Of a DNA stretch of 64,000 nucleotides, positions 1 through 64,000 are shown one piece after another. The position numbers and the translations under genes were made by a program. Positions within the stretch are counted from its first letter, which is position 1. Each line of letters opens with the position of its first letter. Location of the stretch: contig NZ_CP069535.1 of assembly GCF_016889805.1 (NCBI RefSeq), forward strand, positions 2,418,001-2,482,000, written 5' to 3'. The notes beneath the pieces are model-generated. The model did not search any database and was not told the DNA's origin. It saw only the letters and a list, made by a program, of their open reading frames with translations. Origin of the DNA: Rhodanobacter sp. FDAARGOS 1247. Lineage in GTDB: Bacteria > Pseudomonadota > Gammaproteobacteria > Xanthomonadales > Rhodanobacteraceae.

Positions 1-1045
1 TGAGCACGTTGCCGGCGATCATGTCGCTGGCCTGTATCGCCCAGCCCTGCTGCATGTCCAGCAGCACCTTGGCCAGGCTGTCGTCCTTGTCGTCCAGCGA
101 GGTGCCACCGATGAGGTCAGCGCGGTTCTCGCGATCGGCCAACCAGCGCGCGGCCTCGCTGGTCTTGCCGCGCGGCGACAGCACCCATACCGAAGACCCT
201 TTGGCGTCGCCGCTGGTGAACGCGTCGGCGTGGATCGACACGAACAGGTCGGCATTGTGCTCGCGGGCGATCTTGTAGCGCTGCGCCAGCGGAATGAAGA
301 AGTCGCTGTCGCGCGTCAGCACGGCCTTCATGCCGGGCTGGCGATTGATCTCGGCGGCCAGCTCGCGTGCCACCGCAAGGGTGACGTTCTTTTCCAGCGT
401 GCCGCCCGGACCGTGCGAGCCGGGGTCCTTGCCGCCATGACCGGCGTCGATCGCCACCACCACCTGGCGCTGGCCGTTGAGCATCGCTGCCGCCTGCTCG
501 GCGGCAACCCGGCGGCTGTGCGTGGGATTGCTGTAGGTCTCGACGGGGGCCGGCTTCGCGACCGCAGCAGCAGCCACCGGAGCCACCGGAGCCTTCGGCG
601 CCGGCGCGGCACTGTCGGCAGCGACATCACGCTCGACCTCGGCGGCGTTGTCGGCCGGATAGAAATCCAGCACCAGCCGATAGTCGCCATCGTCCTTCGG
701 TTTCAGCAGGAAGCTTTTCAGCCGGCTCGACGGATCGACCCTGGCGGTCAGCTGCATGCCACTGCCGAGGCGGGAATGCGTCATGCCGTGGAACAGGCCC
801 TGTGCGGACGGGTCGGAGAAATCACCGCCGGGGTTGCTGTCCGGCAGTTCGATCAGCACCTGGCCATGCTTCTGGCTGATCTTGTACTGCAGCGGGCCGG
901 ACGCGTCGAACACCACCCGGGTATAGGCCGGACCGGCCCAGACGCGAACGTCCTTCAACTGCGCGGCACCGGTCGCGCCCACGGGCAGCAGCGCCGCGAT
1001 CGCGACGGCACACCAGCCGATCCGGTTGTTCAGGCAAGCCCTCAT
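1..1045 (-). CDS. amiC: N-acetylmuramoyl-L-alanine amidase, AMIN + Amidase_3 (3' part outside window)
   Basis: This is a periplasmic zinc amidase that cleaves the amide bond between muramic acid and the stem peptide during daughter-cell separation. The 348 visible residues start with a signal peptide (MRACLNNRIGW, then a hydrophobic stretch to about residue 27). An AMIN-type beta domain follows (about 29-130), then an Ala/Pro linker, then the Amidase_3 domain opening with DAGHGGKDPG near residue 200, whose His is a zinc ligand. SIHADAF and the region up to the window edge also fit the catalytic domain. The ATG at 1043-1045 was chosen because it gives a proper signal peptide. It lies downstream of tsaE, as amiB does in the E. 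coli nnr-tsaE-amiB-mutL order. AmiB and AmiC cannot be separated here. The C-terminus lies beyond base 1. Confidence 0.93.
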   Translation of the reverse strand, partial: MRACLNNRIGWCAVAIAALLPVGATGAAQLKDVRVWAGPAYTRVVFDASGPLQYKISQKHGQVLIELPDSNPGGDFSDPSAQGLFHGMTHSRLGSGMQLTARVDPSSRLKSFLLKPKDDGDYRLVLDFYPADNAAEVERDVAADSAAPAPKAPVAPVAAAAVAKPAPVETYSNPTHSRRVAAEQAAAMLNGQRQVVVAIDAGHGGKDPGSHGPGGTLEKNVTLAVARELAAEINRQPGMKAVLTRDSDFFIPLAQRYKIAREHNADLFVSIHADAFTSGDAKGSSVWVLSPRGKTSEAARWLADRENRADLIGGTSLDDKDDSLAKVLLDMQQGWAIQASDMIAGNVL

Positions 1046-1211
1046 GCTCCGCATTGAAACGCAGGGCGATGCGCATTGCAAGATCTTTCCCTTGAATATC
1101 CAATACCTGCGGGGCATTTATCAGGTGAGATCAAGCTAAGGGATGCAACTCGTGTTTCCAGCACAAGTCCCTGGCCTGCACGACCGAATCAGGTTTTTCC
1201 AGCGAAAAGAA

Positions 1212-1688
1212 TTACTTGGAAATCCTGTCGAGCAGCCTTGCACCGCGTCCGCCATGGGCGCGCAGCGATGCCTGACGACCAGCCCCGGCGTAGTCCAGGG
1301 TCACGGCAAGATCCGCCGCAGGCAAAGCCCCGCTGCCGCGCTCGGGCCATTCCACCAGCACCACCGCGTCGGGATCGGCCAGCGCGTCCAGGCCCAGCCA
1401 TTCCAGTTCGCCCGGATCGGCGATCCGGTACAGGTCGAGGTGCCAGGCGGGCCGTCCGCCTGCCACATAGCCTTCGACGAGGCTGTAGGTGGGGCTCTTC
1501 ACCCGCTCACCGACTCCCAGCGTCGTCAGCAGGGCGCGGGCGAAACTGGTCTTGCCGGCGCCGAGCGGGCCGTGCAGGTAGATCACCAGCCCGCCGTCCA
1601 GCGCACCGGCCAGGCGCGCGCCCAGTGCCGCGGTGGCCGCCTCGTCGGCAAGCATCCAGGTCGATACCGCCTGCGCCGGTTCAATCAT
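1212..1688 (-). CDS. tsaE: tRNA threonylcarbamoyladenosine biosynthesis ATPase TsaE
   Basis: TsaE is the small ATPase that cycles the TsaB-TsaD complex during synthesis of t6A37 on ANN-decoding tRNAs in the cytosol. The 158-residue product has a Walker A loop (GPLGAGKTSFAR) followed by the family blocks SPTYSLVEGY and HLDLYR, and VEWPERG near the end of the core. The length is normal for the family. I start it at the ATG at 1686-1688; a GTG two codons upstream is also possible. It overlaps the 3' end of nnr by 8 bp, so the two genes are probably translationally coupled. Confidence 0.95.
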   Translation of the reverse strand: MIEPAQAVSTWMLADEAATAALGARLAGALDGGLVIYLHGPLGAGKTSFARALLTTLGVGERVKSPTYSLVEGYVAGGRPAWHLDLYRIADPGELEWLGLDALADPDAVVLVEWPERGSGALPAADLAVTLDYAGAGRQASLRAHGGRGARLLDRISK

Positions 1689-3180
1689 GGTCACGTTCGT
1701 AGCCCGTCATGCCATTGCCCAGTGCCCGCAACGGCGCCAGCAGGTCGCTGGCCAGCAGGCCGCGCTCGCCCTGCCGCGCCGCCCGGTCGCCGGCACGGGC
1801 GTGCAGGCCCGCGCCAAGCCCGGCCGCCTGCCACGCACTGCAGCCCTGCGCCAGCAGTGCCGCCACGATGCCGGTGAGCAGGTCGCCCATGCCGCCGCTG
1901 GCCATGCCCGGATTGCCCCACGGACAGACGTCCAGACGTCCATCCGGGTCGGCGACCAGACTGCCGGCGCCCTTCAACACCACGACGGCGTGGTAGCGGC
2001 GCGCGATTTCGCGCGCCGCGGCGAAGCGATCCTGTTCGACCTCGTCGGTGGTGATTCCCAGCAGACGCCCGGCCTCGCCCGGATGCGGCGTCAGCACGGT
2101 CGGCGCGGTGAATCGACGCGGTTCGCGTGCCAGCAGGTTCAGGCCATCGGCATCGAGCACCAGCGGCCTGTTCACATCCAGCGCGGTCAGCCACAGGGCG
2201 TGACCCCAGGCCGCCTGGCCCAGCCCCGGGCCCAGCGCCAGCACGCTGGCACGGTCGAGCTGCGTGGCCAGTGCCTGGGGACCGTCGGCACCATGCGCCA
2301 TCAGTTCCGGTCGCGCCGCGTTCAGCGCGAACACATGGGCCGCCCGCGTCGCCACGCTGACCAGCCCGGCACCGGCGCGCAGCGCCGACTCCCCGGCCAG
2401 GTGCACCGCACCGGCCATGCCATGGTCGCCGCCGATCACCAGTACGTGGCCGTAGTTGCCCTTGTTGGCGTAACGGTCCCGCGGCGGCAGCGACTCGGCG
2501 AACAGCAGACGGGCATCCGCCGGCACCGCCGCGCAGACGCTTTCCGGCACGCCGAGGGTGGCCAGTTCGAGTACGCCGACGTGATCGGCGGCGCGCCCGG
2601 TATGCAGGCCGCGTTTGCCGGCGATGAAGGTCACCGTGACATCGGCGCGAATCGCCGCAGCGGCGCAGCTGCCGCGGTCGGTGTCCAGCCCGCTGGGCAC
2701 ATCCAGCGCCAGCACCGGGCGACCGCTGCGGTTGATCGCCTCGATCAAGCGTGTCGGAGCCGCTTCCGGCGCGCGATTGAGGCCGATGCCGTACAGCGCA
2801 TCCACATGCAGTTCCGCTTCGGGAAGCGCGGCCTGTGCGTCCCAGACCAGCACCTGCCCGCCAGCGGACTCCCATGCCGCGCGCGCCACCGCTGCATCGC
2901 CATGCGAGCTGGCCGTCAAGTCGACCATGTCGACCTGCAGGCCGGCCTCGCGCGCCAGCACGCCCAGCAGGAAGCCGTCGCCGCCGTTGTTGCCGGGGCC
3001 GCAGTGGATGCAGACGTGCTGCACCTGCGGCCAGTGCCGGCGCAGGCTGCTCAGCGCGGCGCTGGCCGCGCGCCGCATCAGTTCGGGCCCGGAAATGCCC
3101 AGCGCCGACAGCGCCGCGCGCTCGATCGCGCGCAACTGGTCGACGGTATGTAGGTTGCGGCTGGTCGGGTGGACGGGCAT
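1681..3180 (-). CDS. nnr: bifunctional NAD(P)H-hydrate epimerase / ADP-dependent dehydratase
   Basis: Nnr repairs damaged NAD(P)H: the N-terminal YjeF_N domain epimerises R- to S-NAD(P)HX and the C-terminal ribokinase-like domain dehydrates the S form using ADP. In the 499-residue product the N-terminal half contains CGPGNNGGDGFLLG and VDALYGIGL, and the C-terminal half contains HVLVIGGDHGMAGA, LTPHPGEAGRLLG and the strong NPGMASGGMGDLLTG motif. The frame stays open far upstream into queG, but the ATG at 3178-3180 gives the normal domain start. It heads an nnr-tsaE-amidase operon and is divergent from queG with 39 bp between the two ATGs. Confidence 0.95.
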   Translation of the reverse strand: MPVHPTSRNLHTVDQLRAIERAALSALGISGPELMRRAASAALSSLRRHWPQVQHVCIHCGPGNNGGDGFLLGVLAREAGLQVDMVDLTASSHGDAAVARAAWESAGGQVLVWDAQAALPEAELHVDALYGIGLNRAPEAAPTRLIEAINRSGRPVLALDVPSGLDTDRGSCAAAAIRADVTVTFIAGKRGLHTGRAADHVGVLELATLGVPESVCAAVPADARLLFAESLPPRDRYANKGNYGHVLVIGGDHGMAGAVHLAGESALRAGAGLVSVATRAAHVFALNAARPELMAHGADGPQALATQLDRASVLALGPGLGQAAWGHALWLTALDVNRPLVLDADGLNLLAREPRRFTAPTVLTPHPGEAGRLLGITTDEVEQDRFAAAREIARRYHAVVVLKGAGSLVADPDGRLDVCPWGNPGMASGGMGDLLTGIVAALLAQGCSAWQAAGLGAGLHARAGDRAARQGERGLLASDLLAPLRALGNGMTGYERDHD

Positions 3181-3219
3181 GCGCGAATTATAGGCATGCA
3201 GCGCACCTACAATAGCCGG

Positions 3220-4290
3220 ATGTCCGACATCGACACCCGCACACCCGACTACGCCACGCTTGCCCGCGACATCAAGGGCTGGGCGCGCGAACTGGGTTTC
3301 GCCGACACCGGCATCAGCGGCACCCAGCTGGCCGACGACGAACAGCATCTGCTGAGCTGGCTCGATCACGGCCACCACGGCGAGATGGAATACATGGCGC
3401 GGCACGGCACCAAGCGCACCCGGCCGGCCGAACTGGAGCCGGGCACCCAGCGGGTCATCTCGGTGCGCATGGACTACATCCCGCCCGGCACCGCAAACGC
3501 CTGGGGCGTGCTGAATGACGCCGAGGCCGGTTATGTTTCCCGCTACGCGCTGGGTCGCGACTACCACAAGCTGATGCGCGGCCGCCTGCAGAAACTGGCC
3601 GAACGCATCCACGGCGTCGTCGGCGACTTCGGCTATCGCGCCTACGTGGATTCGGCGCCGGTGCTGGAAAAGGCGCTGGCGCGCAACGCGGGCCTGGGCT
3701 GGATCGGCAAGCACACGGTGCTGATCAACCGCAGCGCGGGCTCGTATTTCTTCCTCGGCGAGCTGTACACCGACCTGCCGCTGCCAGTGGACGAACCGGC
3801 CAGCGCGCATTGCGGCAGCTGCACGCGCTGCATCGAGGTCTGCCCGACCCAGGCAATCATCGGGCCTTACCAGCTCGACGCCAAGCGCTGCATCTCCTAC
3901 CTGACGATCGAGCTGAAGGGCAGCATCCCCGAAGAACTGCGCGCGCCGATGGGCAACCGCATCTTCGGCTGCGATGACTGCCAGCTGGTCTGCCCGTGGA
4001 ACAAGTTCGCGCAGACCACCATCGAGGCGGATTTCGCGCCGCGGCACAGTCTGGATGGCGCGAAACTGGTCGAGCTGTTCGCCTGGAGCGAGGACGAATT
4101 CCTCAAGCGCACCGAAGGCATGGCGATCCGCCGCACCGGTTACGAAGGCTGGCTGCGCAACATCGCGGTGGCGCTGGGCAATGCGCCCCGATCGGCCGCC
4201 GCGATCGAGTCACTCCATGCACGCGCCGACGATCCGTCGCCGGTGGTGCGTGAACACGTGGCATGGGCGCTGGCAAAGCAGCGCCGCTGA
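3220..4290 (+). CDS. queG: epoxyqueuosine reductase QueG
   Basis: QueG reduces epoxyqueuosine to queuosine in tRNA with a cobalamin cofactor and two 4Fe-4S clusters. The 356-residue protein carries the ferredoxin-like cysteine pattern CGSCTRCIEVCP (Cys198, 201, 204, 208) and the second set CDDCQLVCPWN (Cys251, 254, 258), followed by a short C-terminal helical repeat region. MEYMARH and RYALGRDYHKLMR, upstream of the clusters, are typical of the family. The ATG at 3220 was chosen; two in-frame ATGs lie further upstream (3169 and 3196), inside or next to the divergent nnr start. The queG/nnr neighbourhood is conserved in gammaproteobacteria. Confidence 0.95.
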   Translation: MSDIDTRTPDYATLARDIKGWARELGFADTGISGTQLADDEQHLLSWLDHGHHGEMEYMARHGTKRTRPAELEPGTQRVISVRMDYIPPGTANAWGVLNDAEAGYVSRYALGRDYHKLMRGRLQKLAERIHGVVGDFGYRAYVDSAPVLEKALARNAGLGWIGKHTVLINRSAGSYFFLGELYTDLPLPVDEPASAHCGSCTRCIEVCPTQAIIGPYQLDAKRCISYLTIELKGSIPEELRAPMGNRIFGCDDCQLVCPWNKFAQTTIEADFAPRHSLDGAKLVELFAWSEDEFLKRTEGMAIRRTGYEGWLRNIAVALGNAPRSAAAIESLHARADDPSPVVREHVAWALAKQRR

Positions 4291-4304
4291 CGCTCAGGGC
4301 CTGT

Positions 4305-4495
4305 GAAGAAAACCAGGTCCTGTGGTTTTCTTCTATCGCGAGTCCGGCGCATGTCCGGACTCGCTCACATGAAGCGGTCACTTGCGTGACTGCTTCATGT
4401 CCGGCCATCGGGCAACCGCTCCTGCGTTGCCTCAACTCGGGCATCCATGCCCTCGCCCTGGCCGGCCTGAGAAGTTGGAACTCACAACTTCTCAG
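4305..4495. repeat. cluster of four palindromic hairpins between queG and panD
   Basis: Four inverted repeats follow one another. Hairpin 1 (4305-4333) has perfect 11-bp arms GAAGAAAACCA around a 7-nt loop and could end queG transcription. Hairpin 2 (4338-4364) has 10-bp arms GCGAGTCCGG. Hairpin 3 (4367-4400) has 15-bp arms with one G-T pair around TTGC. Hairpin 4 (4467-4495) has arms CTGAGAAGTTG and runs into the panD stop. Much of the block from 4331 on is matched, inverted, at 52629-52746, so it is a dispersed repeat rather than a simple terminator. Confidence 0.8.
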
Positions 4496-4884
4496 GCGTC
4501 GGCCATCTGCTTCGGGATCGAACGATTGGTGTGGCTGATGCGGTTGCCCGGGCCGGCGGCGACGTAGACGCAGGTCGGCTGGTAGTTCTCCAGCTCCGCT
4601 TCGCTCAACTGCACGAAAGCGGCGATGATGATGACGTCGCCGGCCTGGGCACTGCGCGCCGCGCTGCCGTTGACCGAGATGATCCCGGAACCTTCCTCGG
4701 CGCGCAGCGCATAGGTGACGAAACGCTGGCCGCTGTTGACGTTCCAGGCGTGGATCTGCTCGTACTCGCGGATGCCGGAGGCGTCCAGCAGCAGACCGTC
4801 GATCGCGATCGAGCCTTCGTAGTGCAGTTCGGCGTGGGTCACCGTGGCACGGTGGATCTTGGCCTTGAGCATGTTCAGGTGCAT
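4492..4884 (-). CDS. panD: aspartate 1-decarboxylase (pyruvoyl enzyme)
   Basis: PanD converts L-aspartate to beta-alanine for pantothenate synthesis. The 130-residue proenzyme carries the self-cleavage site at Gly24-Ser25 (HYEGSIAID); cleavage generates the pyruvoyl group at Ser25. [30 protein letters not shown] and ISVNGSAA all match the family. The ATG at 4882-4884 is used because it places the cleavage site at the usual position; an internal ATG four codons later is less likely. It is the last gene of the minus-strand series pcnB-folK-panB-panC-panD, 104 bp after panC, so all three dedicated pantothenate genes sit together. Confidence 0.96.
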
Positions 4885-4988
4885 GGGAATCTTTGTTTCC
4901 GGCAGGGTCAGCCTGCAAAGTCGGGCATTATCGAACTGCTGACGCTGCATCGCAACATCAACGGCCTGTTCCCGGATATGCGGCCATC

Positions 4989-5834
4989 TCAGTCGAACAG
5001 CAAGTTGTCGATCAGGCGCGTGTTGCCCAGCCGGGCCGCCACCAGCGCAATCAGCCCGTCGGACTCGCCGTCGGCCGGTTCGGCCAGGTCCTCGGCGCGA
5101 CGGATCACCACGTAGTCCGGCACGAATCCCGCGCGTTGCAGGCGCGCGGCGGCGGTCTGCTCGATCGCCTGCCACGGATGTCCCTGCGCCAGCAGTTCGC
5201 GCATTTTCTGCAGGGTGTCGTGGATCAACGGCGCACGCGCCCGCTCCTCGGCGCTGAGGTACTGATTGCGCGAGCTGAGCGCCAGGCCATCCTCGGCGCG
5301 CAGGATCGGCGCCGCCATCACCTTCAGCGGCAGGCCCAGGTCGCGCACCATCCGCTCGACCACCTTCAACTGCTGGAAGTCCTTCTGGCCGAATACGGCC
5401 ACGTCCGGCTGCACCAGGTTGAACAGCTTGCACACCACCGTGGCCATGCCATCGAAGTGGCCTGGCCGATGGGCGCCTTCCAGCTCGTCGGTGATCCGCG
5501 GCACGCGCACGCTGACGCTGTGCGCGGCACCGAACGGATAGATCGTGGCGACCTCCGGTGCGAACAGCAGGTCGCATTCACTCTCGGCCAGCGCGGCCTG
5601 ATCCTGCGCCAGGGTGCGCGGATAACGGTCGAAATCCTCGTTGGGACCGAACTGGGTCGGGTTGACGAAGACACTGGCGACGACCCGCTCGGTGCGCGCA
5701 CGCGCCAGCTTGATCAGCGACTGGTGACCGGCGTGCAGGTTGCCCATGGTCGGCACGAAACCCACCGTCTGGCCCTGCGTGCGCCAGCCACGGATCGCGG
5801 CCCGCAGCGCGGGGATGTCTTGTACGGTCTGCAT
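4989..5834 (-). CDS. panC: pantothenate synthetase (pantoate-beta-alanine ligase)
   Basis: PanC ligates D-pantoate and beta-alanine to pantothenate using ATP via a pantoyl adenylate. The 281-residue protein has the nucleotidyltransferase signature [14 protein letters not shown] (HxGH), [27 protein letters not shown] and [12 protein letters not shown], all in the normal order and spacing. It begins at the ATG at 5832-5834, 49 bp after the panB stop, and probably belongs to the same transcript. The C-terminal domain ends [11 protein letters not shown], the usual family ending. No unusual feature was seen. Confidence 0.97.
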
Positions 5835-5883
5835 GATCGGTCGACTCGCAGCCCGGTAGAAACGGGCTCAATGAAAACGAAGG

Positions 5884-6714
5884 TCAGTTGAAACAGTGCT
5901 CGGGCGCCGGAAAGGCGCCGCTGCGCACGTCCTCGGCATAGGCGGCAATGGCCGCGGCGACAGAATCGCGCCCGGCCAGGAAATCCTTGCTGAATTTCGG
6001 GCGCTTGCCCGGCGTGATGCCGAGCATGTCGTGGATCACCAGCACCTGGCCGTCGCAATGCGGGCCGGCGCCGATGCCGATCACCGGAATCGAAAGCGCC
6101 TCGGTTACCCGCCGTCCCAGTTCCACCGGCACGCCCTCCATCACCAGCAGGTCCGCGCCGGCGGCCTGCACCGCCAGCGCCTCGGCCAGCACGCGATCGG
6201 CGGCGGCCTGTTCGCGTCCCTGGATGCGGAAACCGCCGAACTTGTGCACCGATTGCGGGGTGAGCCCCAGGTGCGCACAAACCGGAATGGCCCGCGCGCT
6301 CAGCGCCGCGATCGCCTCCTGGACGTGCGGCGCGGCGCCTTCGATCTTGACCATCGCCGCACCGGCCTCGCCGACCAGTCGCGCGCCGGCTTCCAGCGCA
6401 TGCGCGACATCGCGATCGGCCATGAACGGCAGGTCGGCCACCAGCATGGTGGCCGCCAGTCCGCGGGCCACCGCGGCCGTGTGGTAGACCATGTGATCGA
6501 GCGTCACCGGCAAGGTGCTGCGATGGCCCTGCACCACCATGCCCAGCGAATCGCCGACCAGCGCGATGTCGATGCCGGCCGATTCCAGCTGCCAGGCGAA
6601 GCTGGCGTCGTAGGCGGTGAGCATCACGATGCGCCGACCCTCGGCCTTCATCGCAAGCAGGCCTGGCACGGTCACCGGCTTGCGGTCGGGGACACTGGCG
6701 TTCTGCACGTACAC
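5884..6714 (-). CDS. panB: 3-methyl-2-oxobutanoate hydroxymethyltransferase
   Basis: PanB transfers a hydroxymethyl group from 5,10-methylene-THF to alpha-ketoisovalerate, the first committed step to pantothenate. The 276-residue TIM-barrel protein shows LTAYDASFA, ALVGDSLGMVVQGH, ADLPFM, AHLGLTPQSVHKFGGF and GIGAGPHCDGQVLVIHDMLG. No ATG fits the N-terminus; the GTG at 6712-6714 is preceded by AGGA at six bases, so it is the preferred start. It lies upstream of panC and downstream of folK, placing the folate- and pantothenate-related steps in one minus-strand run. Confidence 0.96.
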   Translation of the reverse strand: MYVQNASVPDRKPVTVPGLLAMKAEGRRIVMLTAYDASFAWQLESAGIDIALVGDSLGMVVQGHRSTLPVTLDHMVYHTAAVARGLAATMLVADLPFMADRDVAHALEAGARLVGEAGAAMVKIEGAAPHVQEAIAALSARAIPVCAHLGLTPQSVHKFGGFRIQGREQAAADRVLAEALAVQAAGADLLVMEGVPVELGRRVTEALSIPVIGIGAGPHCDGQVLVIHDMLGITPGKRPKFSKDFLAGRDSVAAAIAAYAEDVRSGAFPAPEHCFN

Positions 6715-6769
6715 GGCAATTCCTGATCGATGCTGGGCCGCCGATTATCCGGCGCGCCACGTTGAGGGC

Positions 6770-7249
6770 TCAAGCCACGCGTTCACAACCGGATGGATCG
6801 AGCCGGGCCAGTTGTTCAGCTACGGTAGCCTGTCCGGACGGGCGCAGGGTGGGCACAATGTCGCACAGGGGCAGCAGCACGAAGGCCCGCTCGGCCATGC
6901 GGGGATGCGGCAGGGTCAGGTCGGGATCGTCAAGCTGCACGCCTTCGACATGGAGCAGATCCAGATCCAGCGTGCGCGGCCCGTTGCGCTCGGCCCGCAC
7001 GCGACCGGCGCGCTGCTCGATGACCAGCAGCGCCTCCAGCAGCGCATGCGGCGAGAGCTCCGTGTCCAGTTCCACCACCGCATTGATGAAGGGCGGCTGC
7101 TCCAGCACGCCCCATGGCGGCGTGCGATACAGCGAGGAGCGTTGCCGCAGTCGGGTCCCGGGCAAGCGCGCCAGCGCGTCCATCGCGTCCAGCACCTGTT
7201 GCCGGGGATCGCCGAGATTGCTGCCCAGCGCCACGTAGGCCAGGCTCAT
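6770..7249 (-). CDS. folK: 2-amino-4-hydroxy-6-hydroxymethyldihydropteridine pyrophosphokinase
   Basis: HPPK transfers pyrophosphate from ATP to 6-hydroxymethyl-dihydropterin in folate synthesis. The 159-residue protein begins AYVALGSNLGDP, continues with SSLYRTPPWG and FINAVVELDTEL, and contains the signature RNGPRTLDLDLL followed by LTLPHPRMAERAFVL. Length and motif order are those of the family. Its ATG (7247-7249) overlaps the stop of pcnB by four bases (ATGA), a classical coupled arrangement seen in many gammaproteobacteria. Confidence 0.97.
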   Translation of the reverse strand: MSLAYVALGSNLGDPRQQVLDAMDALARLPGTRLRQRSSLYRTPPWGVLEQPPFINAVVELDTELSPHALLEALLVIEQRAGRVRAERNGPRTLDLDLLHVEGVQLDDPDLTLPHPRMAERAFVLLPLCDIVPTLRPSGQATVAEQLARLDPSGCERVA

Positions 7250-8604
7250 GCGGAGCCTGATTTGTTGCCCGGCTTGCGACGACGACGGCGTGGACGCGGC
7301 GGCTTCGCGGCGACCGGCGCGGGGACGTAATCATTGGCGCCTGCCCCGCCACCGGCCGGCAGGGCCGAAGCCAGCACATCCTGCGGCAGCTGCTGGGCGT
7401 GGGCCCACCACTGGCCCAGCTCGCGCATCGCCGGCGACTCGTCGGCACGCAGCAGCAGGAAATCGAAGGCGGCACGGAAGCGCGGATGGGCCATCAGGCG
7501 GAATACGCGCTTGCGCTGGATCTGTTCGAAACGCGGCTGCAACGACCAGATCTCCTCCATGGTGAAGGTGAACCGGCGCGGGATCGCCACGCGCTGGCAC
7601 TGCTCGCCCACCACCCGGGCGGCGGCTTGCGCCCAGGCCTCGTTGCTTTCGACGCCACGCCCGATCAACTGGTGCGCCACGTCGCGCACTTCGCCCCACA
7701 ACAGCACGGCGAACAGGAAGGCCGGCGTGACCGACTTGCCCTCGTGGATGCGGGCATCGGTATTGGCCAGCCCATTCTCGACCAGCGAACGCAGCGCATC
7801 GTCGCCGCGCCGAAGCGCCCGTGCGGTGGCCGGAAACAGGAACTTGAGCAGGCCGCAGTGTTCCAGCATGCGGAAGCTCTTCAAGCCGTTGCCGGACAGG
7901 AACATCTTCAGTGATTCGTCGAACAGGCGCGCGGGCGCGGCGTCGGCCAGCAGCGGCCCCAGCGTCTCGAACGGCGCCATCGCGGCGGCGTCGATCTGCA
8001 TGTCCAGCTTCGCTGCCAGCCGCGCCGCGCGCAGCATGCGCACCGGGTCCTCGTGGTAGCGGACGTCCGGATCGCCGATCAGGCGCAGCATCCGGTCCTG
8101 CAGGTCCTGCATGCCGCCGACGTAGTCGCGCACGGAGAAATCGCTGATGTCGTAATACATCGCGTTGACGCGGAAGTCGCGGCGGATCGCGTCCTCCTCG
8201 ATGGTGCCCCAGATGTTGTCGCGCACGATGCGGCCATCGACGATGTGCCGGTCGCCCTCGCCGCCCTCCTCGCCGGTGCCGCGAAACGTGGCGACCTCGA
8301 TGATTTCCGGGCCGAACACCACGTGGGCCAGGCGGAAGCGGCGGCCGATCAGGCGGCAGTTGCGGAACAGCCGCTTCACTTCATCCGGCGTGGCGTCGGT
8401 GGCCACGTCGAAGTCCTTCGGCTGCAGCCCCAGCAGCAGGTCGCGTACCGCACCGCCGACCAGATAGGCCGTGTGCCCGGCCTCGTTCAGCCGATACAGC
8501 ACGCGCAAGGCGGCCTTGCTGATGTTCTTGCGCGAAATGATGTGCTGGTCGCGCGGAATGATCCGCAGCGTCGGCGTGGCGTCAGTCCTTGATTGTAGAT
8601 TCAA
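7246..8604 (-). CDS. pcnB: poly(A) polymerase I
   Basis: PcnB adds 3' poly(A) tails that promote RNA decay. The 452-residue protein contains the class II nucleotidyltransferase head YLVGGAVRDLLLGLQPKDFD with its two catalytic Asp, then RNCRLIGRRFRLAHV, the RNA-binding domain (EDPVRMLRAARLAAKLD) and a basic tail rich in Arg/Pro (PPRPRRRRRKPGNKS) that probably binds RNA. No ATG suits the start. I chose the TTG at 8602-8604 (AAGGA ten bases upstream), giving NLQSRTDATPTLRIIPRDQH just before the conserved IPRDQH block; a farther TTG at 8745 is also open. Weak start codons are known for pcnB in E. coli. Confidence 0.9.
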   Translation of the reverse strand: MNLQSRTDATPTLRIIPRDQHIISRKNISKAALRVLYRLNEAGHTAYLVGGAVRDLLLGLQPKDFDVATDATPDEVKRLFRNCRLIGRRFRLAHVVFGPEIIEVATFRGTGEEGGEGDRHIVDGRIVRDNIWGTIEEDAIRRDFRVNAMYYDISDFSVRDYVGGMQDLQDRMLRLIGDPDVRYHEDPVRMLRAARLAAKLDMQIDAAAMAPFETLGPLLADAAPARLFDESLKMFLSGNGLKSFRMLEHCGLLKFLFPATARALRRGDDALRSLVENGLANTDARIHEGKSVTPAFLFAVLLWGEVRDVAHQLIGRGVESNEAWAQAAARVVGEQCQRVAIPRRFTFTMEEIWSLQPRFEQIQRKRVFRLMAHPRFRAAFDFLLLRADESPAMRELGQWWAHAQQLPQDVLASALPAGGGAGANDYVPAPVAAKPPRPRRRRRKPGNKSGSA

Positions 8605-8748
8605 GCGGTGGGAATCCTTGGCGGGGCGAAGCTGCCCGTCGGTTGCAATATATCGCGGCACAGAGCAACGCGGGCCGCTCCGCGTGGCGCCGGACACGTG
8701 CACCGGCAGGTCCCGTTTCGGGCAACGCAGGCAGATGCACGGCAAGCA

Positions 8749-8776
8749 TTGCCGGGGGAAACAATTCCGCTATACT
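8749..8776 (+). promoter_or_regulatory. sigma-70 type promoter of tRNA-Glu
   Basis: TTGCCG at 8749-8754 and TATACT at 8771-8776 are separated by 16 bp. The -10 ends 20 bases before the mature tRNA 5' end, which fits a tRNA promoter. Assignment is by eye. Confidence 0.6.
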
Positions 8777-8796
8777 AGCGCGCCTCGCTGCATAAC

Positions 8797-8872
8797 GCTC
8801 CCTTCGTCTAGTGGCCTAGGACACTGCCCTCTCAAGGCGGGAACACGAGTTCGAGTCTCGTAGGGAGCACCA
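8797..8872 (+). tRNA. tRNA-Glu (anticodon CUC)
   Basis: The 76-nt sequence folds as a cloverleaf. The acceptor arm is GCTCCCT with AGGGAGC, followed by A and an encoded CCA. The anticodon arm is CTGCC-CTCTCAA-GGCGG, giving anticodon CTC, which reads GAG. The T arm contains the invariant GTTCGAGTC. The gene stands alone between pcnB and fdxA. A palindromic repeat block begins seven bases after the CCA. Confidence 0.95.
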
Positions 8873-8878
8873 TTGTTT

Positions 8879-8990
8879 GTGCGATCATCCATGATCGCTG
8901 CAACATCGACTGCAAGAAGCTAGGGTGCAGACTGCGCTCCGGGTAGAGATCAAAAGCGGCCATCCATGGCCGCACTCCTCACAAAAGCTC
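8879..8990. repeat. paired palindromic repeat downstream of tRNA-Glu
   Basis: Two hairpins share the centre CATCCATG. GCGATCAT-CC-ATGATCGC lies at 8881-8898 and GCGGCCAT-CC-ATGGCCGC at 8956-8973, the latter flanked by AGATCAAAA and CACTCCTCAC. The same two units, directly joined, occur inside mutS at 45083-45150 with only a few differences. This is a dispersed REP-like element. The first unit may also help terminate tRNA-Glu transcription. Confidence 0.8.
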
Positions 8991-9040
8991 GCATTCTGCG
9001 ACACTCGTCTGCAGTGCATATCCTTTGAGAGCCCTCTTCC

Positions 9041-9364
9041 ATGACCTTTGTTGTCATCGACAACTGCATCAAGTGCAAGTACACCGATTGCGTCGAGGTC
9101 TGCCCGGTCGACGCGTTCCACGAAGGCCCGAATTTCCTGGTGATCGATCCGGACGAGTGCATCGACTGCACCCTGTGCGAGCCCGAGTGCCCGATCAATG
9201 CGATCTACCCGGAAGACGACGTTCCCGCCGGCCAGGAAGCGCTGGTGGTGCTGAACGCGGAGCTGGCCAAGGGCTGGCCGGTGATCACCGAGCGCAAGGA
9301 TGCCCCGGCCGATGCGAAGGACTGGGAAGGCAAGCCCGGCAAGCTGGAACTGCTGCAGCGCTGA
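9041..9364 (+). CDS. fdxA: 7Fe ferredoxin FdxA
   Basis: This is a small cytosolic electron carrier with one 3Fe-4S and one 4Fe-4S cluster. The 107-residue protein shows [18 protein letters not shown] followed by [25 protein letters not shown], the exact cysteine spacing of Azotobacter FdI-type ferredoxins. The C-terminal extension ([21 protein letters not shown]) is also typical. It is a single gene between tRNA-Glu and the BamC-like gene, ending at a strong bidirectional terminator. The redox partner cannot be deduced from the context. Confidence 0.95.
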
Positions 9365-9390
9365 TATCGCGCCGCGCCGATGCCCGATGC

Positions 9391-9418
9391 GAAAACGCCG
9401 CCCGAGGGCGGCGTTTTC
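9391..9418. terminator. bidirectional terminator between fdxA and the BamC-like gene
   Basis: Perfect 13-bp arms GAAAACGCCGCCC and GGGCGGCGTTTTC surround a 2-nt centre. An A run lies on one side and a T run on the other, so it can act on both convergent genes. Confidence 0.85.
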
Positions 9419-9436
9419 AATGGCCGGACGGAAGAC

Positions 9437-10027
9437 TCAGCCGCCCAGACGCGACTTCAGCGTATCCACCACCTTGCCCACCGCGGCCGGATTTCCGGTG
9501 GCGCGCACTTCGCTGCCGCTGGCGCCGCTGGTGTTGATGCTGACCTGCACCTGGTGCGAGCCGGCGCCCGGCGCCTGCACCGCGCTGCTCTTGTCGCGAC
9601 CGAACATGCGGCCGAAGAAGCCCTTCTTTTTCTGCTGGGCGACAGCATCGGACACGTTCAGCGTGTAGCTGTGCGCCGCATCGTCATGCGCGATCACCTC
9701 GCCCAGGTTGCCGCCTTCCAGCGCCTGGCCGACACGGCGATAGACGCTGTCGGCACCATCGGCGACCACGAAGCCGTCGCTGATCTGGCCATTCGACGAA
9801 CCGACCCGGGCCGTTGCGCCATTGGCGGTCGGCTGGTTGCCACCGGGCGGCGGAATCACCAGCGCTTCAGCGGTCGAGGGCCGGTCAAGCGCAGGCGGGA
9901 TCTCCAGCGGGGCTTCCTGCAGCGCAGTCTCCCAGGCCTTGTGCGAACGGAATGCGCCGCAGCCGGTGAGCAGCAGGCCACTGAGGGCCACGGCCGGCAA
10001 GGCCACGAGGAGCGAGGTTTTCTTCAT
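9437..10027 (-). CDS. outer-membrane lipoprotein, BamC/NlpB-like
   Basis: The 196-residue product has a lipoprotein signal peptide ending in the lipobox LLTGC, so Cys23 is the probable lipidated residue. The stretch after it (PLEIPPALDRPS, LVIPPPGGNQPT) resembles the disordered, Pro-rich N-terminus of BamC. The rest (SVYRRVGQALEGGNLGEVIAHDD) looks like one BamC helix-grip domain; E. coli BamC is longer and has two. It lies 35 bp after dapA in the same direction, the dapA-bamC order of E. coli. I infer a role in, or beside, the BAM outer-membrane protein assembly complex; a generic lipoprotein remains possible. Confidence 0.7.
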   Translation of the reverse strand: MKKTSLLVALPAVALSGLLLTGCGAFRSHKAWETALQEAPLEIPPALDRPSTAEALVIPPPGGNQPTANGATARVGSSNGQISDGFVVADGADSVYRRVGQALEGGNLGEVIAHDDAAHSYTLNVSDAVAQQKKKGFFGRMFGRDKSSAVQAPGAGSHQVQVSINTSGASGSEVRATGNPAAVGKVVDTLKSRLGG

Positions 10028-10062
10028 GTAATCGGATTCCGTAAGGTAAGTCAGGCAACCGT

Positions 10063-10977
10063 TCAACCGGCCGCAGTCGCCAAGGATGCCAGACTGGACA
10101 GCGCTTGGTGCAATCGGGCGCGATCCGGACCGTCGTTCAGTTCCACCAGCGGCAACCTCGGCAGGGCCAGTCCCAGCCCCAGCACAGGCAAACCGGCCTT
10201 GACCGCGATCGGGTTCGGCGCGCAGTTGAGCGCCTCGACCAGGGGTTCCAGCGCGGCATGACAACGCGCGGTGGCCGCCCGATCTCCGCCGGTGGCCGCG
10301 TCGCACAAGTCACGGAACGCCCGCGGCACCAAGTTGGCCACCACCGAGATGGTGCCGGCGGCACCGGCCAGCATCGCCTGCCCGGCTGTGCCGTCGTCGC
10401 CGGACAGATAGACGAAATCCGGACGCACAAGTTCCGCCAGCGCCGAAATCCGCGGCTGGTCGCCACTGGCCTCCTTGATGCCCACGATCGCGGGATGATC
10501 ACGCAGTGCGGCGACCGTCTCCGGCAGGACATCGCAACCGGTACGGCTCGGCACGTTGTAGAGCAGTACCGGCAGCTCGCCGTGTTCGGCCACTTCCAGG
10601 TAGTGGCGGCGCATGCCTTCCTGGGTCGGCCGCACGTAGAACGGCGCCACCACCAGGGCCGCATCGGCGCCCAGCGCACGGGCCCGCCGGGTCAGTGCCA
10701 CCGTTTTTGCGGTGCCCGCCTCGCCGGTACCGGCAATCACCGGAACCCGTCCGTTCACCCGATCGACGGCAAACGCCAGCAGGCGCTCGAACTCGTCGTG
10801 TTCGAGCATGTGCGCTTCACCGGTGGAGCCGGCCACCACCAGCGCCTGGGTGCCGCCGGCGATCTGGTAATCAAGCAGCCGACCGAAGGCCGCCAGATCG
10901 AGCGAGCCATCGGCCGCGAACGGCGTGACCAGCGCGCAGATGCTTCCGCGAATGTTCAAGACCCGATTCCACTGCAA
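10063..10977 (-). CDS. dapA: 4-hydroxy-tetrahydrodipicolinate synthase
   Basis: DapA condenses pyruvate with aspartate semialdehyde, the first dedicated step to diaminopimelate and lysine. The 304-residue TIM barrel shows GSICALVTPF, VVAGSTGEAHML (pyruvate-binding TGE), the LLYNVPSRTGCD motif with catalytic Tyr, and GIKEASGD with the Schiff-base Lys. No ATG is available at the N-terminus: TTG at 10975-10977 and TTG at 10957-10959 (giving NIRGSICALVTPF) are both plausible, and I give the longer one. The gene is divergent from gcvR and is followed by the BamC-like gene. Confidence 0.93.
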   Translation of the reverse strand: MQWNRVLNIRGSICALVTPFAADGSLDLAAFGRLLDYQIAGGTQALVVAGSTGEAHMLEHDEFERLLAFAVDRVNGRVPVIAGTGEAGTAKTVALTRRARALGADAALVVAPFYVRPTQEGMRRHYLEVAEHGELPVLLYNVPSRTGCDVLPETVAALRDHPAIVGIKEASGDQPRISALAELVRPDFVYLSGDDGTAGQAMLAGAAGTISVVANLVPRAFRDLCDAATGGDRAATARCHAALEPLVEALNCAPNPIAVKAGLPVLGLGLALPRLPLVELNDGPDRARLHQALSSLASLATAAG

Positions 10978-11085
10978 GGCAAGCCCTGCATGTTACTTGC
11001 CGCTTCGCGAGCCGGGCAAGTAAGCTCGATGGGAGTAGTCTCACCGTTCCGCATCACGCGGTCGACGTTACGCAGGCAGACCTCC

Positions 11086-11649
11086 TTGAAATCCACTTCC
11101 GGCTCCGCACGCTCGGGCAACGACAACCAGTTGCTGATCCATGCGCTTACCACCTCGACCCAGTCGCCACTGCTGGCACTGGCCCGGCGAATCGCCGACG
11201 CCGGCTGCAACCTGTCCGAATCGCGAGTCGCCACCATCGGCACGGAAACCTCGCTGATGCTGCTGGCCAGCGGCGCCTGGGACGCCCTGGCCAAGCTGGA
11301 AACAGCCCTGGCCAAGCTGACCCGCGACGAGAGCATGCGGCTGGTGCACTACCGCACCGGGCCGCGCGAGAACAGCTCGCACCTGCTGCCTTATCTGGTG
11401 GAAGTGGTGGCCGCCGACCGGCCGGGCATCGTGGCCCGCATCGTGGACTTCTTCAGCCAGCACGGCATCAGCGTGGAGCAGCTCAACTCCACCCGCTATC
11501 ACGCCATGCAGACCGGGGCGGAGATGTTCCAGGCCCAGTTCACCATCGGCATTCCGGCGGAAATCCACATCGCCGCCTTGCGCGACGACTTCCTGGAACT
11601 GTGCGACGGCCTGAATCTCGACGCGATCATGGACCCGGTCAAATTCTGA
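11086..11649 (+). CDS. gcvR: glycine cleavage system repressor-like ACT protein
   Basis: GcvR-type proteins contain two ACT domains and, in E. coli, inhibit the activator GcvA in the absence of glycine. Here the first ACT domain starts LLIHALTTSTQSPLLALARRIADAG and the second starts YLVEVVAADRPGIVARIVDFFSQHGISVEQL, ending DGLNLDAIMDPVKF. The TTG at 11086 places about 16 residues before the first ACT domain, as in relatives I remember; the in-frame ATG at 11029 would add 19 residues. The pair gcvR-bcp is common in gammaproteobacteria. No GcvA gene is in the window. Confidence 0.82.
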   Translation: MKSTSGSARSGNDNQLLIHALTTSTQSPLLALARRIADAGCNLSESRVATIGTETSLMLLASGAWDALAKLETALAKLTRDESMRLVHYRTGPRENSSHLLPYLVEVVAADRPGIVARIVDFFSQHGISVEQLNSTRYHAMQTGAEMFQAQFTIGIPAEIHIAALRDDFLELCDGLNLDAIMDPVKF

Positions 11650-11902
11650 GCCGGTGACATCCGCCGAGCATCGCGCGATCGTGGCGTCCTGACAAGGACT
11701 GTCCTGCGCCAAGCCACCCGCGCTAGTCTGTGGCCGTGAGTTGCCGGAGGACCGTTGCATTGCAGCCAGCTTGTCGAATCACCCCGACCCTTTCCGGCGC
11801 AACAGCTCGCCCTGCCGCCGTCGCAACGTCGACCTCAGCGGCCTTCTCCATCCTTTCCTTTTCCCACACGTCGCGGCATCGCCTCGCCGCGCAGGACCCC
11901 TC

Positions 11903-12364
11903 ATGCCCGATATCGGCAAGAAACTGCCCGCACTGAAAGGCCTCACCGGCGACGGCAGCGAACTGAAGCTGTCCAGCCTCAAGGGACAATGGCTGGTGGT
12001 GTATTTCTACCCGAAGGACTCGACGCCAGGATGCACCACCGAAGCGAAGGACTTTCGCGACCTCTACCCGGCCTTCCGCAAGCGCCATGCGCAGATCATC
12101 GGTGTCTCGCGCGATTCGCAGAAGTCGCACGCGAACTTCGCCAACAAGCAGGAACTGCCGTTCCCGCTGGTCTCCGATGCCGACGAAACCTGGTGCCGCG
12201 CCTTCGACGTGATCCACGAAAAAGTGCTGTACGGCAAACGCTTCATGGGCATCGTGCGCAGCACGTTCCTGATCGATCCGGAGGGCAAGCTGGCCGCGGA
12301 ATGGCGTGGCGTGAAAGTTTCCGGCCATGCGCAGGCCGTGCTCGACGCCATTCCCGCTGCCTGA
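11903..12364 (+). CDS. bcp: thioredoxin-dependent peroxiredoxin, Bcp/PrxQ family
   Basis: Bcp reduces hydrogen and organic peroxides. The 153-residue protein has the peroxidatic cysteine in DSTPGCTTEAKDF (Cys44). The position five residues later that holds the second Cys in E. coli Bcp is Lys here, so the alpha2-type resolving cysteine is missing. Another Cys at position 98 (DETWCRAF) could resolve, or the enzyme may work as a 1-Cys form. The ATG at 11903 was chosen since upstream in-frame sequence is low-complexity and not Bcp-like. It follows gcvR on the same strand. Confidence 0.93.
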   Translation: MPDIGKKLPALKGLTGDGSELKLSSLKGQWLVVYFYPKDSTPGCTTEAKDFRDLYPAFRKRHAQIIGVSRDSQKSHANFANKQELPFPLVSDADETWCRAFDVIHEKVLYGKRFMGIVRSTFLIDPEGKLAAEWRGVKVSGHAQAVLDAIPAA

Positions 12365-12419
12365 CCCTGGACGTACCCGCCGGCCCGTTCCTTCCACCCA
12401 CCAGTGAGGACACTTCCGC

Positions 12420-13802
12420 ATGACCGGAAGCAAGCGCATCTACGCTCTCGACACCAACGTCCTGCTGCATGACCCGACCTCGCTGTTCCGCTTCGAGGAA
12501 CACGATGTCTTCATCCCGATGACCGTGCTGGAGGAACTGGACGAAAAGAAGAAGGGTGCCTCGGAAGTCTCGCGCAATGGCCGCCAGGTCAGCCGCTTCC
12601 TCAACGAACTGGTCGAACTGGGCAAGCAGCACGATCTGGGCGAGGGCCTGGAACTCAGCAATCCGCAGGGCATCAAGCTCAAGCGCGGCGGCTCGGTGGG
12701 CCGCCTGTATTTCCAGCATCGCACCAGCAGCAACGGCCACACCAAGGCGGACAACCAGATCCTCGCCGCGGTGATCGAGTTGCGCGACCAGAACCCCGGT
12801 CGCGACGTCATCCTGGTCACCAAGGACATCAACCTCCGGATCAAGGCCAGCATCAACGGCATCGTCGCCGAGGATTACGAAAACGACCGCGCGCTGGACG
12901 ACTTCTCGCTGCTCTACACCGGCTCGGCCGAACTGCCCGAGGACTTCTGGGACCTGCACCCGGAAGTGCGCTCGTGGACCGAGCGCGGCCGCACCTATTA
13001 CGAGGTGAACCGGCGCGAGCAGGACGACTGGCATCCGAACCAGTGCCTGTACCTGCCGGGCGAAAACGCAGTCGAGCTGCGCGTGCTGCACCTGGACGAG
13101 ACCAGTGCCACCTTGCTGCTGCTGGACGACCATTCGCACGCGAACCATCACGTCTGGGGCATCGGCGCGCGCAACCGCGAGCAGAACTTCGCGCTCAACG
13201 CGCTGATGGACCCGGACATCGACTTCGTCACCCTGCTCGGCAACGCCGGCACCGGCAAGACCCTGCTGGCGCTGGCCGCCGGCCTGGCCCAGGTGATGGA
13301 CCAGCAGCGCTACCGCGAGATCATCATGACCCGCGCCACCGTGTCGGTGGGCGAGGACATCGGCTTCCTGCCCGGCACCGAAGAGGAAAAGATGACGCCG
13401 TGGATGGGCGCGCTCACCGACAACCTCGAAGTGCTGGCCAACCCCGAGGATGGCGGCAGCTGGGGCCGCCAGGCCACCAACGACCTGCTCGCCTCGCGCA
13501 TCAAGATCCGCTCGCTGAACTTCATGCGCGGGCGCACCTTCCTGTCGCGCTACCTGATCATCGACGAGGCGCAAAATCTCACCCCGAAGCAGATGAAGAC
13601 CCTGATCACCCGCGCCGGCCCGGGCACCAAGATCGTCTGCCTGGGCAATGTCGAGCAGATCGACACGCCGTATCTGACCGAGACCACCTCCGGCCTCACC
13701 TACGCGGTCGATCGCTTCAAGAACTGGGAGCACTCCGCCCACATCACCCTGCGCCGCGGCGAGCGGTCGCGACTGGCGGACTTCGCGGCGGAGTCGCTTT
13801 AG
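12420..13802 (+). CDS. PhoH family ATPase with N-terminal PIN domain
   Basis: The 460-residue protein fuses a PIN nuclease-like domain (about 1-145; YALDTNVLLHDP, EELDEKKKG, DVILVTKDINLRIKA) to a PhoH P-loop ATPase domain (about 230-460; LLGNAGTGKTLLALAAG as Walker A, LIIDEAQNLTP as Walker B). PhoH2-type fusions are regarded as RNA-unwinding and cleaving enzymes, but the physiological substrate is not established. It starts at the ATG 12420, 55 bp after bcp. It should not be confused with the shorter PhoH of the ybeZ/ybeY cluster. Confidence 0.92.
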   Translation: MTGSKRIYALDTNVLLHDPTSLFRFEEHDVFIPMTVLEELDEKKKGASEVSRNGRQVSRFLNELVELGKQHDLGEGLELSNPQGIKLKRGGSVGRLYFQHRTSSNGHTKADNQILAAVIELRDQNPGRDVILVTKDINLRIKASINGIVAEDYENDRALDDFSLLYTGSAELPEDFWDLHPEVRSWTERGRTYYEVNRREQDDWHPNQCLYLPGENAVELRVLHLDETSATLLLLDDHSHANHHVWGIGARNREQNFALNALMDPDIDFVTLLGNAGTGKTLLALAAGLAQVMDQQRYREIIMTRATVSVGEDIGFLPGTEEEKMTPWMGALTDNLEVLANPEDGGSWGRQATNDLLASRIKIRSLNFMRGRTFLSRYLIIDEAQNLTPKQMKTLITRAGPGTKIVCLGNVEQIDTPYLTETTSGLTYAVDRFKNWEHSAHITLRRGERSRLADFAAESL

Positions 13803-13970
13803 TACCGGGATTTCGGATTCGGAAAGGCCGAAGCCGGCGCTTCGTCGATGACTGGAAACTCCCCGCGCGGCTGAATGCCGCGCGGGTGATTCGGCGGGCA
13901 CCGAGCCGGGGCGCGGCAAACGCGTAGAATGGCAGGCCCCGGAATCCCTGCCACGGCTGCTCGCGTTGCC

Positions 13971-14924
13971 ATGATCCTCACCCCTCGCCTCATCCTGCTT
14001 GCCGTATTCGTGTTCTTCGCGCTGTGCGTGCTGCTGGTGCACCTGCGCGGTCGCGTGCGGCTGCGTTTCGATCGCCAGCTGGTCGACCACTCGGCGATCT
14101 TCGCCCCGTACAACCTGCTGATGTACGCGTTTTCCGCCGTGCCGGCGAAACCCATCCTCGATCGTCGCGGCTTTCCGCAACTGGACCTGCTGCAGGCGAA
14201 CTGGCAGGCCATCCGCGACGAAGCGCTGCAGCTGTTCGACGAAGGCCACATCCGCGCGGCCGCGAAGAACGACGACGCCAGCTTCAACAGCTTCTTCAAG
14301 CAGGGCTGGAAGCGTTTCTACCTGAAGTGGTACGGCGAGCCGCTGGCCTCGGCCGAGGCGCTGTGCCCGAAGACGGTCGAGTTGCTCAACGCGATTCCCG
14401 GCATCAAGGCGGCGATGTTCGCCACGCTGGCGCCAAACAGCAAGCTCAACCCGCATCGTGACCCGTTCGCCGGCTCGCTGCGCTACCACCTGGGCCTGAT
14501 CACGCCGAACTCGCGCGACTGCCGCATCTTCGTCGACGGCGAGGAGCACGCCTGGGGCGACGGCAAGGACGTGGTATTCGACGAGACCTTCGTGCACTGG
14601 GTCGAGAACAAGACCGACCAGACCCGGGTGATCCTGTTCGCCGACGTGGAGCGTCCGCTGCGCACGCGCTGGATGAGCGCGATCAACCATCGCGTCGGCG
14701 CGTTCATGGGCAGGATCACCGCCTCGCCGAACAGCGACGCCGGCACCGAGAAGACCGGTTTCGTGAACCGCCTGTACGCGCTCAGCCAGCGCAAGGGCGC
14801 CACGCATCGCTGGAAGGTGGAGTTCAAGCGCCGCCACCGGACGCTGTACAAGGCCTTCAAGTACACCGGCATCGTGCTGCTGATGTGGCTGATCTTCCTG
14901 GCGCCGTGGCCGCTGTTCCGCTGA
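13971..14924 (+). CDS. lpxO: lipid A hydroxylase LpxO-like (aspartyl/asparaginyl beta-hydroxylase family)
   Basis: LpxO is an Fe(II)/2-oxoglutarate dioxygenase of the inner membrane that adds a 2-hydroxyl to the secondary acyl chain of lipid A. The 317-residue protein has an N-terminal membrane helix (LTPRLILLAVFVFFALCVLL), a soluble domain with the metal-ligand pattern NPHRDPF and, further on, FVHWVENKTDQTRVILF, and a C-terminal hydrophobic helix (IVLLMWLIFLAPW). Two terminal helices around a dioxygenase domain match LpxO. The start at ATG 13971 gives the membrane helix directly. Substrate assignment is from the family. Confidence 0.87.
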   Translation: MILTPRLILLAVFVFFALCVLLVHLRGRVRLRFDRQLVDHSAIFAPYNLLMYAFSAVPAKPILDRRGFPQLDLLQANWQAIRDEALQLFDEGHIRAAAKNDDASFNSFFKQGWKRFYLKWYGEPLASAEALCPKTVELLNAIPGIKAAMFATLAPNSKLNPHRDPFAGSLRYHLGLITPNSRDCRIFVDGEEHAWGDGKDVVFDETFVHWVENKTDQTRVILFADVERPLRTRWMSAINHRVGAFMGRITASPNSDAGTEKTGFVNRLYALSQRKGATHRWKVEFKRRHRTLYKAFKYTGIVLLMWLIFLAPWPLFR

Positions 14925-14926
14925 GC

Positions 14927-14953
14927 AGTCACATCGCGTGAGTGGCGCGCGTC
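14927..14953 (+). promoter_or_regulatory. candidate ECF41 promoter in front of the sigma factor gene
   Basis: AGTCACA (14927-14933), a 16-bp spacer and CGTC (14950-14953) agree with the ECF41 promoter pattern as I recall it (TGTCACA, 16 bases, CGTC). A nearly identical site precedes the next gene. The distance to the ATG is 30 bases, fitting autoregulation. Confidence 0.65.
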
Positions 14954-14983
14954 CTTGATCAGGATGCCTCAACCGAGAACGCC

Positions 14984-15886
14984 ATGGACCCGCAAACCGC
15001 ACTGTTCCAGCAACACCGCCCCCGCCTGTTCGGGCTGGCCTACCGCATGCTCGGCACGCCCGCCGACGCCGAAGACGTACTGCACGATGCCTGGCTGCGC
15101 TGGCATGCGCAGGACACTGCCGCGCTGGACGATCCCGAAGCATGGCTGGTGACCGTCACCACCCGGCTGGCGCTCGACCGCCTGCGCCGCGCCCGGACCG
15201 AGCGCGAACACTATCCTGGCCCCTGGCTGCCCGAGCCGCTGCTGGTCGACGCCGACCAGCCCGAGGCGCAACTGGAGCGGGCGGAAAGCCTGACCCTCAG
15301 CTTCCTGCTGCTGCTCGAACGGCTCAGCGCCGAGGAGCGCGCCGCCTTCCTGCTGCGCGAGGTGTTCGATTACAGCCACGCCGAGGCCGCGGCGATGCTC
15401 GAGATCAGCGAAGACGCCTGCCGCCAGCGCGTGCACCGGGCGAAACAGCGTCTGCGCCAGGAACGGCCGCGCCCGGACGCGCCCGATACCGATCGGCAGC
15501 ACCGTTTGCTGGAGCGCTTCGCCGAGGCCCTGCAACAACCGGACATGGATACCTTGCGCGCGCTGTTCGCCGAGGACGCGGTGCACATCTCCGACGGCGG
15601 TGGCCTGGTCACCGCCACCCTGCGCCCCCTCCACGGGGCCGAACGCCTGGCCCGGTTGTATCTGCAGATCGCCCTGCATCAGCGCGGACAGGGCGTGCGC
15701 CATGAAATCCATCGGCTCAACGGCACGCCTGCCCTGCTCAGCTGGCAGGGCGACACCCTGATATCCGCCAGCTGGATCGACGAAGACGAGACGGGAATCA
15801 GCGCGATCCACGCCTTGCGTCACCCCGGAAAGCTGGCCCGGCTGGCGGCTGTCACGAAATCGGCCGGCCCTGCGTCCTTGCATTGA
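14984..15886 (+). CDS. ECF sigma factor, ECF41/SigJ type with C-terminal SnoaL-like domain
   Basis: The 300-residue protein has sigma region 2 (LFGLAYRMLGTPADAEDVLHDAWLRW), region 4 (RLSAEERAAFLLREVFDYSHAEAA followed by an HTH ending CRQRVHRAKQRL) and a long C-terminal extension from about residue 170. The extension includes ALFAEDAVHISDGGG and looks like an NTF2/SnoaL fold. No anti-sigma gene is adjacent; in the ECF41 group the C-terminal domain regulates activity. The next gene encodes a carboxymuconolactone decarboxylase-like protein, a known neighbour type for this group. The ATG at 14984 is preferred over an in-frame start at 14942, which would overlap the promoter-like site. Confidence 0.92.
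   Translation: MDPQTALFQQHRPRLFGLAYRMLGTPADAEDVLHDAWLRWHAQDTAALDDPEAWLVTVTTRLALDRLRRARTEREHYPGPWLPEPLLVDADQPEAQLERAESLTLSFLLLLERLSAEERAAFLLREVFDYSHAEAAAMLEISEDACRQRVHRAKQRLRQERPRPDAPDTDRQHRLLERFAEALQQPDMDTLRALFAEDAVHISDGGGLVTATLRPLHGAERLARLYLQIALHQRGQGVRHEIHRLNGTPALLSWQGDTLISASWIDEDETGISAIHALRHPGKLARLAAVTKSAGPASLH
15850..15876 (+). promoter_or_regulatory. second candidate ECF41 promoter, before the AhpD-like gene
   Basis: TGTCACG (15850-15856), 16 bp, CGTC (15873-15876) lies in the 3' end of the sigma gene. Both sites continue as CGTCCTTG. It sits 47 bases upstream of the next ATG. Confidence 0.65.
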
Positions 15887-15923
15887 ACGGCCACTGCGGC
15901 CGCACCACAGAAAGGAGTTCCCC

Positions 15924-16382
15924 ATGTCATCCCGTCAATCCTCGGTCCCCACCCAGGAAGCCATGAAACCCTTGTTCGCCCTGAACAAATACGTGCACTC
16001 GGGCAGCCTCGAACCGGCCCTGATCGAGCTGGTGCTGATGCGAGCCTCCCAGCTCAACGGCTGCGCCTACTGCCTGGACATGCACAGCAAGGATGCCCGC
16101 GCCGCCGGCGAAACCGAGCAGCGGCTGTATGTGTTGCAGGCCTGGCGCGAAGCGCCGTTCTACAGCGATCGCGAGCGCGCCGCGCTGGCGTGGTGCGAGG
16201 CCGTCACCCGGCTCGATCCGGTCCACGGGGTAGCCGACGACGTCTACGAGCAGGCCCGCGCGCAGTTCAGCGAAAAGGAACTGGGCGACCTCAACATGGC
16301 GGTGATCCTGATCAACGCGTGGAACCGCATCGCGATCCCGTTCCAGAACCCGCCGGGCGCATACCAGCCCGCAAAGCACTGA
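15924..16382 (+). CDS. carboxymuconolactone decarboxylase/AhpD-like protein, probable sigma target
   Basis: The 152-residue protein belongs to the CMD/AhpD fold. It has a redox CxxC followed by a histidine (NGCAYCLDMHSKDA; Cys47, Cys50, His54), the arrangement of peroxidase-like alkylhydroperoxidases rather than of true decarboxylases. It starts 37 bp after the ECF sigma gene, with AGAAAGGAG just before the ATG, and has its own ECF41-like promoter. I infer a thiol-dependent antioxidant role under control of the adjacent sigma factor. The electron donor is unknown. Confidence 0.9.
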   Translation: MSSRQSSVPTQEAMKPLFALNKYVHSGSLEPALIELVLMRASQLNGCAYCLDMHSKDARAAGETEQRLYVLQAWREAPFYSDRERAALAWCEAVTRLDPVHGVADDVYEQARAQFSEKELGDLNMAVILINAWNRIAIPFQNPPGAYQPAKH

Positions 16383-16396
16383 ACATCGCGCCCATG

Positions 16397-16429
16397 AAAA
16401 AAGCCGCGGCTGCCGCCGCGGCTTTTTTT
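16397..16429. terminator. bidirectional terminator between AhpD-like gene and isocitrate dehydrogenase
   Basis: Arms AAGCCGCGGC (16401-16410) and GCCGCGGCTT (16415-16424) enclose a TGCC loop, with six A before and seven T including the stem end. It serves the convergent genes on both sides. Confidence 0.88.
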
Positions 16430-16450
16430 ACGCTCGACGAAAACCGCAGC

Positions 16451-17464
16451 TCAGCCCTTGATGCGCTTCACGATCGCATCGGCGAAGCTGTCGGTGCTGC
16501 CCTTGCCGCCGATGTCCGGCGTCACGCTGTCGCGATCATTCGTCATGGTGTCGCGGATCGCCTGGCGCAGCCGGTCGCCCTTGGCCACCATGTCCAGGTA
16601 ATCCAGCATGTCGGCGGCGGCCAGCAGCAGCGCGCAGGGGTTGGCGATGCCGCGGCCGGCGATGTCCGGCGCCGAGCCGTGCACGGCTTCGAAGATCGCC
16701 GCGTGCTCGCCGATGTTGTCGCCCGGCGCCAGGCCCAGGCCACCGACCAGGCCGGCGCACAAGTCGGACAGGATGTCGCCGAACAGGTTGGTGGTGACGA
16801 TCACGTCGAACTGCTCGGGCTTCATCACCAGCTGCATGCAGGTATTGTCCACGATCATCTCGTTGAACTCGATCTGCGGGTATTCCTTCGCAATCTCGCG
16901 CGCCACGTTGAGGAACAGGCCCGAGCTGGTCTTCAGGATGTTCGCCTTGTGCACGGCGGTGACCTTCTTGCGGCCCTTCTTCACCGCCAGCTCGAACGCG
17001 TAGCGGACGATCCGGCTGCTGCCCTTGCGGGTGTTGCGCGCCACCGACTCGGCGATCTCGCCGTCGGCGGACAGGGTCTGGCCCTCGGAGCGGTAGGCGC
17101 CTTCGGTGTTCTCGCGCACCGTGATGATGTCGATGTTCTCGTAGCGCGACTTGGTGCCGGGGAAGCTCACCGCCGGGCGCACGTTCGCGTACAGGTCGAA
17201 AAGACGGCGCAGGGTCACGTTGACCGAGGTGAAGCCGCCACCGATCGGCGTGGTCAGCGGGCCTTTCAGCGCGACCTTGTGCTCGGCGATCCTGTCCAGC
17301 GTGGCCTTGGGCAGCAGATCGCCATGCTTGTCCAGCGCGACCATGCCGGCGTCGACGAAATCGTAGGTCAGGCCGCAGTCCAGCGCGTCGAGCACGCGCA
17401 GCGTGGCGGTCATGATCTCCGGGCCGATGCCGTCGCCCGGGATCACGGCGATGGTTTTGTTCAT
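16451..17464 (-). CDS. isocitrate dehydrogenase, NAD-dependent type
   Basis: The 337-residue beta-decarboxylating dehydrogenase oxidises isocitrate to 2-oxoglutarate in the TCA cycle. It shows IAVIPGDGIGPEI, TVRENTEGAYRSEGQ (substrate-binding Arg/Ser region), the metal-binding stretch FDVIVTTNLFGDILSDL and the cofactor segment EAVHGSAPDIAGRGIANP. The short length and EAVHGSAPDIAG without the NADP-type Lys/Tyr pattern resemble the NAD-dependent enzymes of xanthomonads. 3-Isopropylmalate or homoisocitrate dehydrogenase are related alternatives, but no leu genes are nearby. It starts with ATG at 17462-17464 and is a single gene after a terminator. Confidence 0.85.
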   Translation of the reverse strand: MNKTIAVIPGDGIGPEIMTATLRVLDALDCGLTYDFVDAGMVALDKHGDLLPKATLDRIAEHKVALKGPLTTPIGGGFTSVNVTLRRLFDLYANVRPAVSFPGTKSRYENIDIITVRENTEGAYRSEGQTLSADGEIAESVARNTRKGSSRIVRYAFELAVKKGRKKVTAVHKANILKTSSGLFLNVAREIAKEYPQIEFNEMIVDNTCMQLVMKPEQFDVIVTTNLFGDILSDLCAGLVGGLGLAPGDNIGEHAAIFEAVHGSAPDIAGRGIANPCALLLAAADMLDYLDMVAKGDRLRQAIRDTMTNDRDSVTPDIGGKGSTDSFADAIVKRIKG

Positions 17465-17676
17465 GGGGATACTCCTTGGGGGGACGATTGCGTGCGCATG
17501 GAACGGCGCAGGTCAAGACCGCCCATTATCGCCCATGCAACCGTTCCCGGACAGCCGATGGCCCGGGAAAACCGTTGCAAATCCTCGCACGGAGCATTGC
17601 AGAAACTCGCAGGGGAGCATTCCCGTGCCTCCCCGCCGGTGAACCGCCTCGCCCGCGAACGGGCTCCCGCGCAGGA

Positions 17677-18054
17677 TCAGCCGTGGTCGGCGCATTCCGC
17701 CGTGGCCGATTCGCCGGCTTCCAGCTTGTCCAGGAAATCCACCGCCCTGCGCAGATGCGGGATCACGATCGAGCCACCCACCACCAGGCCGACACTGAAC
17801 ACCTCGAAGAACTCTTCGCGCTGCACGCCGGCCTCCTTGCACTGGGCCACGTGGTAGCTGATGCAGTCGTCGCAGCGCAGCACCATCGAGGCGACCAGGC
17901 CCAGCATCTCCTTGGTCTTCACGTCCAGCGCGCCGGCCTTGTAGGTCTGCGTGTCCAGCGCGAAGAAGCGCCGCACGACCTGGTTGTCCTCGGCCAGGAT
18001 GCGCTCGTTCATGCGCTGGCGGAAGGCGGTGAATTCGGCAAGCTTGTCGCTCAT
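17677..18054 (-). CDS. carboxymuconolactone decarboxylase family protein
   Basis: The 125-residue protein is a second, distinct CMD-fold protein. It has VLRCDDCISYHVAQCKEAG with Cys61 and Cys64 as the CxxC pair and a third Cys nearby, then EEFFEVFSVGLVVGGSIVIPHLRRA. Its ATG overlaps the stop codon of the glutaredoxin gene (ATGA-type overlap at 18051-18054), so the two are coupled and probably act together. I infer thiol-based redox chemistry; the substrate is unknown. It is not closely similar to the AhpD-like protein at 15.9 kb. Confidence 0.87.
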   Translation of the reverse strand: MSDKLAEFTAFRQRMNERILAEDNQVVRRFFALDTQTYKAGALDVKTKEMLGLVASMVLRCDDCISYHVAQCKEAGVQREEFFEVFSVGLVVGGSIVIPHLRRAVDFLDKLEAGESATAECADHG

Positions 18055-18314
18055 GCGCCCTGCTCCAGCCATTGCGCCAGCTTGCCGCTGCGGTCAGCGG
18101 CCACCAGGTCGTCGTAGCCGCCCACGTGCCGGTCGTTGATGAAGATCTGCGGCACCGTGCGGCGACCGCCGCTGCGCGCCAGCATCGCGTCGCGTTGCGC
18201 GGGATCGGCGTCCACGCGCACCTCGGTCCATTCCAGCCCCTTGGATTTCAGCAGGTTCTTGGCCGACACGCAGTACGGACACACGGCGGTCGAGTAGACC
18301 TCGATCTTGGACAT
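18051..18314 (-). CDS. grxC: glutaredoxin 3
   Basis: This is an 87-residue dithiol glutaredoxin with the CPYC active site (Cys12, Cys15), the cis-Pro segment RRTVPQIFIN and the glutathione-binding stretch HVGGYDDL. It reduces protein and mixed disulfides with glutathione. The start is the ATG at 18312-18314; a GTG directly before it adds only one residue. It heads a two-gene minus-strand operon with the CMD-fold gene. The M48 protease gene begins 125 bp away on the opposite strand. Confidence 0.95.
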   Translation of the reverse strand: MSKIEVYSTAVCPYCVSAKNLLKSKGLEWTEVRVDADPAQRDAMLARSGGRRTVPQIFINDRHVGGYDDLVAADRSGKLAQWLEQGA

Positions 18315-18439
18315 CACGACACTCCACGAACAATGGGGAACTGCACAGCAGATGGGGCCGCGCGCGCCCGGCTCAAGCCGGACGGCTGCGGTGAACCGAC
18401 GCAGCAGGACACGGTCACAATGCTATTGTCGCCGAACCC

Positions 18440-20059
18440 ATGATCATGCCGCCACGTCCCGTCCCCTGCCTGCTCGCCACCCTGCTCTGCGCCGCGCTGG
18501 CGAGCACCGCCAGTGCCCAGCAGGACATGCGCCTGCCGGACCTGGGCAGTTCGGCCAACGCACTGATTTCGCCCAGCGAGGCGCAGGATTACGGCGCCTC
18601 CATGCTGCGCCAGATGCGCGCGCTGGACATGGTGGTCGACGACCCGCTGCTGGACGACTACATCAACGACCTCGGCTACCGGCTGGTCGCCAGCAGCGAC
18701 AAGCCGAAGGAACACTTCGCCTTTTTCATCGTCAAGGACCCGGAAATCAACGCCTTCGCCGCGCCCGGCGGCTATATCGCGGTGAACTCGGGGCTGCTCA
18801 CGATCACCCGTGACGAAAGCGAGCTGGCCGGCGTGATCGCCCATGAGATCGGCCACATCACCCAGAACCACCTGCAGCGTGCGTTCGAGGACTCGAAGAA
18901 GGATGCGCCGCTGATGGCCCTGGTGCTGCTCGGCGCGATCGCCGCCGGGGCCAGCAACCACAGCGGCGACGCACCGATGGCCGTGCTGGCCGGCGGCCAG
19001 GGGCTGATCGCGCAGAAATCGATCAATTTCACCCGCAAGGACGAGATCGAGGCCGATCGCGTCGGCATCCAGACGCTGTCCAAGGCCGGCTTCGACCCCA
19101 ATGCGATGGCGGGCTTCTTCCAGCGCATGCAGGATGCGATGAGCGCCGGCGCCGGCGGCGAGGACGTGCCGGCGCTGTTGCAGACGCATCCGGTGACGAC
19201 CAGCCGGATCAGCGACGCCAAGGCGCGCGCCGATGCGCTGATCGCCGCGCAGAAGCTGCGCGTGGGCACCACCGGGATCGATCGGCAGCAATGGGCGAGG
19301 AGCACGGCGCCGATCCCCTTCGTGAAGGACCCCACCACCCTGCTCGCTGCCCACCGCCCAAGCGATCTGGACACCTACGCGCTGATGCGCGAACGCGCCC
19401 GCGTGCTGGCCGGCGACGCCACGCGGCTGGCCACGTATTACGCGTCCAGCCTGCAGACGCGACACGATTTCGACACCCCGGCAAATCACTACGGCTACGC
19501 GCTGGCGCTGACGCGCAGCGGCCGCGGCGCGCTGGCCATGGGGCAATTGCAGCCACTGCTGGACAACCACCCGGGAAACCTGCTGCTGAAGCTGGCCGTG
19601 GCCGATGCCCGCCTGCAGGCCGGCCAGCGGGCCGCCGCGCTGGCCATCTACTCGGAACTCAACACCCAGTCCCCGCGCAACCGTGCGGTCGCGCTGGCGT
19701 ATGCCCATGCGCTCACCGCCGGCGGCGACAAGGACCAGGCCCGGCTCGCCGCCGGCAAGTTGCGGCCGCTGCTGGACAATGCCAGCGAACCGGAGATCTA
19801 CAGCACCTACGCCCGCGCCAGCGACAAGGCCGGCGACAGCGTGCGCGCCGGCGAAGCCTACGCCGATGCGAGCTATTACTCGGGCCGACCGTACGACGCC
19901 ATGGAGCAGCTCAAGCGGCTGCTCAAGCGCGACGACCTGGACTACTACGCCCGCGTGCGCATCCAGGCGCGGATCACCGAGCTGACGCCGCTGGTGCTGG
20001 AACTGCACAAGCGCAAGATCAGGACCGCGGACAGTCCAGGCGATGATTCGCGGCAATAA
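18440..20059 (+). CDS. bepA: periplasmic M48 metalloprotease with TPR tail, BepA-like
   Basis: BepA degrades or helps assemble outer-membrane proteins such as LptD in the periplasm. The 539-residue protein has a signal peptide (to about residue 26, ASTASAQQ), the zinc motif HEIGH at residues 135-139, the downstream Glu ligand in DEIEADRVG, and from about residue 330 a series of helix pairs consistent with TPR repeats (YALALTRSGRGALAMGQLQP and onwards). YfgC/BepA of E. coli is about 487 residues, so this one has a slightly longer tail. Start at ATG 18440, with a second ATG two codons later. It is a single gene before phoB. Confidence 0.9.
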   Translation: MIMPPRPVPCLLATLLCAALASTASAQQDMRLPDLGSSANALISPSEAQDYGASMLRQMRALDMVVDDPLLDDYINDLGYRLVASSDKPKEHFAFFIVKDPEINAFAAPGGYIAVNSGLLTITRDESELAGVIAHEIGHITQNHLQRAFEDSKKDAPLMALVLLGAIAAGASNHSGDAPMAVLAGGQGLIAQKSINFTRKDEIEADRVGIQTLSKAGFDPNAMAGFFQRMQDAMSAGAGGEDVPALLQTHPVTTSRISDAKARADALIAAQKLRVGTTGIDRQQWARSTAPIPFVKDPTTLLAAHRPSDLDTYALMRERARVLAGDATRLATYYASSLQTRHDFDTPANHYGYALALTRSGRGALAMGQLQPLLDNHPGNLLLKLAVADARLQAGQRAAALAIYSELNTQSPRNRAVALAYAHALTAGGDKDQARLAAGKLRPLLDNASEPEIYSTYARASDKAGDSVRAGEAYADASYYSGRPYDAMEQLKRLLKRDDLDYYARVRIQARITELTPLVLELHKRKIRTADSPGDDSRQ

Positions 20060-20132
20060 GTGCCGCACTGTCATCGCCGCGTAACATGGATTCGCTGCAA
20101 TACTTTCGTCATCCGCCACGGCAGACCACCGC

Positions 20133-20822
20133 GTGCACAAACGCATCCTCATCGTTGAAGACGAAACCTCGATTCGCGAAATGATCGCCTTTGCCCTGCG
20201 CAAGGCCGGCATGGAAGCGATGCAGGCGGTCGATGCCCGCGCCGCACAACTGGCGCTGTCCGAACAGGTGCCGGACCTGATCCTGCTGGACTGGATGCTG
20301 CCGGGCATGAGCGGGCTGGAACTGGCGCGGCGCCTGCGCAAGGAAGAGCTCAGCCGCGAAATCCCGATCATCATGCTGACCGCGCGCGGCGAGGAAATGG
20401 ATCGCGTCAACGGCCTGGAGGCCGGCGTCGACGATTACGTGGTGAAACCGTTCTCCACCCGCGAGCTGGTCGCCCGGATCAAGGCCGTCCTGCGGCGCAG
20501 CCAGGGCGACGACGGCACGGGTGCGATCGAACTGGGCGGTCTGCGCATCGACGGGGCCGCGCACCGGGTGTTCGCCGGCGAGGAACCGGTGGCGATCGGC
20601 CCCACCGAGTATCGGCTGCTGTATTTCTTCATGACCCATGCCGAGCGGGTCTACTCGCGTGCGCAATTGCTGGACCACGTCTGGGGCGGCAGCGTCTACG
20701 TGGAAGAGCGCACCGTCGACGTGCATATCCGCCGGCTGCGCAAGACGCTGGAGCCCTGGAAGCTGGATGAACTGGTGCAGACGGTGCGCGGCACCGGCTA
20801 CCGCTTTTCCACCAGCATCTGA
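20133..20822 (+). CDS. phoB: phosphate regulon response regulator PhoB
   Basis: PhoB is the DNA-binding regulator of phosphate starvation genes. The 229-residue protein has a receiver domain with acidic pocket VEDE, phosphoacceptor Asp53 ([11 protein letters not shown]), Thr in MLTARG and Lys in VVKPFS, then an OmpR-type winged helix ([56 protein letters not shown]). It begins with GTG at 20133. phoR follows after 84 bp and the polyphosphate genes come next, so the phosphate response and polyphosphate turnover are encoded together. Confidence 0.95.
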
Positions 20823-20906
20823 ACGGCGCCGCCTCGCTTGCGTCGCCAGGATCTTTTGCCGATGCTGGCGGTCGCCGCATACGCCCCCGGATGATCCCGC
20901 TCCCGC

Positions 20907-22154
20907 ATGCCTGACTGGAAACTCCCCGCGTTCCTCGCCTCGATCCTGTGCGCCGGGGCGGCACTGGGCTGGCTGGCCGGAAGTTCCGCCTGGGTCGGGC
21001 TGGCCATCGCCGCCATCCTCGGAGTCGTCTTCCTGCTGACCCGGCTCCGTCATCTGCAGCGGGCCATGATGGCCGCACCCGCTGCCGCCGGCGCCACTCA
21101 CGATGACCGACTCATGACCCGCGCGCACCAGCTTGCCGCGAACCTGCGCGACCTTCGCCGGGCCGCGGACCACCTGCCGGATGCGATGGTGCTGCTCGAC
21201 CGTCACCAGCAGGTGCGCTGGTTCAACCACGCCGCGGGCAACCTGCTGGGACTGGATCGGGCGGGGGATCGCGGCCAGTCGCTGACCGAACGACTGGCCG
21301 GCTCCGAACTGGCCGACTGGCTGCGCGACGGGGCACAAGACCAGCTCGACGACGTCGCCGCCCCCGGCAACAAGGCGAGCCAGCTCAACGTCACCCTGCT
21401 GCCGTTCGGCAAGCATCAGCAATTGCTGCTGGCGAACGACATCACCCACCTGAAGCGACTGGAACAGGTGCGCCGGGATTTCGTCTCCAATGTTTCCCAC
21501 GAGCTGCGCACGCCGTTGACGGTGATCCACGGCTATCTCGAATTGCTGGACCCCGAAGACGTGCCCGAGCTGGCGCCGGTGCTCACCGAGATGCGGGCGC
21601 AGTCGAAGCGGATGGGCCAGATCGTCGAGGACCTGCTGACCCTGTCGCGACTGGAGACCCAGCACGAGGTGGTCGACGAACGCGTGCCGATGGCCGCCCT
21701 GCTGGCCACCGTGCGCAAGGAAGCCGAGGCGCTCAGCCAGGGCCGCCATCAGATCAGCCTGGAATCCACCGCCAACGCGGACCTGTTCGGTTCACCGAAG
21801 GACCTGCACAGCGCCTTGTCGAACCTGGTCAGCAACGCGGTGCGCTATACGCCCAACGGCGGCAGCATCGCGATCCGCTGGCGGCGCGAACCTGGCGGCG
21901 CGGTGTATTCGGTCAGCGATACCGGCTTCGGCATCCCCGCCAGCCACCTGGCCCGGCTGACCGAACGGTTCTACCGGGTATCCTCCAGCCGCTCGCGCGA
22001 CAGCGGCGGCACCGGACTGGGGCTGTCGATCGTCAAGCACGTGCTGAACCTGCACCAGGCACGCTTGCAGATCGAAAGCGAAGCCGGTGCGGGCTCCACC
22101 TTTTCCTGCCACTTCGGCGATGCACGGTTGCTGGCTCCCGACGCCGGCGGATGA
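20907..22154 (+). CDS. phoR: phosphate regulon sensor histidine kinase PhoR
   Basis: PhoR phosphorylates PhoB when phosphate is low. The 415-residue protein has two N-terminal membrane helices (about 6-25 and 29-45), a PAS-like domain (about 90-180; DHLPDAMVLLDRHQQVRWFNHAA), a HisKA domain with His198 in FVSNVSHELRTPLTV, and a HATPase domain with N box (LSNLVSNAVRYTP), G1 (VSDTGFGIP), F box and G2 (GGTGLGLSIVKH). The architecture and the position after phoB identify it. The short periplasmic loop is usual for PhoR. Confidence 0.95.
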   Translation: MPDWKLPAFLASILCAGAALGWLAGSSAWVGLAIAAILGVVFLLTRLRHLQRAMMAAPAAAGATHDDRLMTRAHQLAANLRDLRRAADHLPDAMVLLDRHQQVRWFNHAAGNLLGLDRAGDRGQSLTERLAGSELADWLRDGAQDQLDDVAAPGNKASQLNVTLLPFGKHQQLLLANDITHLKRLEQVRRDFVSNVSHELRTPLTVIHGYLELLDPEDVPELAPVLTEMRAQSKRMGQIVEDLLTLSRLETQHEVVDERVPMAALLATVRKEAEALSQGRHQISLESTANADLFGSPKDLHSALSNLVSNAVRYTPNGGSIAIRWRREPGGAVYSVSDTGFGIPASHLARLTERFYRVSSSRSRDSGGTGLGLSIVKHVLNLHQARLQIESEAGAGSTFSCHFGDARLLAPDAGG

Positions 22155-22208
22155 AGCCGCTGCCACGCGCGCGATATATTTGGCGCACGTCATGGGCCAG
22201 AATGAAGC

Positions 22209-24302
22209 ATGCCCACACCACCGAGTTGCCCATCGCCCGATACCGGTCCCGGTGCACCGGAGTTGTATCTCAGCCGCGAGCTGGCCGCGCTGGAATTCAA
22301 CTTCCGGGTGCTGGCGATGGCGCGCGACCCGAGCGTGCCGCTGCTTGAGCGCTTGCGCTACCTGAGCATCGTGGCCAGCAACCTCGACGAGTTCTTCGAG
22401 GTGCGGGTGGCGATGCTCAAGCACCACCACGCGTACGGTTCGGCCGCACCGGGTCCCGACGGGGTCAGCTCCGGCGACCTGCTGGCGCAGATCCGCAGTC
22501 GCGTGCTCGACCTGGTCGCCGAGCAGTACGCAACCTGGCAGGAACAGATCGGTCCCCAGCTGGATGCCGAGCAGATCCACATCCTCACCCGCAAACGCTG
22601 GAACCCGCGCCAGCGGCGCTGGCTGCAGGGCTATTTCGAGCACGAGGTGCTGCCGGTGCTGTCGCCGCTGGGACTGGACCCGGCGCATCCGTTCCCGCGC
22701 ATCCTCAACAAGACGCTGAACATCGCGGTGGTGCTGAAGGGACGCGACGCCTTCGGCCACGAGGGGCACATGGCGCTGGTGCGGGCACCGCGTTCGCTGC
22801 CCCGGATCATCCGGGTGCCGGCCGAGGTCAGCGGCCCGGGGGAGCACTTCGTGTTCCTGGCCGAGCTGCTGCAGGCCTTCGTCGACCTGATGTTTCCCGG
22901 CCTCAGGGTGGTCGGCTCGTACCAGTTCCGGGTCACCCGCAACAGCGAGCTGATCGTCGAGGAAGCCGAAGTGGAGAACCTCGCGCTGGCCCTCAGCGAG
23001 GAGCTGGTCGGGCGCGGCTACGCGCGGCCGGTGCGGCTGGAGATCGCCAACGATTGCCCGAAGGCGATCACCGCGATGCTGATCGAGAACTTCCAGCTTG
23101 AAGAGACCGACGTCTATCGCTGCGACGGCCCGGTCAACATCATCCGCGCCGGCCTGATCTACGACTGGCTGGACCGGCCGGAGCTGAAGTTCCCGCGCTT
23201 CAATCCGCAGCTGCCCTCGGCGCTCGAAAGCAACCGCAACAAGTTCGACCTGATCGGCCAGCACGACGTGCTGCTGCACCATCCGTACCAGAGCTTCGCG
23301 GCGGTGATCGACCTGCTGCGCCAGGCTACCGCCGACCCGCAGGTGCTGGCGATCAAGCAGACCCTGTATCGCGCCGGCGAGGACACCCCGCTGGTCGACC
23401 TGCTGGTCGAGGCGGCCCGCCACGGCAAGGACGTCACCGTGGTGATCGAGCTGCGCGCGCGCTTCGACGAGGAGGCCAACATCCGCCTGGCCACGCGGCT
23501 GCAGGAAGCCGGCGTGCAGGTGGTCTATGGCGTGGTCGGCTACAAGACCCACGCCAAGATGATGCTGATCGTGCGCCGCGAGGGCGAGGCGCTGCGCCGC
23601 TACGTGCACCTGTCCACCGGCAACTACCACCAGGCCAACAGCCGGATGTACACCGACATCGGGCTGATGACGGCCAACCCCGAGATCGGCGAGGACATGC
23701 ACAAGGTCTTCCAGCAACTGTCCGGCCTGGGACCCATCATCGACCTGAAGCGCCTGCTGCATTCGCCGTTCACGCTGTATCCGAAAGTGCTGGAGAAGAT
23801 CGAGCGCGAGACCGCCCACGCGACCGCGGGGCGGCCGGCGCGCATCGTGGCCAAGCTCAACGCGCTCAATGAAGCGCGGGTGATCTCCGCGCTGTACCGG
23901 GCCTCGCAGGCCGGCGTGGAGATCGACCTGATCGTGCGCGGCGCGTGCACCCTGCGCCCCGGCCTGCCCGGCATCTCCGAGCGCATCCGGGTGCGCTCGA
24001 TCGTGGGGCGTTTCCTCGAACACAGCCGGGTGTACTGGTTCGCCAACGATGGCGACGCGGAGATCTATTGCGCCAGCGCGGACTGGATGGAGCGCAACCT
24101 GATGCGGCGTATCGAGGTGGCCTTCCCGATCCTGGACCCGGACCTGGCGGCGCGCGTGTTCGAGGAAACCCTGGCCAACGGCCTGGCCGACAACACCCAG
24201 GCCTGGCTGCTGGGCAGCGATGGTCGCTATGTCCGCGCCACTCCCGGCGAGCACCCGCCGTACAGCGCCCAGCAGGGCCTGCTCGAACGCTACTGCAAGT
24301 GA
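22209..24302 (+). CDS. ppk1: polyphosphate kinase 1
   Basis: PPK1 reversibly polymerises the terminal phosphate of ATP into polyphosphate. The 697-residue protein contains the N-terminal helical domain (YLSRELAALEFNFRVLAMA, ASNLDEFFEVR), a head domain, and two PLD-like catalytic domains with the autophosphorylated histidine in YKTHAKMMLIVRR (His448) and the HLSTGNYHQANSRMYTD block. It ends normally (SAQQGLLERYCK). It starts at ATG 22209, 54 bp after phoR, and is followed by ppx, so synthesis and hydrolysis are linked to the Pho regulators. Confidence 0.96.
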   Translation: MPTPPSCPSPDTGPGAPELYLSRELAALEFNFRVLAMARDPSVPLLERLRYLSIVASNLDEFFEVRVAMLKHHHAYGSAAPGPDGVSSGDLLAQIRSRVLDLVAEQYATWQEQIGPQLDAEQIHILTRKRWNPRQRRWLQGYFEHEVLPVLSPLGLDPAHPFPRILNKTLNIAVVLKGRDAFGHEGHMALVRAPRSLPRIIRVPAEVSGPGEHFVFLAELLQAFVDLMFPGLRVVGSYQFRVTRNSELIVEEAEVENLALALSEELVGRGYARPVRLEIANDCPKAITAMLIENFQLEETDVYRCDGPVNIIRAGLIYDWLDRPELKFPRFNPQLPSALESNRNKFDLIGQHDVLLHHPYQSFAAVIDLLRQATADPQVLAIKQTLYRAGEDTPLVDLLVEAARHGKDVTVVIELRARFDEEANIRLATRLQEAGVQVVYGVVGYKTHAKMMLIVRREGEALRRYVHLSTGNYHQANSRMYTDIGLMTANPEIGEDMHKVFQQLSGLGPIIDLKRLLHSPFTLYPKVLEKIERETAHATAGRPARIVAKLNALNEARVISALYRASQAGVEIDLIVRGACTLRPGLPGISERIRVRSIVGRFLEHSRVYWFANDGDAEIYCASADWMERNLMRRIEVAFPILDPDLAARVFEETLANGLADNTQAWLLGSDGRYVRATPGEHPPYSAQQGLLERYCK

Positions 24303-24380
24303 GCCGATCGCCATGAACCGATGCAAGCCTTTCACGCGCGCGTGCGAGAATCCGTCCTTTGCCATCGCGGGAGCCCCGGC

Positions 24381-25898
24381 GTGAGCCCAGCCGAACAGAC
24401 ACCGATCCGCGATGGCGAACTCATCGCCGCGATCGACATGGGTTCCAACAGCTTCCACATGGTGGTCGCGCGGATGGAACATGGCGAGCCGCGCGTGATC
24501 GATCGCCTGCGCGACACCGTGCGGATGGCCGCCGGCCTGCGCGCCGACGGCAGCCTCGACGCCGAACGACGCGCCCGCGCGATCGCCTGCCTGGCGCGCT
24601 TCGGCCAGCGCATCGCCGGCCTGCCGTCGATACGGGTGCGCGCGGTGGCCACCAACACGGTACGCCGGCTCGCCTCGCCACAGACCTTCCTGACCTCGGC
24701 CGAGGCCGCGCTCGGCCATCCGATCGAAGTCGTCTCCGGGCGCGAGGAAGGCCGCCTGATCTTCCTCGGCGCCGCCCACGACCTGCCCGTTTCGCGCGAG
24801 CCGCGACTGGTCATCGACGTGGGCGGTGGCAGCACCGAATTCATCATCGGCCGGGGCCTGGCTCCGCTGCACACCGAGAGCGTGCAGGCCGGCTGCATCG
24901 CCTCGACCCTGCGTTTCTTCCCGGGCGGCAAGATCAACCGCAAGCGCTGGCAGCGCGCGGTGAGCGAGATCGGCGTGCTGCTGCAGCAGTTCGCCGAGGA
25001 CTACCGCGAATCCGGCTGGCAGGATGCCTACGGCTCTTCCGGCACGGCCAAGTCGATCGGCTCGGTCGTGCAGGAAATGAAATTCTGCGACGACGGCATC
25101 ACCTCCGCCTCGCTGGCCTCGCTGCGCGACGTGCTGATCGAACACGGCCAGATCAACACGCTCAAGCTGCCCGGCCTGGTCGAAGACCGCGCGCCCGTGC
25201 TCGCCGGCGGCGTGGTGATCATGGAAGCGGCGTTTGCCGCGCTGGGCATCGACCGACTGCGCGTGTGCGAAAGCTCGATGCGCGAAGGGCTGCTGTGGGA
25301 CCTGCTGGGCCGCGCCGGCGGCAGCGATCCGCGCACTGCCAGCATCGAGGCACTGGCCAGCCGCTATGGCGTGGATCGCGCCCAGGCACGCCGGGTCGAA
25401 TCGACCGCGCTGATGCTGTTCGATCAGGTGGCACGCAGCTGGAAGCTGGACGCCGACGCGCGCGAGTGGCTTTCTTGGGCCGCGCGCGTGCATGAGATCG
25501 GCCTGGCCATCGCGCACAGCCAGCACCACCATCATGGCGCCTACATCCTGCGGCACGCTGACCTGGCCGGCTTCTCGCGGCAGGAGCAGCAGCTGCTGGC
25601 CGCGGTGGTCGACATGCACCGGCGCAAGCCGGACAAGCCGGTGATTACCGCCCTGCCACAGCGTTATCGCACACTGGCCCGATACACCACGGCGCTGCTG
25701 CGCCTGGCCGTGCTGTTCCGCCGCGCACGTCGTGCCGAGTCGCTGCCGCAGATGCGCCTGGCCGCCAGCAGCCGATCGCTGCGACTGACCTTGCCGCACG
25801 CGTGGTTCGAGCAACACCCGCTCAGCGAAGCGGACCTGCAACAGGAACAGGCGCCCATGGCCGAACTCGGCCTGCGGCTGGAACTTGCCGGCAGCTGA
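24381..25898 (+). CDS. ppx: exopolyphosphatase
   Basis: Ppx removes terminal phosphates from polyphosphate; relatives (GppA) also hydrolyse pppGpp. The 505-residue protein belongs to the ASKHA fold: AAIDMGSNSFHMVVAR (phosphate 1 loop), RLIFLGAAHDLP, VIDVGGGSTEFIIG (phosphate 2 loop) and AYGSSGTAKSIG, then a C-terminal HD-like helical domain (VHEIGLAIAHSQHHHHGAY). I use the GTG at 24381 because GGGAG sits seven bases upstream; the ATG at 24321 would add 20 residues with no family resemblance. It follows ppk1 by 78 bp. Confidence 0.92.
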   Translation: MSPAEQTPIRDGELIAAIDMGSNSFHMVVARMEHGEPRVIDRLRDTVRMAAGLRADGSLDAERRARAIACLARFGQRIAGLPSIRVRAVATNTVRRLASPQTFLTSAEAALGHPIEVVSGREEGRLIFLGAAHDLPVSREPRLVIDVGGGSTEFIIGRGLAPLHTESVQAGCIASTLRFFPGGKINRKRWQRAVSEIGVLLQQFAEDYRESGWQDAYGSSGTAKSIGSVVQEMKFCDDGITSASLASLRDVLIEHGQINTLKLPGLVEDRAPVLAGGVVIMEAAFAALGIDRLRVCESSMREGLLWDLLGRAGGSDPRTASIEALASRYGVDRAQARRVESTALMLFDQVARSWKLDADAREWLSWAARVHEIGLAIAHSQHHHHGAYILRHADLAGFSRQEQQLLAAVVDMHRRKPDKPVITALPQRYRTLARYTTALLRLAVLFRRARRAESLPQMRLAASSRSLRLTLPHAWFEQHPLSEADLQQEQAPMAELGLRLELAGS

Positions 25899-25955
25899 CG
25901 CGAACCCGCGCCGCGGCGTCGCCGCGTATGATGTCCCGAGGCCCCGACCATCTTT

Positions 25956-26693
25956 ATGCCCATGCTGAAATCCCTGCTCGCCACCCTGCTTCTGTCACTG
26001 CCACTGACGCTGACCGCGCAGACGGCCAAACCGGCGCCGGCCGCCGCGCCGGCGCCGCCACCGCAAGTCATGCTGACCACCTCGCAAGGCGAGATCACGC
26101 TGGAGCTGTATCCGGACAAGTCACCCAAGAGCGTGGCGAACTTCCTGCAGTACGTCCGCGACGGCTTCTACGACGGCACGCTGTTGCACCGGGCGATTCC
26201 CGGCTACCTGGTGCAAGGCGGCCTGTATACCCGCGACCTGCAGCCCAAGCGCACCCGCTCGGCCATCGCCAGCGAGGCCGACAACGGCCTGTCCAACCTG
26301 CGCGGCACGGTGGCCGTCGCCCGTGGAGCGGACCCGAACTCCGGCACCGCGCAGTTCTTCTTCAACCTGGTCGACAATCGGCGGCTGGATTTCGCCGGCA
26401 ACCAGAGCGGGCTGACCTGGGGCTACACCGTGTTCGGCAAGGTCATCAAGGGCATGGACGTGGTCGACAAGATCGCCGCCATGCCGACCCGCGCACTGGG
26501 ACCCTTTGCCGGCGACGTGCCCAATCCACTGGTGTTGATCGAAAGCGCCCGGGTGATCGGCGAACAGGCACCAGCCTCCGCCGCCAGCGCCGCGAGTCCC
26601 GCCAAGGCAGCGTCGTCGGCGACGCCTGCGAACGCGGCCAAGTCCGGCAAGAAGGCTTCCAGGAAAGTTGCCAAGCCCGCCGGCAAGGACTGA
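25956..26693 (+). CDS. ppiA: periplasmic peptidylprolyl cis-trans isomerase, cyclophilin type
   Basis: The 245-residue protein carries a signal peptide (to about residue 21), a short Ala/Pro spacer, and a cyclophilin domain (about 38-205) with LYPDKSPKSVANFLQYV, HRAIPGYLVQGG, NSGTAQFFFNLVDN and GYTVFGKV. The last 40 residues are a low-complexity Ala/Ser/Lys tail reminiscent of histone-like tails, which may bind polyanions such as peptidoglycan or LPS (inference). It lies 7 bp upstream of lpxH, like the ppiB-lpxH pair of E. coli but with an exported isomerase. Confidence 0.92.
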   Translation: MPMLKSLLATLLLSLPLTLTAQTAKPAPAAAPAPPPQVMLTTSQGEITLELYPDKSPKSVANFLQYVRDGFYDGTLLHRAIPGYLVQGGLYTRDLQPKRTRSAIASEADNGLSNLRGTVAVARGADPNSGTAQFFFNLVDNRRLDFAGNQSGLTWGYTVFGKVIKGMDVVDKIAAMPTRALGPFAGDVPNPLVLIESARVIGEQAPASAASAASPAKAASSATPANAAKSGKKASRKVAKPAGKD

Positions 26694-26700
26694 TCCGCCC

Positions 26701-27432
26701 ATGAGCACCCTGTTCATCGCGGACCTGCATCTGGACGCCAGCCGACCGCAGATCACCGAGCTGTTCGAAGAATACCTGGCCAGCGACGAAGTCCGTCAGG
26801 CCGACGCCCTGTACATCCTGGGCGACCTGGTCGAGGCGTGGATCGGCGACGATGATGACGCCGAACTGCCCGCGCGCATCGCCGCCGCAACGCGCGCGGT
26901 GCGCGACGCCGGCGTGCCGGTCTATTTCATGGTCGGCAACCGCGACTTCCTGCTCGGCGAAGCCTTCGCCGAACGTGCCGGCCTGACCCTGCTCGACGAC
27001 GGTGTCGTGCATGACGTGCAGGGCCGCCCCACCCTGCTGATGCATGGCGACGTGCTGTGCACCGACGACACCGCCTACCAGGCCGTGCGCCGCCAGGTGC
27101 GCACGCCCGAATGGGCCGCGCAGATCCTCGCGATGCCGCTGGAAGCGCGCCGCGCGTTTGCCGCCAAGGCGCGCGCCGACAGCAAGGCGCACACCGGCAG
27201 CACCATGGAAAGCATCATGGACGTCAACGCCGATGCCGTAGCCGATGCGATGCGCCGAGCGGGCGTGACGCGATTGATCCACGGGCATACGCACCGGCCC
27301 GCCATCCATCGCCTTGAGGTGGATGGAAAGCCGACCGAGCGGATCGTGCTGGGAGACTGGTACGAACACGGCTCGGTGTTGCGGGTGGATGATCGGGGTG
27401 CAGTGGAGCTTCGCGGGTTGGCCTTGGGCTGA
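26701..27432 (+). CDS. lpxH: UDP-2,3-diacylglucosamine diphosphatase
   Basis: LpxH hydrolyses UDP-2,3-diacylglucosamine to lipid X on the cytoplasmic side of the inner membrane in lipid A synthesis. The 243-residue calcineurin-like phosphoesterase shows the metal motifs IADLHLD, ILGDLVEAWIGDDD, MVGNRDFL, LMHGDVLCTDD and IHGHTHRPA in order, and ends with LGDWYEHGSVLRVD. The ATG at 26701 directly follows the cyclophilin gene. It is the last chromosomal gene before the repeat-rich strip and the satellite element. Confidence 0.96.
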   Translation: MSTLFIADLHLDASRPQITELFEEYLASDEVRQADALYILGDLVEAWIGDDDDAELPARIAAATRAVRDAGVPVYFMVGNRDFLLGEAFAERAGLTLLDDGVVHDVQGRPTLLMHGDVLCTDDTAYQAVRRQVRTPEWAAQILAMPLEARRAFAAKARADSKAHTGSTMESIMDVNADAVADAMRRAGVTRLIHGHTHRPAIHRLEVDGKPTERIVLGDWYEHGSVLRVDDRGAVELRGLALG

Positions 27433-27838
27433 GCCGGGTTCTGCTCATCGGGATCGGTGTGGGGCTGCTCCCGGCAGATCGCACGGAGTGCAGCCTTGCT
27501 CCCTCCCCTGCTTGCAGGGGGAGGAGCCAGAAGCACGAGGCCGACGCTCCGCTCCCTCCCTGCTTGCAGGGGAGGGCTGGGGTGGGTTGCTCTTGATCTT
27601 GTGGTGACGCAGCCAGATACGCAAAACGCCCCTTGCGGGGCGTGCGTTCCGGTCAGTGGCGCGGCGGCATGGAGTGCGGGATTGTGAATCCCATCCATGG
27701 GATTCACCCTTCCGCGCTGCGCGCTCCAGGGCCAGCCTGCGGCTGTCCAATTTTGTTCCAGACAAAATTGTCGAACCCGAGAGGATTCGTCCACCACCTC
27801 TCTCCGCCAGATACGCAAAACGCCCCTTGCGGGGCGCT
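27433..27838. repeat. gene-free, hairpin-rich strip beside the left attachment site
   Basis: No convincing gene is present. Two related hairpins with a TGC-TT-GCA centre lie at 27498-27526 and 27551-27575, both CCCTCCC-type on one arm and GGGGAGG-type on the other. A 31-bp direct repeat (27612-27642 and 27806-27836) consists of the end of a tRNA-Ser plus a terminator hairpin. A hairpin with 11-bp arms GTGAATCCCAT and centre CC is at 27684-27707, and another with arms CAATTTTGT at 27748-27770. The region looks like a repeat landing zone and a record of past integrations at tRNA-Ser. Confidence 0.75.
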
Positions 27839-27859
27839 TTGCGTATCTGGCGGAGAGAG
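27798..27859. repeat. inverted repeat containing two facing tRNA-Ser 3' ends and a terminator
   Basis: Left arm 27798-27826 and right arm 27831-27859 are complementary at 28 of 29 positions around TTGC. Each outer part equals the last bases of tRNA-Ser (CTCTCTCCGCCA) plus GATACGC; the inner part is a GC-rich terminator stem (ACGCCCC with GGGGCG). The right arm overlaps the attachment repeat. I infer it holds the original downstream terminator of the tRNA gene. Confidence 0.75.
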
Positions 27860-27861
27860 AG
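27839..27861. other. attL of the satellite element
   Basis: The 23 bp are identical to 38048-38070. The sequence is the end of tRNA-Ser (encoded CCA included) plus nine bases beyond it. The segment from here to 38070 starts with an integrase gene and ends at the intact tRNA, as expected for tRNA-targeted integration. Confidence 0.85.
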
Positions 27862-27996
27862 TCCGGGGAAGGCTCGTCCGGCCCCGTTCGCCCGTTTCCG
27901 AAAATGATCGCCAAGCCTATGTGTTGCAAGCATTTTTCTGCCTAACCTCGTCCGGCGACGTTCGCTAGAATCCGCCTACAGCGCCTATACTTCGTA

Positions 27997-28015
27997 GGGA
28001 CGGAAGTCGGGACGG
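27997..28015. repeat. GGGACG-type paired repeat near the left end (candidate integrase/excisionase arm site)
   Basis: Two GGGACGG units are spaced 12 bases start to start. A copy matching 16 of 19 positions lies at 37986-38004 near the other end in the same orientation. No other copy was noticed. Confidence 0.5.
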
Positions 28016-28035
28016 TCAGTTTGGCGGAGGCAAGT

Positions 28036-29265
28036 ATGAACAACAGGCTCACAGCGATCGGCGTCAGGAACACAACGAAACCGGGGAGGTACTGCGACGG
28101 GGGCGGGCTGTATCTGTACGTTCCCGCCACCAAGTTTCGCGGCGGCAAACGGTGGGTCTTTCGATGGCGCGACCGGATCACGGGCAAGACCCGAGACAAG
28201 GGACTCGGCCCCGTCAGCGACGTGACGCTCATCAAGGCGCGCGAAAAGGCGGCTGAGTACCGGCAGCAAGTTCGCGACGGCATCGACCCCATCGACTCCG
28301 CACGGCAGGCCCTCGCCGCCGTAAAGCTGGAACGCGCCCGGCGGCTCACCTTCGGGCAGTGCTGCGAGAAGTACATGGATGCGCACCGCGACGGCTGGCG
28401 CAATGCGAAGCATGCCGCGCAATGGCAATCCACACTCGACACCTATTGCGCCTCACTGCTCCCGCTTCCCGTCGCCGAGATTGATACCGCCCTCGTCATC
28501 AAGGCGCTGGAGCCGATCTGGACGACTAAAACCGAAACCGCCACCCGCGTCCGGCAGCGCATCGAGGCGGTGTTGAATTGGGCGACGGCCCGCGAGTTTC
28601 GTACTGGCGAAAATCCGGCGCGCTGGCGCGGGCATCTCGACAAGTTGCTACCAAAGCCGACCAAGCTGAAAAAGGTCGAACACCGCGCCGCCCTCCCCTA
28701 CACCGAGGCTGGCGCGTTCATGACCGAGCTACGCCAGCAAAAGGGGCTGGGCGCGCTCGCACTGGAACTGCAAATTTTGACCGCCTGCCGACCGGGCGAA
28801 GTGGCCGGTGCGCGGTGGGCCGAGTTCGACCTAGACGCGGCTACCTGGACGATTCCGGGCGAGCGCATGAAGGCCGGCAAGGAGCATCGTGTACCGCTGT
28901 CGCCGCCCGCTGCCGCGTTGCTGCGCAAGCTGCCCCGTGTCAATGCGTTCGTGTTCCCTGGCCCGAAGAAGGGCCAATCCCTCACGACCGCCGCCATGCT
29001 CAAGGCGCTACGCACCGCGCGCCCCGGCTTCGACGCACACGGCTTCCGCAGTACGTTCCGCGATTGGGCCGCTGATCAGACCGCCTACCCGCGCGATGTA
29101 GCCGAAGCCGCGCTGGCGCACGCCGTCCAAGGTGTAGAGGCCGTGTATCGTCGCACCGACTTGTTGAACAAGCGCGCCCGCCTCATGGCGGACTGGGCGA
29201 AGTACTGCGCGAAGCCCGCGTCCACCGGCAACGTGCGCGGTATTCGCGAGGGGGCGAAGGCATGA
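28036..29265 (+). CDS. int: tyrosine integrase, P4/DUF4102 type
   Basis: This site-specific recombinase inserts and excises the element at tRNA-Ser. The 409-residue protein has the N-terminal arm-binding domain (LTAIGVRNTTKPGRYCDGGGLYLYV, WVFRWRDRITGKTRDKGLG), a core-binding SAM-like domain, and a catalytic domain with Arg252 (TACRPGEVAGARW), His335 and Arg338 (HGFRSTFRDW), a His in LAHAV and the nucleophile Tyr371 (AVYRRTDLL). The ATG at 28036 has GGAGG five bases upstream. It lies next to attL, so it is at the end opposite to the intact tRNA. The next gene overlaps its stop. Confidence 0.96.
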   Translation: MNNRLTAIGVRNTTKPGRYCDGGGLYLYVPATKFRGGKRWVFRWRDRITGKTRDKGLGPVSDVTLIKAREKAAEYRQQVRDGIDPIDSARQALAAVKLERARRLTFGQCCEKYMDAHRDGWRNAKHAAQWQSTLDTYCASLLPLPVAEIDTALVIKALEPIWTTKTETATRVRQRIEAVLNWATAREFRTGENPARWRGHLDKLLPKPTKLKKVEHRAALPYTEAGAFMTELRQQKGLGALALELQILTACRPGEVAGARWAEFDLDAATWTIPGERMKAGKEHRVPLSPPAAALLRKLPRVNAFVFPGPKKGQSLTTAAMLKALRTARPGFDAHGFRSTFRDWAADQTAYPRDVAEAALAHAVQGVEAVYRRTDLLNKRARLMADWAKYCAKPASTGNVRGIREGAKA

Positions 29266-29810
29266 GCATCAAGAAATTTCGTGATCCGGCTGGACTGCTT
29301 CCTGTGCGAGTCAGGGTGAACATTAAGCATGGAAGCAACCAACTCGACATTGATGCGATCGCGAGCATTTTGAAGTCGAACAGCCCCACTGCGCGTATCC
29401 AGCAACTTCGCCGCCACCATACATTGCGATCCGAAGCAAGCGCGCTCAAAAAGGACTATCTCGTCGCGACAACTGCTGTCGAGGATGCGGACAACAAACT
29501 TACTGCGGAACATAAAGCAGCACTAAAAGATGTCAGGTTAAAGGCTTTTATGATTCGGTTGGAAAGCGCCGAGAAAAAGTCGATCTACCTTGACGCTGCT
29601 GAACCTCTAATACGCGACAAGGCACGACAGGAAGGAACGAAGAAGGAACGACGCCCAGACGTAACGGAATGGATTTCAGCCAAGTTGCGGCGCGATCCAT
29701 TGGCCAAATCCCCTGAGCTTTGGAGCCGCGCGCCGGAATGGCTCACCGATCAGATTGGCTATGAGCGATTTCGCAAGCGGGTAACTGCTGTTCGGATGGG
29801 GCGCAAGTAA
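29262..29810 (+). CDS. hypothetical protein of the satellite, coupled to the integrase
   Basis: I do not recognise this 182-residue protein. It is charged, with a helical middle (TLRSEASALKKDYLVATTAVEDADNK and around) and a C-terminal part WLTDQIGYERFRKRVTAVRMGRK that is basic. No membrane segment, signal peptide or cysteine is present. Its ATG overlaps the integrase TGA (29262-29265), so it is translated from the same message and may influence integration or regulation. Base composition is visibly lower in GC than in the host genes. Confidence 0.7.
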   Translation: MSIKKFRDPAGLLPVRVRVNIKHGSNQLDIDAIASILKSNSPTARIQQLRRHHTLRSEASALKKDYLVATTAVEDADNKLTAEHKAALKDVRLKAFMIRLESAEKKSIYLDAAEPLIRDKARQEGTKKERRPDVTEWISAKLRRDPLAKSPELWSRAPEWLTDQIGYERFRKRVTAVRMGRK

Positions 29811-29841
29811 CTAACGGCACAATTCAATTGCAGCTTGTCTC

Positions 29842-29859
29842 ACGTCGCATGTGCGACGT
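29842..29859. promoter_or_regulatory. 18-bp palindrome upstream of the small 29.9-kb gene (candidate operator)
   Basis: ACGTCGCA and TGCGACGT flank a 2-bp centre with perfect symmetry, 16 bp before the ATG at 29876. The tight centre suits a dimeric repressor site better than an RNA hairpin. Confidence 0.4.
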
Positions 29860-29875
29860 ACAAGAGACAAACGAT

Positions 29876-30109
29876 ATGAACGAGTTGACCTTGGCGGAAA
29901 AGGAAGCAATCTTGCGCAGTGAACCCGGACTCTGCCTTGACGATCTTGATGGTGCGTTAAGTGTTGAGATTGTTTGTGGCCCGGATGGTCATGGAAACAT
30001 CGACGGTTTTCTCATTTGCCAGATAGCCGGAGAGAAACCTGACTACGTTGATGTAAGGATCAAACGGTTTCGGTACCCGTTATCTTCCGGGAAGATGAAA
30101 GCCAACTGA
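29876..30109 (+). CDS. small hypothetical protein of the satellite
   Basis: This is a 77-residue acidic protein (MNELTLAEKEAILRSEPGL, then LDDLDGALSVEIVCGPDGH and a beta-rich end). The function is not recognised. The ATG at 29876 is preferred; a TTG 48 bases upstream is in frame but would cover the palindrome. It stands between the integrase pair and a strong terminator at 30157, so it is probably the last gene of the integrase transcript or a separately regulated gene. Confidence 0.55.
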   Translation: MNELTLAEKEAILRSEPGLCLDDLDGALSVEIVCGPDGHGNIDGFLICQIAGEKPDYVDVRIKRFRYPLSSGKMKAN

Positions 30110-30156
30110 GGCAAACGAAGCATTTTCTGGAAATGGCAAAAGGATGTGATGCTGTC

Positions 30157-30187
30157 GAAAGGGTCGCTAGTAAATAGCGACCCTTTC
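30157..30187 (+). terminator. strong intrinsic terminator-like hairpin
   Basis: Perfect 13-bp arms GAAAGGGTCGCTA and TAGCGACCCTTTC surround GTAAA. It separates the integrase-side genes from the AlpA/helicase genes. Confidence 0.75.
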
Positions 30188-30201
30188 CATTTCGAAACTC
30201 T

Positions 30202-30243
30202 GTCCGTAGCCCACCGACCAAGCGGCTACGGACGCGGGCATTT
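30202..30243. promoter_or_regulatory. inverted repeat GTCCGTAGC upstream of the AlpA-like gene
   Basis: GTCCGTAGC (30202-30210) and GCTACGGAC (30235-30243) are perfect 9-bp arms separated by 24 bp, ending 33 bp before the AlpA-like ATG. It may be a regulator-binding site or part of a promoter region. Confidence 0.35.
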
Positions 30244-30276
30244 CCGTCGCGTCCAATCTCGAAAGAGGAACGCGAC

Positions 30277-30483
30277 ATGAAAGACGACAAGACCCCTGCA
30301 CCGCTGGCGTACTCCCCGCTGGACGCAGCGCGCCGTCTCGGCGTAGGCCGCTCCACCATCTACGAACTTATCAAGTCCGGCGAGCTGGAAGTCAGCAAGC
30401 TCGGCACCCGCACTTTGATCCATGCCGATTCCTGCGAGCGCGTGCTTGAGAAGTCTCGCGTGAAGTCGGGCAGCCGCGCGTGA
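30277..30483 (+). CDS. AlpA/excisionase-like HTH protein
   Basis: The 68-residue protein has a MerR-like helix-turn-helix of the HTH_17/excisionase class: SPLDAARRLGVGRSTIYELIKSGELEVSKLGTRTLIH. In P4-like satellites, AlpA proteins of this type activate integrase/excision or control early genes. Start is ATG 30277 with AAGAGGAA upstream. Its TGA overlaps the GTG of the helicase gene (30480-30483), so both are on one message. Whether it acts as excisionase or transcription regulator cannot be told from sequence. Confidence 0.85.
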   Translation: MKDDKTPAPLAYSPLDAARRLGVGRSTIYELIKSGELEVSKLGTRTLIHADSCERVLEKSRVKSGSRA

Positions 30484-32222
30484 GTCGCAAACGCAAGCCT
30501 GATCTGGAGGGCGCATCGTCGCCTGACCTGACGCCAGAGATGCGGGAAGAGGCGCTGCACCTGCTCGCTGAAGAAGAAGCTGGGATGAGTGAAACGGAAC
30601 GCCGCGCGAAGGCCGACGCGAAGCGTAAACGGCTGCACAAAGAGCATCGTGCGCAGCAGCGTAAGAAAAAGAGCGGTGCTTCTGGCGGTGGCGGTGAAGA
30701 ACAAACTGAAACCCCAGCAATGCCAGCGGCTGATCCGCGAATCGCGGAAGAAGTGCGCCGGTTCATGGAAGGCCAGCAGCAACGCATAGAAGAGGACGAC
30801 GAGCGCAACCCGGTGCTGCCGTCGCTGAATACCAATCCGTTCGGCGCGGCGACCATCGTGCTGGATCGGTTCTTCACGAAGGACAGGGTTCGACTGCTGA
30901 TCTACTACCGAGAAGATTGGTACCGCTACAAGAACCAACGCTGGGTGCTGGTGAGCAAGAAGGATGTGGAAAGCGTCTTGTTCAAGCGCCTCCTGCTCTG
31001 CCGGCAGGTCGATGCGGAAGGCGAGATTCATCCTTTTGTGACGTCGCAGCCGAACGTCAGCAAAATCTATTTTCAAATTGAGAACAACGAGACGATCCCG
31101 TCAGATCTGACGGTGCCTTGCGTGCGCGAGCCGGACGGGAATTGGCACGAAGTCGATGGGCAGGGACAGATGGTGTGTCGCGGCGAGATCGTGGACATGA
31201 TGACGGGGGCTGCGAAGCCGACCTTGCATATGTTCGTGCCGAACGGCGCGGACTGGCGCTATGCCCCGGATGCCCCGAACCCTGAACGCTGGCTCCAGTT
31301 CCTTGAAGAGTTGTTCGGCAAAAAGGCCGACGAAATCGCCGTGCTACAAGAGTGGTTTGGCTACGTGCTTAGCGGCGACACATGGGCGCAAAAGGCGCTG
31401 CTCATCGTCGGGCCGAAGCGCGCAGGTAAGGGCACCATCGGCGGAGTGCTGAAGCTGTTGTTGGGTAAGTCGATGGTGTCTAGCCCAGCGATCAATGCCA
31501 TTGGGGATCGGTTCGGGCTTCAAGACTCCATCAACAAGCGACTGCTGCTGGTCAGCGATGCCAAGCTGTCGAGTAAAAAGGACACGATGGCGGTTGTCGA
31601 AAACCTGCTGCGCATTGTGGGCAATGACCCGGTCATGGTGGATCGAAAAGGCAAGGAGCCGATCACCGATCAGCTAGGCGTCCGGGTAATGATGCTGACG
31701 AATACGCTGCCGCAATTTGCAGACAGCTCGGATGCCATCAGCTCGCGCTTCCTGATCCTCCAGTTGGGCAAATCGTTTTTTGATAACGAAGATCACCAAC
31801 TGCTGGACAAGTTGACTGATGAACTTCCTGGCATCGCCCTGTGGTCGATTGAAGGCTATCAGCGTCTGCGTGAGCGGGGCCGGTTCGATGAGCCGGAAAG
31901 CTCCGAGCAGGCTCGCAAGGATTGGTACGAAACCGGAAACCCGCTTGCCGAGTTTGTGAAGGACTACTGCGTGTTTCCGTCAGCGAATAGCGCCAAGCCA
32001 GAAGATTTTACGTATGCCTACAACGTGTGGCGGCAGAAGCGAGAAATGACGGTCATTGCCTCCAATAAACTGATCCAAGAACTGCAGGCTATGCACGGTG
32101 ATGGCATCAAGCGCGGCTACAAAGGTAGCGATCGTTGCTGGCGTGGAATAGAGCTCAATGAACTTGGAAAAGAGCTTTTGCCTCCGCCCCCCGATCCCCG
32201 CGATGTACCCAATGGATTTTGA
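30480..32222 (+). CDS. phage/plasmid-type SF3 helicase (D5/P4 family) without primase domain
   Basis: The 580-residue protein begins with about 110 highly charged residues, partly coiled coil (EHRAQQRKKKSGASGGGGEEQ), followed by a D5_N-like domain (DRFFTKDRVRLLIYYREDWYRYKNQRWV) and an SF3 helicase core. The core has Walker A GPKRAGKGT at residues 311-319, NKRLLLVSDAKL and LTNTLPQFADSSDAISSRFL (SF3 motif C and Arg finger region). A C-terminal winged-helix-like part follows. The N-terminal archaeo-eukaryotic or zinc primase domain seen in P4 alpha is missing, so priming must come from elsewhere. It starts with a GTG overlapping the AlpA stop and is directly followed by the iteron region. Confidence 0.92.
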   Translation: MSRKRKPDLEGASSPDLTPEMREEALHLLAEEEAGMSETERRAKADAKRKRLHKEHRAQQRKKKSGASGGGGEEQTETPAMPAADPRIAEEVRRFMEGQQQRIEEDDERNPVLPSLNTNPFGAATIVLDRFFTKDRVRLLIYYREDWYRYKNQRWVLVSKKDVESVLFKRLLLCRQVDAEGEIHPFVTSQPNVSKIYFQIENNETIPSDLTVPCVREPDGNWHEVDGQGQMVCRGEIVDMMTGAAKPTLHMFVPNGADWRYAPDAPNPERWLQFLEELFGKKADEIAVLQEWFGYVLSGDTWAQKALLIVGPKRAGKGTIGGVLKLLLGKSMVSSPAINAIGDRFGLQDSINKRLLLVSDAKLSSKKDTMAVVENLLRIVGNDPVMVDRKGKEPITDQLGVRVMMLTNTLPQFADSSDAISSRFLILQLGKSFFDNEDHQLLDKLTDELPGIALWSIEGYQRLRERGRFDEPESSEQARKDWYETGNPLAEFVKDYCVFPSANSAKPEDFTYAYNVWRQKREMTVIASNKLIQELQAMHGDGIKRGYKGSDRCWRGIELNELGKELLPPPPDPRDVPNGF

Positions 32223-32695
32223 TGCCAGCTGCATGCGTTTTTATCGTCGGCATATCGTCGGTTTGATCGTCGGTCTACCGACGGTCACCGCCCCCGGGGC
32301 TGCACAAGCAACGAAGTCGCATTTGCCGGCAGATGGGTATCACGCTGCCACCGACGATCAAACCGACGATATGCCGACGATACTGCCGACGGTTCTAAGC
32401 CTTGGTATAGCTGCGTTGCCGACGATACCGACGATTACTTTCTATTTCCCCGGATAAGGAAAAAAAGATAGGGAATAGAGAGATAGAGGGTAAGGAGTAG
32501 GTTTTTAGCGTCGGTATCGTCGGCCCCCCTGTCGAGTTGATAAATCGCCCCGGCAGTTTCGCGGCCGACTCGCCCCGGCAGCACCGAGACCATGCAGGAG
32601 CTTGTAGGAGCGCCTCGCGCGGCTCGCCGGTAGTTCGGGGCTGCGGTAACTACCCGGTCGCCGCGTAGCGGGCCGGAGAAATAGGAGAAGAGCTG
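32223..32695. other. candidate replication origin: CCGACGAT iterons, 33-bp inverted repeat, AT-rich tract
   Basis: This 473-bp gene-free stretch holds at least nine copies of CCGACGAT or its complement (32243-32523) plus CCGACGGT variants. Six copies lie in a perfect inverted repeat with 33-bp arms (32242-32274 and 32350-32382) around a 75-bp centre. Beyond them is an AT-rich, purine-biased tract (32436-32505), which could be the unwinding element, then two more copies (32509-32523). A smaller dyad GGTAGTT/AACTACC is at 32629-32654. Position right after the helicase gene supports an origin. It could alternatively be a regulatory array. Confidence 0.65.
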
Positions 32696-33010
32696 ATGCC
32701 GATACATAACTGCCCCTGCTGCCGGTGTGACCACGACGACGATGCGGATCGCGCTGCGCGGATAACCGACCGCATCGAATCCTTCACCCGCGACTGCGAA
32801 CGTTTGGGCTATCGAGTGGAAGCAAATCGAGTTGACCCCCGCACGGCAGCGAATTTGTTGGGCATGAAACCGAAAACATTTAACGGATGGCGGACCTCAG
32901 GCGACGGCCCGCGCGCTGAGCGCATTCCCGTCAATCGTTCACAGTATTCCTACGATCTGAATGTGCTGGCGGCATGGTCTGTCGATCAAAGGATTGAAAA
33001 AAAGTTCTAG
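32696..33010 (+). CDS. Cys-rich HTH protein, candidate regulator of the capsid genes
   Basis: The 104-residue protein starts MPIHNCPCCRCDHDDD, a cluster of four Cys-type ligands and His that could bind zinc, and continues with an HTH_17-like fold: VDPRTAANLLGMKPKTFNGWRTSGDGPRA, then YDLNVLAAW, the usual closing helix of excisionase-type HTHs. The ribosome-binding site AGGAGAAG is strong. It sits between the iteron region and the capsid gene, so I infer a DNA-binding role, either origin-related or as a late-gene activator. It is not a recognised Ogr/Delta protein, though the Cys cluster invites comparison. Confidence 0.7.
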   Translation: MPIHNCPCCRCDHDDDADRAARITDRIESFTRDCERLGYRVEANRVDPRTAANLLGMKPKTFNGWRTSGDGPRAERIPVNRSQYSYDLNVLAAWSVDQRIEKKF

Positions 33011-33024
33011 CAGCACCGATTTGA

Positions 33025-33054
33025 TGACCATCGTTGACCATAGATCACCATAGA
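33025..33054 (+). promoter_or_regulatory. three tandem 10-bp repeats upstream of the capsid gene
   Basis: TGACCATCGT, TGACCATAGA and TCACCATAGA follow one another without gaps, i.e. one unit per helical turn, 57 bp before the capsid ATG. This phasing suggests a protein bound on one face of the helix, possibly an activator of the late genes. Confidence 0.5.
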
Positions 33055-33110
33055 CGTCCAAACGACTGGCGCATGCTCGACGCGTACCTACTCGCACGAG
33101 GATTTCCCCC

Positions 33111-34118
33111 ATGTCGTTCTCCACTGGCCCGCGTGGCCGTTTCTATATCCGCAGCCTCTGCACGCAGATCGGTGGCGGCGCTTCGCCTGAACTAGCCAAT
33201 AGCTTCGCTGCTGCCCGCTGGGGCGCTGAAGGCCTCGCCATCTCCAAGGCTGCTGTGGCTGCGCTAACATCTGGCGACATTGGCACGCCAGAAGCCACTG
33301 AATATCTGAATGCCGTGCGTGAGCGCAGCGTACTCGGCGGCTTGCTCGGCACTCGCCCCGTCGCCTTCAATCGACGCATGCTGGCGCGTACGAATGGCGC
33401 CATTGGTTTTTGGGTAGGCGAAGCCGCACCCGCACCGATGCTCAAGGCCGTACTTGCCGGCAGCACGTTGAAAGCCAAAAAGGTCGTGGCGCTGATCGCG
33501 GTCACTGACGAAGGCATGCGTGCGGAAAGTCCCGCTGTCGAAGCTGGGTTACAGGCCGACTTGGAAACCGGGTGTGCCGGTGCTATTGATCAAGCGTTTC
33601 TCGACCCTAGCAACGCGGGCAGCGACACCATGCCGGCTTCGGTCACGCACGGCGCTCCGATCATCGCCGCCAGCAGTGATGCCGCCGCCGATCTCAAGGC
33701 GCTGGTCGCTGCGTTCGCGGGCGACCTGTCCACCAGCTATTTGATTACAGACCCATCGACGGCTACCGCGCTCGCAATGGTGCGTGGTGCTAACGGATCG
33801 TTCTTGTTTCCCGACGCTGGCCCGCGCGGCGGCTCCGTGCTCGGCATCCCGTTGCTGGTGAGCCGCCATAGTCCGCGTGATACAGCCGGTGGGATGCTCG
33901 CCCTGGTGGACGCGTCCGGTATCGCGCTCGCCATGGACAGCATCGAGATCAGCCAGTCCGATCAGACCTCGCTTGCTATGGCCGACACGCCGACGTCTCC
34001 AGCAACGATGGTGAGCCTCTTCCAGACCGGCACCACGGCCATGAAGGCTGTGATCCGCTGCAATTTCGAGAATCAGCGCGTCGGCGGCGTCGCGGTGCTC
34101 ACTGGGGTCGATTACTGA
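33111..34118 (+). CDS. HK97-type phage major capsid protein
   Basis: The 335-residue protein has the character of a mature HK97-fold subunit. After a short N-terminal arm it shows VLGGLLGTRPVAFNRRML, GAIGFWVGEAAPAPMLKAVLAGSTLKAKKVVALIAVTDE (E-loop/P-domain region), a long spine helix region, DLSTSYLITDPSTATALAMVRG, GGSVLGIPLLVS and the C-terminal MVSLFQTGTTAMKAVIRCNFE. There is no room for the roughly 100-residue delta domain that HK97 capsids remove with a protease, and no protease gene is present. Portal, large terminase and tail genes are also absent. Identification is by family pattern, moderately strong. Confidence 0.85.
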   Translation: MSFSTGPRGRFYIRSLCTQIGGGASPELANSFAAARWGAEGLAISKAAVAALTSGDIGTPEATEYLNAVRERSVLGGLLGTRPVAFNRRMLARTNGAIGFWVGEAAPAPMLKAVLAGSTLKAKKVVALIAVTDEGMRAESPAVEAGLQADLETGCAGAIDQAFLDPSNAGSDTMPASVTHGAPIIAASSDAAADLKALVAAFAGDLSTSYLITDPSTATALAMVRGANGSFLFPDAGPRGGSVLGIPLLVSRHSPRDTAGGMLALVDASGIALAMDSIEISQSDQTSLAMADTPTSPATMVSLFQTGTTAMKAVIRCNFENQRVGGVAVLTGVDY

Positions 34119-34276
34119 TGACCATCCTCGACGAGCAGTATGCCGCCATGACCAAGGCCGAGCGTGATGCGCCGGCTACGCGCGGCGACTTGATGCAATT
34201 CATCGCGCTCATGCTCAAGCACATGAAGGCACTCAACCAGCGCATCAAGGAATTGGAGAAAGGAGCGCACTCATGA
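34118..34276 (+). CDS. 52-aa protein coupled to the capsid gene
   Basis: This short gene starts at an ATG sharing its first base with the capsid stop (TGATG at 34116-34120) and ends by overlapping the next ATG. The product begins MTILDEQYAAMTKAERDAPA and finishes with an amphipathic helix (LMLKHMKALNQRIKELEKG) that could form a coiled coil. The tight double overlap argues that it is real. A scaffolding, decoration or size-determining role is possible but is only inference from position. Confidence 0.65.
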   Translation: MTILDEQYAAMTKAERDAPATRGDLMQFIALMLKHMKALNQRIKELEKGAHS

Positions 34277-34536
34277 TGATGACTGACTTGAACGAAGCGG
34301 AACGTAACTTTCCGCGCGCGTGGAACAACGTCAAGGAACAGATCGCTTACTTGAAGCAGGTCACCGATGCCGACCTTGTGCCGTTCTCCGCCGAAGTCAT
34401 CGACGTCAAAGGTGTGCCGATGCTGGAGGTGTACGTCATGACGGACTTGGTGTTTGCGGACTCCAATAAGTCGCTCAACGCCATGCGCTTCCGCGCGTTC
34501 GTCCACGACCCAGCATCGTTGAAGAAGCTGCACTGA
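34273..34536 (+). CDS. 87-aa hypothetical protein after the capsid gene
   Basis: The product begins MMMTDLNEAERNFPRAWNNV and is a mixed alpha/beta protein of 87 residues (IDVKGVPMLEVYVMTDLVFADSNKSL). No family is recognised. Its ATG overlaps the stop of the 52-aa gene by four bases, so capsid, 52-aa and 87-aa proteins form one coupled unit. Candidate roles are capsid accessory or head-completion functions. About 107 bp without a gene follow before the small terminase gene. Confidence 0.65.
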   Translation: MMMTDLNEAERNFPRAWNNVKEQIAYLKQVTDADLVPFSAEVIDVKGVPMLEVYVMTDLVFADSNKSLNAMRFRAFVHDPASLKKLH

Positions 34537-34643
34537 TCGCAGCCGACCGGGGGGCGTGGTCAATGTTCCCCGCGCATGCGCCGGAATACGCCATCCCCAT
34601 CATTTTGATGTGAAACAAAGGTTGCCTCACAAAAAATCAGGCT

Positions 34644-34970
34644 ATGGCTACAGCAAAATCCCCGCCAAAAGGGCTGTCCACCGAGGCGAAAGCATGGTGG
34701 AAACGGCTGGCATCTGAGTACGGAATTGACGACGACGCAGGGCTTTTGCTGCTGCAAACCGGCCTTGAAGCCTTCGACCGAATGCGCGCCGCGCAAGAGG
34801 CGATCCAGCACGACGGCATGACCGTCCGCGACCGCTTCGATCAACGTAAGCCGCATCCACTCCTGCCCGCCGAGCGCGATGCCCGCGCCCAAATGCTCGC
34901 CGCGCTACGGGCGCTCAACCTCGACGTTGAACCGCTTCACGACCGCCCCGGTCGCCCGGCAGGGCGTTGA
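34644..34970 (+). CDS. phage terminase small subunit, P27-like
   Basis: The 108-residue protein resembles P27-family small terminases: LSTEAKAWWKRLASEYGIDDDAGLLLLQTGLEAFDRMRAAQEAI, then DRFDQRKPHPLLPAERDARAQMLAALRALNLDVEPL, with the usual conserved HP(L/A) block and the closing Leu-rich helix. Small terminase subunits choose the DNA to be packaged; in satellites such proteins redirect a helper's large subunit to satellite DNA. No large subunit gene is present here. Start is ATG 34644. Confidence 0.82.
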   Translation: MATAKSPPKGLSTEAKAWWKRLASEYGIDDDAGLLLLQTGLEAFDRMRAAQEAIQHDGMTVRDRFDQRKPHPLLPAERDARAQMLAALRALNLDVEPLHDRPGRPAGR

Positions 34971-34973
34971 CCG

Positions 34974-35510
34974 ATGCCGACCACACGCCGCCTTCGCACT
35001 CGCACCCGCCGCGAAACCATCGACCCGACGCACTGGGCAATCCTTACCGACGCATTGCCGCCGGCAGACGCCAATCCCTTCACCGCGCTGGACGCGGAGA
35101 GCTACGACGTCATGCGGTTGCTGTGGGAGGATCACCGCGCCGGCATCCTCCCGGATTGGATCAAGACCAAGCCAGGCACGCGCCCGGCGATGTGGTGGCG
35201 GTACGATGCACCGCGCCTCGACCCTACGCAGCTAGGGCGCTGGTCGCGTACCGTACTCGCACCGCGCATGATCGAGACGCGACGCAAGCTGCGCGGCGAC
35301 GGCAAGCCGCTCCATGAAGTGCTCGCCTACGCGCCAGCGCATCACTACGGGATTCCAGCTTGGTGCGGCGATCCCGACAACCCGCCCGTATTCGAGTCGC
35401 AGCACGCCTACCTCAAGCGTCACGGTCTACTGCTGCCGGCAGAGCGTCGTCCGTCCGCCGAACCGTTCTCGCACCCGCTGCGCATCGAGGATGCTAGGCG
35501 GTGGAAATAG
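34974..35510 (+). CDS. hypothetical phage-type protein next to the small terminase
   Basis: The 178-residue basic protein begins MPTTRRLRTRTRRETIDPTHW, has TRPAMWWRYDAPR in the middle and, near its end, PPVFESQHAYLKRHGLLLPAERR, a motif I associate with small proteins encoded near phage terminases. The exact function is unknown. It starts three bases after the small-terminase stop, so the two are co-expressed. It is the last plus-strand gene of the element. Confidence 0.68.
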   Translation: MPTTRRLRTRTRRETIDPTHWAILTDALPPADANPFTALDAESYDVMRLLWEDHRAGILPDWIKTKPGTRPAMWWRYDAPRLDPTQLGRWSRTVLAPRMIETRRKLRGDGKPLHEVLAYAPAHHYGIPAWCGDPDNPPVFESQHAYLKRHGLLLPAERRPSAEPFSHPLRIEDARRWK

Positions 35511-35629
35511 AGACGCGCGTGAAGTTTTTTGGCGTGATCGCGCGTTGGATCAATCCATTGGTTAACGTGGGCGGCACCATCGAGTGAGCCGCCATGTGCA
35601 CCGTGAATGTCGGTGCAGGTGGCGCTCGA

Positions 35630-36202
35630 CTACTTTGGCGGCGTGTTCTGCCTGTCCTCGTCGTCCTGGCTATCCAGATAGTCAAACATGCGCACCAAGT
35701 TCGCTCGAATAAGCCACAGTGCCCAAGCCAAGAGCAGCAACGAAACAGACACTGCCCATAGACAGACAAGTGCAGCCAGAAAACTGTGCACAAGGCCGAC
35801 AGTAAGTTGAAGCACTGCTGTCGATAGGCATGCCAGTATCGCCGCATAAAGCACTCCGCTCAGATAGCGAAGAGGGGTGTACCGCTTACCCATTTTGTTG
35901 TTGGTGTCGAGCTTCTTTTGATCATCCCATTCCTTTTTGTAGACGGGAGACTCAAAAACCTCCTTTTTCATGTTGACCACAATGAAGGTTTTAAGTGACA
36001 ACAAGAATCCACCAAGCGTCAAAAACCCTGCAAACAGACTGCCCCGCAACTTATCACCATAAAATGTCGTGAATCCATCGAAGGCGGAGCAATATGGGTG
36101 ATTAATGTCAATTAGTCCGCAATAATACAGGTGCGCGCTCGCGTAAACGGCATATGCTGCCGCCAACGATATCAAAGCAATGATAAAGGCACCCTTCTTC
36201 AT
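35630..36202 (-). CDS. four-helix membrane protein of the cargo module
   Basis: The 190-residue protein has four predicted membrane segments by eye (about 5-25, 58-78, 114-135 and 140-165), with a charged loop between helices 2 and 3 (KKEVFESPVYKKEWDDQKKLDTNN) and an acidic tail (LDSQDDEDRQNTPPK). It begins five bases after the stop of the 316-aa gene. The base composition is AT-richer than the flanks. No family is recognised. In a two-gene cassette with a soluble partner it could be a membrane-disrupting effector or its regulator, as in several abortive-infection systems; this is inference. Confidence 0.75.
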   Translation of the reverse strand: MKKGAFIIALISLAAAYAVYASAHLYYCGLIDINHPYCSAFDGFTTFYGDKLRGSLFAGFLTLGGFLLSLKTFIVVNMKKEVFESPVYKKEWDDQKKLDTNNKMGKRYTPLRYLSGVLYAAILACLSTAVLQLTVGLVHSFLAALVCLWAVSVSLLLLAWALWLIRANLVRMFDYLDSQDDEDRQNTPPK

Positions 36203-36207
36203 GACAG

Positions 36208-37158
36208 CTATTTTACCTTCTTCATGAAAATATGCTTATACGTATCCTTGCACGCAGCAATTAGTTCGTTAACCACTTGGTGTTCCGAGAACGTCGTCAC
36301 ATCCAGTTGATCAAGTTTACCTGCTACGGCGTCATATTCTTGTTCACCAAAGTGTTCAGGGATGTTTGCAATTTTTACTGAAAGCGGCACATCTTCATCA
36401 TCAATTTCATCAACGACCGAAACGCGGCCCGATTTGGGGTTAAGCATATCCACTGTTCCCTGGATTGCCTTGGCCAAAACGCCGACAGCCGTATCCGTCT
36501 TAAAGACGACCTTTTCTTTCTTTCGCCTTACATAGGGCGAAATTGGAACACCATTTTTCGCGTCCGGTTCAATAGCTGCGAGTTCGTACTCAAATCCCTT
36601 TATTTGCTTAAATCCTGCGAGGATATCAGCCAGATTTTCGTTATGCACCAATAACGCGAATGACATGGGAGCACGATATTTAGCGCGGATTGCCTTCTCC
36701 CTCTTTTGAGTCAGCTCACCAGCTTCTTTAGCCCCCTCCAACTCCTGTTCGGTCAGCATATGCGATAGCGTGAAGTATCTTTTTTTAAGGTAATCGCCAA
36801 AGGTAAATGTTGAGCAAGAATGAAAATAATGTTGGTAAATACCTAAACCATTATCCTTATTTACGACGAAAAAATTGAATTCCATCAATTTATTTTCGCC
36901 TTCAAGATTTTTTACACTGATAACGAAACCGCCGTCATCATCCTTCACGAGCTCGCAAAACGCCTTCTGATCCTTAACCGTAACGACTAATCCACGAACG
37001 AAATCCGGGTCGCTCTGGTCGTCAAGATAGAAACGACGTTCGTTAGATTTGCTTGTGTCGGGTTGGCCATTTTGGCTAGCCATGAGCGAAAAAACGTCGG
37101 CAACTGAGACATGGCCGTGACCGGCTTCCACCGAGAAGCCGTAAGAACGAACAATCAT
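36208..37158 (-). CDS. soluble 316-aa protein of unknown function, first gene of the cargo module
   Basis: I do not recognise the family. The protein begins MIVRSYGFSVEAGHGHVSVADV and contains VVTVKDQKAFCELVKDDDGGFVISVKNL, a helical stretch around LTEQELEGAKEAGELTQKREKAIRAKYR, and an acidic part VVDEIDDEDVPLSVKIANIP. It ends NELIAACKDTYKHIFMKKVK. No membrane segment, P-loop or obvious nuclease motif was seen. The codon use is AT-rich compared with the host. AGGGGG six bases before the ATG is a strong ribosome-binding site. With the membrane gene it forms a compact minus-strand operon at the right end of the satellite, a usual place for defence cargo. Confidence 0.75.
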   Translation of the reverse strand: MIVRSYGFSVEAGHGHVSVADVFSLMASQNGQPDTSKSNERRFYLDDQSDPDFVRGLVVTVKDQKAFCELVKDDDGGFVISVKNLEGENKLMEFNFFVVNKDNGLGIYQHYFHSCSTFTFGDYLKKRYFTLSHMLTEQELEGAKEAGELTQKREKAIRAKYRAPMSFALLVHNENLADILAGFKQIKGFEYELAAIEPDAKNGVPISPYVRRKKEKVVFKTDTAVGVLAKAIQGTVDMLNPKSGRVSVVDEIDDEDVPLSVKIANIPEHFGEQEYDAVAGKLDQLDVTTFSEHQVVNELIAACKDTYKHIFMKKVK

Positions 37159-37300
37159 GGATTCCCCCTTTTATGGCAGCCGACCATCCAGTCAATTCGG
37201 CTTCAACGCGAAGCCTGCCTCAGAACGCCCAGGGGTGCAAATCTCAGAGCAAGGTTCTCAGGGACGAGTCGCATGGACTGCGACTGCAACCGTTGCGAAG

Positions 37301-37329
37301 AAAAAGCCCCCGCATGCACGGGGGGCTCA
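37301..37329 (-). terminator. intrinsic terminator after the 49-aa gene
   Basis: On the minus strand AGCCCCC and GGGGGCT arms surround a short loop and are followed by TTTTTC. It lies eight bases after the stop of the small gene. Confidence 0.7.
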
Positions 37330-37336
37330 ACTACCG

Positions 37337-37486
37337 CTACTTTTTCTTAGATGGTGATGACGGCTTCGGCGGCGGCCGGTTGTGTTCTTTTTCAGTGGTC
37401 GCCTTGTGGCTCTTCGCGAAGCTCTCGGGAACAAATCGACCAGTCTTCGCACTGCGGTAGTCTGGAGGCCCTTTCTTGTCTGCCAT
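37337..37486 (-). CDS. 49-aa basic protein of the YRSAKTG type
   Basis: The short gene encodes MADKKGPPDYRSAKTGRFVP and continues ESFAKSHKATTEKEHNRPPP to a Lys-rich end. The pattern YRSAKTGR(F/Y)V followed by a TTEKE-like block occurs in many tiny proteins annotated as hypothetical or, without support, as transporters. GGGGA lies seven bases before the ATG and a terminator directly follows, so I consider it a real gene. It is soluble and basic; the function is unknown. Confidence 0.65.
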   Translation of the reverse strand: MADKKGPPDYRSAKTGRFVPESFAKSHKATTEKEHNRPPPKPSSPSKKK

Positions 37487-38023
37487 TGCCTGATCCCCAT
37501 TCTCGCCCGCTGGTGGGCAGCCTCATCATTCACCTGCACCGCCAGCAGATCAATCCAAGACATTGCAATGCGGGCTTCCCCTACACGTCAGCGCGCGACA
37601 GGCCGACGTTAGCCGCCTCCTGGCGAGGGCACAATGAAGCTGCCCCGTAAGTCTGGATACAAACTGACGGGAGTCAGGCGCAAGCCGACAACGGACGTCA
37701 GGCGGAACCGACGACCGGGTCAGCTTCCTAGACCATGCTCCTGGCCCGCTACAGGCCGCGCGTTGCACAAGGCTGGCCGATCTATCGCCCCAGCCACTGA
37801 GCGCGACGCGGTGGGCGCGCGACGACCGGAAAGTGCCTCCGACCATGCAGGCGTGTGCAGGAGGGCCGCGCGCTGGCCAACCCTTACCCCCGCCTACCCC
37901 GGAGCCTAGATCGCGAAGGCGAAAGGCGAGCGCCCCGCCCCGTTTCTCGTCCGTAGACGTCCGTTTACAAGCAGAATATCGCGTCGGGACGCAAAGCGGG
38001 ACGGATGAACTGCGGATACAAAA
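37487..38023. other. right end of the element, no convincing gene
   Basis: Several short frames are open on both strands, but none has a family pattern, good ribosome-binding site or neighbour support. A frame at 37634-37909 starts MKLPRKSGYKLTGVRRKP and then becomes Arg/Pro-rich shadow sequence. The only structured items seen are the GGGACG-type paired repeat at 37986-38004 and the terminator of tRNA-Ser that follows. Confidence 0.6.
37986..38004. repeat. GGGACG-type paired repeat near the right end
   Basis: GGGACGC and GGGACGG units are spaced 12 bases apart, matching 27997-28015 at 16 of 19 positions. It sits 44 bp inside attR. It is a candidate arm-type binding site for the integrase or AlpA-like protein. 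Confidence 0.5.
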
Positions 38024-38045
38024 AAGCCCCTTTTTTCAGGGGCTT
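38019..38045 (-). terminator. terminator of tRNA-Ser supplied by the element
   Basis: On the minus strand AAGCCCC, a TGAAAAAA loop and GGGGCTT are followed by a T run. It lies just beyond the attachment core, so the tRNA now ends transcription in element DNA, while a different terminator stem remains beside attL. Confidence 0.8.
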
Positions 38046-38047
38046 AG

Positions 38048-38070
38048 TTGCGTATCTGGCGGAGAGAGAG
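38048..38070. other. attR of the satellite element
   Basis: The 23 bp identical to 27839-27861 overlap the last 14 bases of tRNA-Ser, including CCA. Insertion leaves the tRNA intact because its end is restored by the repeat. Confidence 0.85.
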
Positions 38071-38149
38071 GGATTCGAACCCTCGATCAGGTGTTTAGCC
38101 CGATACTCCCTTAGCAGGGGAGCCCCTTCGGCCACTCGGGCATCTCTCC
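38057..38149 (-). tRNA. tRNA-Ser (anticodon GCU)
   Basis: The 93-nt gene with a long variable arm has acceptor arms GGAGAGA and TCTCTCC, G discriminator and encoded CCA. The anticodon arm CTCCC-CTGCTAA-GGGAG gives anticodon GCT, reading AGC/AGU. The T arm is GAGGGTTCGAATCCCTC. It is the integration target of the 10.2-kb element and lies 79 bp downstream of csrA in the conserved alaS-csrA-tRNA-Ser order. Confidence 0.96.
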
Positions 38150-38183
38150 GGGGTCTTTGTTCCGCATTGCTGCGGAGCCGGCA

Positions 38184-38212
38184 AGGATACTGACCGGCGC
38201 GGTCGAGGTAAA
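38184..38212 (-). promoter_or_regulatory. promoter of tRNA-Ser
   Basis: On the minus strand TTTACC (38207-38212), 17 bp and TATCCT (38184-38189) precede the tRNA 5' end by 34 bases. Read by eye. Confidence 0.55.
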
Positions 38213-38228
38213 GGCTTAATTCACTCGA

Positions 38229-38432
38229 TCAGTGTTCGACGGACTCGTCGGGGCCACTGCCGGGCTCGCTTTCGCCCTTGATGCGCTGATAGATCTCTTC
38301 GCGATGCACCGCCACATTCTTCGGTGCGTTGATGCCGATGCGTACCTGATTGCCTTTCACACCAAGAACGGTGACGGTCACCTCGTCGCCGATCATCAGG
38401 GTCTCACCGACCCTGCGGGTCAGAATCAACAT
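38229..38432 (-). CDS. csrA: carbon storage regulator CsrA
   Basis: CsrA is a dimeric RNA-binding protein that blocks or stabilises mRNAs by binding GGA motifs. The 67-residue sequence [18 protein letters not shown] continues with [32 protein letters not shown], all canonical, including Arg44 in the RNA-binding end strand. The C-terminus carries a short acidic tail ([15 protein letters not shown]). It follows alaS at a distance of 271 bp, which includes a possible own promoter, and precedes tRNA-Ser. Confidence 0.97.
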
Positions 38433-38628
38433 GATTTTGCTACTCCATAAAAGCTGTTGGTCACAGGCCTGCAGATCGACGTTGCCTCACCCCTGAGCGT
38501 CCGTCTTTCCGCAGTTCGACGAATGATCCGTCGAAGGCCCTACCCCGCCTTCCCGGCTCACAGCCAAAACACTCCTTGGCGTCCTGACTGGCGACACGAG
38601 CGTTTCCGACCGCGTCGACACTGTTTCG

Positions 38629-38658
38629 ATAGTAACTGAGCACGATTCCCCTGTGCAA
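38629..38658 (-). promoter_or_regulatory. candidate csrA promoter
   Basis: Minus-strand TTGCAC (38653-38658), 18 bp and TACTAT (38629-38634) lie about 197 bp before the csrA ATG in the alaS-csrA gap, leaving a long leader. Read by eye; not supported by other evidence. Confidence 0.4.
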
Positions 38659-38703
38659 TCTGCCAGGGTCGTGACGAATGGCACACGCAAAAGCTGGTAG
38701 GGA

Positions 38704-41331
<2,628 letters not shown>

Positions 41332-41415
41332 GCGGATCGCGATGGCTGGCGGCAACGGGCCACGCCGAGATCGGGCCAATCGCTCCGTCAACCCATGGCC
41401 GCGGGGCGATGGATG

Positions 41416-41925
41416 TCAGGAAATATCGTCGGCGTCGTCCACTTCGGCGTGGGTAACATTCCGTACTGTGGCGGCGGCAAAGCCGCGACGCAAGAGGAAT
41501 TGCGCCCGGCGGGCGCGTTCGGCGGGGTCCGCGGTGCCCGCCCCGCCATAGCGGCGACGCAGTTGGGCCGCGGCCGAGGCATCCCAGTCGACCTCGGCTT
41601 CATCCATCAGCTCGCGGATGCGCGCATCGGCCAGTCCGTGGCTTTTCAGCTCCACGCGCAGGCGCATCGGACCATAGCCCTGGGCGATCCGGCTGCGCAG
41701 CAGCACCTCGGCGAAACGGTCGTCGTCCTGGTAATGCTGCTCGCCGAGGCGGTCCAGCGCAGCGACGGTTTCGTCACCTTCGTAGCCACCCTGGCGCAAC
41801 TTGGTCTTCAGCTCCTTGCGCGAATGCTCGCGGCGCGCCAGCAGGCCCAGCGCCTTGTCGTAGGCGCTGCGTTTCGGCTTGGTCGGGTCATTTGGGCCAG
41901 GACGCTTTTTCATCTTCATCGCCAT
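41416..41925 (-). CDS. recX: regulatory protein RecX
   Basis: RecX binds RecA filaments and limits their extension. The 169-residue protein is made of three-helix repeats: [75 protein letters not shown] and a third ending [19 protein letters not shown]. The N-terminus is basic. I use the ATG at 41923-41925 ([10 protein letters not shown]); neither it nor the slightly longer GTG has a clear ribosome-binding site. It lies 233 bp after recA. Confidence 0.92.
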
Positions 41926-42158
41926 GCATACGGGCACCCGATAGGAGCGGATTTCCCCCGCGGTTCCCCCTGAGCGTAGCGCAGCGAAGTCAAAGGGCGG
42001 CCCCTCGACTCCACCACCCCTGCGGATACACGCTCAGGAGCAACGACCGGGAAGACCTGCATTGTCGCGCCCAAATACGCCAACGACACCGGACCAAAAC
42101 GCACATGGCCCGGGCAAGCCGGGCCATGTGCATGCAACAGACCGTCAACCCTCACGGT

Positions 42159-43196
<1,038 letters not shown>

Positions 43197-43341
43197 CGTA
43201 GGTATTCCGGTTGGGCTGTGAATGGGGAGCATGATGCCCGGGTCGAATCTCACGGGCTGCGATCTGCGCCATCGGCGCGGAGCGACGTGTACGCGGCCAG
43301 TATCCCACACTGGTCAAGCCGGTCTGGCGGCCGATCGCGTG

Positions 43342-43851
43342 TCACTCCGTCAGCGTTTTGCGCAAGCCGATGAGCGCGGCGGCCACCGTTTGTCGGCGCA
43401 CCGCCTCGCGGTCGCCCGGAAAATGGAACAGCCGCGCATGGGCGTAGCCGCCACGACGCTTCCAGCCGATCCAGACCGTGCCCACCGGTTTGTCCGGCAT
43501 GCCTCCGGAAGGCCCGGCGATGCCGGTCACCGCCACCGCCACGCCGGCGCCGAAACGCGCCAGTGCGCCGGAGACCATTTCCAGCACGGTTTCCTCGCTG
43601 ACCGCGCCGGCATGCTCCAGCGTGCGGGGATTGACCCCAAGCAGCGCCTCCTTCGCCTCGTAGCTGTAGGTCACCACGCCGGCGTCATACCAGGCCGAAC
43701 TGCCCGGCAGGTCGGTCAGCGTCTTGGCGATCCAGCCGCCGCTGCAGGATTCCGCCGTCACCAGCATCAGCCGACAGCGCTGCACCTCGGCCGCGGCCTC
43801 TGCAGCCAGCGCCAGCAACTCCGCATCGGTAGGAACAGACAACAACTCCAT
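43342..43851 (-). CDS. pncC: nicotinamide-nucleotide amidase, CinA C-terminal type
   Basis: PncC deamidates NMN to NaMN in pyridine nucleotide salvage. The 169-residue protein equals the CinA C-terminal domain: [43 protein letters not shown], then [25 protein letters not shown], with catalytic Ser in ESCSGG. The ATG at 43849-43851 has GGGAG six bases upstream. It stands before recA, as in many proteobacteria, and is divergent from mutS with 87 bp between the starts. Confidence 0.94.
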
Positions 43852-43938
43852 GCGAGACTCCCGGACTTGAACGCTTTGCGCCACGCGCAGAGGCACCGTT
43901 CTACCCGTTCCGCGCGACCACGCCAAGACTTGCATTGC

Positions 43939-46578
43939 ATGAGCCAAGACGATCTCACCAAACACACCCCGTTCATGCGTCAGTACCTTTCGGCCAAGGC
44001 CGAGCATCCGGACGTGCTGCTGTTTTTCCGCATGGGCGATTTCTATGAGCTGTTCTACGACGACGCCCGCAAGGCAGCGCGGCTGCTCGACATCACCCTG
44101 ACCCAGCGCGGGCAATCCGGTGGTGCGCCGATCCCGATGGCCGGCGTGCCCTACCACGCGGCCGAGAACTACCTGGCGCGGCTGGTGCGGCTGGGCGAAT
44201 CGGTGGCGATCTGCGAGCAGATGGGTGATCCGGCGCTGGCCAAGGGCATCGTCGAGCGCAAGGTGGTGCGCATCATCACGCCAGGCACGGTGACCGATGC
44301 AGCCTTGCTCGAGGATCGCCGCGACAACCTGCTGCTGGCGATCGCCGCCGGCACCCGCGGCGACTACGGGCTGGCCTGGGTCGACCTGTCCAGCGGCCGC
44401 TTCCTGCTCAGCGAAGTGCCGAGCGCCGAGGCGCTGGCTGCCGAACTGGCGCGACTGCAGCCGGCCGAGACCCTGGTCGGCGAGGACGTGGCCTGGCCGA
44501 AACTGGTCAGCGCCCTGCCCGGACTGCGCAAGCGGCCGCCGTGGCATTTCGATGCCGATGCGGCGAAGCGCGAGCTCAATCGCTTCTTCGGCACGCGCGA
44601 CCTGGGCGGTTTCGGCGTCGACGGCATGCCGCTGGCGGTCGCCGCTGCCGGCTGCCTGCTCGGCTACGTCGAGGAAACCCAGAAGAGCGCGCTGCCCCAC
44701 CTCACCGGCATGGCAGTGGAAAGCGCCAGCGAGACGATCGCGCTGGATGCCGCCACCCGGCGCAATCTGGAACTGGACACCCATCCCAGCGGTCGCGTCG
44801 AACACAGCCTGCTCGGCGTGCTCGACGAAACCGTGACGCCGATGGGAGCGCGCGCACTGCGTCGCTGGCTGACCCGCCCGTTGCGTTCGCGCCAGGCCCT
44901 GCGCCGGCGTCATCAGGCGATCGGCATGCTGATCGACAGTCGCCGCCACGAATCCCTGCGCGAACAGCTGCGCGGCATCGGCGATCTCGAACGCATCCTC
45001 GCCCGAGTGGCGCTGCGCTCGGCGCGACCGCGCGACCTGTCCACCCTGCGCGATGGTTTGGCTGCCACGCCGGGCATCACCCGTGCGATCTTCCATGATC
45101 GCGAAGATCAACAAGCGGCCATCCGTGGCCGCACTCTTCGACAAGAGCTCAGCCCGCTGCTGCACACCCTGGTCGAAAGCATCGGCGACCACGCGGACAC
45201 GGCCGCCCTGCTCGCCCGCGCCATCGTCGAACAGCCGCCGGTACTGCAGCGCGACGGCGGCGTGGTCGCCGACGGCTACGACACCGAACTCGACGAACTG
45301 CGCCGCCTGTCCACCCACGCCGACCAGTACCTGGTCGAACTGGAGGAGCGCGAGAAGGCCGCCAGCGGCATCAGCACGCTGAAAGTCGGCTACAACCGCG
45401 TGCACGGCTATTACATCGAGATCAGCAAGGGACAGTCCGACAAGGCGCCCACGCATTACACGCGCCGGCAGACCACGAAGAACGCCGAGCGCTACATCAC
45501 CGAGGAGCTGAAGAGCTTCGAGGACAAGGTGCTGTCGGCGAAGGAACGCTCGCTGATGCGCGAGCGCGCACTGTACGAAGCGCTGCTCGACACGCTCACC
45601 GAAAAGCTCGAGCCGTTGAAGGCCGCGGCCAGCGCGATCGCCGCGCTCGACGTGCTCGCCACCCTGGCCGAGCGTGCCGAGGCGCTGGACTGGAGCGCGC
45701 CCGAACTCACCGACGAGCCGGGCATCTGCATCGAACGCGGCCGCCATCCGGTGGTGGAGAAAGTCCGCGACGAACCGTTCGAGCCGAACGATTTGAAGCT
45801 CGACGACGCGCGCCGGATGCTGGTGATCACCGGCCCCAACATGGGCGGCAAGAGCACCTACATGCGCCAGAACGCGCTGATCGTGCTGCTCGCCCACATC
45901 GGCAGCTACGTGCCGGCCAGCCGCGCGGTGATCGGCCCGATCGACCGCATCTTCACCCGCATCGGCGCCGGCGACGACCTGTCGCGCGGCCAGTCCACCT
46001 TCATGGTCGAGATGAGCGAGACGGCCAACATCCTGCACAACGCCACCGCCGACAGCCTGGTGCTGATGGACGAGGTCGGCCGCGGCACCAGCACCTACGA
46101 CGGCCTGTCGCTGGCACGCGCCGCGGCGGTGCATCTGGCCCGCCATTGCCGTGCATACACCTTGTTCGCCACGCATTATTTCGAGCTGACCGAACTGGCC
46201 GGCGAATTCCCGTCAATCGCCAACGTGCACCTGGACGCCGTCGAACTGCACGATCAGAAGCGGGGCGAGCAACTGGTATTCATGCACGCGGTGAAGGACG
46301 GTCCGGCGAACCGCAGCTTCGGCCTGCAGGTGGCGGCATTGGCCGGCTTGCCCAAGTCCGTGATCGCCGATGCGAAACGCACCCTGACCGAACTCGAACG
46401 GGGCATGCATCAGCACGTCAGTGCACCGGCGCGCGCAGCCGAAGCCTCGCCGCAGTTGGGCTTGTTCGCCGCCGCCCAGCCGTCGGCCGCCGAGCGTGCG
46501 CTGGCAGACATCGATCCGGATGCACTGACCCCGCGCGAGGCACTGGAGGCGCTGTACCGCCTCAAGTCGCTGAACTGA
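43939..46578 (+). CDS. mutS: DNA mismatch repair protein MutS
   Basis: MutS recognises mismatches and recruits MutL. The 879-residue protein has the mismatch-contacting FYE at residues 35-37 (MGDFYELF), connector and lever domains, clamp ([15 protein letters not shown]), and the ATPase core with Walker [10 protein letters not shown] (about 632-640), [26 protein letters not shown] and ATHYFELT. Residues about 382-404, in the lever region, are encoded by DNA nearly identical to an intergenic palindromic repeat at 8879-8990, and the segment appears about 16 residues longer than the Xanthomonas MutS I remember. The frame is intact, so the protein is probably functional. Confidence 0.97.
45083..45150. 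repeat. palindromic repeat element embedded in the mutS coding sequence
   Basis: GCGATCTT-CC-ATGATCGC (45085-45102) is followed by AGATCAA, then GCGGCCAT-CC-GTGGCCGC (45114-45131) and CACTCTTC to GAGCTC. Both units match the intergenic copy at 8879-8898 and 8947-8990, where they are separated by 48 bp. The element is read in frame without stops. Confidence 0.8.
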
Positions 46579-46585
46579 GCGCATG

Positions 46586-46620
46586 AAAAAAGGCCGGCGC
46601 CCTGTGACGCCGGCCTTTCC
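46586..46620. terminator. terminator after mutS
   Basis: Arms AAAGGCCGGCG (46589-46599) and CGCCGGCCTTT (46608-46618) around an 8-nt loop, preceded by an A run. It serves mutS and probably also the convergent PLP enzyme gene. Confidence 0.82.
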
Positions 46621-46701
46621 AGGCCCTCCCGACCCATCGCCGATGATCAGGATCGGCGATACCCCTCCCCAACTGTTGCCGCCTGCGTGCGGCTGGAATC
46701 G

Positions 46702-47886
46702 TCAGGCCGCTGCGCTGAGCCGCGCCGCGTCCAGCGCCTGACGCAGATCGGCCCACAGGTCGTCGACATGCTCGATGCCCACCGACAGACGCAGCAGACC
46801 CGGCGTGATGCCGTGCTGCGCCTGGGTGGCGGCGTCGACGACGCGATGGGTCAACCCGGCCGGGTGCTGGATCAACGTATCGACCGAGCCCAGACTGACC
46901 GCCGGCGTGGCCAGCCTCACCGCAGCCATCACCGCGCTGGCGGCCGCATGACCACCATGCATCTCGAACGCCATCAGGCTGCCCGGGCCATGCATCTGCG
47001 TCTCGACCAGATGCGCATTCGCCACCGTGCCGAGGCCGGGGTAGCACACCTTCGCCACCACCGGATGCGCCGCCAGCAACTTCGCCAGCCTCTGCGCGTT
47101 GTCCTGCGCCTTCAGCACGCGCAACGACAAGGTCTGCAGGCCACGATGCAGCAGGTAGGCGCCCAGCGGATGCAGCAGGCCGCCGGTGGCGGCCCGCACC
47201 TGGCGCAGTGCCGCAGCCCATGCCGCGTCGCAGGCGACCACACCGGCGATCACGTCGCCGTGGCCGCCGAGGAACTTGGTCGCGCTGTGCAATACCAGCG
47301 TGGCGCCCAGCGCGGCCGGTTGCTGCAGCACCGGGGTGGCAAAGGTGGAATCGACCAGCACCGGCACCGAGCCGGCCGCCTTCACTACGGCGGCGATGTC
47401 GATCAGGTCCAGCGTGGGATTGGCCGGCGTCTCGATGATCACCAGCGCCGTGTCGGCATTGATCGCGCCGGCCACGTCCTTCGGCTCGACCCAGCGCGTG
47501 GCGATGCCGAGCAGGCCCGAATTCAGCAGATGATCGTTGGTGCCGTAAAGCGGGCGCACCGCCAACACATGCCGGCCGCGCTGGCCGGCGGCAAGCAGGC
47601 AGGCCGACATCGCCGCCATGCCGGAGCCGAACGCGACGGCATCGGTGGTGCCTTCCAGCTGCGCCAGCGCGTTTTCGAAACGCGCCACGGTCGGGTTGTG
47701 CAGGCGCGCGTAGATCGGATTGGCCGCCGTCGCCGCGCCGCCCACCAGCGCATCGAAGCTGGTGGTGCCCTCGGCCAGGTCGCGCACCGGATAGGTGGTG
47801 GACAGGTCCAGCGGCGGCGCGTGCACGCCCAGCTCGCCGAAATCCTCGCGACCGGCATGTACACCCAGTGTTTCAAGACGCGGCAT
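46702..47886 (-). CDS. PLP-dependent transsulfuration enzyme (cystathionine/methionine gamma-lyase or gamma-synthase type)
   Basis: The 394-residue protein belongs to the Cys/Met metabolism PLP family. It has STTYPVRD, NPIYARLHNPTVARFENALAQLEG (Tyr/Arg of the phosphate site), SGMAAMSA, LVIIETPANPTLDLIDI, and the PLP lysine in HSATKFLGGHGDVIAG. It ends with RLSVGIEHVDDLWADL. Sequence alone does not decide between lyase and synthase. The divergent Lrp/AsnC-type regulator resembles the mdeA-mdeR arrangement of methionine gamma-lyase in Pseudomonas putida, so a catabolic lyase is my preferred guess. Start is ATG at 47884-47886. Confidence 0.85.
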   Translation of the reverse strand: MPRLETLGVHAGREDFGELGVHAPPLDLSTTYPVRDLAEGTTSFDALVGGAATAANPIYARLHNPTVARFENALAQLEGTTDAVAFGSGMAAMSACLLAAGQRGRHVLAVRPLYGTNDHLLNSGLLGIATRWVEPKDVAGAINADTALVIIETPANPTLDLIDIAAVVKAAGSVPVLVDSTFATPVLQQPAALGATLVLHSATKFLGGHGDVIAGVVACDAAWAAALRQVRAATGGLLHPLGAYLLHRGLQTLSLRVLKAQDNAQRLAKLLAAHPVVAKVCYPGLGTVANAHLVETQMHGPGSLMAFEMHGGHAAASAVMAAVRLATPAVSLGSVDTLIQHPAGLTHRVVDAATQAQHGITPGLLRLSVGIEHVDDLWADLRQALDAARLSAAA

Positions 47887-47952
47887 CAGTCCAGCCTCAT
47901 TCGATGGAATGGCCGGATACTAGAATCATCCGCTATGCTGAAAATCCATCAC

Positions 47953-47966
47953 CGAATTTAATTTCG
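47953..47966. promoter_or_regulatory. AT-rich near-palindrome between the PLP enzyme and Lrp-type genes
   Basis: CGAATTTAATTTCG matches its own complement at 12 of 14 positions and lies 15 bp before the regulator ATG. It could be an Lrp-type operator controlling both divergent genes. Confidence 0.4.
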
Positions 47967-47980
47967 CCAAAGCCCGAATC

Positions 47981-48457
47981 ATGCGCCTGGACCGAATCGA
48001 CTTCGCCATACTGCGCGAGCTGCGGAAGAACGCGCGGCTGCCCAACAAGACACTGGCCGAACGGGTGGGCGTGGCGCCCTCGACGGCGCTGGAGCGGGTG
48101 CGCCGGCTACGCGAAAGCGGCGCGATCAGCGGTTACCACGCGGAAGTTGCCCCGGCGGCGGTGGGCATCGGCCTGCAGGCGATGATCAGCGTGCGGTTGG
48201 CGCGCCACTCGCGCGAGGATCTGGACGCCTTCCACGCCTACCTGCTGACCCTGCGCGAGGTGCTGGCGTTCTATCACGTGGCCGGCGCCAACGATTACCT
48301 GCTGCACGTGGCGGTGGCCGACAGCGACCACCTGCGCGATTTCGCGCTGGATGCGTTCACCACGCGACCGGAAGTGGCGCACATCGAGACCAGCCTGATC
48401 TTCACCTTCCGGCGCAATCCCGACGTGCCGATCTACCGCGAGGCGGACGAAGGCTGA
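47981..48457 (+). CDS. Lrp/AsnC family transcriptional regulator
   Basis: The 158-residue protein has an N-terminal HTH (LDRIDFAILRELRKNARLPNKTLAERVGVAPSTALERVRRLRESGAI) and a RAM/ACT-like ligand domain (MISVRLARHSREDLDAFHAYLL, VLAFYHVAGANDYLLHVAVAD). Such proteins form octamers and respond to amino acids. It is divergent from the transsulfuration enzyme, 94 bp between starts, and probably regulates it in response to a sulfur amino acid (inference). The start ATG 47981 matches the usual N-terminus. Confidence 0.92.
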   Translation: MRLDRIDFAILRELRKNARLPNKTLAERVGVAPSTALERVRRLRESGAISGYHAEVAPAAVGIGLQAMISVRLARHSREDLDAFHAYLLTLREVLAFYHVAGANDYLLHVAVADSDHLRDFALDAFTTRPEVAHIETSLIFTFRRNPDVPIYREADEG

Positions 48458-48529
48458 GAGCTGCGATCATCCCGGACCGCGGGCAGCGAATTTCTTCACC
48501 GGCCGAGGCCGTTGCGGAACAGTCCGTGC

Positions 48530-49186
48530 TCAACCGATACCGTGGGCCAGCTTCAGGACCAGCGGTGGCGGTGTTGCCGGCGCGGCCAGCTGGGCGGTCA
48601 CGTCCGCATCCGGCATCGCGATGTCCGGAATGTCGGTCAGGTCCTCGGCGGTCAACTCGACCGCCTCCAGCGCAGCGGGCTGCTGCTCGACCAGTGGCGA
48701 ATCCTGACGTGCGGGCAATCGTCCCGACTGCACCAGCTGGCCGATGCGCAGATACACCTCGTCGCGGTCGAAGGGTTTCTGCATGAAGTCGTCGGCGCCG
48801 AAACGCTGCACGTAGAACTGCTCGGTGGCCTGCGGGTTGCCGCTGATCATCACGATCGGGATGTCGCGTGTCAGCGGGTCATGGCGCAGCGCACGCAGCA
48901 CCGCGAAGCCGTTCATGCCCGGCATCACGATGTCCAGGAAAATCAGTGACGGCTGCTCGCTGCGCGCCAGCTCGATCGCCGCCTTGCCGTCGCCGGCTTT
49001 CAACACGGCGTAACCGTCCTGCCGCAGCATCTTGCCCAGCACGGCGCAGATCGTGGGGGAATCGTCGACCACCAGCATGCGCGCACCCAGCGGTGCCTGC
49101 GCTTCAACGCGATGGATCGCCTCGACATGGTTGCCCAGCAGGCGCTTGAAAAAGCCGATGCCATTCTTCAGTGCGTGTCCGTCCAT
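48530..49186 (-). CDS. response regulator, PilG/CheY-like receiver with N- and C-terminal extensions
   Basis: The 218-residue protein has a receiver domain (about 37-155) with acidic pocket VVDDSPTI, phosphoacceptor in LIFLDIVMPGMNGF, VMISGNPQATEQF and the Lys in FMQKPFDRDE. An N-terminal piece contains GIGFFKRLLGNH, and a C-terminal tail contains LTDIPDIAMPDADV. There is no output domain. The neighbour at 49810-50400 is a close paralogue. GGAGG lies five bases before the ATG at 49184-49186. A role in twitching or chemosensory signalling is suggested by similarity to PilG-type regulators; no kinase is nearby. Confidence 0.88.
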   Translation of the reverse strand: MDGHALKNGIGFFKRLLGNHVEAIHRVEAQAPLGARMLVVDDSPTICAVLGKMLRQDGYAVLKAGDGKAAIELARSEQPSLIFLDIVMPGMNGFAVLRALRHDPLTRDIPIVMISGNPQATEQFYVQRFGADDFMQKPFDRDEVYLRIGQLVQSGRLPARQDSPLVEQQPAALEAVELTAEDLTDIPDIAMPDADVTAQLAAPATPPPLVLKLAHGIG

Positions 49187-49381
49187 GCAAGCCTCCGCGG
49201 CCATGTGGTGGCTGGATCGCCAACCCGGTGGATTTGAAGGGATAGTCCTCCATCCACGCAGGGCATTCTGCGATGCACTGCTCAGAGCCCACGAAGAAAC
49301 GCCGTTTTCAACGGGTTTTACCCGCGAATTCGCCACTGTTGACGGCAGCGCCGCCCGGACGGGCGTCTGATCCGCGGCGGC

Positions 49382-49789
49382 TCAATGATCGTGCTTGAGC
49401 CGGCGCAGATCACGTCGCGCCTGCTTGTCCGGTCGCTTCGGCGGACCGCTGGCACCGATCAGGTGATGCAGCTCGCGCGCCGCCTCGCGTGCCACGCGGC
49501 TGGCCTCGGTCTCACGATAGAGAAGCTGTGCGGCGCTGGCTGGCCCCCGCCGATCGGACAACGCCAGCACCTCGACTTCCATCCGTTCCTCACCACGGCT
49601 GATCTTCAGGCGATCGCCCGAATGGAGCGTTCTTGCCGGTTTGCAACCGGCGTCATTGACGTCGATGCGACCACCGTCGATGGCCTGCTTGGCGAGGCTG
49701 CGAGTCTTGAAGAAACGTGCGGCCCACAGCCACACGTCGACGCGTGTGGTGGCCGGCGCGGGTATCGGAGACTTGTTCATGGCGCCCAT
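49382..49789 (-). CDS. hslR: ribosome-associated heat shock protein Hsp15 (S4 domain)
   Basis: Hsp15 binds 50S subunits carrying stalled nascent peptidyl-tRNA after heat stress. The 135-residue protein has an S4 RNA-binding domain (TRVDVWLWAARFFKTRSLAKQAIDGGRIDVNDAGCKPARTLHSGDRLKI), the block VEVLALSDRRGPASAAQLLYRETEAS, and a basic tail (PPKRPDKQARRDLRRLKHDH). Start may be the ATG at 49789 or the one three codons later at 49780. It lies between two paralogous response regulator genes, all on the minus strand. Confidence 0.92.
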   Translation of the reverse strand: MGAMNKSPIPAPATTRVDVWLWAARFFKTRSLAKQAIDGGRIDVNDAGCKPARTLHSGDRLKISRGEERMEVEVLALSDRRGPASAAQLLYRETEASRVAREAARELHHLIGASGPPKRPDKQARRDLRRLKHDH

Positions 49790-49809
49790 TGTCGCGCCAT
49801 CGACGTGCT

Positions 49810-50400
49810 TCAGTCGTGCGTGGCGGCCGGTGCGACCATGTCGTGCGGGTCGGGCATGGCGATATCGGGAATCGCCGCATGCTCGGCTTCGGTGTGCTCG
49901 GGCTCGCCCGCGGGCGCCTCCACCTCCGCCCGCTGGCGCACGACCAGGCGTCCGCTGCGGGTCAGGTGTTCGATGCGGGCAAACACCTCACCGCGCCCAA
50001 ACGGCTTCTTCATGAAATCGTCGGCGCCGAAACGCTGCACGTAGAACTGCTCGGTGGCCTGCAGGTTGCCGCTGATCATCACGATCGGGATGTCGCGGGT
50101 CAGCGGGTCGTGGCGCAGTGCGCGCAGCACCGCGAAGCCACTCATGCCGGGCATCACGATGTCGAGGAAGATCAGGTCGGGACTTTCCCGGCGCGCCGTC
50201 GCCAGTGCCTGCTCGCCGTCGGCCGCCTTCAATACCATGTGGCCGTTCTGCATCAGCATCTTGCCGATCACCGCACGGATGGTGGCCGAATCGTCGACGA
50301 CCAGGATGCAGGCGCCCTTGGGTTCACCGGTGCGCGGCACGGCACGACGTTCGCCATGCTCGCTGCCGAACAGCCGCTTGATCAGTTCGAAACCAGCCAT
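49810..50400 (-). CDS. response regulator paralogue of the 48.5-kb gene
   Basis: The 196-residue protein has the same layout: short N-terminus with FELIKRLFGSE, receiver domain with VVDDSATI, Asp in LIFLDIVMPGMSGF and Lys in DDFMKKPFGR, and a tail with AAIPDIAMPDPHD. Over the segment following the phosphoacceptor the two proteins are almost identical (RALRHDPLTRDIPIVMISGN). The DNA there is also nearly identical (compare 48811-48900 with 50035-50124), pointing to recent duplication or gene conversion. Start is ATG at 50398-50400. No output domain is present. Confidence 0.88.
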   Translation of the reverse strand: MAGFELIKRLFGSEHGERRAVPRTGEPKGACILVVDDSATIRAVIGKMLMQNGHMVLKAADGEQALATARRESPDLIFLDIVMPGMSGFAVLRALRHDPLTRDIPIVMISGNLQATEQFYVQRFGADDFMKKPFGRGEVFARIEHLTRSGRLVVRQRAEVEAPAGEPEHTEAEHAAIPDIAMPDPHDMVAPAATHD

Positions 50401-50466
50401 GCCCCGAGCTCCCCTGCCCCGTTCGGGCTAGTTTCGATGTACTCCGCGCCGGACGCAAGAAATGCG

Positions 50467-51369
50467 TTACCCGCCAAGTAGCGCGTTGCCCAGCGGAATG
50501 GTCAGCAGGGACAGCACGATGCCGGCGCCCAGCACGGTATTGGCCAGGGTCGGTTCCAGCCCGTATTCGTCGGCCAGGATCGTGGCGGACACCATCGGCG
50601 CCATCGCCGCCTGCAGCACGCCCACGGTCAGCACCAGTCCGTCGACGCCGGCGGCAGCCCCCATGGCCCAGCACAGCACCGGCGCCAGCAACAACTTCCA
50701 GGCCAGACCCCAGCTGGCTGCGCCCAGTTGCCGCTGGCCGGGGTGGAACCTGAACTGCAGGCCGACCGAGAACAGCGCCAGCGGGGTCAGCGTGGCGCCG
50801 ATCGGCACAAACACCCCGTCCAGCAGTGGCGGCCAGCCTCCGCACATACCGGCCACGATGCCGATCAGCAGCGCGATGGTGGGCGGGAAGGTGCAGATGC
50901 GGCGGGCTACCAGGCCCAGCTCCGGCTTGCGCCCCGAATACAGCGAGGCGACCACGATGCCGCCGATCGCCAGCACCGGGAAGCAGCCCAGTTGGTCGGC
51001 CACCACGGCCAGCGCCAGCCCCTGCTTGCCGTGCAGCGCCTCCATCAGCGGATAACCCATGAACGAGGTGTTGCCCAGCCCGCACACCAGGATCAGCGCG
51101 CCCGTGCGCTGGCGCGACCAGCCCAGCCGGGGCCCGAGCAGGCCGAACAGCAGCCACGCGCCGCCGAAGGTCAGCCACATCACCGCCACCAGGAACCACA
51201 GCTGGGGATCGAAGCTGACCTTCGGGATCAGTTCCAGCACCAGGGCCGACAGCGCCACGTTCAGCACCCACCAGTTGATGCCCTGCACGATGCCGGCCGG
51301 CGGCTTCGCGTAGCGCGCCACCAGGGTGCCGAGAATCAGGCAGACGAACAGCAACAACATCGCACTCAT
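50467..51369 (-). CDS. AEC family transporter (auxin efflux carrier type)
   Basis: The 300-residue inner-membrane protein has about ten hydrophobic segments in two halves, with the family features INWWVLNVALSALVLELIP, GLGNTSFMGYPLMEAL and, in the second half, LTPLALFSVGLQFRF and QAAMAPMVSATILADEYGLEP. AEC proteins export or import organic anions; the substrate is not predictable here. The ATG at 51367-51369 was chosen; a TTG ten codons upstream is in frame. It is divergent from the APH-type kinase gene with 122 bp between the starts. Confidence 0.9.
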   Translation of the reverse strand: MSAMLLLFVCLILGTLVARYAKPPAGIVQGINWWVLNVALSALVLELIPKVSFDPQLWFLVAVMWLTFGGAWLLFGLLGPRLGWSRQRTGALILVCGLGNTSFMGYPLMEALHGKQGLALAVVADQLGCFPVLAIGGIVVASLYSGRKPELGLVARRICTFPPTIALLIGIVAGMCGGWPPLLDGVFVPIGATLTPLALFSVGLQFRFHPGQRQLGAASWGLAWKLLLAPVLCWAMGAAAGVDGLVLTVGVLQAAMAPMVSATILADEYGLEPTLANTVLGAGIVLSLLTIPLGNALLGG

Positions 51370-51491
51370 CGAACGGGTGCCGCGGGGAAAGTCCGGCAAT
51401 TAGACGCGAAGCGGGCACGACTGGAAAGCCGCCATCGCGGAACCGTCGGCGATAATCCGCCGCCCGCGACCGCCCGTGGCACCATGCGCCG

Positions 51492-52628
51492 ATGAATGAC
51501 CCCACCCACCTCGCCCACGGACTGGCCGGCGACAACACGCCGCCGGATTGGCCACCGCTGCGCGCGGACGAAGTCGAAGCCGTGCTGCGCGACTATCCCG
51601 CCATCGGCGGCCCGGCCCGCATTGCCTGGCACAGTCCGCGCCCACTGTCGGCGGCGTGCCTGGTCGAAAGCCCGCGCGGCACGTGCTTCGTCAAGCGCCA
51701 TCACCAGCGTGTGCGTAGCGTGGAAACGCTGGGCGAGGAACATCGCTTCATCGCGCACCTGCGCGAGCGCGGCATGCCGATCCCCGAGGTGTTGCGCCAC
51801 GCCGGTGGCGGCACGGTCACCGCACGCGGCGAGTGGGTGTACGAAGTGCACCGCTGTGCTGCCGGGATCGACCTGTACCGCGAAGCGATCTCGTGGGAAC
51901 CGCTGCCCAGCCGCGAGCACGCACTGGTCGCCGGACAGATGCTGGCCAGCCTGCACGAGGCCGCCGCCGACTATCGCGCCGCCCAGCGCAGCACCCACGT
52001 CCTGGTCGCACGCAGCGAACTGATCTGCGCCGTCGATCCCGTCGCGACGCTGGCCGCGCAACTGCCGCAGCGGCCCGCGCTGGCCGCCTATCTGCGCGAT
52101 CGTCGCTGGCAGGACGAACTGGGCGAACTGCTGGCCCCGTGGCACGCCGCCGCCCAGCCGGGGCTTGCACGGCAGCCGCCGCTGTGGACCCACGGCGACT
52201 GGCACGTGTCGAACCTGTACTGGAGTGACGACGGCGCCGGCGCACGGATCAGCGACGTGCTCGACTTCGGCCTGTGCGCGCGCAACTTCGCACTGTTCGA
52301 CCTGGCCACCGCGATCGAGCGCAACGCCATCGCCTGGCTGGAGCTGGATCGGCGCAACGACGTCGCCCACCCCGACATCGCCCGGGCGCTGATCGACGGC
52401 TATCACCGGCAGCGGCCATTGAGCCGCGACGACCGGCAGCTGCTGGCCAGCCTGCTGCCGCTGGTGCACGTGGATTTCGCGCTGTCCGAAGTCGAGTACT
52501 TCCAGGGCATCACGCAGTCCCCGGCCAACGCCGACGTGGCCTGGGACACCTTCCTGCGCGGCCATGCCGCGTGGTTCCACACGCCGCCGGGACAGGCCCT
52601 GCTGCAGCTCATCCGCGACCTCGACTGA
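51492..52628 (+). CDS. aminoglycoside phosphotransferase-fold kinase
   Basis: The 378-residue protein has the APH/choline kinase fold: a Lys-containing strand CFVKRHHQRVRSVETLGEEHRFIAHLRERG, the catalytic loop HGDWHVSNLYW (Asp in HGDWHxxN) and the metal-binding ISDVLDFGLCARN. It ends FLRGHAAWFHTPPGQALL. Related proteins phosphorylate small hydroxylated molecules, including thiamine (ThiK), or act as stress-response kinases. The next locus is a thiamine-uptake operon, so a thiamine-related role is possible but unproven: the kinase lies upstream of the riboswitch and is not under its control. Start is ATG 51492. Confidence 0.82.
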   Translation: MNDPTHLAHGLAGDNTPPDWPPLRADEVEAVLRDYPAIGGPARIAWHSPRPLSAACLVESPRGTCFVKRHHQRVRSVETLGEEHRFIAHLRERGMPIPEVLRHAGGGTVTARGEWVYEVHRCAAGIDLYREAISWEPLPSREHALVAGQMLASLHEAAADYRAAQRSTHVLVARSELICAVDPVATLAAQLPQRPALAAYLRDRRWQDELGELLAPWHAAAQPGLARQPPLWTHGDWHVSNLYWSDDGAGARISDVLDFGLCARNFALFDLATAIERNAIAWLELDRRNDVAHPDIARALIDGYHRQRPLSRDDRQLLASLLPLVHVDFALSEVEYFQGITQSPANADVAWDTFLRGHAAWFHTPPGQALLQLIRDLD

Positions 52629-52746
52629 CAGGTTGTGCGTTTTCAACCTCTCAGTCCGGCCATGGATGGCCGGGCGCGGAGCAGTCACGCAAGTGGCTGA
52701 TTCGCGTGAGCGCGTCCGGGCATGTACCGGACACGCGATGGAAGCT
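52629..52746. repeat. dispersed palindromic repeat, second copy of the 4.3-4.5 kb cluster
   Basis: Read on the minus strand, this block shares ATCGCG, GTCCGG, CGCTCAC, CACTTGCGTGACTGCT, CCGGCCAT and CTGAGA in the same order as 4331-4495. It contains the hairpin CCGGCCAT-GG-ATGGCCGG (52656-52673) and a GGTTG/CAACC hairpin directly after the kinase stop. It may terminate the kinase transcript. Confidence 0.75.
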
Positions 52747-52787
52747 CGAGCAGCTCCGCTCGATCCGTGGTTCAATACGCGTTCTTG

Positions 52788-52864
52788 AAGCGGGGGTGCC
52801 CGGCGTAGCCGGGCTGAGAGAGTCCCTTGGAACCTGATCCGGCTTGTACCGGCGTAGGGAGCTT
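52788..52864 (+). ncRNA. TPP riboswitch (THI element)
   Basis: The conserved core is present: GGGGTGCCCGGCG, the CTGAGAGAG box, ACCTGATCC and the ACCGGCGTAGGGA end, with AAGC (52788-52791) pairing with GCTT (52861-52864) as P1. It lies 68 bases before the ATG of the TonB receptor, so thiamine pyrophosphate probably switches off the two downstream uptake genes. No clear terminator follows, which favours control of translation start. Confidence 0.95.
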
Positions 52865-52932
52865 GCAGATCCGGCGCGTCCTTGCGACTGCCGGGTCGCC
52901 GTCGCTTCGTCCGTACTCCCTTGACGACGACG

Positions 52933-55116
52933 ATGACGATGCTTCTTTCCCGCACTCCCCTGCTTCTCGCCCTGCTCGCGGTGATCGCTCCCGTGCATGC
53001 CACGGATACCGCCGGCGAACCGCAGGCCACCCGCCTGTCGCCGGTCCACGTGAACGCGAACGGCAGCAACGGCTACCACGCCGACAGCTCGCAACTGGAC
53101 ACCTTCGGCAGCTTCGGCAACGCGCCGCTGCAGGACACGCCCGCCGCGATCACCGTGATCACCCGCGACCAGATCGACGACCGCCAGCCGCATACGCTGA
53201 GCGAACTGGCGCGCAGCGACGCCGCACTCGGCGACAGCTACGCGCCGGTCGGTTACTACCAGGATGTCGCCATCCGCGGCTACGCGCTCGACCTGGCCAC
53301 CGGCTACAAGCTCAACGAAATGAGCCTGGTCGGCGAACAGCCGATCGCGCTGGAAGACAAGCAGCGGGTGGAAATCCTCAAGGGCCTGGGCGGCCTCGAA
53401 GCGGGCGTGGTGGCGCCGGGCGGCCTGGTCAACTACGTCAGCAAGCGGCCGACCGACGTGCGCAGCGCCACCGTCGGCACCGATTCGCACGGTTCGCGCT
53501 ACCTCGCCATGGACGTGGGCGGCTGGCTGTCGCCGACGTTCGGCGTGCGGGTCAACGCGGCCCATGACGGCGTGCAGTCCTACGTCGACCATGCCGACGG
53601 CCGGCGCAACTTCGTCTCGCTGGCAGCCGACTGGAAGATCAGCCCGAACGCCACCCTGCAACTGGACAGCAACTACCAGTCCAGCTCGCAGCGTTCGGTG
53701 TCCGGCTACCAGCTGCTCGGCGGCCGCACGATCCCCGCGCATCCCGAGCGTACCCGCATGCTCGGCTTCGAGCCGTGGCAGCAGCCGGTCGGCATCGACG
53801 CCAGCAACAGCACGCTGCGCCTCGACTACCGCCTGGCCGATGCCTGGACGGCCCAGCTCTCGGCCAGCCACAGCCGCGCGGTGATCGACGACAACGTGGC
53901 GTTCGCCTACGGCTGCTTCTACTCGACCGACTGCGCCAGCGGCGCCACGCCGGGCTGGTTCTTCGCACCCAACGGCGACTACGACGTCTACGACTACCGC
54001 AGCCCCGACGACACCCGCGCCAACGACGAAGCGCGCGCGGTGCTGAAGGGCGCGTTCGACACCGGCGCGGTCAGCCACGAGATCAGCCTGGGCGCCAGCG
54101 CGTTCCGCCGCACCATCGACCGTCGCGCCGACGTGTACGACTACGTCGGCACCGCCAACGTCGATCAGGTGGACCCGCCGTACTTCGCGCCGTCGCCGAA
54201 CCAGCCGGGCGCCTCGGTGCGTCGCCTGACCAGTTGGCAGCATTCCGTGTTCGCGCTGGATCGACTGCATCTCGGCACGCAGTGGCAGTTGCTGGCCGGC
54301 GGGCGTTTCGTGCGACTGCACGAGCGCGCCAGTGATTCCGACGGCCTGCCCGAACGCGACACCCGACTGGGCAAGTTCCTGCCGCAGGCGGCCGTGCTGT
54401 ACCAGCCCACCACGCGGCTGACCACTTATCTCAGCTACAGCGAAAGCCTGTCGCTGGGCAACGAGGCGCCGTACTGGACCGCCAACGGCGGCACCACGCT
54501 GGCCCCGCTGCTGGCGCGCCAGACCGAGGCGGGCGTGAAGTACGCTGCCAGCGATGCCCTGAGTCTGTCGGCCGCGCTGTACCGCATCAGCCAGCCATAC
54601 CAGTTCGCCCGACCGGACAGCAGCGCCGAGGGCTTCACCTTCGTCCAGCAGGGCAACGAGGCGCATGCCGGACTGGAACTCAACGCCGCCGGCCAGCTGA
54701 CCGATCGCCTGCGCCTCACCGCCAGCGTCAACCTCATTCGCGCACGTGCGCATGACACCGGCGCGCCCGCTTACGAAGACCACCAGGTGGTCAACGTGCC
54801 GCGCCTGCGCAGTGCGGTGTACCTGGACTATCGCCTGCCGTTCGCCGACCGGCTCAGCCTGCTCGGCGGCTGGCGCTACGCCAGCAGCAACGTGGCCACG
54901 CCCGACGGCGTGACGCGGGTGCCGGCCTACCACGTGTTCGATGCGGGCCTGCGCTACGCCAGCCAGTGGAACGGTCACGCGATGACCTGGCGGCTCAGTG
55001 TCGACAACGTGTTCAACCGCTTCTACTGGCGCGACACCGGCAGCTCCGGCGGCGACAGCTACCTGTTCCCGGGCGCGCCGCGCCTGGCACGCCTGTCGCT
55101 GACGTTCGCGTTCTGA
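52933..55116 (+). CDS. TonB-dependent receptor, probably for thiamine
   Basis: The 727-residue protein has a signal peptide (to about residue 27), a plug domain (QDTPAAITVITRDQIDDRQPHTLSELARSD, VAIRGYALD, RVEILKGLGGLEAGVVAPGGLVNYVSKRP) and a 22-strand barrel ending in the C-terminal signature RLSLTFAF with terminal Phe. The plug resembles siderophore receptors, but the TPP riboswitch before it and the PnuC-type gene after it indicate thiamine or a derivative as cargo. Start: ATG 52933, with another ATG two codons later. No clear ribosome-binding site is seen, consistent with riboswitch control. Confidence 0.9.
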   Translation: MTMLLSRTPLLLALLAVIAPVHATDTAGEPQATRLSPVHVNANGSNGYHADSSQLDTFGSFGNAPLQDTPAAITVITRDQIDDRQPHTLSELARSDAALGDSYAPVGYYQDVAIRGYALDLATGYKLNEMSLVGEQPIALEDKQRVEILKGLGGLEAGVVAPGGLVNYVSKRPTDVRSATVGTDSHGSRYLAMDVGGWLSPTFGVRVNAAHDGVQSYVDHADGRRNFVSLAADWKISPNATLQLDSNYQSSSQRSVSGYQLLGGRTIPAHPERTRMLGFEPWQQPVGIDASNSTLRLDYRLADAWTAQLSASHSRAVIDDNVAFAYGCFYSTDCASGATPGWFFAPNGDYDVYDYRSPDDTRANDEARAVLKGAFDTGAVSHEISLGASAFRRTIDRRADVYDYVGTANVDQVDPPYFAPSPNQPGASVRRLTSWQHSVFALDRLHLGTQWQLLAGGRFVRLHERASDSDGLPERDTRLGKFLPQAAVLYQPTTRLTTYLSYSESLSLGNEAPYWTANGGTTLAPLLARQTEAGVKYAASDALSLSAALYRISQPYQFARPDSSAEGFTFVQQGNEAHAGLELNAAGQLTDRLRLTASVNLIRARAHDTGAPAYEDHQVVNVPRLRSAVYLDYRLPFADRLSLLGGWRYASSNVATPDGVTRVPAYHVFDAGLRYASQWNGHAMTWRLSVDNVFNRFYWRDTGSSGGDSYLFPGAPRLARLSLTFAF

Positions 55117-55118
55117 AG

Positions 55119-55700
55119 ATGACCTGGGTCGAACTCATCGCGGCGATCGTCAGCGCGCTCGGCGTCTGGCTCACCGCCCGGCGCCAGCCATGGTGCTGGC
55201 CGATCGGGCTGGTGTCCGTGCTGATCTACGCCTGGGTGTTCGTCGACGCCAGGCTGTATTCCGATGCACTGCTGCAACTGGCGTTCGCGGGATTCATCGG
55301 CTACGGCTGGTACCGCTGGCTGCAACACCTGGGCGAAGACGGACTCGTCCAGGTGGCGCCGCTGCCACGGCGCCAGGCGATCATCCACCTCGCCATCGGC
55401 GGCGTCGGCGCGATCGCGCTCGGCGCCTTCATGCATCACCTCACCGACGCCGCCCTGCCCTGGCTGGACGCGGCGCTGACCGCCTTCAGCCTGGTCGCCC
55501 AGTGGTGGCAGGCCCGGCGGCACGTGGCCGCGTGGTGGCTGTGGATCGCGGTGGACGTGATCTACGTGGGCGAGTACGTCTACAAGCACCTGCTGATCAC
55601 CGCGGTGCTGTATGCCGGCTTCGTGGTGCTGGCGGTGATCGGCCTGCGCGCGTGGCAGGGCGCCGGCCGCCAGCCGGCCGAGGCGTCGCCCGCCGCTTGA
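55119..55700 (+). CDS. pnuT: PnuC-family permease, probable thiamine transporter PnuT
   Basis: The 193-residue inner-membrane protein has about seven hydrophobic segments. PnuC-family features are WLTARRQPWCWPIGLVSVLIYAWVFVDARLYSDALLQ, IGYGWYRWL and WWLWIAVDVIYVGEYVYKHLLITAVLY. PnuC proteins take up nicotinamide riboside; members co-regulated by TPP riboswitches (PnuT) carry thiamine. It starts two bases after the TonB receptor stop, in the same riboswitch-controlled message. The tnr3/thiN-like pyrophosphokinase that follows in some relatives is not present here. Confidence 0.92.
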   Translation: MTWVELIAAIVSALGVWLTARRQPWCWPIGLVSVLIYAWVFVDARLYSDALLQLAFAGFIGYGWYRWLQHLGEDGLVQVAPLPRRQAIIHLAIGGVGAIALGAFMHHLTDAALPWLDAALTAFSLVAQWWQARRHVAAWWLWIAVDVIYVGEYVYKHLLITAVLYAGFVVLAVIGLRAWQGAGRQPAEASPAA

Positions 55701-55792
55701 ACGGCGCGACCCGGCCGCGCTACCGTCGACGCGTCGCCCTCGCGTTCAGCGCGGCCTAACCCGCGCGGCGGCAACATCCAGCCGATGCCAGA

Positions 55793-55949
55793 AGCGTGGG
55801 CGGTAGAAACCAAGCGGCTGCGGCTGCGTGGTTTTGGCCAGCTTTTCCGCTCACTTTCGTTGAATAGCTACGGCTATTCGCCTCAAATGATCGAAAAACC
55901 TGACTCAAAACCACTTTGCCTCGCTCGCTTGGTTTCTACCGCCCACGCT
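55793..55949. repeat. 157-bp element with perfect 24-bp terminal inverted repeats
   Basis: Left end 55793-55816 and right end 55926-55949 (AGCGTGGGCGGTAGAAACCA and so on, inverted) are exact complements. Inner complementary blocks (GTGGTTTT with AAAACCAC; GAATAGC with GCTATTC) give a long branched hairpin. No clear target duplication and no transposase gene are present. It looks like a MITE or a mobile palindromic repeat between pnuT and the DUF4124-like gene. Confidence 0.75.
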
Positions 55950-55975
55950 CCTAGTCACCCAGGATGGACGTCCCC

Positions 55976-56611
55976 ATGAAAGTCCGGCCGAACCGAATTT
56001 CCCTGTCATGCCTGGCGCTCCTGCTGCTGGCCGCCGCGGGCACCGCGGGCGCGCAGAACATCTACAAGTGCACCGTCGGCGGACAGGTCAGCTACACCGA
56101 CCATCCCTGCCCGCAAGGCAATGGCGAGCTGCTGCACCAGGCCGACGACACCGAAGTCATCGACCGCTACCTGCGCCTGGGCCAGGACAAGCTGGCGAAG
56201 AGCTATGCCGACTCGCACCACCTCGAAGCGCTGTACCAGCAGCGCATCGAGGCTCGCCAGCAGGCGCAGGACGAGAAGGAACAGCGCCAGGCCGATGAGG
56301 CCTACGCCGCGCAGCAGCGCGCCGAGCAGGAACGGCAGCAGGCGCTGGTCGACGAGGCCGCCGAGCGCAACCGCCTGCAGGGCGAGAACGAAGTCCTGCG
56401 CCAGCAGAACGACGCCTACCAGGACCAGCTGCAGCAACAGCAGGCGTACAACCCGCCGCCGGCGTACTGGGTGCCGTACCCGAACCGTCGTCCGGGCCGC
56501 GATCACGACCACGATCACCACGGCGATGGCGACGGTCATCACCGCCCGCCGCCGAAGGAACCGGTGTTCCACCCGTGCAAGCAGCTGGCCGGTGGCCGCG
56601 TGCAGTGCTGA
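55976..56611 (+). CDS. periplasmic DUF4124-like protein with coiled coil and His-rich tail
   Basis: The 211-residue protein has a signal peptide (to about AGTAGAQ), then the DUF4124 pattern NIYKCTVGGQVSYTDHPCPQG with two Cys, a long Gln/Glu/Arg-rich coiled coil (about 85-150) and a tail DHDHDHHGDGDGHHRPPPKEP that may bind metals. The last part FHPCKQLAGGRVQC adds two more Cys. The function is unknown. The start at ATG 55976 is preferred; an ATG four codons upstream is in frame. It is a single gene after the 157-bp repeat. Confidence 0.8.
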   Translation: MKVRPNRISLSCLALLLLAAAGTAGAQNIYKCTVGGQVSYTDHPCPQGNGELLHQADDTEVIDRYLRLGQDKLAKSYADSHHLEALYQQRIEARQQAQDEKEQRQADEAYAAQQRAEQERQQALVDEAAERNRLQGENEVLRQQNDAYQDQLQQQQAYNPPPAYWVPYPNRRPGRDHDHDHHGDGDGHHRPPPKEPVFHPCKQLAGGRVQC

Positions 56612-56662
56612 GCTGACGGGCTGAAACCACATCACGCGTGATCGCAACGCCGGTGTTCGTCG

Positions 56663-57355
56663 CTACGGCAACGCGGGAATCGCCAGGCTGCGTTCGGCAT
56701 CGCCGGTGGCGCCGGTGCGCAGGCTCGGCGGGATGTGTCCCACGTCGCCCGCCGAGATGACCTTGAAGCGGCCGTCGGCCTCGACCAGGATTCTGGTGAT
56801 GCTGGCGTTGCCCACCGACATTTCCAGCCAGGCCTTGCTGTCGACACCCAGTGCACGGACCACCATGTTGCGGATCACGTTGCCGTGGCAAACCATCAGC
56901 TCGGTCTGCGCGTGGCCGTGCGCCGGCTTGAAGTAATCCGCGAACAGGCGATCGAACTGGCGGGCGCAGGCCGCAAGGTCCGCCGGTTTCTCGTCGGCGG
57001 TCACTTCGGTGCGACGGGTCGGCGGCGTGCATTCGGCCAGGTCGTCGACCACCTCGAAATGCCGGCCCGGAAAGTCACCGGCGATGACGGCCGCGGTGTC
57101 GCGCGCACGCTGTACCGGGCTCACGTACATCGCATCGAAGCGCTCCGGCAAGGCGGCCAGCCGGGCGCCGGCCAGATGCGCCTGGGCCACGCCGATCGGC
57201 GCCAGGTGCGGGCCCAGCTTCGGGTCAGCCTTCGCATCGGGCAGGTAGTAGCCGTGGCGCACCAGCACGATGGTGCGCGTGGCGGGCGCCTCGGTCGCGC
57301 CGATTGACGCCACCGGCAGCAGGCACAGCAGCATCAGCAGAAGTCGTGGAAACAT
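56663..57355 (-). CDS. periplasmic histidine phosphatase family protein
   Basis: The 230-residue protein has a signal peptide (PRLLLMLLCLLPVASIGA), the catalytic RHG motif (IVLVRHGYYLPDAK), a second Arg region YVSPVQRARDTAAVIAG and the second catalytic His in MVCHGNVIRNMVVRALG. It belongs to the SixA/phosphoglycerate mutase-like superfamily, exported here. The substrate is unknown. The start ATG 57353-57355 yields the signal peptide. It is separated from the upstream minus-strand hydrolase by 106 bp and may be transcribed with it. Confidence 0.9.
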   Translation of the reverse strand: MFPRLLLMLLCLLPVASIGATEAPATRTIVLVRHGYYLPDAKADPKLGPHLAPIGVAQAHLAGARLAALPERFDAMYVSPVQRARDTAAVIAGDFPGRHFEVVDDLAECTPPTRRTEVTADEKPADLAACARQFDRLFADYFKPAHGHAQTELMVCHGNVIRNMVVRALGVDSKAWLEMSVGNASITRILVEADGRFKVISAGDVGHIPPSLRTGATGDAERSLAIPALP

Positions 57356-57461
57356 GGGCGTGCCCCGTTGCGGTCAGTGCGCCGAGTATCCAACGCCAAC
57401 ACGCAAGGAACCAGCTCAGGCCGCCAGTCGCCGCAGCAGCAAGGTCTTCGGACGAAGCGCG

Positions 57462-59063
57462 CTACTTGCCGGCAGCCACCGGGACGAAGCGCAGGTCCTG
57501 GTAGTCCCAGCTGAAATCGGCGATCGGCGACACCGCCTTCATCCTCATCTGCGCGATGCTGCCATCGGGGTTCAGCGCGAAGCTCACGTAGGCGTCCTCC
57601 ACGTCGGGCATCGCCCAGTGCGTGCGGAAGGTGTCGTGGCGCACGTGCTCCAGTACGCCGTGCAACCCGGGCGAGCGATCGAAGCTGATCGTCAGCACGC
57701 CGTTCGCGTCCTGGCGCAGGGTGGCCGTGCCGTACCACGGGTCGCGATACACGCCGGCGTATGCCGAAAGCGGCAGCGACGGAGCACCGCGGGACTGCGT
57801 GTCACTGCCCGCAGCCTTCAGCGCCGCCGTGGCGCTCGCCCTGATCCCTTCGAACATCCTGCCGTAGCCGGCGATCCAGTCCGGCGAGGGAAGCCCCAGC
57901 AGGCTGTCCAGCAGGTGCTCGCGCATCGCCAGCAAGGTGGCGGGATCTTCGGCGTTGAGCATCACGGCGAACGCCGCGTGCCGTTCCGGAATGATCACCA
58001 CCGCGGAATAGCCGCCCAGCACGCCGCCCAGATGGGTGATGATCCGGTGGCCGCGGTAGTCCTGCACCTCGAAGCCCAGTGCGTAGGCGTTGAATTGCGG
58101 TTGCGCCAGCGCGACCTCGGCCGGCAGCGGAGCGATCGGGATCAGCGTCTGCGGCGTCCACAGCATCTTCGCGGCCGCGGCGCTGAAGATCGGCCTGGCG
58201 TCCTTCCGCTGACCGCCATCGAGCTGCAGCCGCAACCATTGCCCCATGTCGGCCGCACTGACCTGCAGCGCACCGGCGGCCGCGAACACGCTGCCGGTCA
58301 TCACCGTGGTCAGCACCCGCTGGGGGCCGACGCCGCGCACCGGCGTGGTGTTCTTGCCGTGCAGCGCGGCCTGGTCGGCGGTGCGGGCATCGATGCTGGT
58401 CTGCGTGTCGCGCATCTGCAGCGGGTCGAGGATGTGCTGCTGCACGAAATCCTCCCAGCGCTGGCCGGAAACGGCTTCGACGAGTTGCCCGGCGACGATG
58501 TACAGCACGTTGTCGTAGTCGTAGCCGCCGCGGAACGAGCGCACCGGTTTCAGGTAGCGGATGTCATGCACCAGTTCCGCGCGCGTGCGGTCGCTGGTGG
58601 GAAACATCATCAGGTCGCCCTCGCCCAGGCCCAGCCCGCTGCGATGCACCAGCAGGTCGGTCACCGTCATCTCGGCCGACGCATAGGCGTCGTACATGCG
58701 AAAGCCGGGCAGCTTGTCCACCACGCGGTCGTCCCAGTGCAGCTTGCCCTGGTCGACCAGGATCGCCAGCGCTGCCGCGGTGAAGGCCTTGGTGTTGGAA
58801 CCGATCGGGAAGATCGTGTGCGCGTCGACCCGCGCGGCCTCACCCAGCTTGCGCACGCCGTAGCCGTGCGTGGTGATGGTCTGGCCGTCGACGATGGTCA
58901 CCGCCATGCCCGGCGTGCCGAAGGTCTTCATGGCCCGCGCGGCGAAGGCGTCCAGATCCTGCGCCGGCGCGGCAGCCAGCGCCGGTGCGCCGGCGACGAC
59001 CAGCGCGATGAGCAACCCGGTGAGGCAACGGCGCAGCGACAGTCGCGGAATCCTGCAGGTCAT
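57462..59063 (-). CDS. serine hydrolase, beta-lactamase/class C penicillin-binding protein fold
   Basis: The 533-residue protein has a signal peptide (to about residue 33), SxxK at Ser89-Lys92 (IGSNTKAF), a YxN-type motif in the GYDYDNVLY region, and HLGGVLGGYSAVV as the third motif, then a C-terminal domain (LSAYAGVYRDPWYGTATLRQD) like that of D-aminopeptidase or ClbP-type proteins. It is probably a periplasmic peptidase acting on D-amino-acid peptides rather than a resistance enzyme. It lies 31 bp after the RpiR-type gene in the peptide-use cluster. Starts slightly upstream (59093) are possible. Confidence 0.88.
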   Translation of the reverse strand: MTCRIPRLSLRRCLTGLLIALVVAGAPALAAAPAQDLDAFAARAMKTFGTPGMAVTIVDGQTITTHGYGVRKLGEAARVDAHTIFPIGSNTKAFTAAALAILVDQGKLHWDDRVVDKLPGFRMYDAYASAEMTVTDLLVHRSGLGLGEGDLMMFPTSDRTRAELVHDIRYLKPVRSFRGGYDYDNVLYIVAGQLVEAVSGQRWEDFVQQHILDPLQMRDTQTSIDARTADQAALHGKNTTPVRGVGPQRVLTTVMTGSVFAAAGALQVSAADMGQWLRLQLDGGQRKDARPIFSAAAAKMLWTPQTLIPIAPLPAEVALAQPQFNAYALGFEVQDYRGHRIITHLGGVLGGYSAVVIIPERHAAFAVMLNAEDPATLLAMREHLLDSLLGLPSPDWIAGYGRMFEGIRASATAALKAAGSDTQSRGAPSLPLSAYAGVYRDPWYGTATLRQDANGVLTISFDRSPGLHGVLEHVRHDTFRTHWAMPDVEDAYVSFALNPDGSIAQMRMKAVSPIADFSWDYQDLRFVPVAAGK

Positions 59064-59094
59064 GCTCTTGCCTCGCTCGGTGATGTCGCCCATG

Positions 59095-60009
59095 TCAGCG
59101 CCGCTTTGCCGGCTTCTTCGCGTTCTTGTGCTGCCCGGCACGGGCCGGCTTGCCCTCGCCGGACATCGAAGGCCCGTCGTAGCCGATGAATTTCTGGCGC
59201 AACTCGGTGATCTCGCCGACCCGTCCGAGGATGTCGCCCATCTCGCGGATCACCGCGTTGATCAACAGGCTGAACAGGCTGGTGAGCGTGCCGAAGCTGT
59301 GCCAGGCGCGGCCGGTCTGCATCGGGATCATCAGCACGTGCGGAGTCAGCTGGCGCGCCCAGTAGCACTGCGTGTCGGTGATGATCAGCAGCGGAATGCC
59401 GCGTTCGACCACCTCCTCGGCCAGCAGGCGGAAGTGGCGCGAATAGCGGCGAATGTCGATCAGCACCACGCAACTCTTCTCGGTGGAATCCAGCAGCATG
59501 CCGGTATAGGAGCCGTCGGCGCCGGGTTCGAACGACACCCGCGGCCGCACGTGCTGCAGCGAGGAAGCGAAGCCCAGTCCCAGGAAGGAGCCGTGCTGGA
59601 AGCTGGCCACCGACACGCGATCGGCCGACACCAGCATCTTCACGATGGGCGCCCATTCCTCGCCCCGCGCCAGCGCGTAGACGTCGGTGAGGCTGCGGAT
59701 CTCCGCCTGCAGGCTCTCGCTGATGTAGTCGGCGTCGGCTGCCGGTTCGGAGGTCTTGTACAGCTGCATCCACGGTGCATCGCCGCGCAGTTCCTCCTTC
59801 AGGTCGCCGACGCCGGCATAACCCAGGTTGCGCAGGAACCGGCCCACCGTCATCGCGCTCACGCCCACGCGCTTGCCCAGCGACGCGGCCGTCTCGAACG
59901 GGATGCCGCTGATGTTGTGCAGCAGGTAGCTGGCGATCTTCTGCTCGGCCGTGGTGAAGCTGTCCCAGCGGCTCTTCAGTTTTTTTTGCAGGTCCTTGGT
60001 CATCGTCAT
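59095..60009 (-). CDS. MurR/RpiR family transcriptional regulator
   Basis: The 304-residue protein has an N-terminal RpiR HTH (LKSRWDSFTTAEQKIASYLLHNISGIPFETAASLGKRVGVSAMTVGRFLRNLGYAG) and a SIS-fold domain (VSVASFQHGSFLGLGFASSLQ, VVLIDIRRYSRHFRLLAEEVVERGIPLLIITDTQ) that usually binds phosphosugars. A Lys/Ala-rich tail closes it. In E. coli MurR senses MurNAc-6-phosphate; the adjoining permease, epimerase and hydrolases suggest a cell-wall-derived effector here too. Start at ATG 60007-60009, four bases after the permease stop, so it is in the same operon. Confidence 0.88.
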   Translation of the reverse strand: MTMTKDLQKKLKSRWDSFTTAEQKIASYLLHNISGIPFETAASLGKRVGVSAMTVGRFLRNLGYAGVGDLKEELRGDAPWMQLYKTSEPAADADYISESLQAEIRSLTDVYALARGEEWAPIVKMLVSADRVSVASFQHGSFLGLGFASSLQHVRPRVSFEPGADGSYTGMLLDSTEKSCVVLIDIRRYSRHFRLLAEEVVERGIPLLIITDTQCYWARQLTPHVLMIPMQTGRAWHSFGTLTSLFSLLINAVIREMGDILGRVGEITELRQKFIGYDGPSMSGEGKPARAGQHKNAKKPAKRR

Positions 60010-60013
60010 CCGC

Positions 60014-61336
60014 TTATCTGGCCAGCGCCATGGCGGCGCCTTCCGTTCCATGGGTTTCCACGTCGCCCAGGCGACGGCCAAGCATATACAACAGCGCGGC
60101 CGACACGCCGGCCACCGCCGCGATCAGGGCGAAGAACCAGGCGTGGCCGAGCTGGCTCCACAGCGTGCCCAGCGCGCCGGCCAGCAGGTTGCCGAAGAAG
60201 CCCGCGAAGAACCAGGTGGCGATGCTGGTGGCCCGGAAACCCTCCGGCGCCATGCGCCCGAACAGGGCTAGCCCCACTGGCAGGATGTACAGCTCGCCGG
60301 TGGTCATCAGCACGAACCAGGCCGCCAGCCAGCCCCAGTGCGCGCGCACGCCGTGCGCCTCGCACCACGCCGACAGCACGGCCAGCATCAGGTAGGAACC
60401 ACCCACGATGGCGGCGCCGAACGCCATCCGCCCGAGCAGCGGCGTCTCCACGCCGCGCTGCGCCAGCCGCCCCCAGCGCGCCACCAGCAGCGGGGTGAAG
60501 GCGAACACCACCACCGAGTTGATCGACTGGAACCAGGTCATCGGGATGACCCAGCCCGAGGCCAGCTCGCGGTCCACGCTCTGGTCGATCCACAGCGCGA
60601 TGGTGTTGCCGACCTGCTCGTAGGCGCCGCGGAACACCACCACGATCGCGGCGACGCCGAGCAGCAGCGCGAAGCGATCGATCACCGCCCGATCCACCGG
60701 CGGCCGTGCCGCCCGCGCCTCGGCGCCGCGCTTCGGTTCCGGCGGCAGGTAACGGGCGCCGGCCAGGTAGATCACCAGCGACAGCAGCATGCCGAAGCCG
60801 GCCGCGGCGAAACCCCAGTGCCAGCCGTACGCCTCGCCCAGCGTGCCGCAGATCAGCGGCGCCAGGAACGCACCGAGGTTCACCCCCACGTAGTAGATGT
60901 TGTAGGCGCTCTTGCTGCGCGGATCGCCATCGCGGTAAAGCCCTTCGATCTGGCTGGCCAGGCTGGGCAGGAACAGCCCGTTGCCCAACGCGATGGTGGC
61001 CAGCGCCGGATAGAACAGCGGCTCGGAGGCCATCATAAAATGACCCAGGGCCATCGTGGCGCCGCCGATCATCACCGCGTTGCGCTTGCCCAGCCAGCGG
61101 TCGGCCACCATGCCGCCGAACACCGGCGTGAAATACACGAAGGCGGCGTAGGCGCCGTAGATCAGCGAGGCGTATTGCTGGTCCAGGTCCAGGTGCTTGG
61201 TCATGTAGTAGACCAGCAGCGCGCGCATCCCGAAGAAGGAGAACATCTCCCACATTTCGGTGAGGAACAGCACGCTCAGGCCGCGCGGATGGCCAAACCA
61301 GTTTTTCTCGCGTGCTGGAATCATGCTGTCGGACAC
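60014..61336 (-). CDS. POT/PTR family proton-coupled di/tripeptide permease
   Basis: The 440-residue inner-membrane protein has about 12 membrane helices. Family motifs are LFLTEMWEMFSFFGMRALLVYYM (the ExxER-like first helix, here EMWEMFS), AFVYFTPVFGGMVADRWLGKRNAVMIGG and YNIYYVGVNLGAFLAPLICGTLGE. The first motif deviates from the usual ExxERF, which couples proton and peptide transport, with EMWEMFS in place of ERFSFY. GTG at 61336 has AGGA seven bases upstream and is preferred over ATG 61324. It lies between the regulator and the dipeptide epimerase, fitting import of muropeptide-derived peptides. Confidence 0.88.
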   Translation of the reverse strand: MSDSMIPAREKNWFGHPRGLSVLFLTEMWEMFSFFGMRALLVYYMTKHLDLDQQYASLIYGAYAAFVYFTPVFGGMVADRWLGKRNAVMIGGATMALGHFMMASEPLFYPALATIALGNGLFLPSLASQIEGLYRDGDPRSKSAYNIYYVGVNLGAFLAPLICGTLGEAYGWHWGFAAAGFGMLLSLVIYLAGARYLPPEPKRGAEARAARPPVDRAVIDRFALLLGVAAIVVVFRGAYEQVGNTIALWIDQSVDRELASGWVIPMTWFQSINSVVVFAFTPLLVARWGRLAQRGVETPLLGRMAFGAAIVGGSYLMLAVLSAWCEAHGVRAHWGWLAAWFVLMTTGELYILPVGLALFGRMAPEGFRATSIATWFFAGFFGNLLAGALGTLWSQLGHAWFFALIAAVAGVSAALLYMLGRRLGDVETHGTEGAAMALAR

Positions 61337-61352
61337 GGTGCGATCCTGTGGT

Positions 61353-62375
61353 CTAGGCGGCCGCCGCCAGCGGCCCGCCCCATATCGCATCGTCGCACCA
61401 GATGCGGCCATGCTCGTAGATCGCCGACGGTGCCGGGTCGCGCCGCAAATAGATCGGCCCGTCCAGGTCCACCACCTTGCACGACTGGCCCAGCACGAAG
61501 GCCGGCGCCATCGCCAGCGACGAGCCGGACATGTTGCCCACCATCAGCTCGAAGCCCAGCTCGCGCGCCTGGGCGGCCATCGCCAGCGCCTCGGTGAGGC
61601 CGCCGCACTTGTCCAGCTTGATGTTGATCATGCCGACCCGGCCCACCAGTGACGGCAGGTCATGGTGATCCTGCACGCTCTCGTCGGCGGCGATCATGAT
61701 CGGGCTGTCCAGTCCGTCGAGCCAGGCCTCATTGCCGATCGGGAACGGCTGCTCCACCACCGCCACCCGCGCCTCGACCAGCGCCGGCAGCAGGCGCGCG
61801 AACGAGTCGCGGGTGAAACCCTGGTTGGCGTCGACCATGATCCACGCGTCGGGGCACGCCGCGCGCACCGCGCGCACGCGATCGGCGTTGAGCTCGTCAT
61901 TGGTGAGCTTGAGCTTGAGCGCGCGCGCACCGGGGAAGCCCCGCGCGATCCCGGCCATCGTCGTCGGCGCGTCGGCGCCGAGGGTGAAGGTGGTCACCAG
62001 CGGCTGCGGCGCCTCGCCGCCGGCCAGCATCCACACCGGCCGGCCGCTGCGCTTGGCCTCCAGATCCCACAGCGCGCAGTCGACCGCATTGCGCGCGCCG
62101 CCGGCCGGCAGCAGCTGCAGCAGTTCCTGCCGCGTCAGGCCGCCCTCGATCCGTTCGCGCAGCGCCTCGACCTGCACCTGCATCGCGGCCGGCGTGTCGT
62201 TGCGGTAGTAGACGCCCAGCGCCTCGCCACGACCGAACCGGTCGCCCTCGTGCAGGGTCACCACCAGCGCCTCGAACTCGTCGAAGGTGTAGCCGGTGAT
62301 GTGGAACGGCTCCTTCAACGCCCACTTCTCGAGCCGCGTGTGCAACTGCAGCCGTGCGTGTCCCTCGGTACCCAT
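61353..62375 (-). CDS. dipeptide epimerase (L-Ala-D/L-Glu epimerase type)
   Basis: The 340-residue enolase-superfamily protein has the KxK general base pair in ALKLKLTND, metal ligands in MVDANQGF, VEQPFP and ADESVQ, and the second-side Lys in NIKLDKCGGLTEAL. This set is that of L-Ala-D/L-Glu epimerases (YcjG), which convert the murein peptide L-Ala-D-Glu to L-Ala-L-Glu for use as nutrient. Other dipeptides are possible since specificity varies in the family. Start ATG 62373-62375; it is 16 bp upstream of the permease gene. Confidence 0.9.
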   Translation of the reverse strand: MGTEGHARLQLHTRLEKWALKEPFHITGYTFDEFEALVVTLHEGDRFGRGEALGVYYRNDTPAAMQVQVEALRERIEGGLTRQELLQLLPAGGARNAVDCALWDLEAKRSGRPVWMLAGGEAPQPLVTTFTLGADAPTTMAGIARGFPGARALKLKLTNDELNADRVRAVRAACPDAWIMVDANQGFTRDSFARLLPALVEARVAVVEQPFPIGNEAWLDGLDSPIMIAADESVQDHHDLPSLVGRVGMINIKLDKCGGLTEALAMAAQARELGFELMVGNMSGSSLAMAPAFVLGQSCKVVDLDGPIYLRRDPAPSAIYEHGRIWCDDAIWGGPLAAAA

Positions 62376-62415
62376 GATCTCTCCTGCCTGATTGATGTCG
62401 ATGCGCAGCGGTCCG

Positions 62416-64000
62416 TCAGAACCTCACGTTGAAACTGACCAGCCCGAACGCCACGATGAACCAGGCCAGGTAAATCGCCGCCAGCGCCAGCAGCGTTTCG
62501 CCGGCGAGCACCCAGCGGCCGCGCCGCGGCACCATCCATGCGCGCACCGCATGCACCAGCACCGCCAGCGCACCGAGCAGGCCGAACACGCCCAGCACGT
62601 AGAGCAGGCACAGCCAGCCCGTGCCCGAGCCGTCCAGCAGCTTCGACTCGTCGGCCGAGGTCACCGCGATGAAGGTCAGCCAGCCCAGCACCACCACCAG
62701 CAACGCCAGCACGCCGAGATGCGACAGCAGGCGCGTGCGCAGCTGGAGTGCCGTCAGCTGCAGCGGTCGCCGGTAATGCCGGCGCACCCAGCCGCCGACG
62801 AACCAGCTCAGCAGCGTTGCCAGCAGGACCGCCACCGACGCGCCCAGCAGCGGGCCGACCGTGCCCAGGCTGCGGGCCGCGGACACGCGCTGGAACAGGA
62901 ACACCGGCACCTCGGCATCGGTGGCCCAGTAACGGATGCCGCCGTTCGCATCGGCGACGAAGGCCAGCTGCGACTTGCCGTTCACTTCGCGGTAGTGCAG
63001 CGGCCCGGTCTCGTGCCACTGCAGCGGCTTGCCCGCGTAGTCGGTGAGCATCGACACCGCCAGCGTGCCGTCGGGTTTCGCCGCCACGTTGACCTGGCCG
63101 AACAGATACAGCATGCGCAGCGCGCTGTCGTTGCGGCGGCTGGCCTGGTACCAGCCAGTCACGCGCGCGGCATCGGCCTTGGCCGTGGCCACCGTTGCGG
63201 GTGCCGGCGCTTCCCTGGGGAAATAGCGATCGAGGAAGGCCTGGAAGATCGCCTTGCGGATCACGTGCGCGGCACCCGCGTCGCCGGCGCTGTTGAACGA
63301 CATGAAGATGCCCACGTTCGCATCCAGCAGCAGGTGCAGATCACTGTGGAACACGATCGTGTCGCCGCCGTGGCCGATGATGCGCTGGCCGTTGCGATCC
63401 TCCTGGTAGAAGCCCAGGTCGAAGCCGTTCAGGCCCGGCGCCGCGGTGTACTGCGGGCTGTGCATCAGCTCGGCGGTGGCCTGCTTGAGGATGCGGGTGT
63501 CGCCGAAGCGGCCGCCCTGCAGCTGGGCGATCATGAAGTTCGCCATGTCGGTCGCGCTGCTGCTCAGCGCCCCGGCCGGCGCGGGATCGACCAGTTCGAA
63601 CGGCTGCGGCTTGCCGTCGGACGCGCTCTTGTAGCCCTTGGCCATCAGCGGTGCCAGCTGCGGCGGCAGCGGCATCGCGAAGCTCGAGTGATGCATGTCC
63701 AGCGGGTCGAGGATGTGCTGCCGGATGTAATCCTCGAAGCGCTCGCCGGAGACGCGCTGCACGATGTAGCCGGCCAGTCCGCAACCGTAGTTGGAGTACG
63801 CCACGATCTCGCCCGGCGGATAGATCCGCGCGGGGATGTGCGTCTTCAGGTAACGCTCCAGATCGACGTCCTCGGGCTTCGTCGGCAACAGTCCGCGGGC
63901 GGTGTCCTCGAAGCCGGCGGTGTGCGTCATCAGCTGGCGCAGCGTCACCGGCTTGCCGTCGCGCGCCGGGATGGTGAAGTCGAGGTATTCGTTGACGTCG
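62416..64000 (-). CDS. serine hydrolase, class C PBP fold, with C-terminal membrane domain (5' end outside window)
   Basis: The visible 528 residues lack the N-terminus, including the SxxK Ser that must lie beyond base 64000. Seen are TLRQLMTHTAGFED, the YxN motif in VAYSNYGCGLAGYIVQ, QHILDPLDMHHSSF, and the HGG motif in RIIGHGGDTIVFHSD. The last 150 residues contain four hydrophobic segments (for example VGPLLGASVAVLLATLLSWFVGG), so the hydrolase is anchored and probably faces the periplasm. It is the first visible gene of the cluster with epimerase, permease, regulator and another hydrolase. A D-amino-acid-peptide substrate is inferred from context. Confidence 0.9.
   Translation of the reverse strand, partial: DVNEYLDFTIPARDGKPVTLRQLMTHTAGFEDTARGLLPTKPEDVDLERYLKTHIPARIYPPGEIVAYSNYGCGLAGYIVQRVSGERFEDYIRQHILDPLDMHHSSFAMPLPPQLAPLMAKGYKSASDGKPQPFELVDPAPAGALSSSATDMANFMIAQLQGGRFGDTRILKQATAELMHSPQYTAAPGLNGFDLGFYQEDRNGQRIIGHGGDTIVFHSDLHLLLDANVGIFMSFNSAGDAGAAHVIRKAIFQAFLDRYFPREAPAPATVATAKADAARVTGWYQASRRNDSALRMLYLFGQVNVAAKPDGTLAVSMLTDYAGKPLQWHETGPLHYREVNGKSQLAFVADANGGIRYWATDAEVPVFLFQRVSAARSLGTVGPLLGASVAVLLATLLSWFVGGWVRRHYRRPLQLTALQLRTRLLSHLGVLALLVVVLGWLTFIAVTSADESKLLDGSGTGWLCLLYVLGVFGLLGALAVLVHAVRAWMVPRRGRWVLAGETLLALAAIYLAWFIVAFGLVSFNVRF

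What the first reader, a model, noticed from the sequence alone, without database searches (positions are those of the whole stretch)
27839..38070. A 10.2-kb satellite-like element with its own capsid protein and small terminase but no other virion genes
The element is bounded by identical 23-bp repeats at tRNA-Ser. It has integrase, AlpA-like regulator, SF3 helicase, putative origin, HTH regulator, HK97-type capsid, two tiny coupled genes, P27-like small terminase and cargo. There is no portal, maturation protease, large terminase, head-tail connector or tail gene. Established knowledge: PICIs redirect helper packaging with their own small terminase, and cf-PICIs encode a complete head. This gene set is between the two: a capsid subunit without portal or protease. 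It suggests capsid substitution or remodelling of a helper's head plus redirected packaging. A decayed prophage is the main alternative, but every gene present looks intact.
Basis: partly seen in the sequence, partly recalled or inferred. Interest (0 to 1): 0.85.

Follow-up and report, generated by a model that had tools for sequence, protein, structure and literature searches.

The report
Capsid-carrying phage satellite at tRNA-Ser
This is a 10.2-kb island inserted in a bacterial tRNA gene, one of a recurring family in related bacteria, that carries a shortened phage-shell protein and a DNA-packaging guide but no other recognisable virion gene; it likely takes the rest of the particle from a helper phage and would shrink its head, a way of life already known from other phage satellites.

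Summary
A 10,209-bp insertion with 23-bp att repeats sits in tRNA-Ser(GCT); a congener has the empty site. It carries int, alpA, P4-type primase-helicase, an iteron array, HTH, an HK97-fold capsid, two tiny genes (S1, S2), P27 terS, OrfX and two cargo genes; no portal, protease, TerL or tail gene was recognised.

It is not a decayed prophage. rep-hth-cap-S1-S2-terS-OrfX recurs in four other host genomes and, with another rep, in a viral contig, under purifying selection. Portal PF04860 and TerL PF03354 matched in 0 of 10 host genomes.

But "between PICI and cf-PICI" is no new class. Gram-negative PICIs carry a capsid gene in 21 of 29 reference cases; EcCICFT073, inspected here, has the same plan. 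SaPIbov5 Ccm is a capsid homologue that enters the helper's shell at pentamers and forces small heads.

New: a lineage of satellite capsids lacking most of the N-terminal region of their phage relatives, with partners S1/S2 seen only in this bacterial family. Likely mechanism: Ccm-like head shrinking plus TerS-redirected packaging. Helper, induction and particles are untested.

The parts
27839..27861 (.). attL core, 23 bp
   Evidence: Identical to attR; single copy, continuous with tRNA-Ser, in the empty site of G190
28021..29265 (+). int, tyrosine integrase (start probably 28036)
   Evidence: PF13356, PF22022, PF00589; 84-88% identical to L013 and L012
29262..29810 (+). orf2, unknown, overlaps the end of int by 4 bases
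   Evidence: 35% over 94 aa to an ORF at the same place in L013; no Pfam or PHROG match, only two NCBIfam matches at E 0.016 far under cut-off
30277..30483 (+). alpA-like excisionase/regulator
   Evidence: HTH_17 7.3e-10; 91% to L012 and L013
30480..32222 (+). rep: primase/SF3 helicase, P4 family
   Evidence: DUF5906; TIGR01613 7.4e-41; phrog_6088 1.2e-60
32242..32524 (.). putative replication origin: ATCGTCGG iterons (9, both strands, in the scanned stretch 32150-32720) in inverted arrays beside an AT-rich stretch
   Evidence: 33-bp and 16-bp perfect inverted repeats; the same iteron 8-10 times after rep in L011, L012, L013, none in L021
32696..33010 (+). hth regulator
   Evidence: 74% in L012, 67% in L021, 32-37% in L011, L013 and L015; phrog_66 at 0.013 only
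33111..34118 (+). cap: HK97-fold capsid, 335 aa, short N-terminal region
   Evidence: PF05065; Foldseek 1.2e-13 to Bxb1 capsid; 61 residues before the core against 115-422 in 70 of 78 viral homologues
34118..34276 (+). S1, 52 aa; shares 1 base with cap and 4 with S2
   Evidence: profile finds S1 in 8 of 10 related loci, not L014 or L016; aligned
34273..34536 (+). S2, 87 aa, two helices and a three-stranded sheet
   Evidence: AF2 pLDDT 83.8; profile finds S2 in 9 of 10 related loci, not L014; 9 of 233 family genomes, 1 of 369 class genomes, own included
34644..34970 (+). terS, P27-type small terminase
   Evidence: PF05119 1.5e-7; in 6 of 10 related loci; pN/pS 0.10-0.31
34974..35510 (+). OrfX, unknown, directly after terS in the five closest relatives
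   Evidence: 63-86% identity in 5 relatives; 5 of 10 related loci; no match in Pfam, PHROGs, NCBIfam
35630..36202 (-). cargo gene 2, membrane protein by eye
   Evidence: sequence; only PF11026 at 0.026, under cut-off; no PADLOC or NCBIfam match
36208..37158 (-). cargo gene 1, 316 aa, unknown
   Evidence: 25% identical over 93% to a gene in 2 lambdoid phage records; in the one opened it lies inverted between the Q and holin genes
38048..38070 (.). attR core at the 3' end of tRNA-Ser(GCT)

Best explanation
The insert is a PICI-type phage satellite that encodes an HK97-fold capsid protein and a small terminase subunit but no other recognised virion gene, and it likely spreads by mixing its short capsid protein into a helper phage's shell, which would force small heads, while its TerS would steer the helper's large terminase to satellite DNA. 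Shown by sequence: exact insertion in tRNA-Ser, recurrence of the gene block, capsid homology (with an HK97 fold in the predicted model), a shorter N-terminal region than in phage relatives, conserved iterons. Inferred: int and AlpA excise it after a helper signal, rep copies it from the iteron array, Cap takes part of the lattice (as Ccm takes the pentamers in SaPIbov5), S1 and S2 adapt Cap to the helper, and the helper supplies major capsid protein, protease, portal, TerL and tail. The cargo pair is possibly an anti-phage system.
For: Empty site and att. Tentative island lengths of 9.1-10.4 kb in 7 of 9 loci tested. Same block in L011, L012, L013, L015 and, with another rep, L021. pN/pS: cap 0.25-0.35, terS 0.10-0.31, OrfX 0.18-0.37. 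27 viral capsids form one side of a branch apart from all satellite capsids (SH-aLRT 95, quick tree). N-terminal region before the core: 61 aa here, 115 aa or more in 70 of 78 viral homologues; model shows helices 10-22 and 26-40 and a weak linker. Independent of the capsid search, an S2 search found 9 of 233 family genomes, 8 of them the capsid islands, the ninth a fragment. Precedent: Ccm, an HK97-fold homologue with a shorter delta domain (PMC5052747, passages), occupies pentamers of T=4 SaPIbov5 procapsids (PMC8569155, abstract and part of the discussion). Defence genes between block and tRNA in relatives: Thoeris, SMODS cyclase.
Against: In EcCICFT073, a Gram-negative PICI, deleting the capsid gene c1499 changed neither transfer nor interference. 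No helper found: no PF04860 portal or PF03354 TerL match in 10 of 10 hosts, 0 of 45 congeners over the portal cut-off. No terS profile hit in L014, L017, L018, L019, so TerS is not essential to the wider family. S2's predicted fold has no match of E 0.001 or better. How close Cap is to the helper's own shell protein is unknown. No induction, particle or packaging data.
Confidence: 0.53

Rival explanations
1. Satellite whose capsid gene has no role in transfer under its usual helper, as reported for EcCICFT073 c1499; DNA goes into full-size helper heads, guided by TerS.
For: c1499 and c1500 deletions did not change transfer or interference, and packaged DNA was phage-sized (PMC6092414, passages).
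Against: cap has pN/pS 0.25-0.35, and 8 of 9 S2-bearing genomes, found by S2 alone, keep cap beside it, the ninth being a fragment. The islands were found through cap, so its presence there is no evidence of retention.
Confidence: 0.22
2. Cap fully replaces the helper's capsid protein: satellite heads are made of Cap alone around a stolen portal, with helper protease and TerL.
For: HK97 fold over the whole core in the model.
Against: N-terminal region much shorter than in 70 of 78 viral relatives; Ccm, the tested analogue, cannot form shells alone.
Confidence: 0.13
3. Cap, S1 and S2 act only as interference: a capsid homologue that poisons helper assembly and protects the cell, with no part in satellite particles.
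For: Cloned ccm alone cut helper titre 10^3- to 10^4-fold; the islands carry defence cargo.
Against: cap sits in one same-strand run with terS and OrfX in the five closest relatives.
Confidence: 0.08
4. Decayed prophage remnant that lost most virion genes.
For: Capsid and TerS belong to phage families.
Against: Same reduced gene set in syntenic relatives, att sites, selection, conserved iterons; capsid apart from phage capsids in the tree.
Confidence: 0.02

Closest known systems
Gram-negative PICIs (EcCICFT073, PmCI172)
   Same: About 10-15 kb; int, AlpA-type regulator, primase, origin after it, then a lone capsid gene with neighbours; some carry terS; no portal, protease, TerL or tail gene. 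EcCICFT073 read in its record: int - HTH - small ORFs - primase - SSB - capsid - head decoration. Its int and primase are distantly similar to those of the window (23% each, E 4e-8 and 1e-9).
   Different: EcCICFT073 capsid is PF03864, no similarity to Cap (E 0.57); a decoration gene in place of S1/S2; no terS. No other window gene matches it at E 0.01. The examples of the 2018 paper are from Enterobacteriaceae and Pasteurellaceae.
SaPIbov5 and its Ccm protein
   Same: Satellite-encoded HK97-fold capsid homologue with a delta region shorter than the helper's.
   Different: Gram-positive island with a different regulator and cos packaging without its own TerS (partly recalled). Ccm's sequence was not compared here.
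cf-PICIs (EcCIEDL933, EcCI2)
   Same: Own HK97-fold capsid; the EcCI2 capsid structure 9gyi is among the Foldseek matches (2.6e-9); tails come from a helper.
   Different: cf-PICIs also encode protease, portal, connectors, TerS, TerL and HNH (as quoted in PMC10690885); portal, protease and TerL not found here.
P4-type satellites
   Same: P4-family primase C-terminal domain (TIGR01613); tRNA insertion (recalled for P4).
   Different: P4 resizes heads with the scaffold Sid, not a capsid homologue.

Membership tests
Gram-negative PICI | integrase, alpA- or merR-type regulator and replication module | tested here: met
   order int-alpA-rep, all on the + strand
Gram-negative PICI | replication origin directly after the primase/rep gene | tested here: inconclusive
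   iteron array there, conserved in 4 islands, absent in L021 which has another rep; origin function not testable here
Gram-negative PICI | no phage structural or lytic genes apart from the accepted capsid gene and terS | tested here: met
   capsid in 21 of 29 reference GN-PICIs per PMC10111431. Lysis families were not searched separately
Gram-negative PICI | specific att site never used by prophages | tested here: inconclusive
   att and empty site shown; use of the site by prophages not surveyed
Gram-negative PICI | PICI-exclusive genes orthologous to those of described PICIs | tested here: inconclusive
   compared with one described PICI only: int and rep distantly similar, nothing else at E 0.01
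Gram-negative PICI | induction by a helper phage and efficient packaging | not testable with these tools
   needs experiment
cf-PICI | portal, maturation protease and TerL encoded on the island | tested here: not met
   window proteins; whole genome for portal and TerL
Ccm-type capsid redirector (SaPIbov5) | HK97-fold capsid homologue with a shorter delta region than phage relatives | tested here: met
   8 of 78 viral exceptions told in Tried and rejected
Ccm-type capsid redirector (SaPIbov5) | incorporation at pentamers and small heads | not testable with these tools
   needs cryo-EM of induced particles
Decayed prophage | broken or isolated copies, or relatives with full virion gene sets at the same site | tested here: not met
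   one fragment copy, G155

The most novel reading that the evidence does not exclude
Rhodanobacteraceae carry their own lineage of satellites that shrink heads with a three-protein kit: a scaffold-stripped capsid protein plus S1 and S2, where S2 is a swappable adaptor that fits the satellite capsid to different helper shells. That would be a size-redirection device distinct from Sid, CpmAB, TcaP, Rcm and Ccm alone.
Probability: 0.25. Interest if true: 0.65.

Novelty: new variant of a known kind. Interest (0 to 1): 0.42.

Why it matters
It shows the 'lone capsid gene' plan of Gram-negative PICIs with a different capsid family, in what is inferred to be Rhodanobacteraceae, and a satellite capsid that lacks most of the N-terminal region kept by most of its phage relatives. 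If Cap really enters helper shells, the natural variants with exchanged S2 would let one test what makes a capsid homologue a head-size switch, and why the one Gram-negative PICI capsid gene deleted so far (in the papers seen here) gave no phenotype.

Tried and rejected

Literature searches that showed no account of this lineage: (31 and 37 had no hits; one listed 10 of 218, 41 listed 15 of 21). bioRxiv preprints are not held as such; the original cf-PICI paper and the SatelliteFinder paper are not held, so a description there cannot be excluded.

Exceptions among the 78 viral capsids with a core match (80 contigs, the best 80 of 558 confirmed): L028 (64 aa) and L029 (94), island-like or mixed contigs; L035 (90), core identical to L034 (232), its frame starting at base 87 of the contig; L066-L069 and L078 (12 or fewer), of which L067 is nearly identical in core to L062 (153); the other four were not resolved. 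L070 (115) starts at base 1 of its contig. My notebook says 71 of 78; the recount is 70. After this recheck I lowered the main confidence slightly (0.55 to 0.53) and raised the passenger rival, because retention of cap in islands found through cap is not evidence.
Full report
What is there. The window holds a 10,209-bp insertion between 23-bp direct repeats, 27839-27861 and 38048-38070, the second at the 3' end of tRNA-Ser(GCT). In the congener G190 (99% identical over 393 bases at the tRNA) the same left flank runs straight into tRNA-Ser at the 23-bp core. Three further congeners fetched for the site also have tRNA-Ser(GCT) joined to the right flank. GC is lower than in the flanks over most of the element. 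The flanking genes look like lpxH, csrA and alaS by eye; no family search was made for them.

Genes. On the + strand: int, orf2, alpA-like, rep (DUF5906; P4-family primase C-terminal domain), an iteron array, hth, cap, S1, S2, terS, OrfX; on the - strand a two-gene cargo. cap and S1 share one base, S1 and S2 four, which suggests translational coupling. Among the window proteins scanned no portal, prohead protease, large terminase, connector or tail family matched.

It recurs. A capsid search of 233 genomes of the family gave 10 with a match at 1e-10, the window's included, in 4 of 26 genera; 398 genomes drawn from the order gave 4 at 1e-30, all of the same family. Four other genomes (G160, G017, G198, G152) and the 9.3-kb viral contig L021 carry hth-cap-S1-S2-terS-OrfX in the same order; the four genomes also share rep, while L021 has another replication module. 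G160's island lies at tRNA-Pro and its integrase gave no BLAST match to ours. Over 10 related loci (L011-L019, L021) profiles find S1 in 8, S2 in 9, terS in 6 and OrfX in 5; the profiles were built from several of these same loci. L014 and L016-L019 are the more distant ones. Lengths between the tRNA and a far copy of its end are 9.1-10.4 kb in 7 of 9 loci; two of the repeats are only 14 and 17 bp; none was found for L015 (contig end) or L019.

It is not decaying. Crude Nei-Gojobori counts: pN/pS 0.25-0.35 for cap, 0.10-0.31 for terS, 0.18-0.37 for OrfX, 0.30-0.34 for rep; S1 (0.35-0.68) and S2 (0.20-0.71) change faster. S2 is 83% identical to that of L013 but 36-38% to L011, L012 and L021, although these capsids are all 71-80% identical to Cap; S2 thus seems to be exchanged independently of cap (inference). 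Since searched with cap, its presence there says nothing about retention. The S2 search is independent: 9 of 233 family genomes, 8 of them capsid islands, and G155 with a 41-position fragment and no other gene of the set in the 16 kb around it.

No resident helper. PF04860 portal and PF03354 TerL: 0 of 10 host genomes, with controls ringing in 4 and 3 of 14 genomes. PF05119 TerS occurs in 5 of 10, each time inside the island. In the genus, 0 of 45 genomes exceed the portal cut-off. Two hosts hold interrupted TerL-like frames elsewhere. The helper may be lytic or of a type not searched.

Other island genes. 62 ORFs picked by hand (most cap, S1, S2, terS and some int genes left out, and not every ORF taken) gave 28 Pfam families; the 25 shown hold integrases, AlpA, primases, helicases and defence domains, and no portal, TerL or tail. 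A ClpP-like SDH protease in L016 is an opposite-strand gene beside the tRNA. PHROGs at 1e-14 gave 23 families, none described as head or tail, 8 without description; at 1e-3 only 25 of 83 were displayed. Cargo: a SMODS cyclase with a second gene (L013, and homologues in L015), Thoeris ThsB and ThsA (L017, and homologues in L018), an AAA_21 ATPase (L012). The window's 316-aa cargo protein has a distant homologue in two lambdoid phage records; in the one opened it is inverted between Q and holin genes, a place I recall as typical for accessory genes.

The capsid. The predicted model of Cap has an HK97 fold: AlphaFold2 mean pLDDT 75.8; Foldseek best match the Bxb1 capsid, E 1.2e-13 at modest TM-scores (0.49, 0.43), with HK97, SaPI1 and the cf-PICI EcCI2 also listed. 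Of 80 viral contigs fetched with a capsid profile, 78 had a core match, and 70 of these 78 have 115-422 residues before the core, against 61 here. The longest ones have the length of the protease-capsid fusions annotated in E. coli phages; fusion was not checked contig by contig. The model puts helices at 10-22 and 26-40 and a weak linker at 46-55: a reduced delta-like region (inference). In a quick tree of 40 capsids, 27 chosen viral ones form one side of a branch (SH-aLRT 95). The eight nearer satellite capsids group with the viral contigs L028 and L029 (89), and L017-L019 lie on a long branch of their own; long branches meet, so deep order is unsure. S1, S2, TerS and OrfX profiles hit none of the 80 viral contigs at 1e-3, and S2 hit 1 of 369 genomes drawn from the class, the window's own.

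What is already known. The introduction of PMC10111431 (read whole) says GN-PICIs most often carry a major capsid gene, 21 of 29 reference PICIs, not required for transfer. PMC6092414 (abstract and passages) describes EcCICFT073 with capsid c1499 and decoration c1500, deletions without effect on transfer, and PmCI172, which makes small capsids and encodes a capsid homologue; some new PICIs carry terS. PMC6893505 (passages) discusses the same. In the EcCICFT073 record I saw int, HTH regulator, small ORFs, primase, SSB, capsid, decoration and hypothetical genes, with no portal, protease or terminase annotated; its capsid is PF03864 and unlike Cap, while int and primase are distantly similar. SaPIbov5 Ccm is an HK97-fold homologue of the helper capsid protein with a delta region 44 residues shorter and is needed for small heads (PMC5052747, passages); it occupies the pentamers of T=4 procapsids and cannot form shells alone (PMC8569155, abstract and part 1 of 2 of the discussion). 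cf-PICIs, as quoted in PMC10690885 (passages), encode the whole head and both terminase subunits. Among the names in the novel case, TcaP is recalled and Rcm comes from a search listing.

Judgement. The observation and the satellite reading stand; the claimed new class does not. The best mechanism is Ccm-like: Cap joins helper capsid protein, the shell closes small, TerS steers packaging. The strongest counter-evidence is that c1499 of EcCICFT073 showed no phenotype. What is new, as far as these searches go, is a lineage with its own capsid family, capsids with a short N-terminal region, and partner genes seen only in this bacterial family and one viral contig.

Noticed in passing
L021:2320-4610: The viral contig with the same cap-S1-S2-terS-OrfX block has a different replication module (RepB primase and AAA_25 type, assigned by reading) and no ATCGTCGG-type iterons: replication modules seem to be swapped as a unit.
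   Followed up: partly
L028 (IMGVR_UViG_2914902374_000002), 5503-11975: A 15.8-kb contig with, by eye, integrase, primase and a TerS-like ORF (no Pfam match), a 340-aa short capsid (PF05065) and a 698-aa ORF that resembles a tape-measure protein by eye (no Pfam match): possibly another lone-capsid element.
   Followed up: partly
L029:8179-11966: A short capsid on the satellite side of the tree, followed by a prohead protease (PF04586) and a lambda tail I homologue (PF06805): either a mixed element or a prophage remnant.
   Followed up: partly
L013:6430-8078, L015:5067-6715, L017:12190-13595, L018:10354-11759: The slot between the block and the tRNA holds defence systems (SMODS/CBASS-like, Thoeris) in related islands, so the unknown two-gene cargo of the window is a candidate anti-phage system.
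   Followed up: partly
window:27612-27859: Repeated hairpin-forming copies of the sequence downstream of tRNA-Ser (31-bp repeat at 27612 and 27806, inverted copy at 27798); short related matches are scattered through the genus.
   Followed up: no
L015:3523-3816: S1 of this island carries an extra C-terminal stretch that looks by eye like a small glycan-binding phage module, which may link S1 to a phage head or fibre protein.
   Followed up: no
window:37337-37486: A 49-aa minus-strand ORF with an RSAKTGRFV motif in the otherwise nearly empty stretch before attR; no PHROG or PADLOC match.
   Followed up: no
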